IMG/VR virus record: IMGVR_UViG_3300036886_000511
Span: 1 to 27,840 of that record
Direction: 5' to 3' (one strand)
Source of the DNA: a virus
Length of the DNA stretch: 27,840 nucleotides
Shown here: piece by piece, positions 1-27,840 of the stretch
Position numbering within the stretch: position 1 is the first letter of the stretch
Layout of the letters: each line of letters starts with the position of its first letter
Made by a program: the position numbers and the translations under genes
The notes under the pieces: model-generated
Database searches by the model: none
Told to the model about the DNA's origin: nothing
The model's input: the letters and a program-made list of their open reading frames with translations, nothing else

Positions 1-348
1 ATGATTGCTACAATTGTTAAAATCTTGGATCCGGCAGTGTCGAGCATGGGCAACACATATATCCGCGTCATTCTTAAATCAGAGGATGGCAAGTGGATTA
101 AAACAGATCTGGTCCCTGGATATAAAAATTACGAGAGATGGAAAAAGGTTTTGCAGGTGCAGAATAAATTGTATGGTATAGTAATGATAGATGATGTTTT
201 TGTCAATGCAGATAGCCGGGTGCAGCTGCTGGATGCAAAATTAAAAAGGGAGATAAAGAAAAAAGAGAAGAGAGCCAAGCTGTATGCAGAGGCAGCTCGG
301 TTAGAGAAGGAAGACCCAGAAGCTTATTTTAGAAAATATCTATGTTAA
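1..348 (+). CDS. Hypothetical protein, 115 aa
   Basis: I do not recognise this protein. The first 75 residues or so alternate hydrophobic and polar positions, as in a small beta-rich domain. The last 40 residues are a strongly charged Lys/Glu/Arg helix, with a KKKEKR patch near residue 86. It begins at the first base of the window, so an earlier start cannot be excluded, although the ATG there is plausible. It leads a run of small co-directional genes (1-2973) upstream of the packaging genes, a position where phages often keep small regulatory or DNA-associated proteins. No function is claimed. Confidence 0.6.
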   Translation: MIATIVKILDPAVSSMGNTYIRVILKSEDGKWIKTDLVPGYKNYERWKKVLQVQNKLYGIVMIDDVFVNADSRVQLLDAKLKREIKKKEKRAKLYAEAARLEKEDPEAYFRKYLC

Positions 349-355
349 AATAAAT

Positions 356-535
356 ATGAACGAAAAAACAGAAGAATTTTTAGACGCGTTAGAATCGGTT
401 ATTATAGCCATGATAAATCTTAATTTGGTGCGCAGGGGTTTGATTCAAGATATGAGTAGGACTGAATGTCAGGAAAGATTGGACGCTGCAAAATCAGATT
501 TGGGAGAGATTTTAGAAGAGGAAGATAAAGAATAA
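356..535 (+). CDS. Small acidic protein, 59 aa
   Basis: A 59-residue frame opens with MNEKTEEFLDALES and ends with EEEDKE. It is acidic and should be almost entirely helical, with leucine and isoleucine spaced as in a short helical hairpin. It starts 7 bases after the previous stop and ends 4 bases before the next start, filling the gap exactly, which supports it as a real gene. It follows an A-rich leader without an SD. Function unknown. Confidence 0.5.
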   Translation: MNEKTEEFLDALESVIIAMINLNLVRRGLIQDMSRTECQERLDAAKSDLGEILEEEDKE

Positions 536-539
536 TAAA

Positions 540-965
540 ATGCCAATTAAAAATTACACAACTCAAGTGCCGGCAGATAGAAGCATTCAGGAAATTCAGA
601 ATGCTCTGGTTAAGAATGGCGCAGTGGGTGTGATGTATCAGTATGAGAAAGGGACCGGGAGAATTCATGCATTAGCATTTAGATTGCCGGTAAAGGAAAA
701 AATGGTGTCTTTTTCTCTTCCTGTTAATTGGCGCAGGTTTCAAGAGCTTTTAAAGCGGCAGGAGGTGAGGAGATGGGACGATGAGGATTATTGCTACCGG
801 GTGGCCTGGAGATGCATTAGAGACTGGGTTTTAGCGCAAATGGCTCTATATGAAACGACTATCGTTGAATTGCCACAGGTCTTTTTGCCTTTTGCAACAG
901 ATAACAAAGGTCAGACAATTTACGACAAGATGTTAGATAATAAATTTTTATTGGGAGAAGGATAA
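540..965 (+). CDS. Conserved-looking phage hypothetical protein, 141 aa
   Basis: The protein opens with MPIKNYTTQVP, followed by a segment that looks like a small alpha/beta domain in which a helix leads into beta strands (residues 15-65). The second half is rich in Trp and Arg (RRWDDEDYCYRVAWRCIRDW). From memory, openings of this type recur in phage and prophage hypothetical proteins of AT-rich bacteria, but I cannot name a family or function. The ATG sits 4 bases after the preceding stop in an A-rich leader. Its place among small genes upstream of the terminases suggests an accessory role. Confidence 0.6.
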   Translation: MPIKNYTTQVPADRSIQEIQNALVKNGAVGVMYQYEKGTGRIHALAFRLPVKEKMVSFSLPVNWRRFQELLKRQEVRRWDDEDYCYRVAWRCIRDWVLAQMALYETTIVELPQVFLPFATDNKGQTIYDKMLDNKFLLGEG

Positions 966-968
966 AAC

Positions 969-1373
969 ATGATCGGAAAATTCCAAAAAGTAAAAAAGGA
1001 AATTCAAGACGAGATTGAAAGAATATACAATGGATTGCCCAAGCCGGTTAGATTTAGAGATTTAAAAAGATTGGGAGCACCTTTTGGAATTTCAGCCAGG
1101 ACTATGGCATTTCATTTTGACGAGAATTATAGAAAAGCAAGAATTGAAGCAACTCTGGCGTGGATGAAAAGAAACCCTGAAAGGACAAAAACAATTCAGC
1201 GCCGGGCGATTGACAAATACATGCTGACAGAAAAAGGAAAGTTATTGAGGAGAAGGACGTATGAAAGAATAAAAGCTGATCCAGTAAGATACCAAAAATT
1301 AATGGAGAGAAATAAAAAATATATTATTAGAAAGAAAAATGAAAATCAGACACAAACAAAAAGTGACACATAA
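969..1373 (+). CDS. Basic, possibly DNA-binding protein, 134 aa
   Basis: This is a highly basic protein. Residues 25-60 (around FRDLKRLGAPFGISARTMAF) resemble a helix-turn-helix. The C-terminal half is dominated by Arg and Lys with repeated RR and KK pairs. The composition suggests nucleic-acid binding, but no family is recognised. Its start lies 3 bases after the previous stop. Its 3' end overlaps a second possible small frame (1339-1518). A role in transcription control or DNA packaging would fit but is inference from charge and position only. Confidence 0.6.
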   Translation: MIGKFQKVKKEIQDEIERIYNGLPKPVRFRDLKRLGAPFGISARTMAFHFDENYRKARIEATLAWMKRNPERTKTIQRRAIDKYMLTEKGKLLRRRTYERIKADPVRYQKLMERNKKYIIRKKNENQTQTKSDT

Positions 1374-1518
1374 AATTAAAGTCAGGATGGCCAGGCGCAT
1401 GCTTAGCCGGACTGAAATAAAAAGTCATTGCCCGATTTTTGCATCACAAAACTGGAATGCAAGATTAGAAGCAAGACGCATAAAACATGTCAGAAGAACA
1501 TCGAGTATTAAATCATAA
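1339..1518 (+). CDS. Possible small basic protein, 59 aa
   Basis: An open frame starts with ATG at 1339 (MKIRHKQKVTHKIKVRMARR) and runs to TAA at 1518. It bridges the 113-base gap between the neighbouring genes, overlapping the upstream one by 35 bases and the downstream one by 32. The product would be extremely basic (mostly Arg, Lys and His) with no acidic stretch. It is the only frame that explains the gap, but overlaps at both ends and biased composition mean it could be chance. Confidence 0.3.
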   Translation: MKIRHKQKVTHKIKVRMARRMLSRTEIKSHCPIFASQNWNARLEARRIKHVRRTSSIKS

Positions 1519-1747
1519 GGAGTTTTTAGAGGCTTACCGGTATGATGTCTCCCGGGATCTGTGGATCACGGAGGTAGATATAAAAACATTCATTTCTTTA
1601 AAGGTCGCTGAGAAAAGCTTTAATCTGTTGCTAAAGCAGGCCGAAAATAAAGCGATGAAGTTGAGGCAGGATTTAAGGTCGATAGATCAGATGCTGGAGG
1701 AACTAAAGAACGAGCCGGAAGAAGCAAAAATAAAAGAGAAAAAATAA
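1487..1747 (+). CDS. Hypothetical coiled-coil protein, 86 aa
   Basis: The N-terminal 40 residues are mixed (ending near DLWITEVDIKTFISL). Residues 41-86 form a strongly predicted helix with heptad-like leucines and alternating charges, ending in KIKEKK. The shape suggests a small oligomerising protein. No family is recognised. It ends one base before the next ATG, so the two are probably translated together. Confidence 0.55.
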   Translation: MSEEHRVLNHKEFLEAYRYDVSRDLWITEVDIKTFISLKVAEKSFNLLLKQAENKAMKLRQDLRSIDQMLEELKNEPEEAKIKEKK

Positions 1748-1748
1748 C

Positions 1749-1940
1749 ATGGCATTTCCAGACGCATTAAAAAAGGTGGTTGAAGACGAATATGGGCCGT
1801 TAGATAAAATGACGGCGGAGCAGAAGACAGACGCTTTTTATAACACCCACAAGATGCTAATGGTTATTACCGGACGATGTTTTCAGCTTTTAAATCAGCT
1901 TGATATTGCAGAAATAAAATTAGACATTGAAAAGAAATGA
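1749..1940 (+). CDS. Hypothetical protein, 63 aa
   Basis: A small mostly helical protein beginning MAFPDALKKVVEDEYGPLDK. It starts one base after the upstream stop. Its TGA stop overlaps the next start in an ATGA junction at 1937-1940, a layout typical of translational coupling. Function unknown. Confidence 0.55.
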   Translation: MAFPDALKKVVEDEYGPLDKMTAEQKTDAFYNTHKMLMVITGRCFQLLNQLDIAEIKLDIEKK

Positions 1941-2809
1941 AATTTGTAGAACTATTTCCGAGCTTAGACAATTCTATTCTTTTAAAGAGGATTCAGGACT
2001 ATGATAAAAGGCCGACAGCTTTTTTAGGACTGAATGCATATATAAACAGGGTGTGCGTTAACTTCAGAAAATTACACAAGGGTTGCGAGGTTTATTACAA
2101 AGATGAGGCGCAGCCAGTCAGAGTTTACTATCCGGATACAAGGGTGATAGAGATTGCAAAGTTTAAAAGAGCAATGCCCGATTTTTTTAATTTTATTTCA
2201 AATGCCGGGTTATTCAAAAAGATTTTAATTCTGATTGCAGCTCCTTATTATTATAAATATTTTATTAATTGGGCACACTGGGCAATGAGAGATAACTTCA
2301 TGACAGAGGATAAATACAACCAGCCGGCCCGGGAGATGTATAGATTAATCAGAGATGAAAACATCCGAGATATTGTTTGTGCTATAATTGAGTATGACAT
2401 AGCTTACAGGTTGAGATTTCAGGATATTGTCTGCATGGTTAATAAAAAAAGATTTGAAGAAAATCCAATAAAAGAAACGAAAAGGCTGTTTGATATTTTA
2501 ATACAGAGAGAATGGGTTGACAAAAAAAATACCGGGATGAAAGCCAAATGGGGAAAGATAAAAAAATGGTTATGGGTTTTAAATTTCAGGCCTAAAATTA
2601 TTAATGAATTAAAAAGGATAGTCCGGGAGATGGATTTGGAAGCTATAGCACCGACTCCGTCCGACTGGTATTGGATGTGCAACCCGATTTACGAAGGATA
2701 TAATTTTGGAGGATTGAATGCAAAACAAAGATTAGCTGATTACTATGATCAGAAAAATAATTATCTTAATCAAAAAAACAATCAAAGCATGGAATCAGTA
2801 TTGGGATGA
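1937..2809 (+). CDS. Hypothetical protein, 290 aa
   Basis: This is the largest protein of the leading block and I do not recognise it. It is rich in aromatic residues and Arg/Lys and appears mainly helical, for example around residues 90-120 (PYYYKYFINWAHWAMRD) and the Trp-rich KKWLWVLNF segment near residue 210. The hydrophobic stretch at 92-107 is too interrupted by charges to call a membrane segment. It overlaps the previous gene by 4 bases (ATGA), and its last 65 bases overlap a small frame at 2745. Context suggests a phage accessory gene. No catalytic motif is visible. Confidence 0.6.
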   Translation: MKFVELFPSLDNSILLKRIQDYDKRPTAFLGLNAYINRVCVNFRKLHKGCEVYYKDEAQPVRVYYPDTRVIEIAKFKRAMPDFFNFISNAGLFKKILILIAAPYYYKYFINWAHWAMRDNFMTEDKYNQPAREMYRLIRDENIRDIVCAIIEYDIAYRLRFQDIVCMVNKKRFEENPIKETKRLFDILIQREWVDKKNTGMKAKWGKIKKWLWVLNFRPKIINELKRIVREMDLEAIAPTPSDWYWMCNPIYEGYNFGGLNAKQRLADYYDQKNNYLNQKNNQSMESVLG

Positions 2810-2894
2810 ATATGAAGAGTGGTTTGCGTCTTTAACGCCGGAAGAGAAGTTTTGGGTGTGGCAGTCGATGAATAGGTGGAATAGGCCTTTTTAA
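2745..2894 (+). CDS. Small Trp-rich protein, 49 aa
   Basis: An ATG frame overlaps the end of the previous gene by 65 bases. It encodes a 49-residue protein whose first half is a Lys/Ile helix (MIRKIIILIKKTIKAW). The second half contains WDEYEEWFASLTPEEKFWVW, an ordinary protein-like sequence, which suggests this is a real small gene rather than chance. It fills the gap between 2809 and the tRNA. Function unknown. An amphipathic, membrane-associated role is possible from the N-terminal helix. Confidence 0.4.
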   Translation: MIRKIIILIKKTIKAWNQYWDEYEEWFASLTPEEKFWVWQSMNRWNRPF

Positions 2895-2898
2895 TTTT

Positions 2899-2973
2899 AT
2901 GAGCATAAAGAAATTTTTTAAAATATTATGGAGAGAGTTAAAAGAATTTTGGGAATGGAGAAAAGTTTTTTAA
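2899..2973 (+). CDS. Possible 24-aa amphipathic peptide
   Basis: A very short frame runs from ATG 2899 to TAA 2973 and encodes a basic, aromatic, amphipathic helix-like peptide (opening MSIKKFFKILWRELKEF). It begins 4 bases after the preceding stop and ends 2 bases before the tRNA. It is too short to prove from sequence alone. Confidence 0.2.
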   Translation: MSIKKFFKILWRELKEFWEWRKVF

Positions 2974-2975
2974 AT

Positions 2976-3048
2976 GTCGGCTGGGTGGTTAGGTATCACG
3001 CTGGCCTCATAAACCAGTAGAACTTGGTTCGAGTCCAAGAGTCCGACA
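2976..3048 (+). tRNA. tRNA-Met (anticodon CAT)
   Basis: A cloverleaf can be drawn. The acceptor is GTCGG pairing with CCGAC (2976-2980, 3043-3047). The D stem is GTGG/TCAC (2985-2988, 2996-2999). The anticodon stem is CTGGC/ACCAG with one mismatch, around loop CTCATAA, giving CAT at 3008-3010. The T stem is CTTGG/CCAAG around TTCGAGT (3023-3039), with discriminator A3048. The inner acceptor is imperfect (C-T mismatch, an extra A at 3040) and CCA is not encoded. CAT means elongator Met, initiator Met or lysidine-modified Ile2. The initiator hallmark of three GC pairs next to the anticodon loop is not intact. Phages carry such tRNAs as translation supplements or attachment sites. Confidence 0.75.
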
Positions 3049-3055
3049 CAATCAT

Positions 3056-3145
3056 ATGACAAAAGCAGAGACCGTAATTCAATTGTTAAAATTAGTGGGA
3101 GGAGTCGCGGGATTAATTCTTTTGTATTTAATTTATAAAAAATGA
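3056..3145 (+). CDS. 29-aa single-pass membrane microprotein
   Basis: ATG 3056 opens a 29-codon frame. After a short polar start (MTKAETVIQ) nearly all remaining residues are hydrophobic (LLKLVGGVAGLILLYLIY) and the chain ends with KK, the layout of a single membrane helix. Its TGA overlaps the start of the methyltransferase gene in an ATGA junction (3142-3145), supporting translation. The function is unknown; a small holin-like or regulatory membrane peptide is conceivable. Confidence 0.4.
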   Translation: MTKAETVIQLLKLVGGVAGLILLYLIYKK

Positions 3146-4398
3146 AAATTGAAAACATAAAAATTGAAGAGTTAAAGCCGGCAGATTACAACCCAAGGAA
3201 GTGGTCTAAGGAAGCCATCAGGGATTTAAAAAAGAGTATCCAGGAGTTTGGGTTGGTTGATCCAATTATAGTTAATTCTGCTAAAGCTAGGCATAATATT
3301 GTAATAGGTGGGCATTTCAGGCTCTACATAGCCAAGGAGCTGGGCTTTAAGGAAGTGCCCGTGGTATACCTCAACATACCGGAGATAAAGAAAGAGAAGG
3401 AGTTAAATTTGAGGCTTAACCGCAATCTGGGAGCATGGGATGAAAAGTTGCTGGCCGAGTTTGATATTGACTTGCTTAAAGAGGTGGGGTTTAATAAAAT
3501 TGAGCTGGATAGAATTTATAATATAGAAGAGGACGCCTTCGATGCCGAAGAGGAATACGGAAAGATAAAAAAGCCGACAACTAAGTTAGAAGATTTATTT
3601 CAGTTGGGAGATCACAGATTACTTTGCGGGGATAGCACAAAAGAAAAAGACTATGAAAGATTGCTAAGGGGGGGGGTGGCCGATATGGTTTTCACGGATC
3701 CTCCCTACAATGTGGATTACAAATCGCCCGGAGGATTGGATTATGCTTCTACTAAATTTGGAGGCACTGGCGGAAAGATTTTTAACGATGATAAATCTGA
3801 TGAAGATTGTTTGGAGTTTTATAAGCAGGTTTTATTAAATCTGCATAAATTTACAAAAGATAGCGCCACGATTTACTGGTGGTTTGCAAATAAAAATAAT
3901 GCAATTAATAGAAACGCGTTTGAGCAATCAGGATGGCACATGTCTCAGATTATCATCTGGTTAAAAAATTCAATGGTATTCTCACGCGGTCAGGATTATC
4001 ATAGATGTTATGAGCCATGCATGGTTGGCTGGAAGCAAAAGCAAAAGCATTTTAAAAATAAGACAAAAGAATTGGGATGTCTGAAGGATTGTTTTAATCT
4101 TGATTATGAAACATTCAGCGAGCTTCCGGATGTTTGGTATGAGCACAGGGATATCACTTCTCAATACGTGCATCCAACTCAGAAGCCGGTCCGTCTAGCC
4201 GAAAGAGGATTAAGACGTAATTCAAATCGCGGAGAAATAATTTTAGAAGTTTTTGCTGGATCAGGCAGCACGTTGATTGCCTGCGAGCAGATGGAGCGCA
4301 AGTGTTATGCAATGGAGTTGGATCCGAAGTATTGTGATGTGATAATTAAGAGATTTGAGAAATACACGGGCAAAAAGGCAGTGAAGCTTGATAAGTAA
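3142..4398 (+). CDS. ParB-like nuclease domain / DNA N4- or N6-methyltransferase fusion
   Basis: A 418-aa, two-part enzyme. Residues 1-100 match the ParB/Srx-like N-terminal domain: LKPADYNPR near 11-19, the GLVDPIIV segment near 37, and IGGHFRL at 55-61. Residues 150-415 are an N6_N4 methyltransferase (pfam01555 type) with catalytic DPPYN at 186-190 and the SAM-binding FAGSGST at 371-377. Catalytic motif before SAM motif is the beta-class order. This fusion is widespread in phages and probably methylates the phage DNA, for protection from host restriction or for regulation. DPPY is compatible with adenine or N4-cytosine methylation, so the target base is not determined. No partner restriction enzyme is seen in the window. 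Confidence 0.9.
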   Translation: MKIENIKIEELKPADYNPRKWSKEAIRDLKKSIQEFGLVDPIIVNSAKARHNIVIGGHFRLYIAKELGFKEVPVVYLNIPEIKKEKELNLRLNRNLGAWDEKLLAEFDIDLLKEVGFNKIELDRIYNIEEDAFDAEEEYGKIKKPTTKLEDLFQLGDHRLLCGDSTKEKDYERLLRGGVADMVFTDPPYNVDYKSPGGLDYASTKFGGTGGKIFNDDKSDEDCLEFYKQVLLNLHKFTKDSATIYWWFANKNNAINRNAFEQSGWHMSQIIIWLKNSMVFSRGQDYHRCYEPCMVGWKQKQKHFKNKTKELGCLKDCFNLDYETFSELPDVWYEHRDITSQYVHPTQKPVRLAERGLRRNSNRGEIILEVFAGSGSTLIACEQMERKCYAMELDPKYCDVIIKRFEKYTGKKAVKLDK

Positions 4399-4411
4399 GC
4401 GTTATAGTTGT

Positions 4412-4470
4412 TGCAAAACGGGGTGCCCACGGCATCTGAATAGCAAAGTGGTGCAACCCTATGTTTTGCA
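4412..4470 (+). promoter_or_regulatory. Nested stem structure upstream of terminase genes
   Basis: Three nested helices can be drawn. They are TGCAAAAC/GTTTTGCA (4412-4419, 4463-4470), GGGT/ACCC (4421-4424, 4456-4459) and CCAC/GTGG (4427-4430, 4448-4451), with a 17-base terminal loop. They are followed by further copies of the TTTTG(TG)CA motif up to 4496. The element sits between the methyltransferase stop and the small terminase gene, where phages often place a cos or pac site. Whether it acts as RNA or as DNA is not known. Confidence 0.35.
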
Positions 4471-4497
4471 CTCTTTTGTGCAAGTTTTGTGCAAAAT

Positions 4498-4562
4498 GAG
4501 GGGTATAGCTCACCGGTAGAGCGTCCTAGGCAAGGTAGATGGTTCAATTCCATCTCCCCTCA
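4498..4562 (+). tRNA. Degenerate tRNA-like element with shortened anticodon arm
   Basis: Acceptor GAGGGG/CCCCTC (4498-4503, 4556-4561), D arm GCTC-ACCGGTA-GAGC (4508-4522), T arm GATGG-TTCAATT-CCATC (4538-4554) and discriminator A4562 are all well formed. Between the D and T arms only 15 bases remain (4523-4537), where about 23 are needed for an anticodon arm plus variable loop, so no normal anticodon can be assigned. It is probably a decayed tRNA, a tRNA-like structure or a remnant of an attachment site. It lies directly before the small terminase gene. Confidence 0.5.
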
Positions 4563-4569
4563 CAAAATT

Positions 4570-5004
4570 ATGTCAAAAGGAAATCCACATCCGGTAACTA
4601 AATTTCAACCCGGCCACGCAAAGATCCCAGGGTCCGGCATGAAAAAAGGCCAGCAGGTTTTTAAATATGCATATTTAAGAGAGTTGGAAAAAATAGTAAA
4701 AGGCAGCGCAGGAAAGCCAGATAAATCAAAGCTTGATATAATGGTTGAGAATGCTGTGGCGATGGCCGTAAACGGCGACATAGATTTTCTGCGGGAGATC
4801 CGGGAGGTCGTGGATGGAAACAAAACAAGCATTGAAGTAACCACATCAGAGGAGGCTAACATTGCCGGGCAAATAAGTAACTTAAATGAAAAACAACAAA
4901 CAAAATTCTGGAGAAATTTTGACAGAGCTTACGCAACAGCTTCGGGGGAGACCGGAGGACGAAATAAAAAGAATAAAGTGGCTGTCAAAAAACACTCAGT
5001 TTGA
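4570..5004 (+). CDS. Putative small terminase subunit (DUF5681-like)
   Basis: A 144-aa protein. The N-terminus carries KFQPGHAKIPGSGMKKGQ, the basic FxPG...GSGxxKG signature of DUF5681-like proteins, which commonly sit just before large terminases. The middle is helical and includes VENAVAMAVNGDIDFLREI; the C-terminus is basic. Small terminases recognise phage DNA and hand it to the large subunit. I chose ATG 4570 because an upstream in-frame ATG (4489) lies inside the tRNA-like element. The gene overlaps the large terminase start by 119 bases in another frame. The assignment rests on the motif and on adjacency to the large subunit. Confidence 0.65.
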   Translation: MSKGNPHPVTKFQPGHAKIPGSGMKKGQQVFKYAYLRELEKIVKGSAGKPDKSKLDIMVENAVAMAVNGDIDFLREIREVVDGNKTSIEVTTSEEANIAGQISNLNEKQQTKFWRNFDRAYATASGETGGRNKKNKVAVKKHSV

Positions 5005-6553
5005 GCTCGTGCCCTCATTTAATTTTGAGGAGTTTATTAAATCTCCCGAGTATTTGGATTTAAAAGACGGAGTATATCGCCGAATAATTAAAGAGGGACA
5101 GAAAATCATTGACGGCATTGCATCCGGCAAATTCAAAGAAGGGATAGGCATGTGGGGAATCGGATCTGGCAAATCATTCCTGGCAGAAGCGCTTTCGGTT
5201 TGGTATGTGCATTATCTTTTGTGCTTTAAAAATCCGTCGAAGAATTTTGGTTTAACCGATGACAAGCCGATTGCGGTTGTTAATATGTCCACATCGGCCA
5301 CGCAAGCAAAAAATGTAATTTTCGCCGGTGTCAGAAGGCTTATTGAAAAGAGCCCTTTTTTTATGCAATTTCAGCCCGATGTTTTACAGACAGAGATAAG
5401 ATTTAAAATAAAAAACATCGCGCTGTATTGCGGTAATTCGCAGGAGACCATGCCTCTTGGATACAACGTTATTTTTGCCAGCTTAGATGAGGCTGATTGG
5501 TTTTTAGATAATGAATTTAAATCAATCGCCGAGGATGTTTACCATACATTAAAAAATAGAATTGCATCGAGGTTTGGTTTAAAAGGTTTTATTTTTACCA
5601 TCTCAGCTCCGAGATACGAGGGAGGATTTATTTCAAAGCTTTACCAGACATTAAAAGACAGCGCCGATGTTTACTGCACATATTTTAAAACATGGAAAGT
5701 AAAAGATAGGGAGAAGATGGAGCCGGAGACTTTTAATTTTGTTGTTGAAAGAGATAAGGACGGAAAAGCATTAAAAGTTTGGCACGACATCCCGGTTGAT
5801 TTTCTAAAAGCATCTGAGGAAAATCCTGAAAAGTTTATGAGAGACTTTGGCGCCAGACCGAGCTTGGCCCTGGAAGCTTTTGACAGAGACTCAACAATCA
5901 TCGAAAGAAATATTGCGGCGCGTGAAGCTCCGCTTAATGATGACGGCAGTTTTAAAGATTGGTTTTGGGGAGACAGAGAGGATCACTTCATTCATGTCGA
6001 CTTGGCAAAAAATAAAGATGCGTGCGGATTTGCGATGGGCCGGCTGGATGGATTTGATGATAAAAATCAGCCGAAAGTTTTTATTGATTTATTAATGCAA
6101 ATAAAAGCAGACCAGAACGAGGAGATACAATTTGCGAGAATAAGAGATTTGATTTATTCTTTGGCCGGCAGAAGATTCAATATAAAAAAAGTTTCTTTTG
6201 ACGGATGGCAATCGGTTGATATGATTCAGATTTTAAAAACAAATGGCATCGATGCGGAAACTTTGTCGGTTGACAAGAACACCCAAGCATATGATACAAT
6301 GAAAGCGATGTTGCACACTCAAAGATTTGATTGTTATTTTCATCCTGTTTTACAAAAAGAATACAGAATGTTAGAATTAATAAAAGCAAAAAAAGTTGAC
6401 CACCCGCCGGGAGGTTCTAAAGACGTTTCAGATGCAGTTGCCGGAGTCTGTTGGCATATTGGAAAAAATGAAAGCCGAGATAGTTTTGACAGATTTGCCA
6501 AAACAGCTAAAAAGGGATTTTCTAAGCCGAGTATTTTAAATCAAGATTTTTAA
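4886..6553 (+). CDS. terL: Terminase large subunit (packaging ATPase/nuclease)
   Basis: A 555-aa DNA-packaging motor. The ATPase half shows a Walker A of unusual spelling, GIGSGKS (residues 91-97), and Walker B VIFASLDEAD (195-204) with the catalytic Glu. The RNase-H-like nuclease half has its expected acidic residues at HVDLAKNKD (Asp372), SFDGWQS (Asp439) and KDVSDAV (Asp513 and Asp516). Length is normal for the family. It docks on the portal encoded next. The first 119 bases overlap the putative small terminase gene. No alternative in-frame ATG exists before Walker A, so the start at 4886 is kept, although a downstream non-ATG start is possible. A hairpin with a T-run follows the stop. Confidence 0.92.
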   Translation: MKNNKQNSGEILTELTQQLRGRPEDEIKRIKWLSKNTQFELVPSFNFEEFIKSPEYLDLKDGVYRRIIKEGQKIIDGIASGKFKEGIGMWGIGSGKSFLAEALSVWYVHYLLCFKNPSKNFGLTDDKPIAVVNMSTSATQAKNVIFAGVRRLIEKSPFFMQFQPDVLQTEIRFKIKNIALYCGNSQETMPLGYNVIFASLDEADWFLDNEFKSIAEDVYHTLKNRIASRFGLKGFIFTISAPRYEGGFISKLYQTLKDSADVYCTYFKTWKVKDREKMEPETFNFVVERDKDGKALKVWHDIPVDFLKASEENPEKFMRDFGARPSLALEAFDRDSTIIERNIAAREAPLNDDGSFKDWFWGDREDHFIHVDLAKNKDACGFAMGRLDGFDDKNQPKVFIDLLMQIKADQNEEIQFARIRDLIYSLAGRRFNIKKVSFDGWQSVDMIQILKTNGIDAETLSVDKNTQAYDTMKAMLHTQRFDCYFHPVLQKEYRMLELIKAKKVDHPPGGSKDVSDAVAGVCWHIGKNESRDSFDRFAKTAKKGFSKPSILNQDF

Positions 6554-6558
6554 CTTAT

Positions 6559-6589
6559 ACAATTTTGTTGCTCTCAACAAATTGTTTTT
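6559..6589 (+). terminator. Hairpin plus T-run after the large terminase
   Basis: ACAATTTTGTTG (6559-6570), loop CTCT, then CAACAAATTGT (6575-6585) pair over 11 positions with one bulged T, followed immediately by T5 (6585-6589). This looks like an AT-rich intrinsic terminator or attenuator between the terminase and portal genes. Its 3' edge lies 5 bases before the portal ATG, so it could also affect portal translation. Confidence 0.5.
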
Positions 6590-6594
6590 AAAAC

Positions 6595-8850
6595 ATGGCA
6601 GAGGACGATAAAAAAAAGAAAGGCAGTATAATTTACGGACCTAATCAAAAATCACAGGCAACTCAAGAACCTATTTTTGGCGAGCTTGGAAAAACAGGAA
6701 CTACAATACAGGCAGGTCAAATAATTTCTGACGAATATGTCGGTGATTTAAAGACCAGAAAAGCGATTGATATTTATGACAAGATGAGAAGGGGAGATGG
6801 AGTTGTAAAATCAACGCTGATGGCCTGCACGTTGCCGATTCGTTCTGCTGATTGGTATGTTGAGCCGGCTAGCAATTCAGACCAGGATAAAGAGATTGCT
6901 TCTTTTGTTTCAGACAATTTATTTTCAATAATGACGATTACGTTTGATGACTTTCTACGGCAAGCATTGCTCATGCTTGATTTTGGTTTTATAGTTTTTG
7001 AGAAAGTTTTTCAGGAGCATATCTGGCGCGGAAAGAGAATGATTGCCTGGCGCAAGTTTGGGCCGAGATTGCCTAAAACATTATGGCTATGGGAGACGCA
7101 GGATAAAAAAGACGGAATCACGCAATTGTTAACCACCGGAGAGATGATTTCAATTCCGATGGACAAGCTTTTGGTTTTCACAAATCAAAAAGAGGGAGAA
7201 AACTGGGAAGGCATATCTGCGTTAAGGTCCGCTTATCGCTCGTGGTATTTTAAAGAGATGATTGAAAAAATAAATGCCATTGGATTTTCAAGGCAGGGAT
7301 TGGGTTTGCCTTACGGAGAATTGCCAAAGAATTTTACCGAGCAGCAAGAAGCAAGCATGCAGGAAGTTTTACAAAATATGCGCGCTTCTGAAACTGGATT
7401 TTTAATGTATCCTGAAGGTTGGAAAATAGGATTTATGGATATGAAAGCTAACACGGTTAAAGACCCTAACGAAACAATCCGCAGATTAAACAGAGAAATA
7501 TTTATTGGAGTGCTGGCTCAATTTTTAGATTTAGGTTCCGGTCAGGGAGGAAGTTATGCTTTGTCAGCTGAGCAGAGTTCTACGTTTCATAATAGCTTAG
7601 AGGCAATCGCAAAACAGGTGGCCAGTGTAATCAATCGATATGCTGTAAAGCAATTGGTTGATTTAAATTATGATGGCGTTGAAAAATATCCGAGTTTGGA
7701 ATTTACAAAAATTGGAAAGGTTGATTTGAAAGACATCACAGATGCTGTTGAGAAGTTAACTTCAAATCCGTCCGGTGGCAGGCCAGTGATTCAGCCGACT
7801 GAAAAAGATGAGGATTACATGAGAGAAGTTTTAGGATTGCCCGAAAGACAAAAAGAAGCGATAGCAACTCCTCCGGCAAAAGAAAAGCCAACAGACCAAA
7901 AAATAGACGAGACAAGCCAAATTACAACATCTGAATTCAAAGCATTTCGCAAGCTTACATTCGCAGAACAAAAAGTTAAATTCTCTGAAATAAATAATAA
8001 GATGAATGTTTTTGAGGAGCGAATTCAAAGAGATTTAAGAATTACTTTAAAAAGAATTGGAAACGACTTATTGGATCAGATGTCTGACTTGCTTGATAAA
8101 AATTCGGGAGTTGAAAGAACCAATGCGCAGAAAAGATTAAGCATAAATTATAAAGGCACATATCAGGAAAAGATTTTTTACATCATGACAGAGGCCTTTA
8201 GTTATGGAAAGCAAGGAGCAGCATTTGAAATGAAAAAACCTCAACCGCCAACGAATAAAGACACTAAGGATTTATTGATTCAACGTTCTCACGCTTTGAC
8301 AGACATTATGGCCGGGGATATACTTAAGGTAGCGAAGAATGCTTTGTTGAATGGATTGCAAAAACAGATGTCTGAAAAAGAGAAATTTAGCCTGCTCGAT
8401 AAAATTGCTAAATCGGCCGTGTTAAAAGAAGTTGTGGCAGCGCTGGATGACAAGGCGCAGGACATCTGGTCGGTGTTGCCTTCTGCAATTGTGGGAGGAG
8501 CAATTAATCAAGGACGCTTATTCACTTTTGACACATATCATGACGACATCCACGCGTTACAACGTTCTGAAATACTTGACGATTATACTTGTAATTATTG
8601 TTTGTCTGTTGATAGCAAGGTCTTCGCGGTAGACGATAGTTTTACTAAAAATGATTTATTTCATTTTCACTGCCGAGGCATCTGGGTTGAAATATTAAAG
8701 GACGAAATGGAATTGCCAAACATTACCGGCATTTCAGACACTTTAAGAAATAAATTCACAGGACTGGCCGGAGGATTGAATTTAAAGAAACCGATTATAA
8801 CTCCTGGATCTCCGGCTGATGAGTTCTTAAGCGAGGGAGACATCCCATAA
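6595..8850 (+). CDS. Portal protein (Mu gp29/DUF935-like) fused to a MuF-like head morphogenesis domain
   Basis: A 751-aa protein. Residues 1-420 read as a Mu gp29-type portal (DUF935): an early KSTLMACTLPIRSADWYVEPA segment, a central DFGFIVFEKVF, and later AQFLDLGSGQGGSYALS. The portal ring is the DNA entry gate and the site where the neck attaches. After a Pro/Lys-rich linker (about 430-450) the rest is helical. It ends in a MuF/SPP1 gp7-like motif with CNYC (666-669) and FHFHC (689-693), which probably bind zinc. Portal and MuF domains are often separate genes (gp29 and gp30 in Mu), so the fusion is notable though not unheard of. Start ATG 6595 has an A-rich leader. Confidence 0.85.
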   Translation: MAEDDKKKKGSIIYGPNQKSQATQEPIFGELGKTGTTIQAGQIISDEYVGDLKTRKAIDIYDKMRRGDGVVKSTLMACTLPIRSADWYVEPASNSDQDKEIASFVSDNLFSIMTITFDDFLRQALLMLDFGFIVFEKVFQEHIWRGKRMIAWRKFGPRLPKTLWLWETQDKKDGITQLLTTGEMISIPMDKLLVFTNQKEGENWEGISALRSAYRSWYFKEMIEKINAIGFSRQGLGLPYGELPKNFTEQQEASMQEVLQNMRASETGFLMYPEGWKIGFMDMKANTVKDPNETIRRLNREIFIGVLAQFLDLGSGQGGSYALSAEQSSTFHNSLEAIAKQVASVINRYAVKQLVDLNYDGVEKYPSLEFTKIGKVDLKDITDAVEKLTSNPSGGRPVIQPTEKDEDYMREVLGLPERQKEAIATPPAKEKPTDQKIDETSQITTSEFKAFRKLTFAEQKVKFSEINNKMNVFEERIQRDLRITLKRIGNDLLDQMSDLLDKNSGVERTNAQKRLSINYKGTYQEKIFYIMTEAFSYGKQGAAFEMKKPQPPTNKDTKDLLIQRSHALTDIMAGDILKVAKNALLNGLQKQMSEKEKFSLLDKIAKSAVLKEVVAALDDKAQDIWSVLPSAIVGGAINQGRLFTFDTYHDDIHALQRSEILDDYTCNYCLSVDSKVFAVDDSFTKNDLFHFHCRGIWVEILKDEMELPNITGISDTLRNKFTGLAGGLNLKKPIITPGSPADEFLSEGDIP

Positions 8851-8854
8851 TAAT

Positions 8855-10528
8855 ATGGCAAAAGAAATTAAAGCAGGAAGCCCTACCGTCTCTGATGTGT
8901 ATGTGCCGACTGCAATCAAAGTCGAAAAGAAAAAAAAGAAAAAAAGCACAACAGAAATTATGCCAGTAGAAGTAACAGAAAAATTTATCCGTGTCAGAGT
9001 AAAAGACCCTAAGGGTTATGATGTCAATTCGTTTCGCACGATTGTGATATCAGAATCTCAGGGAATTACAGCTGTTATCGGATGTCCAAAAGGCAGTTTT
9101 AAAAATAAGAAATGCGAGGTTGGCACAGAAGTTCAGACCTATTTATTTGATAAAAATAAATGGGATGAAGCCAAAGCCAAAGAATGGGTTGACCAAAAGA
9201 AAGCATCTGAGCCGCATATGTTCTCTTACGACTCTGAAAGAGAATTTGCTTTTGACGGAAAAAGAGAATGCGAGATGCAAATATTGCCTTTTGGAAAATG
9301 GGATCACCCGGCCTACGGGGAGATCAAGTTAGACAAAGCAGCGCTCGATGAATTCGTTAATAATTTTAACGATGACTTGAGACGTGATTTGCCTATCACA
9401 GAAGGCCACGAAGTCGGAGAGGAAGAGAAGCCGGCTATAGGATGGTTTAGAAAATTAATAAATAAGGGTTCTGAGGGCCTTTGGGCCGTAGTTGAATGGA
9501 CAGACCAGGGGATGGAGCTTTTGAAAGATAAAGCATATAAATATTTTAGCCCTGAGTTCTACACAACCTACAAGGATCCTGAAACAGGAAAAACTTTTAA
9601 AAATGTCCTGGTTGGAGGCGCGCTGACTAACAAGCCTTATTTTAAAGGCATGCAAGCAGTAGTCTTATCGGAATCAGGATTATCAAAAATGAAAAAAGAA
9701 GACTTAAAAAAGAAAGTAGAGGAAAAAATGTCGGAATATAAAGATCCGATTACTGAGGATGTCATTAAGGACAATCCAAAAGCAGATAAGGAAAAGACCG
9801 GTCAAATGGTTGCAGATGCCATGTCTGAAATGTGCGATGAAGTAACTCAGGAGGTTATGGATGAAATGGGGGGCGAGGATGGAGATAATTGGGGAGATGA
9901 CAACGCTGTTAACGCTTCAATTCAAAAGCACTGGGATGGACAGAAAGATAAAGCAAAAAAGTCAGTTTTAGATAAATTGCAACACGAAGGCGATGGCGAT
10001 GGAACCACGCATGACGGAGGCACAAAAACAGATCCGTCTCAGATGTCTGAAGTTGAATTAAAAGAATATTTGAAAGGAAAGAAAGTTATGTCAGAATCGG
10101 ATTTGAAAATGTTGAGAGACACCGCAGCTGCCGGAGTAAAAGCAATGGCTGAAATAAGAAAAATGAAAATTGGAGAGTATATCGAGAAGTTTGTTTTTTC
10201 AGAAAAAAACGACAAGGGAGTGATCCTGCCTAAATCTAAAGACAAGTTTGTCGCCTTTATGGAGACCTTGTCAGAGGTTCAGGAGAAGGCCTTCAAAGAA
10301 ATTTTACAAGCTATGCCTCAAGGACAACTCTTTAAAGAGATTGGTTCAGGAGACGATAACGGAATTACCAGCGCTGCAGAGCAATTGCTAAAATTTGCTG
10401 ATGATGCAATGAAGGCCGATCCAAAGTTGACCGTCAAAGCAGCCTACAAAAAAGCTTTTGCCGAGCACCCAGAGTTAGCAGGAAATGTTGCCAAGGAATC
10501 TAATGAAAAGGTTCCAATGGTAGCATAA
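8855..10528 (+). CDS. Mu I-like prohead protease with scaffold-like C-terminus
   Basis: A 557-aa protein. After a lysine run (24-30) and a beta-rich segment (43-115), residues 143-272 match the Mu gpI-type protease. GKWDHPAYGEI leads in, LPITEGHEVG supplies a candidate catalytic His185, and YKYFSPEFY supplies a candidate Ser232. The GGALTNKPYFKGM segment is typical of the family's end. The remaining half is acidic, helical and low in complexity, as expected for an internal scaffold that the protease would digest during capsid maturation. It lies between portal and capsid genes, as in Mu-like head modules. The catalytic residues are assigned from motif position, not by alignment. Confidence 0.82.
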   Translation: MAKEIKAGSPTVSDVYVPTAIKVEKKKKKKSTTEIMPVEVTEKFIRVRVKDPKGYDVNSFRTIVISESQGITAVIGCPKGSFKNKKCEVGTEVQTYLFDKNKWDEAKAKEWVDQKKASEPHMFSYDSEREFAFDGKRECEMQILPFGKWDHPAYGEIKLDKAALDEFVNNFNDDLRRDLPITEGHEVGEEEKPAIGWFRKLINKGSEGLWAVVEWTDQGMELLKDKAYKYFSPEFYTTYKDPETGKTFKNVLVGGALTNKPYFKGMQAVVLSESGLSKMKKEDLKKKVEEKMSEYKDPITEDVIKDNPKADKEKTGQMVADAMSEMCDEVTQEVMDEMGGEDGDNWGDDNAVNASIQKHWDGQKDKAKKSVLDKLQHEGDGDGTTHDGGTKTDPSQMSEVELKEYLKGKKVMSESDLKMLRDTAAAGVKAMAEIRKMKIGEYIEKFVFSEKNDKGVILPKSKDKFVAFMETLSEVQEKAFKEILQAMPQGQLFKEIGSGDDNGITSAAEQLLKFADDAMKADPKLTVKAAYKKAFAEHPELAGNVAKESNEKVPMVA

Positions 10529-10553
10529 TATTAACCAATTAACTTAAACTATC

Positions 10554-10976
10554 ATGTCACAATTTAATGAGAGTTTTAGACGCACGTTTATTGCTGAACA
10601 GGCCTTTGATGTGGGAACTGGAACAGGGTCTGGCCAGTATACAATCGTAAAACTGAAAGGCGCGAGCGCGTCATATCCTAATCAAATCATTGCGGCCGCA
10701 GCGCCGACAGATGCTTTGATAGGCGTTTTACAAGATAATCCTAAATCAGGAGATGCAGGAGCTGTGCAGTTCTTAGGAACTACAAAGGTCAGAGCGCACA
10801 CCACAATTACTGCCGGCCAAAAATTAACAGCCTTTTTGGAAACATCCGGAGTATATGCCGGTTTTGCAACAGCCAACCCAACTACTACCACGGGAGACCT
10901 AGTTATCGGTATTGCCCTTCAAGACGCAGTAGTCGGAGACGTCTTTGAAATGTTGCAGATTCAATATAAATATTAA
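10554..10976 (+). CDS. Capsid decoration protein (DUF2190-like)
   Basis: A 140-aa Ala/Gly/Thr-rich beta protein. Its repeating pattern of short strands (YTIVKLKG, ALIGVLQDN, GAVQFLGTTKVRAH, TAGQKLTAF, GDLVIGIALQDAVVGDVFEM) is typical of the DUF2190/trimeric capsid-stabilising family. Such proteins cap the three-fold positions of mature heads. It sits immediately before the major capsid gene, the usual place. The identification rests on pattern and context. Confidence 0.7.
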   Translation: MSQFNESFRRTFIAEQAFDVGTGTGSGQYTIVKLKGASASYPNQIIAAAAPTDALIGVLQDNPKSGDAGAVQFLGTTKVRAHTTITAGQKLTAFLETSGVYAGFATANPTTTTGDLVIGIALQDAVVGDVFEMLQIQYKY

Positions 10977-10995
10977 TCTTTAATCAAAAAAAAAC

Positions 10996-11922
10996 ATGCC
11001 TTCACCTACAAAATCGCAAGTGTATGTGGATCCGATTCTTACCAACATTTCAATTGCATATCAGAATGCAGCTTATGTCTGCGAGAAAATTATGCCTTTG
11101 ATAAAAGTTGCAAAGGATTCCGGATACTACTTCGTATATAGTAAAGCAAAGTTTAGACCAGAATCAGACAATCGAGCTCCTTCAACAAGAGCCAACCGTG
11201 TTGATTACGGTCTAACAAAGGCCACCTACGGGCCTATTATGGAGCACGCCTTAGAACAGGATATTCCAGATGAAGTCGTAGAGCAAGCAGACAATCCGCT
11301 TGATCCAGAATTTGATGCTACAGAAAATGTCACCGAAAGGATTATAATTTCAAAAGAAATCGGTTTGGCCACAATCTTACAGGACGTCGCTCAAATCACC
11401 CAATACACCACACTTTCAGGAACTAATCAATGGAGTGATTATGCAAACTCGGATCCGATAAATGATGTAAAAACTGCTAGGCAAGCGGTGCAGTCCGGAT
11501 GCTTAAAACAAGCAAACACTATGCTTATTTCTCAGTATGTGTTTGATATTCTTTGCGAGCACCCTGATGTCATTGACAGAATTAAATATACTCAATTTGG
11601 AACAGCAGCTGAAGAGATTCTGGCAAGATTGTTTAAAGTAAAGAATGTTATTGTTGCGGCAGCGCAATATAACACCGCAAAAGAAGGGCAGACAGATTCA
11701 ATGTCCTATATCTTTGGAAAGCACGCATGGTTGCTTTACATCGACCCGACTCCGGGAATTAGAAAAGTGAGCTTTGGATATACGCTATATACAAAGCCAA
11801 GAAAAGTCGATAAATGGTATCAGCAACCTGAAAAAGCCACCTTTGTCAGAGTGTCAGATTATTACCAGCAATTGGTTGTGGCTGCAGGAGCTGCTTATTT
11901 TATCCAAAACGCAGCAGCATAA
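10996..11922 (+). CDS. Major capsid protein
   Basis: A 308-aa protein whose layout fits HK97-fold capsid proteins of siphophages. An early NISIAYQNAAYVCEKIMPLIKV segment, found in many such capsids, precedes an extended strand region (YFVYSKAKFR). A helix-rich P domain follows, then a beta region ending GAAYFIQNAAA. No large scaffold-type N-terminal extension is present, consistent with the separate protease/scaffold upstream. It should be the most abundant virion protein. It follows an A-rich leader (AAAAAAAAC before ATG) without an SD. Confidence 0.8.
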   Translation: MPSPTKSQVYVDPILTNISIAYQNAAYVCEKIMPLIKVAKDSGYYFVYSKAKFRPESDNRAPSTRANRVDYGLTKATYGPIMEHALEQDIPDEVVEQADNPLDPEFDATENVTERIIISKEIGLATILQDVAQITQYTTLSGTNQWSDYANSDPINDVKTARQAVQSGCLKQANTMLISQYVFDILCEHPDVIDRIKYTQFGTAAEEILARLFKVKNVIVAAAQYNTAKEGQTDSMSYIFGKHAWLLYIDPTPGIRKVSFGYTLYTKPRKVDKWYQQPEKATFVRVSDYYQQLVVAAGAAYFIQNAAA

Positions 11923-11940
11923 TATTATTAACTGAAATGG

Positions 11941-12399
11941 GTGCCGGCAAGGGACATCATTGCAACCAGCCGGCGCCCTTATCAAAAAATTATGGGAATT
12001 GAAAAAGACAGAAGAAGGAGAGTTGGGCCTTCGGCTCAGCTAAAACTAAAAAAAGCTTTGGCAGTAGTTGATACAGCCGGAGGAGTTGTTTCTCTAGCAA
12101 ACCCTCTAAATTGCGATTTGATTGTAACTAAACTTGTGATCGATGTTACAACTCCGGCAACAGCAACTTGCCATCTTTCAGCTGGTATTGCGGCCAACGG
12201 GACTACTCTGAGCGCGACATTAATTGATACTGTCGATGCTCATACCGCAGCCATTGTCGCAGATAATGTAACCAACAAAGGATCGGGAGGAGCGCCGACA
12301 AGGAAATGGGCGAAAGCTCAATATTTAACAATAAGCGTTCAGGACGGCGCAAGCGCCGGCATGGTCGGGAATGCTTATATTATTTATCATATAGCTTAA
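11941..12399 (+). CDS. Hypothetical structural-type protein, 152 aa
   Basis: The N-terminal 30 residues are basic (RDIIATSRRP, KDRRRRVGP). The rest is an Ala/Thr/Val-rich beta domain, suggesting a capsid-associated protein with a cationic anchor. No family is recognised. The frame can begin with GTG 11941 or with ATG 11992 (residue 18, MGIEKDRRRR); I cannot decide between them. Its position right after the capsid gene suggests a head-exterior or head-completion role. Confidence 0.55.
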   Translation: MPARDIIATSRRPYQKIMGIEKDRRRRVGPSAQLKLKKALAVVDTAGGVVSLANPLNCDLIVTKLVIDVTTPATATCHLSAGIAANGTTLSATLIDTVDAHTAAIVADNVTNKGSGGAPTRKWAKAQYLTISVQDGASAGMVGNAYIIYHIA

Positions 12400-12405
12400 A
12401 AACTT

Positions 12406-12666
12406 ATGAAATATATTGTAAAAGGACATCTCCAACACAACGGAGAAAAGTTTGAGGTGGGAGACGAGATTGATTTAACTGTAAAAGAAGCTGAGGAATT
12501 AGTAAGGCTTGGCCGATTGGAAAAGGCAACTGCTAAAACGGTTGCAGCAGTAAAGAAAGAATTGAAAGAAAAGGAAAAGGAGGAAGAGAAGAAAAAAGAA
12601 GAGGCCGGGGACGAAGGCGCCGATGACGCCGATGAGGACAAGGACGATTCGGACGAGGAAGAATAA
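12406..12666 (+). CDS. Small protein with long acidic tail, 86 aa
   Basis: The first 38 residues form a compact beta-type unit (KYIVKGHLQHNGEKFEVGDEIDL) followed by a helix. From about residue 48 the protein is a Lys/Glu helix that turns into an almost pure Asp/Glu tail ending DDSDEEE. Similar small domains with charged tails are common after capsid genes in phages, but I cannot give a verified family name. The acidic tail might interact with basic capsid surfaces. Confidence 0.6.
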   Translation: MKYIVKGHLQHNGEKFEVGDEIDLTVKEAEELVRLGRLEKATAKTVAAVKKELKEKEKEEEKKKEEAGDEGADDADEDKDDSDEEE

Positions 12667-12676
12667 TAAAATAAGC

Positions 12677-12726
12677 GGAATGGATGCCCGTAGGTGGCAT
12701 TTTTGACACTTGTGAGCATCCATTCC
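12677..12726 (+). promoter_or_regulatory. 11-bp stem-loop leader before the 94-aa gene
   Basis: GGAATGGATGC (12677-12687) is perfectly complementary to GCATCCATTCC (12716-12726). A weaker inner helix AGGTG/CACTT (12692-12696, 12707-12711) can form within the loop. The stem ends 8 bases before ATG 12735, so it is well placed to control translation or mRNA stability. There is no T-run after it, so it is not a classical terminator. Confidence 0.5.
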
Positions 12727-12734
12727 AAGCATCT

Positions 12735-13019
12735 ATGGGAACAAAAGCATTATCAACACCAACAATTTATAACGTTGCAATGACGACCGGAGGCACTGAG
12801 TATTCTCAGGTATTGCCAAAGGGCGCCAAAAAGGTCTTGATTCAATTAAGAGGTTTAACCGCAAGTTTTATATTGTATTACGCCACAGGAGCTTCTACAT
12901 ATATTACAATTGCCCCCGGGTGCTCCAAAGTTTTGGAAGGTGTATGGTTAGACTCTATCACTCTATTCTTTAAATCTGCCACTTCAACCCAGGTTGCAGA
13001 GATAGAAGTTTGGAATTAA
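12735..13019 (+). CDS. Hypothetical virion-type protein, 94 aa
   Basis: A small beta-rich protein (ATG start, MGTKALSTPTIYNVAM). An upstream in-frame ATG at 12684 would add 17 residues. However, that extension lies within the perfect 11-bp stem-loop, so I prefer ATG 12735. The pattern of short strands (KVLIQLRG, SFILYYATG, ITLFFKS, AEIEVWN) suggests a jelly-roll or decoration-like domain. No family is recognised. It lies between the capsid block and a fibre-like gene. Confidence 0.55.
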   Translation: MGTKALSTPTIYNVAMTTGGTEYSQVLPKGAKKVLIQLRGLTASFILYYATGASTYITIAPGCSKVLEGVWLDSITLFFKSATSTQVAEIEVWN

Positions 13020-13023
13020 AAAC

Positions 13024-13881
13024 ATGTCAATTGGACAAGGATCGGGAATAACACAAAGAACCTCAGGAACAACCGGAGCGGTTGTTTATAAGGGCACCCT
13101 AGATGCTTCAGGAGGAGTATACCCATCATCTCCTTCAAATGGAGATTATTATATTGTTTCGGTTGCCGGAACAATCAGTGGGACATATTACTCTGTGGGA
13201 GATTGGGCTATTTATAATGGAGCGAGTTGGGAGAGATTAGAATCTGGAGATGATATATTTCATACAGATATTGCAGCAGAAATTTCGGCATTGACTGACA
13301 AAGCAACGCCCGTGGATGCAGATGTGGTTTTGGGAGAAAATTCAGCCGCTTCACCAACGGCTTTCACAAAAATAAAAATAACCTGGGCGCATATAAAAGC
13401 GACTTTAAAAACTTATTTTGACGGAATTTATCAAGCAATAGGAAATTATATCGGCGCAGCAGATGACGGATTATCGGCGCCGGCCAAAGCAGGAAATAAC
13501 GGAAAGGTTTTGGGATTAGTTGCCGGAGCCTTACAATGGGTTTCAGCTGGCGGCGGAAAATTAACTATTGCGAATAAATCGTCAAATTATCCAATTGTTG
13601 TTGGAGACACTGGAAAAGTTTTAGTTGACACTGCGGGTATAACATTTACTTTGCCGGTAATCGCTGCTGGAGACGTAGGGACGGAAGTTATTTTGGTTAA
13701 AAATAATGCTGGGACAACAATGGTGCAGGCAAATACAGGACAGCACATAGCAGACAGCAACTCAGCAGGAACAATTTATGATAGTCAAGCTTCAGAAACT
13801 TATGCAGCCCTCGTTTTAGTCGCGATTTCAACAACCCAGTGGATTATAGTTGGAATGGACGGAACGTGGACGACAACTTAA
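13024..13881 (+). CDS. Fibre-like virion protein, 285 aa
   Basis: A Gly/Ser/Thr/Ala-rich protein. Residues 20-80 carry YKGTLDASGGVYPSSP followed by GDYYIV and YSVGDWAIYNGASWERL, a module frequent in phage tail fibres and other surface appendages. The C-terminal 100 residues (GGKLTIANKSSNYPIVVGDTG onward) resemble a beta-rich fibre tip domain. It ends one base before the start of the DGR target, so the two are probably co-expressed and may form one appendage. Genomic position after the capsid genes leaves open a head or neck fibre. Confidence 0.65.
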   Translation: MSIGQGSGITQRTSGTTGAVVYKGTLDASGGVYPSSPSNGDYYIVSVAGTISGTYYSVGDWAIYNGASWERLESGDDIFHTDIAAEISALTDKATPVDADVVLGENSAASPTAFTKIKITWAHIKATLKTYFDGIYQAIGNYIGAADDGLSAPAKAGNNGKVLGLVAGALQWVSAGGGKLTIANKSSNYPIVVGDTGKVLVDTAGITFTLPVIAAGDVGTEVILVKNNAGTTMVQANTGQHIADSNSAGTIYDSQASETYAALVLVAISTTQWIIVGMDGTWTTT

Positions 13882-13882
13882 T

Positions 13883-14638
13883 ATGTCAATCACAAGAACA
13901 CGTAAAAGTCAGCTTCCAAAAACGGGATGGACTGTTCCATACGATGGAGAGGGTTTTGACGATGGCGGAATTCAAGCTGGTAGTCCGATTTTACCCCGAT
14001 TTATTGATAACGGAGATAATACAATTACGGATCGAGTTACAAATCGTCAATGGATAAAGCAACCAGAATTAATTATTCCTGATGGATTGAGGGCAGATAA
14101 TATAGGGCAACCGAAAGGATTCTGGGTTTCAGGTGGTCCTTATGCAGCGGGAGATATTGTAACTGATTCATCAGATAATTCGGCTTGGATTTGCTTAATT
14201 GCGAATACTCATACTAATGTAACAAGTTTTGCGGCAGAAAGAACGGCTAATCCAACCTACTGGTCCGCCACAGCAAGTATATGGGCAGTAGATGATGGTT
14301 CAGGCAATTTAATTCCATCGCAAGATTTTGTTTGGAGCAATGAAGACACTGGAAAAGGAGCTACTGATTCGTGCAAAGGATTAACAAAATCAGGAAAGAG
14401 CGACTGGTATTTGCCGAATCGTTTTGAATTAGAGAGTATTTTAGATTTAAGTCAAGTCAGACCAACAATTAATTCAACCATTTTTCCGAATACGCGCACG
14501 GATAACTATTATTGGACTTCATCCCCTTACGCCGACGACCCCGGCGGCGTCGCCTGGATTGTCTTCTTCGACGATGGCGGCGTCAGCAGCAACGACCGCG
14601 GCGGCTACGGCTATGTCCGGCCAGTCCGCCAGTATTAA
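13883..14638 (+). CDS. DGR variable (target) protein with DUF1566/Lcl-type C-type-lectin domain
   Basis: A 251-aa protein. Residues 39-60 (DNGDNTITDRVTNRQW) and 175-250 (WYLPNRFELESILDLS, FPNTRTDNYYWTSS, then YVRPVRQ) match the DUF1566/Lcl_C domain, a C-type-lectin-fold scaffold used by many DGR targets. Residues 79-129 (FWVSGGPYAAGDIVT ... WICLIANTHTN ... PTYW) look like an inserted CBM5/12-like carbohydrate-binding module. The last 38 codons before the final Tyr (residues 213-250) are the variable repeat. ATG 13883 is chosen over an earlier in-frame ATG (13850) that lies inside the upstream gene. It probably binds a variable receptor on the host surface. Confidence 0.88.
   Translation: MSITRTRKSQLPKTGWTVPYDGEGFDDGGIQAGSPILPRFIDNGDNTITDRVTNRQWIKQPELIIPDGLRADNIGQPKGFWVSGGPYAAGDIVTDSSDNSAWICLIANTHTNVTSFAAERTANPTYWSATASIWAVDDGSGNLIPSQDFVWSNEDTGKGATDSCKGLTKSGKSDWYLPNRFELESILDLSQVRPTINSTIFPNTRTDNYYWTSSPYADDPGGVAWIVFFDDGGVSSNDRGGYGYVRPVRQY
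14519..14632 (+). repeat. DGR variable repeat (VR)
   Basis: A 114-bp segment pairs base for base with 15116-15229. By my count 19 positions differ and every one is an adenine in the template copy: 15 became G, 4 became T, none C. No difference falls on C, G or T. This is the signature of adenine-specific mutagenic retrohoming. The last 22 bases (CTATGTCCGGCCAGTCCGCC then AG) are identical and probably include the initiation-of-mutagenic-homing region. Similarity ends 3 bases before the gene's stop codon. Confidence 0.95.
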
Positions 14639-14667
14639 TTCGGTGATTTGGTTATTAAACAAATTTT

Positions 14668-15024
14668 ATGGCTCAATACTCCCATTTACCAATATACAAC
14701 AAAGCATATGGTATCCTGCGAGAATTCTATGTCCGTGTGCCGAAATTTGGGAAACAATACAAATATTTTCTGGGAAACGATCTGATAAAATATGCCGTTG
14801 AAATAATAAAGATTATTATTAAAGCAAACAGCGAGCGGGATAAAAAGAGGCGCACAGAATTGATAGAATATTTATGTTTAACAATTGAGATGTTGATTAC
14901 CCAATTACGCATAGCCAACGAATTACGGCAGTTAGGCGGGCAAAAATCATATCTGTATTTATCTGAGTTGGTTGTGGATTTGTCAAAACAGGCTGAGGGC
15001 TGGAAGAAATACACCCCGGAATGA
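14668..15024 (+). CDS. avd: DGR accessory variability determinant (Avd), four-helix-bundle protein
   Basis: A 118-aa, mostly helical, strongly basic protein. After an aromatic/basic N-terminus (HLPIYNKAYGILREF, RVPKFGKQYKYFLG) it has the regular helices expected of the Avd/S23-like four-helix-bundle family. Avd forms a pentameric barrel, binds the reverse transcriptase and TR RNA, and is required for cDNA synthesis in BPP-1. It lies between the target gene and the TR, as in the Bordetella phage DGR. Its TGA stop is part of a hairpin (15023-15043) that opens the TR RNA region. Confidence 0.88.
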   Translation: MAQYSHLPIYNKAYGILREFYVRVPKFGKQYKYFLGNDLIKYAVEIIKIIIKANSERDKKRRTELIEYLCLTIEMLITQLRIANELRQLGGQKSYLYLSELVVDLSKQAEGWKKYTPE

Positions 15025-15253
15025 TTAACCCGCGTGGTTAGTCAGCGAGGGTTTTGGAAATACAAACCCCTGCCCTTGAAAGAGGATAGAAGCACGAAGT
15101 CAGGGGTTATCTAAATCATCCCCTTACGCCGACGACCCCGACAGCGACGCCTGGATTGTCAACTTCAACAATGGCAACGTCAACAACAACAACCGCAACA
15201 ACAACAACTATGTCCGGCCAGTCCGCCAGCACTTCCTATTCAGCCCAGCCTGT
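15023..15253 (+). ncRNA. DGR template RNA region with structured 5' leader
   Basis: This non-coding stretch carries the TR and its flanks. At its 5' end GATTAACC/GGTTAGTC (15023-15030, 15036-15043) forms an 8-bp hairpin with one G-T pair. Further in, AACCCCTG/CAGGGGTT (15065-15072, 15101-15108) form a perfect 8-bp stem enclosing 28 bases. GGGTTT/AAACCC (15049-15054, 15064-15069) would form a competing hairpin. In BPP-1 the sequences flanking TR are needed for priming and RT/Avd binding, and these structures are good candidates for that role. The exact RNA ends are unknown. Confidence 0.7.
15116..15229 (+). repeat. DGR template repeat (TR)
   Basis: This is the invariant donor copy of the 114-bp repeat. 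Read in the frame of the target gene it encodes 38 codons including 12 Asn codons (11 AAC, 1 AAT), clustered as four AAC, CGC, four AAC. Adenine mutagenesis of AAC cannot create a stop codon, and it can give many residues. The TR ends 33 bases before the RT start at 15263. It contains about 35 adenines, 19 of them changed in the present VR. Confidence 0.95.
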
Positions 15254-15262
15254 TTGACAGAT

Positions 15263-16081
15263 ATGCAAGAAGTATTCATATTAGAGAAATTATGGAAAGC
15301 ATATCTTGATTGTAAAAAGAGAAAGAAAAACACAATCAACGCGCTTAAGTTTGAAATCAACCGAGAGAAAAATCTGATTGCTCTTTTAAAAGAATTAAAA
15401 TCAAGAGAATATAAAATATCTAAACACATTTGTTTTATTGTTAAAGATCCGACTGTTAGAGAAATCTTTGCCGCAGATTTTCGGGACCGAGTTGTGCATC
15501 ATCTTTTATATAATGAAGTTAAGGGTATATTTGAGAAAGACTTCATTAAAAACTCCTTTGCAAACAGGATCGGCAAGGGCACGCACAAAGGAGTTGAAAA
15601 ATTAAAAGAATATTTAAAAGACCAGAGCATCACTCATTTTCTAAAACTGGATATAAAAAGTTTTTTCTGCTCGATAAATAAAGATATTTTATACGGGATA
15701 GTTTCTGAAAAAATTAATGGCGCAGACAAAAGTTTTGGATGGAAAAAGGATATTTTATGGTTGTGTGGTAAGATAATATATAACGACCCGACAAAGAATT
15801 ATCTTTTTAAGGGCAATTGGAGATTAAAGAATTTAATCCCGAAAGACAAATCGTTGTTTTATTCAAAAGGGAAAGGATTGCCAATTGGAAACCTGACATC
15901 ACAATTTTTCGCCAATGCATATTTAGATCAGTTAGATAAATTCATTTACGGACTTGGCCACAAATATTATATCAGGTATGTTGACGATTTTATTATTTTG
16001 GGTGATAAAAACATTTATGAGGACACAGATAAAGCTGAGCGAGAAAAAAGTAAGGTTTCAGCCGGTAGAAATGGGCATTGA
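15263..16081 (+). CDS. DGR reverse transcriptase, N-terminal and catalytic part (frame broken)
   Basis: A 272-aa frame covers RT fingers and palm. It shows FLKLDIKSFF (first catalytic Asp, about residue 130), GLPIGNLTSQ with the DGR-specific IGxxxSQ motif (208-214, where group II intron RTs have QGxxxSP), and the catalytic YVDD (239-242). Shortly after YVDD it runs into DTDKAEREKSKVSAGRNGH and stops at TGA 16081. The expected thumb region (GIDFLGY onward) continues in the +1 frame. ATG 15263 is preferred over an in-frame TTG at 15254. The enzyme would copy TR RNA into adenine-mutated cDNA with Avd. A deletion of 3n+2 bases near 16015-16040 is the simplest cause. Confidence 0.85.
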   Translation: MQEVFILEKLWKAYLDCKKRKKNTINALKFEINREKNLIALLKELKSREYKISKHICFIVKDPTVREIFAADFRDRVVHHLLYNEVKGIFEKDFIKNSFANRIGKGTHKGVEKLKEYLKDQSITHFLKLDIKSFFCSINKDILYGIVSEKINGADKSFGWKKDILWLCGKIIYNDPTKNYLFKGNWRLKNLIPKDKSLFYSKGKGLPIGNLTSQFFANAYLDQLDKFIYGLGHKYYIRYVDDFIILGDKNIYEDTDKAEREKSKVSAGRNGH

Positions 16082-16337
16082 TTTTCTGGGATATTTTATA
16101 AAACCCAGCCACATATTAGTCCGGAGAAAGGTTGTGGGTAGATTCAAAGATAAAATGTATAGATTGGGCCCGGTGAATGTAAAAGAGTTAATGGCAACAG
16201 GCAATTCATATTTTGGGCATTTCATTCACGGCGATTCATTCAAATTAAGAAAAACAATTTACGATAAATATTTTAAAGGAAAATTCAAATTTAAAAAACA
16301 ATATAAATCAATAAAACTTCTACCACCGAAAAAATAA
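16017..16337 (+). CDS. DGR reverse transcriptase, C-terminal (thumb) part in the +1 frame
   Basis: This frame carries IKLSEKKVRFQPVEMGIDFLGYFIKP and ILVRRKVV, the conserved end of DGR reverse transcriptases, and ends in a Lys-rich tail (LLPPKK). It is offset +1 from the catalytic part. The distance from YVDD to the lysine pair is roughly ten residues shorter than I expect for the family, which points to a small deletion. An ATG at 16017 could start a separate 106-aa chain overlapping the upstream part by 65 bases, so a two-chain enzyme is possible. Otherwise this is the 3' half of a broken gene. Confidence 0.75.
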   Translation: MRTQIKLSEKKVRFQPVEMGIDFLGYFIKPSHILVRRKVVGRFKDKMYRLGPVNVKELMATGNSYFGHFIHGDSFKLRKTIYDKYFKGKFKFKKQYKSIKLLPPKK

Positions 16338-16346
16338 GATGGTAGA
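16319..16346 (+). repeat. 7-bp inverted repeat at the end of the RT gene
   Basis: TCTACCA (16319-16325) and TGGTAGA (16340-16346) are perfectly complementary, with the RT stop codon in the 14-base loop. There is no T-run, so it is weak as a terminator. It could mark the 3' end of the DGR transcript or be chance. Confidence 0.25.
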
Positions 16347-16354
16347 CAATAAAA

Positions 16355-16663
16355 ATGGCAGTTCAAATTAATTTCACGAGCAAGGATGGCAACAGCGGAA
16401 ACTATGTAAATTTTGATCCGATGCTTCAAAATAAAACAACACTAATATTGAGAATGAAATATTGGAAAGATTTAGCGACCAGGAAAGCAGACGGATCAAT
16501 CCCAATGAATGATGAATTGACTGGCGGTCCCAATGATAGAATTGTAGGATTTAAATGCCTTTATAAAGGAGTGTATGATTTAGCTTCTGCAAAGAACATC
16601 TTTGATCAGGGATACGACTATTTAAAAACATTGCCCGAATTTAACGGGGCCGTGGATTGTTAA
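16355..16663 (+). CDS. Hypothetical protein, 102 aa
   Basis: A small protein beginning MAVQINFTSKDGNSGNYVNF, with a charged central section (RMKYWKDLATRKADG) and ending in Cys. I do not recognise a family. It opens the block of neck and tail genes after the DGR and ends 3 bases before the next ATG, so a structural or assembly role is likely but unproven. Confidence 0.55.
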   Translation: MAVQINFTSKDGNSGNYVNFDPMLQNKTTLILRMKYWKDLATRKADGSIPMNDELTGGPNDRIVGFKCLYKGVYDLASAKNIFDQGYDYLKTLPEFNGAVDC

Positions 16664-16666
16664 AAT

Positions 16667-17368
16667 ATGGCAAACTATGTCTCACATGAAGAAGTTTTAG
16701 AGCAGGCAGGATTTCAGTTTAAGGAGCGGGGAGAAATTCCTACGGGTTTGGTTAATAGTTCCAATAAAGATTATTATGTGGCGCACGCCCCCTTTGTTGA
16801 CAGAAATTATGATGATGTTGTAGATACAACAGATGTGATTGTTTATGTTAATGGGGTGGCGGTATCTGTTGCTTCAATTGTTGCGGCAGAAGGAAAAGTA
16901 ACTTTGAGCGCAGCGCCGACAACAGGAGCAGTTGTGACGATAGATTATGACTGGTCTAATTTGGATCAAGCGGTTGTGGCCACATATCACACGCAGGCGC
17001 ACGATCAGATTCAAAGCACACTGAATGTGGTTTATGTCATTCCTTTGCAGTCTACGGGTGGCAACTACGTGCCTGATATGGTCAAATTGCTTGAAAAACG
17101 GCTCACCGCGGGTTTTTTACTGGATAAGGAGTATTCGGTGGGAGGAGATGAAACAAAGGACACCCGGGGGCAATTATGGATTAAGTGGGCTACGCAAATG
17201 CTTAAGGATATTTTGGACAGGAAAGTTCAACTAATGGATGCCTCATTTATTGTTTTAACGCAAAGAAATTCGGGAATTGTAAAGGCTTGGCCGGATAATT
17301 CAACGGCAACACAGGATGAGCAAGACAGCGGAGGGGATGTGCATGTGAGAATGAAACAAAATTTTTAA
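16667..17368 (+). CDS. Putative virion/connector protein, 233 aa
   Basis: Three parts can be seen. The first is an N-terminal helical/loop region. The second is a small beta domain at about 38-92 (YYVAHAPFVDRN, VIVYVNGVAVSVASI, GKVTLSAAPTTGAVVTIDYDW) that resembles the short beta modules repeated in phage virion proteins. The third is a helical C-terminal part. It lies between capsid and tail-completion genes, where head-tail connector proteins are encoded. I cannot name the family; connector is inference from position. Confidence 0.5.
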   Translation: MANYVSHEEVLEQAGFQFKERGEIPTGLVNSSNKDYYVAHAPFVDRNYDDVVDTTDVIVYVNGVAVSVASIVAAEGKVTLSAAPTTGAVVTIDYDWSNLDQAVVATYHTQAHDQIQSTLNVVYVIPLQSTGGNYVPDMVKLLEKRLTAGFLLDKEYSVGGDETKDTRGQLWIKWATQMLKDILDRKVQLMDASFIVLTQRNSGIVKAWPDNSTATQDEQDSGGDVHVRMKQNF

Positions 17369-17395
17369 AATTATATCGCTACGCTACGTAAACTT

Positions 17396-17863
17396 ATGGC
17401 AACAACACAGGGAAGCTCAACAAATCAAGGAGGGGTTACACTTAATTTTACGGTTGAAGGAGATGTCCAGCTTTCAAGAAGGCTTAGGATAGTTTCTGAT
17501 AAAGTAAAAGATTTTAGCAATGAATTTAAAAAGACCGGAGACTTTTTGACAAGTTATTCAAATCAGGATGTTTTCAGTTCAAAGGGAGCAGTGCTGGGAG
17601 GGACCTGGCCACCGAGAAAGAATGAAGAAAATTATACGTGGCCGATATTAGAAAAGACCGGAAAAATGAGAGCTGGATTTAAATCAGAGCCGTCTGCAAT
17701 GCAAGTGATTGTTTATAACGTGATGGATTATTTTAAATATCACCAGTCAAAACTGCCAAGGACAAGATTGCCACGCAGAATAATGTTTAAATTAAACGAC
17801 TATTTAAAAACGAGAATTGTTAAAATATTTCACGATGCAATTTATCAAGCTTCACAACAATGA
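17396..17863 (+). CDS. Tail completion / virion morphogenesis protein (Mu gpG-like)
   Basis: A 155-aa protein. GGTWPPRKNEENYTWPILEKTGKMRAGF followed by a YFKYHQ segment and LPRTRLPRRIMFKLND matches the pattern of the phage virion morphogenesis family (a W-P-L...TG...HQ...PxR layout). Its members complete the tail or attach tail to head. Here the W-P and HQ motifs are clear but the spacing is not checked by alignment. Its TGA overlaps the next ATG (17860-17863), so the two are coupled. Confidence 0.65.
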   Translation: MATTQGSSTNQGGVTLNFTVEGDVQLSRRLRIVSDKVKDFSNEFKKTGDFLTSYSNQDVFSSKGAVLGGTWPPRKNEENYTWPILEKTGKMRAGFKSEPSAMQVIVYNVMDYFKYHQSKLPRTRLPRRIMFKLNDYLKTRIVKIFHDAIYQASQQ

Positions 17864-18363
17864 CAGCTCCATATAAAGATCCAATAATAGAGGCCTTCAT
17901 AACACTAATTAAATCTTACAGAAAAGATATAAAAATTTATTACAACGGAATTGCAGGAAAGATACCGGCATCACTGGCGCCAGCGATAATGATTGGAATT
18001 GAAAAAGATGAAGTGAAAGAAGAGGACCCGGCGAGAGATGAGCATTTTGTCAGCATGGTGTTGGTATATATTGCTGATATGAAGCAGAATTTTGAAGATA
18101 CGCCGACAATCATCGCCGGATTGAATAATGTAATGCAGACATTGATCGGGAGAGATGCAAATTATTCTTTGCTAAAAAATAGTATTTTAAATATAATAAG
18201 GTCAAACCCAGTTATTAATTCATCAATAGGTTTAAGGGCTGACGTGGGTGCGGTAACCGTCGCAACGCCAACCGAAGTGGCTGCCAATAGACTGCAAGGA
18301 TATTGGAGCGCCGAGGGGACGATTCGATTTACTGCGCATCTATATCAGACAAGAAATCCATGA
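17860..18363 (+). CDS. Putative tail terminator protein, 167 aa
   Basis: An alpha/beta protein with an N-terminal helix (DPIIEAFITLIKSY), then strands in PAIMIGIEKDEV and FVSMVLVYIADM, and a C-terminal strand GTIRFTAHLYQ. The size, fold pattern and place between the tail-completion gene and the tail tube gene suit a tail terminator (gpU-like), which caps the tube and joins it to the head. No decisive motif is visible. It overlaps its neighbours by 4 bases on each side. Confidence 0.5.
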   Translation: MTAPYKDPIIEAFITLIKSYRKDIKIYYNGIAGKIPASLAPAIMIGIEKDEVKEEDPARDEHFVSMVLVYIADMKQNFEDTPTIIAGLNNVMQTLIGRDANYSLLKNSILNIIRSNPVINSSIGLRADVGAVTVATPTEVAANRLQGYWSAEGTIRFTAHLYQTRNP

Positions 18364-18545
18364 AAAACAAAAATGAAAACGCATCATCTGCGGAAGATAA
18401 AGAATCAAAAACCTCGAGCGTCGAGGTAGGGGATGAAAAGGTCGTAGAAACTACTTTTGCTTTCACACAATATAACATAGCTATAAAAGCTAAAAGTCGA
18501 GAGGAAGCAGAAGAGAAATTAAAAGAAATATTAAATAAAAAATAA
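18360..18545 (+). CDS. Small charged protein, 61 aa
   Basis: Starts at an ATGA overlap with the upstream stop (MKNKNENASSAEDKESK). The N-terminal 30 residues are polar and low complexity. The rest has a strand (ETTFAFTQYNIAIKAKS) and a helix ending LKEILNKK. An earlier in-frame ATG at 18303 lies inside the upstream gene and is less likely. It precedes the tail tube gene; function unknown. Confidence 0.5.
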   Translation: MKNKNENASSAEDKESKTSSVEVGDEKVVETTFAFTQYNIAIKAKSREEAEEKLKEILNKK

Positions 18546-18551
18546 AAAAAC

Positions 18552-19541
18552 ATGCCAACACCTTTTATAGGAGCCCAAGAAGAATGCGGTATAGCCAAAG
18601 AAGGGACAAGAGGAACTGCGACTACGCCCGCTTATTGGATTCCAAAAATAGATTTTTCCGTTGAAAACAAACCAACATATCAAAGCTTGGATGATAGTTT
18701 CGGAAGAATTGAAGACTCTGACGACCAAAAATTAGTGATGACTGGAGCTGAAGGAAATATTGTAGGAAGAATTGGAGTTAGTTCTTTCGGGCTTTTATTG
18801 CTCGCCTTATTTGGGACAGATACGCCGGCACCCAATGGCGCATCGTATGATCACGTATTTACTGTTGCAAACAATAATCAGCACCCGTCTTTGACCATTG
18901 AAATGAAAAATCCTCAGCAACAACTCGCATTTACTCTGGCAATGTTAGACAGCTTGGAAATCAGATGTGAAGCCGGAAAGGTTGTAGAATTTACTGGATC
19001 GTTCAAATCAAAAGCAGGAGTCGCAGCCACGCATACGCCTTCTTATATCACTACAGACTACGAATTTTTAATGAAGCATTTGTCATTAAAAATAGCAGCG
19101 CTTTCAGCCGGAGGATATAACGCAGCGGGAATTACATCGGCTACAGCATTGGCGGTTAAGTCATTCACAATGAAGCCGGTAAAAAATATTGAAAGGAATG
19201 ATACTTTTGGTTCATTGGATCCAAGCGATATCAACAACAAGAGTTTTGCTTTTGAAGGAACGATTGTATTGCAATATGCGGATACGGTATTCAAAGCGCT
19301 GGTTGACGCAGGCACGCCTTATTGCATGGCCTTTGACGCAAAGGATACTGATGATATTTTGTCCGGCGCGCTAAATCCTGAATTAAAGATTTTGTTTAAC
19401 AAAGTTTATTTCACATCATTTGCAAAATCAACTAGCAGAAACGATATAGTGACGCAGACAATTACATTCAAAGCAGTTTACAACCTTGTTGATTCAAAAA
19501 TGATACAGGCAACATTGACAAATAATGTAGCCACTTACTAA
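18552..19541 (+). CDS. Major tail tube protein
   Basis: A 329-aa beta-rich protein. The opening (GAQEECGIAKEGTRGTATTPAYWIP), the GNIVGRIGVSSFGLLLLALFG segment and the long beta region rich in Thr/Ser/Phe are typical of siphophage tail tube proteins. Its place directly before the tail assembly chaperone and tape measure supports this. It polymerises into hexameric rings that form the tail. No sheath gene is adjacent, consistent with a non-contractile tail. Confidence 0.75.
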   Translation: MPTPFIGAQEECGIAKEGTRGTATTPAYWIPKIDFSVENKPTYQSLDDSFGRIEDSDDQKLVMTGAEGNIVGRIGVSSFGLLLLALFGTDTPAPNGASYDHVFTVANNNQHPSLTIEMKNPQQQLAFTLAMLDSLEIRCEAGKVVEFTGSFKSKAGVAATHTPSYITTDYEFLMKHLSLKIAALSAGGYNAAGITSATALAVKSFTMKPVKNIERNDTFGSLDPSDINNKSFAFEGTIVLQYADTVFKALVDAGTPYCMAFDAKDTDDILSGALNPELKILFNKVYFTSFAKSTSRNDIVTQTITFKAVYNLVDSKMIQATLTNNVATY

Positions 19542-19551
19542 ACTCACACTA

Positions 19552-19583
19552 CTGGATGAGGGTAGTGCACCGCCTTCATCCAG
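19552..19583 (+). promoter_or_regulatory. 12-bp hairpin after the tail tube gene
   Basis: CTGGATGAGGGT (19552-19563) pairs with GCCTTCATCCAG (19572-19583) over 12 positions, two of them G-T pairs, with loop AGTGCACC. There is no T-run afterwards, so it is more likely an mRNA 3'-end stabiliser or processing barrier for the abundant tube mRNA than an intrinsic terminator. Confidence 0.5.
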
Positions 19584-19600
19584 CCGACCAAAAATTAAAA

Positions 19601-19647
19601 TATCTTTATGCCACTGGCGGCTAATAAACGGTGGTGGCAAAAAGATA
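19601..19647 (+). promoter_or_regulatory. 13-bp stem-loop just before the tail chaperone start
   Basis: TATCTTT (19601-19607) pairs with AAAGATA (19641-19647) and TGCCAC (19609-19614) with GTGGCA (19634-19639), separated by an A-A mismatch. The enclosed loop is 19 bases. The stem ends 6 bases before ATG 19654, so it could modulate chaperone translation relative to the highly expressed tube gene upstream. Confidence 0.5.
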
Positions 19648-19653
19648 AAAGAA

Positions 19654-20016
19654 ATGGAAAATCAAAAAGATACAATCACAATTGAGACTCCGGCAGATAA
19701 ACACAGCGTTATTTTAAATGCTTATATTACCGGCCGGGAGAAGAGAAATTTAAATAATATTTTTCAGGCCTGGCAAGTTGGATTGGGAGACAAGGGAATG
19801 ATATCTGATAAAAAAGATACAAAGGGAATGATTGAAAACGCAGAAAATGAAGCAATTAAAACCGTCGTTGTTTCAGTAGATGGAATATCTGAAAATGTTT
19901 TGGATAAAGTTTTAGACATGAAATCCGATGATTATGTTTTCGTAATCAAAAAGATTAATGAAATCACATCGGGATCAGGTTTTTTAGCAGAAGCCCAGAC
20001 GGAGATAGCGAAGTAG
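19654..20016 (+). CDS. Tail assembly chaperone, short form (G-like)
   Basis: A 120-aa protein. TIETPADKHSVILNAYITGREKRNL followed by helices and VDGISENVLDKVLDMKSDDYVFVIKKINEI is the usual layout of siphophage tail assembly chaperones. These coat the tape measure before tube polymerisation. The short form ends at TAG 20014-20016 in the zero frame. The sequence T TTT TTA at 19980-19986, in the correct phase, allows a -1 shift to produce a longer form. The position between tube and tape measure genes is that of lambda G/T. Confidence 0.78.
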   Translation: MENQKDTITIETPADKHSVILNAYITGREKRNLNNIFQAWQVGLGDKGMISDKKDTKGMIENAENEAIKTVVVSVDGISENVLDKVLDMKSDDYVFVIKKINEITSGSGFLAEAQTEIAK

Positions 20017-20183
20017 ATCTCTCAAAAAACTCCTACCGCGCGGGCAATATGGATGAGCTGATGATTATGGTTTACATTTGCCAAACAACTGGATGGGATT
20101 TTTATACATATATGAATCAGCCGGAATGGTTTTTGGACTTGTTTAAATGGAAATTAGAATTTGATTCAAAAAAACAAAAATAA
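19654..20183 (+). CDS. Tail assembly chaperone, long form by programmed -1 frameshift (GT-like)
   Basis: Decoding 111 codons in frame to TTA 19984-19986 and then slipping back one base reads on from AGC at 19986 through 65 more codons to TAA 20181-20183. The product is about 176 aa. The extension contains SYRAGNMDELMIMVY and TTGWDFYTY, typical of the T-type part of tail chaperones. UUUUUUA is a classical slippery heptamer. A 6-bp stem GGAGAT/ATCTCT (20001-20006, 20017-20022) lies 14 bases downstream. The -1 frame is open only from 19962 and has no better start than an internal ATG at 20049. Confidence 0.8.
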
Positions 20184-20184
20184 C

Positions 20185-21612
20185 ATGGCATTATTTGGAT
20201 CATCAGACACATCTATAAATATCGTAGTTTCAGCGCTGGATCAGGCCAGCACCGTTTTAAGTGGATTAGAAAGTAAGTTGAGCTCAATGAAAAAGGCTTT
20301 TACTGCTATGCAACAGATAGGCACGATTGGATTTGCGGCAACCGCGGGAGCATCTATACTGGCAGTAAAAGATTTTGCTGAGACCGGAAAACAAACAGAA
20401 ATTTTGGCTCAAAAAACAGGATTTAGCGCAAGCGCTATTTCGTCTTTAGGTTTGGCTTTAACTGAATCCGGAGTGAGTTCTGATCAGATGGCCACTGGAA
20501 TGAAGATGTTGTCTAAGCAGATATATGCAGCTGAGGGAGGAACTAAAAGTGCGATTACCAATTTACAAGGAGTTGGGATTAGTTTAAAAGATATTAAAAC
20601 TTTAAAACCTGAAGAGTTATTTTTTAAGGTAGCCGGCAAGGTGGCTGATTTAAAAGATAATACAGCCAAATTGGCCGAAGCTACAAAATTATTCGGCAGA
20701 TCTGGAACGGATCTGTTGCCCTTTTTTGATTTAGGTTCGGCTGGCATAGCAAAATTGAGAGATGAGAATACAAGACTGGGAGCTACGTTTGACGAGGATA
20801 TGATAAAAAAAGCCCAGGCAGCAGAGTTTAATTTATCTGAATTACAGACAGCTCAGCAAGGTCTTACTATTGCTTTTGGAGAATCATTGGCTCCGGCATT
20901 GGCAGATTTGGCCGTTAAAATTACTGGGGTAATAGTTGCGGTAAGCGGATTCATGAAGCAACATCCTCAACTGGTTTCTAATATAGTTTTAATTGCAGGT
21001 TCAATATTTGGACTTTTGGCAGTAGGCGGAACGATGGGAAAATGGCTTTTGGATATAATAAGGATAGGACAAATTTTAATACCTGTTCTACAAGGAATAA
21101 ATCTTGCCTTTTTAGCAAATCCTGTGACATGGGTTGTTTTAGGTTTGGTTGCGATTGGAGTTGCTTTTTACGAGCTGTATCAGCATTCTGAAACTTTTAG
21201 AAAAGCAGTAAATGAATTATGGGATTTAGTAAAAATAGCGGCAGGCGAGATAGCTAAACTTTTTGTCAACGCTTTTAATGACGTAAAGAATGCGATTAAA
21301 GGAGCATCTGATATGCTGACAAATATTGGTAATATTGCTGGTAATGTTGGAAAATCGATTGGGGGGGCTATTTCAACTGTTACGGGTGGCACTGTGAAGA
21401 TATTGGGAGCTAAGGCCAGCGGAGGGTGGATTGATCAGACAGGGCCTTATTTAATGCACGCAGGAGAGTATGTAATACCAAGTCAGGCAGTTGGCGCAGG
21501 AATTGGCGGGCAGAATATTGTGGTTAATATCACCGGCACTGTAGATGAAAGAATGGCGCAAAGAGTGGGAGATTTAATTGTTGGAAAATTAAAAAGAAAT
21601 AGAAAAATCTAA
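20185..21612 (+). CDS. Tape measure protein
   Basis: A 475-aa protein from ATG 20185 (MALFGSSDTSINIVVSALDQAS). An in-frame TTG 24 bases upstream is less likely. It has a helical N-terminus with a TMP-like DQASTVLSGLESKLSSMKKAF repeat and a Gly/Ala-rich segment. The region at about 260-335 holds several hydrophobic helices (LVSNIVLIAGSIFGLLAVG, VTWVVLGLVAIGVAFYELY). The C-terminal end (GGWIDQTGPYLMHAGEYVIP) is characteristic of tape measure proteins. It sets tail length; at roughly 0.15 nm per residue this would be near 70 nm. Its TAA overlaps the next start (TAATG). Confidence 0.85.
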   Translation: MALFGSSDTSINIVVSALDQASTVLSGLESKLSSMKKAFTAMQQIGTIGFAATAGASILAVKDFAETGKQTEILAQKTGFSASAISSLGLALTESGVSSDQMATGMKMLSKQIYAAEGGTKSAITNLQGVGISLKDIKTLKPEELFFKVAGKVADLKDNTAKLAEATKLFGRSGTDLLPFFDLGSAGIAKLRDENTRLGATFDEDMIKKAQAAEFNLSELQTAQQGLTIAFGESLAPALADLAVKITGVIVAVSGFMKQHPQLVSNIVLIAGSIFGLLAVGGTMGKWLLDIIRIGQILIPVLQGINLAFLANPVTWVVLGLVAIGVAFYELYQHSETFRKAVNELWDLVKIAAGEIAKLFVNAFNDVKNAIKGASDMLTNIGNIAGNVGKSIGGAISTVTGGTVKILGAKASGGWIDQTGPYLMHAGEYVIPSQAVGAGIGGQNIVVNITGTVDERMAQRVGDLIVGKLKRNRKI

Positions 21613-22862
21613 TGAATATTTCAATCCTAATCAGACCAGCCGGATCGGTAACATTCACAGAAAGAAAAGCGCTGATTGATTGGAGTTCGGTTGATAAAGA
21701 GGATGTTTTGACTTCTCAGACAGACACTTTAGCTTTTACAATGAAAATACCGGCAACTGCAGCTTATGGTCCCACTGTTGGAGATGAAGTTAAGATGTAT
21801 GATGGAGCCACGCAAATTTTTGGCGGATTTATAACTTATATTAATCAGAGGATAGATGGCGCAGGATTATTTTATTATGATTGCAGCTGCAAAGACTACA
21901 CGCACTTATTGGACGGAGTTTTAATTAAAAGCACATACAATACGCAATCAATCAATGCAATCATTGCCGATATAATCAACCAGGTAAATGTTTTTACAAC
22001 TCCTTTTGGAGTGACATACACAACGGTTAATGTCAACTGCCCTTTAGTGATTGATCACATTCAGTTTAATTACGAGCAGGCAACAAAATGTTTGCAACAG
22101 CTGGCAGAAACATATATTTATCACTGGTATGTTGATTATGCAAAAGACATTCATTTCTTTGCGAATGCAGCGGAAGTAGCGCCGTTTAATTTAACAGACA
22201 ACAGCGGAAATTATATTTTTAATTCTTTAGAAATTAGCCATGATATTACTCAGTTGAGAAATTATGTTTTTGTCCGGGGAGGTAAATATAAAACGACCGC
22301 GAGCAGAACTGAGACATATGTAGCCACCGCTGGCCAGACTTCACAGCCTTTGGCAAACGATTATGCCACGACTCCGATAGTAAAAATAAACGGAGTGACG
22401 CAATCGGTGGGAATTGATGGCACAGACAGCCCTTTAACTTTTCAGGTTTTGTGGAATGCTAATTTACAATCTATAACATTTTCAAGCGCTTTATCTTCCG
22501 GGCAGACGATTACAATTGCAGCTCAGCCACAATTTCCTGTTTTGGCTTTACAAAAAGATAATCCTTCTATTGCCAGCTATGGAACATTTCAATATAAAAT
22601 TATTGATAAAAGAATTAATACTGTGCCACATGCAAGAGATCGCGCTCAAGCTGAAATTCAAAATTGGGGAGATCCTTTGATTGAGGGAACTTTTAAAACA
22701 TACAGATCGGGTTTAAGGTCGGGACAATTAATTTCAATCCAGTCAACAATTAGAGGAATAAATATTGCAATTTTTTATGTGGTTCAAAAGGTCGTTTTAA
22801 AAATGTTTTCTCAGAGTGACGGAATCTGGCAAGTAGATTTCGTTTCTGTATTTGGAATATGA
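21612..22862 (+). CDS. Tail tip / baseplate hub-type protein, 416 aa
   Basis: It begins NISILIRPAGSVTFTERKALIDW, with GDEVKMYDGATQIFGGFITYIN near residue 60. Such beta-barrel openings are typical of distal tail and hub proteins (gpD/gp44-like folds). The segment QFNYEQATKCLQQLAETYIYHWYVDYAKDIHFF is a common hub-protein feature. A beta insertion around 235-310 includes TYVATAGQTSQPLANDYATTP, which resembles the small beta module in the 16667 gene product. It follows the tape measure, as tail-tip genes do. I infer a baseplate component; no enzymatic motif is visible. Confidence 0.68.
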   Translation: MNISILIRPAGSVTFTERKALIDWSSVDKEDVLTSQTDTLAFTMKIPATAAYGPTVGDEVKMYDGATQIFGGFITYINQRIDGAGLFYYDCSCKDYTHLLDGVLIKSTYNTQSINAIIADIINQVNVFTTPFGVTYTTVNVNCPLVIDHIQFNYEQATKCLQQLAETYIYHWYVDYAKDIHFFANAAEVAPFNLTDNSGNYIFNSLEISHDITQLRNYVFVRGGKYKTTASRTETYVATAGQTSQPLANDYATTPIVKINGVTQSVGIDGTDSPLTFQVLWNANLQSITFSSALSSGQTITIAAQPQFPVLALQKDNPSIASYGTFQYKIIDKRINTVPHARDRAQAEIQNWGDPLIEGTFKTYRSGLRSGQLISIQSTIRGINIAIFYVVQKVVLKMFSQSDGIWQVDFVSVFGI

Positions 22863-23074
22863 AAATAGGAATTATAGAATTTTTACAGGGGATTGTAGAT
22901 CAACCGGATAAAGATATTGAAATAAGCCAAGATGAAATCATTGACTTGCTTTGGGCTGAATCAGATGATTTTACTGTTCAGGAAAGCACCGTCAGTTATA
23001 GTTTTGTTACGGGGCCTTGGTATACTTACAATGGCACGCCAACTGGTTATGTTGGTTTTTGTCAGGCTTCTTAA
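22859..23074 (+). CDS. Small acidic tail-region protein, 71 aa
   Basis: Begins within an ATGA overlap (22859-22862). The first 45 residues are acidic (DQPDKDIEISQDEIIDLLWAES). The C-terminus is a Tyr/Gly/Ser-rich strand region (SYSFVTGPWYTYNGTPTGYVGF). Not recognised. Tight coupling to the hub gene suggests a tail-tip accessory. Confidence 0.5.
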   Translation: MKIGIIEFLQGIVDQPDKDIEISQDEIIDLLWAESDDFTVQESTVSYSFVTGPWYTYNGTPTGYVGFCQAS

Positions 23075-23086
23075 AAGTGATATAAT
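23059..23086 (+). promoter_or_regulatory. Candidate sigma-70 promoter for the tail fibre genes
   Basis: TTGTCA (23059-23064) lies 16 bases upstream of TATAAT (23081-23086), which is preceded by TG one base away (an extended -10). Transcription would start about 7 bases after the -10, at or next to ATG 23093, which would make the mRNA leaderless. The -35 lies within the end of the preceding gene. This is motif-based only; AT-rich DNA gives chance matches. Confidence 0.4.
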
Positions 23087-23092
23087 AAAAAA

Positions 23093-23617
23093 ATGACAAA
23101 AGATAATTTTCCAATATTTAAAGGACGCGCAGAAGTTGTAATCAGAGATGTGCCTTTTTGGGCAATTCCTTTTCAGCGTTTTGGTTTGTTTAAAAAAGCT
23201 GGTAAAATAGTAAGTAGAAAGATTTATAAAAATGTTTTTGTCAATGCGGGAAAAGCATCTCTGCTTAATGGTTTGGGAGGAGTAAATTCAGGATATATCA
23301 CATGGCTTGCAGTTGGAAATGGAAATACTGTTGGCACACCTCCGGCAGCAACAGATACTCAGTTATTGGCCGAAATTTATAGAAATGAAATTGGCGTGGC
23401 CAACGTTGTAGGTTTAACTTTAACAATTTCAACATTCTTTCCTACAGCAGCCGGTGGAGGACCCCCTGCGGGAGCATATACGGAGCTTGGATTTTTTGGA
23501 GATGCCACGGCTTCTGTAACGCCAAATAGCGGGACGATGTTTACACATCTAGCAATAACAGAGACAATTGCATCGGGTCAATCGGTGACGATTAACTACG
23601 ATATAATTGCTTTATAA
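23093..23617 (+). CDS. Putative tail appendage protein, 174 aa
   Basis: A Gly/Ala/Thr-rich beta protein. After a basic N-terminus (residues 1-45) it shows NAGKASLLNGLGGVNSGYITWLAVGNGNTVGTPP and later AYTELGFFGDATASVTPNSGTMF. The pattern of N-A-G-K, W-L-A-V-G-x-G and a terminal S-V-T-I-N-Y strand recurs in phage tail-fibre and tail-tip proteins of unknown exact role. The ATG sits 7 bases after a TATAAT, so this may be a leaderless start. It probably contributes to the host-facing tip. Confidence 0.6.
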   Translation: MTKDNFPIFKGRAEVVIRDVPFWAIPFQRFGLFKKAGKIVSRKIYKNVFVNAGKASLLNGLGGVNSGYITWLAVGNGNTVGTPPAATDTQLLAEIYRNEIGVANVVGLTLTISTFFPTAAGGGPPAGAYTELGFFGDATASVTPNSGTMFTHLAITETIASGQSVTINYDIIAL

Positions 23618-23621
23618 AAAT

Positions 23622-24323
23622 ATGGCACAATGGATAACAAACGAGCAAATAACCGCAGATAAATTAAATAATAGGAGAGGATTCCCATCAAGGGCAAGAG
23701 CGCATTTAACTTTACAGCTTCAAATTCCAGCGGGAAACAATGAGATGCCTCTTGACTTTGATACTTTAGATTTTGATAGCAATTCGGAATTTGATTGCCC
23801 AGCACAAAGAACTGGAACATCAAGGGCTGGGTCTGGTTCAGGACATTTGATAGACAATGTAGCAAATCAATTCGTTCCAGCGGATGTGGGCAGGTGGGTT
23901 TATAATTCAAACGATGGCACATACACACAGATTACAGCATATAATAGTGCGAGTGATGTTTCGGTTAATTATTTTGTTGGAAGCGGAAAAGTATATAGAA
24001 TTTTCGGGACAAAATATACAGCAAAAGTTGCAGGTTATTATCAAGTTAATGCGATGGGAAAAGTTGACCAATTACAAGCCAATGGACTTGAAAGATTCGT
24101 GCCTAAAAAAAATGGAGTTGGTCTTGCTCAGATCGCTGCTTATGTATCTTCTGCTGGTGCGAATATTTATTCCAATGCTCCCCCAGTGATGTATTCAGAT
24201 ATAGTCCATTTGGCGATAGGAGATTATCTAGAATTCTTTTTGGCACAGGATAGCTCTGGAGTGCATTATACAGACAATGGTGAAGCGCCATATTTTTCAA
24301 TTCAAATGGTTTCTGAGGATTAA
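23622..24323 (+). CDS. Tail fibre protein with C1q-like C-terminal domain
   Basis: A 233-aa protein from ATG 23622 (MAQWITNEQITADKLNNR); an in-frame TTG 15 bases earlier lies within the preceding gene. The QITADKLN segment is a frequent fibre N-terminal motif. Residues 130-233 (YTAKVAGYYQVNA, VGLAQIAAYVSS, GDYLEFFLAQDSSG, PYFSIQMV) resemble a C1q/TNF-like jelly roll, used by many fibres for receptor binding and trimerisation. A Gly/Ser-rich segment (68-120) lies between. It is probably a non-variable adhesin complementing the DGR protein. Confidence 0.65.
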   Translation: MAQWITNEQITADKLNNRRGFPSRARAHLTLQLQIPAGNNEMPLDFDTLDFDSNSEFDCPAQRTGTSRAGSGSGHLIDNVANQFVPADVGRWVYNSNDGTYTQITAYNSASDVSVNYFVGSGKVYRIFGTKYTAKVAGYYQVNAMGKVDQLQANGLERFVPKKNGVGLAQIAAYVSSAGANIYSNAPPVMYSDIVHLAIGDYLEFFLAQDSSGVHYTDNGEAPYFSIQMVSED

Positions 24324-24329
24324 AAAAAT

Positions 24330-25799
24330 ATGAAGAATCAAAAGGTTAGATATTTTCAACCCCTAAAGTTTGCTCAGCCCGGAGCAGACGATTTAAAGAC
24401 AAAGTCTGTATTGCAGATTGATTACGGTTTGTTTGCTCACGTAGGGGCTACCCTGGCGCGCAAATTCGGAAAGGCATATTACTATACTCCTTGGCAGGAT
24501 GACTTCCCTAGCTCGGCTAAACAGCGCCTGGGAACGGATATGGATGGATTAATTAGAGTTCAAAATTTTTGGGATTACATTGACAAAGTTGATTTAATAG
24601 TTTTCTTTGATACATATCAGGCAGATCTCATAGATTATTTAAGAAGGAAGGGATATAGAGTTTGGGGAGCCGGCCGGGCAGAGAATATGGAAGCTCATCG
24701 GTGGGAGATGAGAGTAATGCAAAAAGAAGTGGGGTTGCCTACGCAAGATACTTTAAAAATAAGGAGCGTGGCAGATTTAGAGTTGTATTTTAAAGGCATC
24801 CGGAGAACGGTGTTTGATTTAGTAGGACAGGTTGATGAGTCAGCCGAGCAGGAGATATTTGACAAAATAAAAGAAAAGTATGAAAACTTTTCAGAGAATT
24901 ATTTTATTACAGAGGCCAGTGATAATAAATTTAAAATGATGGATGAGTGGATTTTGGGAGCTAAGAATAAATATATCAAAGCAAATATGAGGGGAGATAT
25001 TGAAAGCTTTTTTGCGCCAGACTATGATGGTTCGCTTTCAAAATTAAATGCGTTGGCCGATAGCTTTGGACATAGACAAGATGCGAGCGAGGTTGAGTTT
25101 GTTGTAGAAAATCAGGTTGAAGGAATTGAGCCGGGAGGAGACCATATACAAATCAACGGAGAGTTTTTAAGCCCTACATTTTACGGATATGAAATGAAAG
25201 GCCAGGGAGATTTAATTAAGGCATGCGCATATGACGAGTTGCCAAAACCTATAATTGAACTTAACGATAAGCTTTCAGCCATAATAAAAAAATATAATCC
25301 GACAGCTTCTTTTTTCTCAACAGAATTTATGATGGGCAAAGACGAGAAGCCTTATTTGATTGATCCGACTGTGCGCAATCCGGCGCCCTGTGGGACCGCT
25401 ATAATGTCTGAGATGATTGAAAACTTGGCCGAAGTTATCTGGTATGGAGCTGCCGGCATTAAAGTATCGCCAAAAATTAACGGTGTTTACGGGGCCGGTG
25501 TTGCCATAGAATCAGAATGGGCTGAAGAGCATGAGCTTGAAGTTGAAGTGGACCCGTCGATTCAGCAGTTTGTTAAATTTAGAAAGGCATATAAAAAGAA
25601 TGGCAAATATTATTCTGTGCCCGGCTTCTCTTCCATCTGTTCAGTTATTGGTTTTGGAGATACAATAAAAGAGGCAGTTGATTTAGTTAAAATGAGAATG
25701 GAAAAAGTAAAAGGATATGGCCTGCAGAAATCTACGTCGGGACTTGATGCAGTTCAGGAGGAAGTTAAAAAAGGTGAATCATACGGAATTAATTTTTAA
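24330..25799 (+). CDS. ATP-grasp enzyme (PurD/carboxylate-amine ligase-like)
   Basis: A 489-aa protein. The N-terminal part (to about residue 110) looks like a pre-ATP-grasp alpha/beta domain (DLIVFFDTYQADLIDYLRRKGYRVWGAGRAENME). The central part fits ATP-grasp: AHRWEMRVMQKEVGLPTQD as in PurD-like ligases, VEFVVENQVEG, and the metal-binding FSTEFMMGKDEKPYLIDPTVRNPAP in place of the usual E...N.R set. The C-terminal GAGVAIES and FGDTIKEAVDLVKMRME resemble the PurD end domain. ATP-grasp enzymes join carboxylates to amines, amides or peptides through acyl phosphates. The substrate here is unknown. Its place between tail fibres and lysis genes hints at modification of virion or cell-wall material. 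Confidence 0.75.
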   Translation: MKNQKVRYFQPLKFAQPGADDLKTKSVLQIDYGLFAHVGATLARKFGKAYYYTPWQDDFPSSAKQRLGTDMDGLIRVQNFWDYIDKVDLIVFFDTYQADLIDYLRRKGYRVWGAGRAENMEAHRWEMRVMQKEVGLPTQDTLKIRSVADLELYFKGIRRTVFDLVGQVDESAEQEIFDKIKEKYENFSENYFITEASDNKFKMMDEWILGAKNKYIKANMRGDIESFFAPDYDGSLSKLNALADSFGHRQDASEVEFVVENQVEGIEPGGDHIQINGEFLSPTFYGYEMKGQGDLIKACAYDELPKPIIELNDKLSAIIKKYNPTASFFSTEFMMGKDEKPYLIDPTVRNPAPCGTAIMSEMIENLAEVIWYGAAGIKVSPKINGVYGAGVAIESEWAEEHELEVEVDPSIQQFVKFRKAYKKNGKYYSVPGFSSICSVIGFGDTIKEAVDLVKMRMEKVKGYGLQKSTSGLDAVQEEVKKGESYGINF

Positions 25800-25804
25800 C
25801 TACA

Positions 25805-26053
25805 ATGGCAAAAATAGATGAACTCTCAAGAGTAATAGGAGACCTAGAAGCAACTGTGAGGGAGGGTTTTAAGTCTGTTAATAAAAGATTGGACGCTTTG
25901 CCATGCGCAGGTCAAGCTAAAAAATTAGAAATTGTAGAACAGAGAGTAAGCAAGGTGGAGGGAAAAATAACAATTATTTCAACGGTGGCAGGCTTTGTCG
26001 GTTCGATTATATTTGCGGCGATTGGATGGTTTTTACAAAGGATTAAATTTTGA
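25805..26053 (+). CDS. Holin-like / hemolysin XhlA-type protein
   Basis: An 82-aa protein with an N-terminal amphipathic coiled coil (about residues 1-55, DELSRVIGDLEATVREGFKS) and one C-terminal membrane helix at 56-78 (IISTVAGFVGSIIFAAIGWF) followed by a short basic end (LQRIKF). This is the layout of XhlA-type holin partners, which help endolysins reach the wall. It lies upstream of the endolysin, separated by a cassette of three small genes. Assignment rests on topology and context. Confidence 0.65.
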   Translation: MAKIDELSRVIGDLEATVREGFKSVNKRLDALPCAGQAKKLEIVEQRVSKVEGKITIISTVAGFVGSIIFAAIGWFLQRIKF

Positions 26054-26076
26054 GTTCTTTTACAAGGGAGGTTTCG

Positions 26077-26271
26077 ATGTTAGCTTACTGCGCAAAGAAA
26101 GACCGGTTTGTTAAAATCGGCAAAGCGATTCACTACTGTGTAAACCAGAGGCATTGCGAAAGCATACACCTCATAACAAGGAAAGGAAACCATCATGCAA
26201 ACATTCACGGGCAGATTCCGGGGAACAATCACCGAGCGGGCAATCGTAGAAATGGTGACAGATTCTCTTAA
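26077..26271 (+). CDS. Small Cys/His-rich protein with strong SD, 64 aa
   Basis: ATG 26077 is preceded by AAGGGAGG at a normal distance, unlike most genes here. Residues 4-40 (CAKKDRFVKIGKAIHYCVNQRHC) contain three cysteines and histidines that might bind zinc, though it is not a standard ribbon. The C-terminal 26 residues are Asn/His/Arg-rich and overlap the next gene by 77 bases in another frame, so this end may be a by-product. Not recognised. Confidence 0.4.
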   Translation: MLAYCAKKDRFVKIGKAIHYCVNQRHCESIHLITRKGNHHANIHGQIPGNNHRAGNRRNGDRFS

Positions 26272-26401
26272 GAAGGCGTTGAAAACAGATCGGATTGTTA
26301 CGGTCACCATAGATGTGGCCGAGCCGGAAAGAGTTCTGGCCGGCAATGTTTATCCGCACGAGGGCGGAATAGACATAATTGAAAAGGAGGAAGGAGGCTA
26401 A
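26195..26401 (+). CDS. Small protein of SD-led cassette, 68 aa
   Basis: A compact alpha/beta protein: MQTFTGRFRGTITERAIVEM, then a helix (VTDSLKKALK) and a strand (DRIVTVTIDVAEPERV). AAGGAAAGGAAACC lies upstream of the ATG, a weak SD. The end codes GGIDIIEKEEGG, and the AAGGAGGAAGGAGG at its 3' end serves as the SD for the next gene. Function unknown; possibly a small regulatory or nucleic-acid-binding protein. Confidence 0.6.
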   Translation: MQTFTGRFRGTITERAIVEMVTDSLKKALKTDRIVTVTIDVAEPERVLAGNVYPHEGGIDIIEKEEGG

Positions 26402-26402
26402 A

Positions 26403-26600
26403 ATGGTGAGATGCGTGGCGCATCCTGAAAACGACAAGAGCCTGAAGTTTGAAATCAGGAATTATGAGGAGCTTAGAGAAGCCCTCAGCCAAATCTGCGA
26501 CGAGGCCGAAAAGGGAGTTTTGGCCAAGGACGAAGTGCGGATCACATTCGCAAGGACAGGACACATCGATGTCTACATCGAAGAACATCCCCAGTCATAG
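26403..26600 (+). CDS. Small protein of SD-led cassette, 65 aa
   Basis: ATG 26403 is preceded by AAGGAGGAAGGAGG, the strongest SD in the window. The sequence (MVRCVAHPENDKSLKFEIRN, then ELREALSQICDEAEKGVLA and VRITFARTGHIDVYIEEHP) suggests a small alpha/beta fold. The earlier in-frame ATG at 26379 lies before the SD and inside the upstream gene, so it is rejected. It ends at the TAG just before the structured terminator region. Not recognised. Confidence 0.6.
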   Translation: MVRCVAHPENDKSLKFEIRNYEELREALSQICDEAEKGVLAKDEVRITFARTGHIDVYIEEHPQS

Positions 26601-26680
26601 GCAAGGCAAATCAACAAGGTGCCAGTGGCACTCGGGCTAAACCCCATTTTCAATAAAGAGGTTTGCCTTGCCTCTTTTTT
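26599..26680 (+). terminator. Terminator with competing large stem (attenuator-like)
   Basis: AAAGAGG/CCTCTTT (26655-26661, 26671-26677) with a T-run to 26680 is a good intrinsic terminator. An alternative 12-bp stem AGGCAAGGCAAA/TTTGCCTTGCCT (26599-26610, 26662-26673) would include the terminator's 3' arm start and exclude the terminator hairpin. Inside it are GTGCC/GGCAC with loop AGT, and GGG/CCC. The two folds are mutually exclusive, so this may be a regulated terminator before the endolysin gene. Confidence 0.65.
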
Positions 26681-26709
26681 AAAATCAATTATTATTAAAA
26701 TATATCTAT

Positions 26710-27840
26710 ATGGCAAACTGGTTTATAAATCTAATTAAGAATTTATTTTTTGGGATAAAAAAGGATCTCAATAATTTTGGTTTTATTCATGTTGAACCAA
26801 GAGACACCGATTGGATTACGGGCGCTGAAACTGGCGTTGCATATAAGGTCAATGTGCCAGATGGGAATTGGAGCCCGTATAAGCCAGCGGTCAGTTCGAT
26901 TCAGACAATACCTCTTAATCCTCCGATAAACGGAGCCACAAAGACAGACACAAACGCCTGCACCTGTTTTTCTATTGCCAATACTTTTATGACTATTGGA
27001 AACTGGATGTTGTCGGCAGGATTGATTGGGCCGGATGCAATAAAATCTTTAACTGATTTAGGAATAATTGTCAATGGAAAGTTTAGCATCAGCGCAAACT
27101 TCATTGCTTTAATTGCAAACAACGATCCTGCAAGGGGAGATAATCTTTTAACGGTCGTTGACGCTTGCAGAACCATCGGACTTGTATCTCAGTCAGCTTT
27201 TCCTATGGGATCAACAATTCAGCAATTCTACGATAAGACAAGATTAACGCCGGATATTTTTGCAAAGGCAAAATCCTTTTTAAATATTTTTCAGATAAAT
27301 TATGAATGGGTTTCTGCAAATAACAACTGCGCGCCGGACATATCTGTTTTGCAATATCACTTAAAACAATCTCCGCTTTGGGTGGCCACAACTTTTTGCC
27401 CTGGCTGGTTTAATCAGGTCCCGATTCCGAATTGTAAGGTGTGTAGGGGAGATCACGCCACAGAAATTTATTGCATAGAAAACAATGCAATGCTGGATTT
27501 TGATAGTGAAAGCACGAGTCCAAGGCAGTTTGCTTTGGATTATCCGATAGTGGCTGCAATGAAGGTTGTTTTGCAATTAGTTCAGCCCGCGCCAGTTGCG
27601 CCAATGATAAAGCACACATTCTTAAAAGATATAGAGCTAGGAGATAGAAATCCTGAAGTGGTCTTTTTGCAGGATAGATTAAAACAGCTGGGATATTTTC
27701 CTTTGAATGTTGCGAGCACCGGCTATTATGGTAATATAACAAAAACGGCCGTGGCAGCATTTCAGAAGGCTAACGGGATTAGGCCATCTCAGCCAGGAGT
27801 TTATTGCTACATTCTAACCCGCACAGCTTTGAATAAATAG
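26710..27840 (+). CDS. Endolysin-like papain-family cysteine protease with peptidoglycan-binding domain
   Basis: A 376-aa protein in three parts. Residues 1-75 are an N-terminal region with a short hydrophobic/aromatic start. Residues 76-290 resemble a papain-like (C1) peptidase. NACTCFSIANTF offers Cys86 at the position of the catalytic Cys, GDHATEIYCIE offers His249, and LDFDSES may supply the third residue, although the usual Gln-x-x-x-x-x-Cys is altered. Residues 306-376 are a PG_binding_1 domain (LGDRNPEVVFLQDRLKQLGYF, TAVAAFQKANGI). Papain-like plus PG-binding is a plausible lysis enzyme or wall-acting virion protein. No classical amidase or muramidase motif is present. It closes the window, just after a terminator. 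Confidence 0.75.
   Translation: MANWFINLIKNLFFGIKKDLNNFGFIHVEPRDTDWITGAETGVAYKVNVPDGNWSPYKPAVSSIQTIPLNPPINGATKTDTNACTCFSIANTFMTIGNWMLSAGLIGPDAIKSLTDLGIIVNGKFSISANFIALIANNDPARGDNLLTVVDACRTIGLVSQSAFPMGSTIQQFYDKTRLTPDIFAKAKSFLNIFQINYEWVSANNNCAPDISVLQYHLKQSPLWVATTFCPGWFNQVPIPNCKVCRGDHATEIYCIENNAMLDFDSESTSPRQFALDYPIVAAMKVVLQLVQPAPVAPMIKHTFLKDIELGDRNPEVVFLQDRLKQLGYFPLNVASTGYYGNITKTAVAAFQKANGIRPSQPGVYCYILTRTALNK

Follow-up and report, generated by a model that had tools for sequence, protein, structure and literature searches.

The window analysed here, a 27,840-nt phage genome fragment (positions 1 to 27,840 of IMGVR_UViG_3300036886_000511), carries a diversity-generating retroelement (DGR) of a known type, in which a target gene (13883-14638), the accessory gene avd (14668-15024), a template repeat (TR, 15116-15229) and a reverse transcriptase (RT) gene starting at 15263 follow one another on the plus strand. 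The best overall explanation, to which we assign a probability of about 0.85, is that this DGR of a tailed, siphovirus-type phage recently rewrote the variable repeat of its target (VR1), and that the window copy afterwards lost 35 bp within its RT gene, which is still intact in one or more other genomes of this phage. Phage DGRs in general are well known, and this one is ordinary in its parts and mechanism. Three details are notable: the host-type lineage of a cassette found in phages, an RT that was broken only recently and of which an intact sister copy exists, and a second target beyond the structural module.

Target 1 and Its Genomic Context

The first target gene encodes a 251-aa protein with a C-terminal Lcl_C / C-type-lectin domain (PF07603, E 4e-23) that contains VR1. 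In an AlphaFold model based on 25 sequences, this domain reached a pLDDT of about 90 and above, and a Foldseek search with the model retrieved the C-terminal domain of Legionella Lcl (8q4e, E 3e-5) as the top match, followed by C-type lectins. Judged by this predicted structure, the variable repeat sits in a C-type-lectin-fold target. The adjacent gene encodes the accessory protein Avd (PF22296, E 3e-12; PHROG 3206, "Avd protein of DGR", E 2e-17). The first-pass annotation had described a DGR carried by a phage, with a C-type-lectin target of the Lcl/DUF1566 type, and the PF07603, PF22296, RVT_1 and PHROG matches bore this out.

Upstream of the cassette are genes for the terminase, portal, protease, scaffold and a Phage_cap_E capsid protein, and downstream of it are those for Gp36-like and neck proteins, the tail tube and the tape measure; the gene directly 3' of the cassette (16355-16663, plus strand) is shared with another phage, G001 (58% identity). 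The position of its gene between the capsid and head-tail connector genes makes target 1 a probable surface protein of the virion, and by this gene neighbourhood it may be displayed on the head or the neck. Its homologues in two related contigs, L192 and L193, are likewise located downstream of capsid-region genes, and Hoc-like capsid decoration proteins have previously been proposed as DGR targets (PMC5883640). The gene just before target 1 (13024-13881) is conserved in the same place in L192 and L193 (about 50%) and has a beta-rich C-terminus; it is possibly a head or neck fibre, and its poor structure prediction (pLDDT 44) was not used. Elsewhere in the window, positions 3142-4398 encode a ParB-like domain fused to a DNA methyltransferase (PHROG 498, E 5e-125), and the tRNA tools disagree, ARAGORN calling only a tRNA-Met at 2976-3049 and Rfam only a tRNA at 4498-4562.

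Template and Variable Repeats

VR1 occupies the 3' end of target 1 (14519-14632, plus strand) and, like the TR with which it was compared, is 114 bp long. The two repeats differ at 19 positions, every one of them an adenine in the TR, exactly as first annotated. The changes comprise 15 A>G, 4 A>T and 0 A>C; given the 35 adenines of the TR, the chance that 19 of 19 randomly placed mismatches fall on adenines is (35/114)^19, or roughly 2e-10. All 79 non-adenine TR sites are identical in VR1, which implies that homing was recent relative to ordinary mutation. The earlier count of 14 changed codons out of 15 adenine-rich ones stands as regards the 14 changed codons; however, the total of 15 holds only within 14543-14609, and unchanged adenine-containing codons outside this interval had been ignored. 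A peculiar A>G bias at VR1 was considered and rejected, since nine other loci also lack A>C changes and the spectrum pooled across loci is mixed (47% G, 35% T, 17% C). No further repeat copy that might represent a second VR was found within the window. Pairs resembling TR/VR were detected in 133 of the 169 scanned sequences, nearly all of them RT-bearing relatives.

Three other contigs entering the VR of the target-1 family stop at bases 16, 16 and 76. The contigs L178 (3300037091_000089) and L179 (3300036884_000099), which match the window at 99.99-100% identity along 13.5 and 11.1 kb, respectively, both end at window position 14534, that is, VR base 16, directly before TR adenine 17. L192, from a more distant phage whose target is 53% identical in the best search segment, stops inside its own VR at base 76, before a TR adenine assigned by homology with the window TR. 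Contigs are expected to break off where alleles diverge; these ends are therefore indirect evidence of VR variation in the respective populations. The TR-VR repeat itself was rejected as the main cause of such ends, the 5' stretch shared by the two repeats being 25 bp long and L192 stopping at base 76. Together, the adenine-only TR/VR pattern and the contigs that end inside the VR lend indirect support to the earlier claim of recent activity, understood as past mutagenic homing. The contig ends suggest, likewise indirectly, that the element may be active in the population; present-day activity of the window copy in cis is unlikely.

Deletion in the Reverse Transcriptase Gene

The RT gene begins with an ATG at 15263 and its first part (15263-16081, plus strand) encodes the RVT_1 motifs up to YVDD (RVT_1 E 2e-11, match covering 15263-16078; PHROG 1423, E 4e-72), shortly after which a frameshift stop at 16081 closes the frame. 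The C-terminal part, containing the FLGYF motif and the end of the protein, is encoded out of frame at 16035-16337 on the same strand (PHROG 1423 positions 350-450, E 2e-14). PHROG 1423 aligns the two pieces as consecutive stretches of one protein, of whose estimated 369 residues about 257 are still native in frame. The best solved relative is the chain named "Reverse transcriptase" in 8ub7 (E 2e-32). The cassette can thus not be regarded as complete with an RT extending to 16337, as first annotated.

Another IMG/VR contig (3300037089_000175, represented by loci L003 and L007) matches the window at 100% identity in two stretches, 15907-16033 and 16030-23337, and has 35 additional bases at the RT junction; its RT frame is open through FLGYF. 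Since this contig is otherwise identical and has an intact RT gene, we conclude that the window copy, in which the gene is not intact, carries a 35-bp deletion, the scar of which is a TAAA micro-homology at 16030-16033 (plus strand). With this loss, the window copy very probably lacks RT function in cis and therefore could not mutate further on its own, as far as can be inferred from sequence. The absence of these 35 bases may reflect a minority allele or an error. In a separate comparison with L007, 208 differences cluster in window positions 23338-27840, which cover the tail-fibre and lysis region, after 7.3 kb without any; this divergence may reflect mosaicism or rapidly changing receptor-binding genes.

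Several alternatives to a recent loss of the RT were weighed. It is conceivable, although rather unlikely, that the real genome has an intact RT, the frameshift being an assembly or sequencing error and the DGR complete and active. The contig that is identical over 7.4 kb and carries an intact RT would agree with such an error, as would the freshly homed look of the TR/VR pair; however, the junction is a clean 35-bp deletion at TAAA rather than a homopolymer error, and k-mer assembly would presumably need supporting reads for it. Nor would a k-mer assembler be misled by a micro-homology as short as 4 bp. We consider it slightly less probable that the element is decaying, with the target lectin retained, the mutating machinery being lost and the VR frozen. 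Beyond the broken RT of the window, the relative L193 points in this direction, its target homologue being intact, its Avd cut and its TR and RT not found. In L193:2068-3424, the target is whole and Avd breaks off about 37 residues in, where an HNH-like reading frame was recognized by eye, for which Pfam gave no match; neither a TR nor an RT was found in the stretch examined, and the locus is a putative DGR remnant. General decay is nevertheless difficult to reconcile with the identity of TR and VR at 79 of 79 non-adenine sites, according to which any loss must be very recent, with the intact RT of the otherwise identical contig, and with the contigs that end inside the VR.

Improbable, finally, is a truncated RT that still works, either through slippage at the A6 run (16044-16049) or through trans-complementation by intact phages in co-infected cells. 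The A6 run does lie near the junction and an intact allele of the same phage exists, but a single -1 ribosomal slip enters the wrong frame, and the fused product would still be short of about 11 residues after the YVDD hairpin.

Second Target Outside the Window

The L178 record (G386) reaches upstream of the window, where it holds the gene for a 216-aa protein that combines a CxxC pattern at its N-terminus with an Lcl_C domain (E 3e-27). This second VR target (L187:4333-4980 in G386) ends about 335 bp upstream of window base 1. The 110-bp VR at its 3' end differs from the window TR by 18 adenine changes and one other base. The gene adjoins an AAA_24 ATPase gene, and a replication protein O homologue is encoded in the same region. 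The plan is the same in the phage G001, which also has two targets, the second of them starting with a similar CxxC N-terminus. Phage DGRs with two targets are already known (PMC10743442); a description of a second DGR target in a replication region was not found in the limited set of literature searched.

Leader Element and Comparison with BPP-1

Just 5' of the TR, a paired leader was identified at 15065-15108 (plus strand), with the arms AACCCCTG (15065-15072) and CAGGGGTT (15101-15108). The 8-bp stem occurs in the same place in four of four clade members, with arms that are changed but matching, as against 2.5% of shuffles; the arms are AACCTCTG/CAGAGGTT in G001 and AGTTTCCG/CGGAAACT in L097/L098, and one stem sequence is common to two of the four members. 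This leader stem with compensatory changes 5' of the TR was noted in the window, L002, L097, L098 and L099. No Rfam family, RF03018 and RF03022 included, matched the window leader region.

Most of the relatives have a short TR-RT gap: across 68 phage loci, the median distance from the TR end to the RT homology is 16 nt. A large clade of phage DGRs has a structured RNA 5' of the TR, with compensatory changes in 12 of 16 predicted pairs, that matches the Rfam RT-15 leader RNA (RF03018). The window element shares with this clade the short TR-RT gap and the structured leader; however, the RTs belong to separate clades and the window leader is unmatched by RF03018. The window leader may be the counterpart of RF03018. 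It was rejected as a new kind of RNA, given that the phage-clade version is already RF03018 and the BPP-1 spacer RF03022, and that only the version of the window clade is unmatched.

The cassette had been likened to that of Bordetella phage BPP-1 (mtd-avd-TR-brt). This likeness extends to the gene order, whereas the RT lineage, the TR-RT spacing and the RNA element differ. The RTs are about 33% identical over the compared part, the TR-RT gap is 144 nt in BPP-1 and 33 nt in the window, and the avd-TR gap is 0 and 91 nt, respectively. The BPP-1 spacer matches Rfam RF03022 (Phage_DGR), while the corresponding window region has no Rfam family; the target is Mtd in BPP-1 and an Lcl_C protein in the window; the BPP-1 cassette is located at the end of the tail module and that of the window in the head module; and the RT of the window is broken. 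The BPP-1 spacer recruits the RT-Avd complex and primes cDNA synthesis (PMC12875486), and by analogy the leader likely does here what the spacer does there. A hairpin after the VR is required in BPP-1 (PMC3240598). Directly after VR1, no GC-rich hairpin or cruciform was seen, only a weak 5-bp A/T inverted repeat read in the sequence (ATTTG/CAAAT, 14646-14664, plus strand), and the fold of 14600-14700 has a z of -1.9.

Lineage, Relatives and Host

Early RT searches from two sequences gave poor patterns, and a diverse alignment was used instead. The nearest RTs in the genome collection are 50-55% identical and all come from Patescibacteria, while the best match among GenBank phages is about 42%, with no close RT among them. 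When 93 RTs were placed in a tree, those of the window and G001 clustered with four Patescibacteria RTs (L097, L098, L099 and L100; SH-aLRT 99) and apart from the large phage clade. The RTs with which that of the window groups are accompanied by TR/VR pairs of their own. The four Patescibacteria DGRs resemble that of the window in RT clade, with RT identities of 51-55%, in a short TR-RT gap with a paired leader, in Avd (57% in the L098 genome) and in their Lcl_C targets, present in both of the two loci whose targets were seen. They differ in location: theirs are chromosomal, flanked by housekeeping genes, whereas that of the window lies in a phage genome beside head genes. An Avd homologue occurs in about 20% of the sampled genomes of the L098 phylum (75 of 380). 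In a large survey, the Patescibacteria-restricted DGR clade (DGR clade 2) was almost entirely cellular (PMC8144416).

The IMG/VR phage G001 (3300047202_000009) is similar to the window in Avd (83%), in RT (78%) and in the near-identical 3' part of the TR. In contrast to the window, its RT is intact as far as readable (it spans the record ends), and its terminase, portal and capsid have no detectable similarity to those of the window. Because Avd, RT and the next gene are conserved and the terminase, portal and capsid are not, the cassette was either transferred from one phage to another or preserved as the remainder of the genome diverged. Searches with the window structural genes in the L098 phylum gave no host signal, the portal being matched in 1 of 380 genomes (E 6e-5) and the capsid in none of 380. 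The host of the phage may be a member of the Patescibacteria.

Implications

By analogy with BPP-1, Avd and RT in the intact state would reverse-transcribe the TR RNA, making errors at its adenines. The resulting cDNA would replace the VR at the 3' end of both targets, target 1 and the one just outside the window, thereby altering the ligand-binding surface of their C-type-lectin domains. As a tentative and rather speculative extension, a DGR of Patescibacteria lineage, with a leader RNA 5' of the TR that has no Rfam family, may have been acquired by phages and passed between unrelated ones, where it would diversify two lectin-domain proteins together: target 1 of the head module, probably on the capsid or neck, and a CxxC (zinc-ribbon-like) target of the replication region without an evident virion role. 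Given this second target, which does not look structural, one may ask what else phages diversify. The window with its fresh VR and broken RT, the sister contig with an intact RT and the relative with a remnant Avd provide a naturally occurring set of states in which the switching off of DGRs can be studied. A Patescibacteria-type cassette, in which the RT, Avd and lectin target are host-like, occurs in two or more unrelated phages, which makes phage-mediated spread of these elements testable.

Follow-up and report, generated by a model that had tools for sequence, protein, structure and literature searches.

The window analysed here is a partial phage contig of 27,840 nt (IMG/VR record IMGVR_UViG_3300036886_000511) in which a Mu-like head module is present (Portal_Mu and Mu-like_Pro matches). 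It holds a complete and otherwise normal diversity-generating retroelement (DGR), made up of a target gene with an Lcl_C domain, a variable repeat (VR), Avd, a template repeat (TR) and a reverse transcriptase (RT) that is broken. The features are as follows.

13884 to 14638, + strand: DGR target gene with a C-terminal Lcl_C (C-type-lectin-like) domain (Pfam PF07603, E 4.8e-23); the VR lies at the gene end
14519 to 14632, + strand: VR, 114 nt, with 19 differences from the TR
14668 to 15024, + strand: Avd accessory protein, 118 aa (PF22296 bAvd, E 3.3e-12; NF033474; phrog_3206)
15116 to 15229, + strand: TR, 114 nt with 35 A, from repeat comparison with the VR
15254 to 16081, + strand: RT N-part, motifs 1–5 including IGNLTSQ and YVDD (PF00078, E 1.7e-11; phrog_1423, E 4.3e-72; ORF list)
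16026 to 16033, + strand: junction of the deletion, from alignments with loci L003 (contig G001) and L002 (contig G002)
16030 to 16337, + strand: RT C-part, with the end of motif D, the GIDFLGY primer grip and the thumb (phrog_1423 positions 350–450, E 2e-14)

Elsewhere on the contig, close to where the tail/lysis genes end, a 489-aa ORF (24330–25799) has no Pfam match; judged by eye it is possibly an ATP-grasp-like enzyme, which would be unusual cargo for that position.

The RT carries the marks of the DGR clade. Motif 4 is IGNLTSQ, in agreement with the (I/V/L)GxxxSQ signature by which DGR RTs have been defined (PMC3521204), the YxDD motif is YVDD, and the phrog_1423 match is strong (E 4.3e-72). 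It is homologous to the bRT of BPP-1, the link running through the RT of a 38-kb relative, G002 (IMGVR_UViG_3300047202_000009), to which bRT is homologous at E 6e-42. The avd accessory gene is also in place (PF22296, phrog_3206). The end of the TR lies only 33 nt from the RT ATG (15229–15263). The corresponding interval of BPP-1, between TR and RT, holds the cDNA-priming spacer RNA (PMC12875486); given the short distance here, the window's group may carry the equivalent RNA element within the coding sequence of the RT.

Each of the 19 sites at which the VR departs from the TR is an adenine in the TR (15 A>G and 4 A>T), and none of the 79 non-adenine sites is changed. With 19 of 35 TR adenines altered, the VR is heavily mutated, as had been claimed at first inspection. 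Both repeats share the same G+C-rich 3' end, GTCCGGCCAGTCCGCCAG, at the IMH position, and differences restart directly beyond it. We found no second VR in the window, which is a partial contig. Since a long-dead DGR would accumulate other changes, a VR/TR pair that differs only at adenines points to recent inactivation, and the DGR appears to have been functional until very recently. The same conclusion was drawn from such pairs in the DiGReF paper (PMC3521204), and the pattern fits the earlier suggestion of a DGR caught soon after its loss.

The frame that holds IGNLTSQ and YVDD (15254–16081, with ATG 15263 the likely start) ends just past YVDD according to the ORF list, and its residues downstream of the junction are off-family. 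The thumb (GIDFLGYFIKP...) is encoded +1 relative to the N-part, in a frame open to 16337. The two parts match the phage RT family phrog_1423 at consecutive profile positions (106–330 and 350–450). The ORF list and profile matches bear out an earlier note, which had reported a stop at 16081 with the thumb continuing +1. It was also right that the spacing from YVDD to the thumb is about ten residues short: YVDD to the G of GIDFLG takes 85 nt (28.33 codons), whereas 186 distinct viral DGR RTs have 40 (n = 2), 41 (n = 82) or 42 (n = 102) residues, which leaves a shortfall of 35 nt (11.67 codons). A single full-length RT frame through the thumb, such as an active DGR has, is thus lacking in the window; a broken RT ORF with no non-adenine VR/TR differences is the combination found in the recently inactivated DGRs of DiGReF Fig. 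4. Past purifying selection on the RT N-part is indicated by comparison with G002 (pN 0.13, pS 0.77, with synonymous sites saturated and the ratio not meaningful).

An intact allele is available in a sister contig, G001 (IMGVR_UViG_3300037089_000175, loci L003 and L011), a viral contig from another metagenome whose overlap with the window runs from 15907 up to the window end. From 15907 to about 23,000 there is no mismatch, and the sole difference is a 35-nt segment that is present in G001 and missing from the window between 16029 and 16030. No other indel occurs in the first 10 kb, and all 206 mismatches lie beyond about 23,000. Left of the junction, the comparison covers only 123 nt of G001. 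The G001 RT is one open frame to its normal stop (YVDDFIILGDKNIYEDTDKIRQFLKDKLDLKLSEKKVRFQPVEMGIDFLGY...), and the window C-part is identical to the in-frame C-part of G001 (L003). Sizing the gap against the closest intact RT, a check proposed at the outset, thus gives 35 nt, and these extra nucleotides in an open RT support the option, raised with it, of a small deletion that silences the DGR. G002 (L002), which is 77% identical at the DNA level, also carries the 35-nt segment. With the outgroup sharing it, the window is the derived state and has lost the segment.

Two TAAA repeats flank the segment, and the placement of the deletion is ambiguous across this 4-nt microhomology. When deletions of similar size are simulated in this DNA, about 1–3.5% show homology of at least 4 nt, and the TAAA homology mildly favours slippage. 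A search for the deletion junction in other viral contigs yielded no second copy. Beyond the 7 kb of identity, the divergence between the window and G001 is clustered, with 14 mismatches at 23.0–23.5 kb and a rise from 25.5 kb, and looks like recombination between close phages.

What losing the segment would do to the enzyme can be judged from the G002 RT as modelled with confidence by AlphaFold2 (mean pLDDT 93, pTM 0.90). The segment corresponds to residues 261–272, which in the model form the second half of a helix (252–269) and the turn leading to motif D. This helix comes immediately after the YVDD hairpin (strands 238–242 and 245–250). Within the segment, conservation among 32 viral RTs reaches 91% at column 264 and 97% at column 269, and in the BPP-1 bRT structure 8ub7 the homologous stretch is present and aligns across the lost region. 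The frameshift also takes the primer grip and thumb away from the N-part product. With half of the palm helix behind YVDD lost and the frame shifted, the window RT is almost certainly dead.

The outgroup has the same DGR gene order as the window, with an Avd 83% and an RT 78% identical, and its TR/VR differences are likewise only at A. Unlike the window, it retains the 35-nt segment and carries another VR at a remote site; its RT frame goes off farther downstream, at an A11/A12 run. G002 is probably circular, with overlapping contig ends. The overlap of 158 nt holds this out-of-frame run, which reads A12 at one contig end (L002 5922–5933) and A11 at the other (L012), and the thumb resumes in another frame past it. 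The run is one of only two homopolymers of at least 9 nt in the G002 pieces examined, and could reflect sequencing stutter, phase variation or slippage decoding of the RT. The remote VR (L013 4433–4530; G002:C1 22432–22529) belongs to an Lcl_C ORF of 139 aa. The genes around this ORF are of early type, with a helicase-like ORF and a single-strand-binding-like protein close by. Counted by eye, 20 of the 21 differences between this VR and the TR are at adenines.

To see how common broken RTs are, we collected DGR RTs by three alignment-based scans of viral contigs, using queries that end at YVDD, and one further scan with full-length RTs. The scans gave 213 distinct viral DGR RTs, of which 208 keep an open frame through the thumb, three are cut by contig ends and two are broken. 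Broken RTs thus make up about 1% of the sample, a lower bound because the sample favours intact N-parts. One of the broken RTs, L096 (48% identical to the window RT), has lost ~20 nt from the same palm helix relative to five relatives (lesion region 2700–2900). Its thumb is likewise in the +1 frame, and nearly all differences between its VR-like repeats and its TR are at A; its deletion is independent of that in the window. The other, L137, is shifted in frame just before YVDD. Two of the three breaks seen fall after YVDD, but we do not claim a lesion hotspot there, as the sample is small and N-part queries favour downstream breaks. A scan of genome contigs for related RTs gave only a group II intron RT, and no host or prophage was found. 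The 35-nt deletion of the window, the ~20-nt deletion of L096 and the out-of-frame run of G002 could be taken to mean that phage lineages repeatedly silence their DGRs through lesions in the RT, perhaps under selection, with the A11/A12 run as a possible phase-variable or slippage-decoded switch of the RT; we regard this broader reading as unlikely.

Our preferred explanation, to which we assign a probability of roughly 0.84, is that the 35-nt deletion in the RT silenced a phage DGR which had been active until very recently. Replication slippage between the two TAAA repeats would be the simplest route to such a deletion, which would remove about 12 residues and shift the frame. The truncated RT, without primer grip or thumb, should make no cDNA, and the target gene would keep its present VR unchanged unless co-infection supplied an intact RT in trans or recombination with an intact allele replaced the lesion. 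The deletion and its polarity, the open frame of the sister phage and the adenine-only VR/TR differences can be read directly from the contigs; neighbouring genes form long open frames, with no sign of general frame noise. We infer that the deletion exists in real phage genomes, where it could be a minority variant; it could also be a chimeric read promoted by the assembler.

The earlier note had listed a consensus or assembly error among its options, in which case the phage RT is intact and the gap comes from a chimeric or slipped read in library preparation or assembly. The junction occurs in no other contig, while the one near-identical contig is intact. Assemblies also tend to break in the RT, as G001 ends inside it at window position 15907, and the G002 contig both starts and ends within its own. 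However, 4 nt is far below any assembler word or usual k-mer, and junction homology this short argues against assembler collapse and means that deletion-bearing reads must have existed; moreover, the gap is not at a homopolymer and the surrounding genes are intact. We therefore consider an artefact unlikely.

Two further possibilities would leave the window with a working enzyme. The two frames overlap (15954–16081), and an A6 run lies within the overlap (near 16044–16049), where ribosomal frameshifting or transcriptional slippage might fuse them into a shortened RT. The shift required is +1, whereas a −1 slip at the A6 run lands in the wrong frame, and programmed −1 frameshifting was rejected on this ground. 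A fused product would still be without 11–12 residues of a helix region in which 186/186 relatives keep a spacing of 40–42, and the sister gene in G001 needs no recoding, all of which makes such a fusion very improbable. The alternative of a two-chain RT, also proposed earlier, has both parts present and nearly undecayed, and an ATG at 16017 that, as reported, is in the frame of the C-part. In G001, though, the frame from this same ATG stops after 10 codons (read from sequence), so the ATG has no history as a start codon and is best seen as an accidental by-product of the deletion. The lost half of the palm helix occurs in neither piece, and 208/213 sampled viral RTs are single-frame. That the pieces assemble into a functional enzyme is hardly credible.

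If the DGR was indeed silenced by the deletion, the locus offers an unusually clean snapshot of DGR loss, with active and broken alleles on contigs identical over 7 kb. Paired samples could show how fast a hypermutation system is lost in phage, and whether a frozen variant of the target protein later spreads. A population survey has reported that 50–75% of DGRs were recently active, the viral ones showing the highest values (PMC8144416).

In its parts (target, VR, Avd, TR and RT), the window resembles the DGR of Bordetella phage BPP-1 (bRT 8ub7 and eight more entries). It departs from BPP-1 in its broken RT, its Lcl_C target and the short interval of 33 nt from the TR end to the RT ATG. The kind of event is not new, as inactivated DGRs with broken RTs and adenine-only VR/TR differences have been known since the DiGReF survey of 2012 (PMC3521204, Fig. 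4), whose cases include a nonsense mutation in Ruminococcus gnavus, an insertion element in Acaryochloris marina and a frameshift in Bacteroides sp. 9_1_42FAA. As in those DGRs, a small mutation breaks the RT ORF while VR and TR stay intact and differ only at adenines. Here, by contrast, the lesion lies on a phage contig and removes a segment of a palm helix. What the window adds is the almost isogenic intact allele: a near-identical copy from another sample makes the size of the lesion exact and sets its direction.

Follow-up and report, generated by a model that had tools for sequence, protein, structure and literature searches.

The G/GT frameshift mechanism of phage tail assembly has been known since work on phage lambda in the early 1990s. 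Pairs of this type are characterized by a low, fixed ratio of GT to G, by virions that contain neither product, and by binding of G to the tape measure and of T to the tube. In lambda, gpG coats the tape measure protein, the tail tube protein is brought in through the T portion of gpGT, and the ratio of the two products matters (PMC5009743). A tail-assembly frameshift conserved among dsDNA tailed phages was described by Xu, Hendrix, and Duda (2004, as cited in PMC5009743). In the Lactococcus phage TP901-1, the slip site of the gpG/gpT pair is GGGAAAG, and mutants showed that tails function only when both forms are made (PMC4493119). Here, we analyzed the 27,840-base virus record IMGVR_UViG_3300036886_000511 (the whole stretch is referred to as the window), in which a G/T pair lies between the tube gene upstream and the tape measure gene downstream, as in lambda-type G/GT pairs (Table 1). 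As in lambda gpG/gpGT, the G ORF is short, the putative −1 slip site is near its end, and the T extension reaches the start of the tape measure gene; the second ORF overlaps the end of G in the −1 frame and does not require a start codon of its own. With TP901-1, the locus shares the layout and the presumed roles of the two products, whereas the heptamer differs; the comparison is one of layout. Compared with lambda, the window has the heptamer T_TTT_TTA, and no sequence similarity to annotated chaperone families was detected.

Table 1. Features of the candidate G/GT locus and its flanking tail genes in the window.
Feature	Position	Strand	Basis or remark
Tail tube / major tail protein, 329 aa	18552..19541	+	Pfam Phage_tube_2, E 1.2e-12; PHROG 290 tail, E 2.7e-26
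G-like tail assembly chaperone (putative), zero-frame product	19654..20016	+	120 aa; ORF; homologs; AlphaFold2 model
Overlap, zero and −1 frames both open	19962..20013	+	A slip must fall inside
Slippery heptamer T_TTT_TTA, in phase	19980..19986	+	Also present at the corresponding position of L010, L029, and L036; T_TTT_TTG in L023
T extension, −1 frame	19986..20183	+	65 codons plus stop; a further 31 distinct loci carry a homolog
Tape measure protein, 475 aa from ATG	20185..21612	+	PHROG 8462 tail length tape measure, E 1.2e-35

At the slip site of the window, the zero-frame codons are GGT TTT TTA GCA, i.e., the X_XXY_YYZ phase, which bears out the in-phase T_TTT_TTA claimed by the sequence-only reading. 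The −1 frame meets no stop between 19962 and the TAA that ends at 20183; it overlaps the G frame by 52 nt, with the heptamer inside, and the 65 codons after the slip occupy positions 19986–20180. A single base (20184) separates the T stop from the ATG of the tape measure gene, for which an additional in-frame TTG occurs upstream at 20161. All the coordinates that had been given for this 65-codon extension and its distance of one base from the tape measure ATG were right, and the sequence quoted from it, DELMIMVYICQTTGWDF, was found within the T extension as given. The claim that naive ORF calling would overlook the T protein also held, and simple gene calling missed the −1 extension. RNA structure downstream of the window slip site was not above that of shuffled sequences (z −0.75 to +1.04).

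The window phage is AT-rich, and in-phase XXXYYYZ heptamers are common in its genes: 87 were counted in approximately 7,150 codons (0.012 per codon), so that about 0.2 would be expected by chance within the 17-codon (52-nt) overlap. The 65-codon −1 frame remained open in 0.98% of the dinucleotide shuffles of the T stretch. Taken by itself, the window makes a frameshift plausible with moderate statistics and is suggestive only. The same figures, a heptamer that is not rare and a frame that stays open in about 1% of shuffles, would also suit an AT-rich intergenic region that happens to be open and is not used; however, the amino acid sequence and frame of T are conserved in other loci, and close pairs of relatives have an excess of third-position differences (see below). 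We give this chance explanation a negligible probability, and the sequence conservation already contradicts it. The case goes beyond chance because the extension, its frame, and a slip site are conserved in relatives.

When the G protein alone was used as the query, the sole match was a second record, IMGVR_UViG_3300037089_000175 (L003), which is identical at the slip site and therefore adds no evolutionary evidence. The tube protein query reached a more distant virus contig, L004, which has the same layout: its heptamer, T_TTT_TTT, is in phase, and its extension runs for 93 codons. A two-sequence tube alignment reached L006 and L007, contigs from metagenome-assembled bacterial genomes, and an alignment of three G proteins reached seven more virus records (L008–L014), of which L011 and L012 are alike at the G/T locus and count as one. 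G homologs came from 8 distinct records besides the window, and every one of these has a T homolog at −1. A search with the T part only, blind to G and to slippery sites, found 32 loci, nearly all of them in −1 relative to the upstream ORF; alignment A9 was too diverse for the contig scan, and a subset of A9 worked. When the loci of the T and G searches were combined and duplicates were merged (among them window/L026, L010/L025, L008/L022, and L009/L024), there were 32 distinct loci, including the window. L016–L021, from small bacterial genomes, were excluded from the counts: L016 and L019 are on the strand opposite to the one read, the hits L020 and L021 are weak ones, and the counts did not need L017 and L018, which seem real. 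The 32 loci share ancestry and are not independent samples, and for this reason we attach no P value to the counts. Four T relatives (L006, L007, L017, and L018) are contigs binned into small bacterial genomes (approximately 0.8–1.4 Mb), so bacteria with reduced genomes may be among the hosts of the window phage family.

The T sequences of the relatives share the motif C-x-x-x-G-W-[TD]-Y-x-x-Y-M-x-Q-P-x-W-F. Counting the window, 31 of the 32 distinct loci have T placed at −1 relative to a G-sized ORF upstream of it, and none of the 32 joins G and T in one frame. This distribution bears on the idea that G and T are one continuous gene broken by an assembly error. Although the window has another frame break, in its reverse transcriptase gene relative to 3300037089_000175, both records read the same across the G/T junction, and 30 additional distinct loci, derived from different samples, show the −1 offset again; we consider an assembly error at this junction extremely improbable.

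An in-phase XXXYYYZ heptamer occurs within the overlap in 30 of the 31 −1-frame loci. By the standard that the sequence-only reading had set for itself, relatives with the extension frame retained but the slippery site lost would count against it; when this was checked, only L009 (= L024) kept the frame without the site. The heptamer is T_TTT_TTA in window/L026, L010/L025, L029, and L036, T_TTT_TTG in L023, G_GGT_TTT in L008/L022, C_CCA_AAA in L035, L041, and L050, A_AAC_CCT in L048, and A_AAA_AAA in all other heptamer-bearing distinct loci. The type of heptamer therefore changes among relatives, and its position and phase are constant. A-runs longer than 7 are weak evidence of phase because they fit more than one phase, and the informative cases in this respect are the ten distinct loci whose heptamer is not poly-A.

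Runs of 9–10 A at the junction of many relatives (L006, L007, L011, L013, and L014) could cause the polymerase to stutter, and transcriptional slippage on a homopolymer might then replace ribosomal frameshifting. However, the window has only T6, and the relatives with G_GGT_TTT and A_AAC_CCT have no long run and still keep the phase of the heptamer, which makes slippage a very unlikely explanation. Another way to dispense with a frameshift is to read T as a separate 44-aa protein. There is indeed an ATG in the T frame at 20049, and since most genes of the window phage have no clear Shine-Dalgarno sequence, its absence before 20049 says little. In contrast, the T-frame residues before this ATG are conserved in relatives (Y-x-x-G), and conservation that begins upstream of the ATG speaks against a separate protein. 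The position of Met in T also varies, with no ATG before the conserved core in L007, L013, and L050, and an in-phase slip site is kept in 30 of 31 loci. We accordingly see little prospect that T is translated independently, and favor frameshifting at the heptamer.

Comparison of close relatives gave a further view of the T frame. The numbers of differences at codon positions 1/2/3 were 11/13/33 between L022 and L023, 5/5/15 between L029 and L036, and 7/8/22 between L038 and L039. Such a third-position excess in close pairs shows the pattern that a translated T frame would be expected to leave. Between the window and L022, the differences were 29/25/32, and pairs that include the window are too diverged to show much.

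Two relatives depart from the common arrangement. In L009 (3315–3345), a close relative, the T frame is kept, and the junction is GTA GAT TTT CGG, with no canonical heptamer, so that frameshifting there would have to use a different motif or a weaker slip involving a single tRNA. Annotated phage frameshifts include several non-canonical motifs (PMC10885494). In L040 (2690–3177), both G and T are intact, but T is in the +1/−2 frame, at an A8 run; either a genuinely different shift or an error in the homopolymer could account for the offset. A tentative interpretation, which we consider possible but rather doubtful, is that a single G/GT family has kept its product while its routes to the −1 frame changed: ribosomal heptamers such as T_TTT_TTA and G_GGT_TTT in some members, A9–A10 runs perhaps acting partly through transcriptional slippage in others, and a +1/−2 shift in L040.

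Elsewhere in the window, a reverse transcriptase gene (15254–16337; PHROG 1423, E 3e-72) and a 114-base repeat with 83% identity are likely to form a diversity-generating retroelement. The repeat fits a template copy at 15116–15229 and a variable copy at 14519–14632, at the end of the ORF at 13850–14638. The reverse transcriptase of the window is split over two frames, with the break at approximately 16033; L003, otherwise identical, has about 35 more bases there and the reverse transcriptase in one frame, and the break is either an assembly error or a real difference. Additionally, ARAGORN called a tRNA-Met at 2976–3049 and Rfam a tRNA at 4498–4562, and neither tool calls the tRNA of the other.

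With the window G and T as queries, Pfam and PHROG gave no match to a chaperone family by sequence; the T of one family member has a marginal match (E 0.059) to a tail assembly chaperone PHROG. In tblastn searches against annotated phages, the G proteins of the window and L008 had no match, and the T of L008 and L029 had only a weak match in Thermoanaerobacterium phage THSA-485A (NC_018264) and one chance-level match. This phage was also reached via the tube protein (29% identity). It has a 110-aa ORF with G_GGT_TTT in phase and a −1 extension containing CREMGWTFTELEQQPAY, followed by the tape measure gene. It therefore resembles the window in its homologous tube, G-sized ORF, −1 extension (with CREMGWTF), and adjoining tape measure gene, whereas its sequence similarity to the window is distant only. 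In the annotation of NC_018264, G is a hypothetical protein and T is omitted. The AlphaFold2 model of the window G (mean pLDDT 73) is predicted to have a beta hairpin followed by helices, and the model of T consists of four helices. A fold search of the PDB with the G model gave no match. Foldseek comparison with BFVD gave weak matches, the best of which (E 1.2e-4) is unnamed; those named as tail assembly chaperones are predicted phage structures and are weak (E 0.0045 to approximately 0.1). The gene order and the resemblance of the predicted G fold fit lambda-like roles for G and T, which they support but do not prove.

The earlier interpretation of the locus as a G/GT tail chaperone is supported by its place in the order tube, G, T, tape measure, by its phase and length, and by conservation. 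Considering the site and its phase, the gene order, and the conservation of the extension, its frame, and a slip site in relatives, we regard it as very probable from the sequences that the window encodes a G/GT pair of the lambda type, with GT arising through programmed −1 frameshifting at T_TTT_TTA. Most ribosomes would make the 120-aa G protein only, and a minority would slip by −1 at the heptamer to give a GT fusion of approximately 176 aa. If lambda is a guide, the tape measure protein would be coated by many G and few GT copies, and the T part would recruit the tail tube protein. The sequence-only reading spoke of a frameshift “producing” the chaperone; the GT fusion protein and the GT:G ratio are what we infer, as are the slip, its efficiency, and the chaperone function. 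In E. coli, U_UUU_UUA is far less shift-prone than A_AAA_AAG (PMC5009743), and this low rank fits a low-level GT product while lending no support by itself. From work on U_UUU_UUA covered in the same paper, the junction peptide would be expected to carry a mixture of Leu and Phe, GSGF-[L/F]-SR.

The mechanism has long been known, and what is new here is the sequence family. The finding adds a putative chaperone family unrecognised by Pfam and PHROGs and names a protein overlooked by plain gene calling. Furthermore, the alignment and the T motif allow the annotation of G/GT pairs in uncultivated phages.
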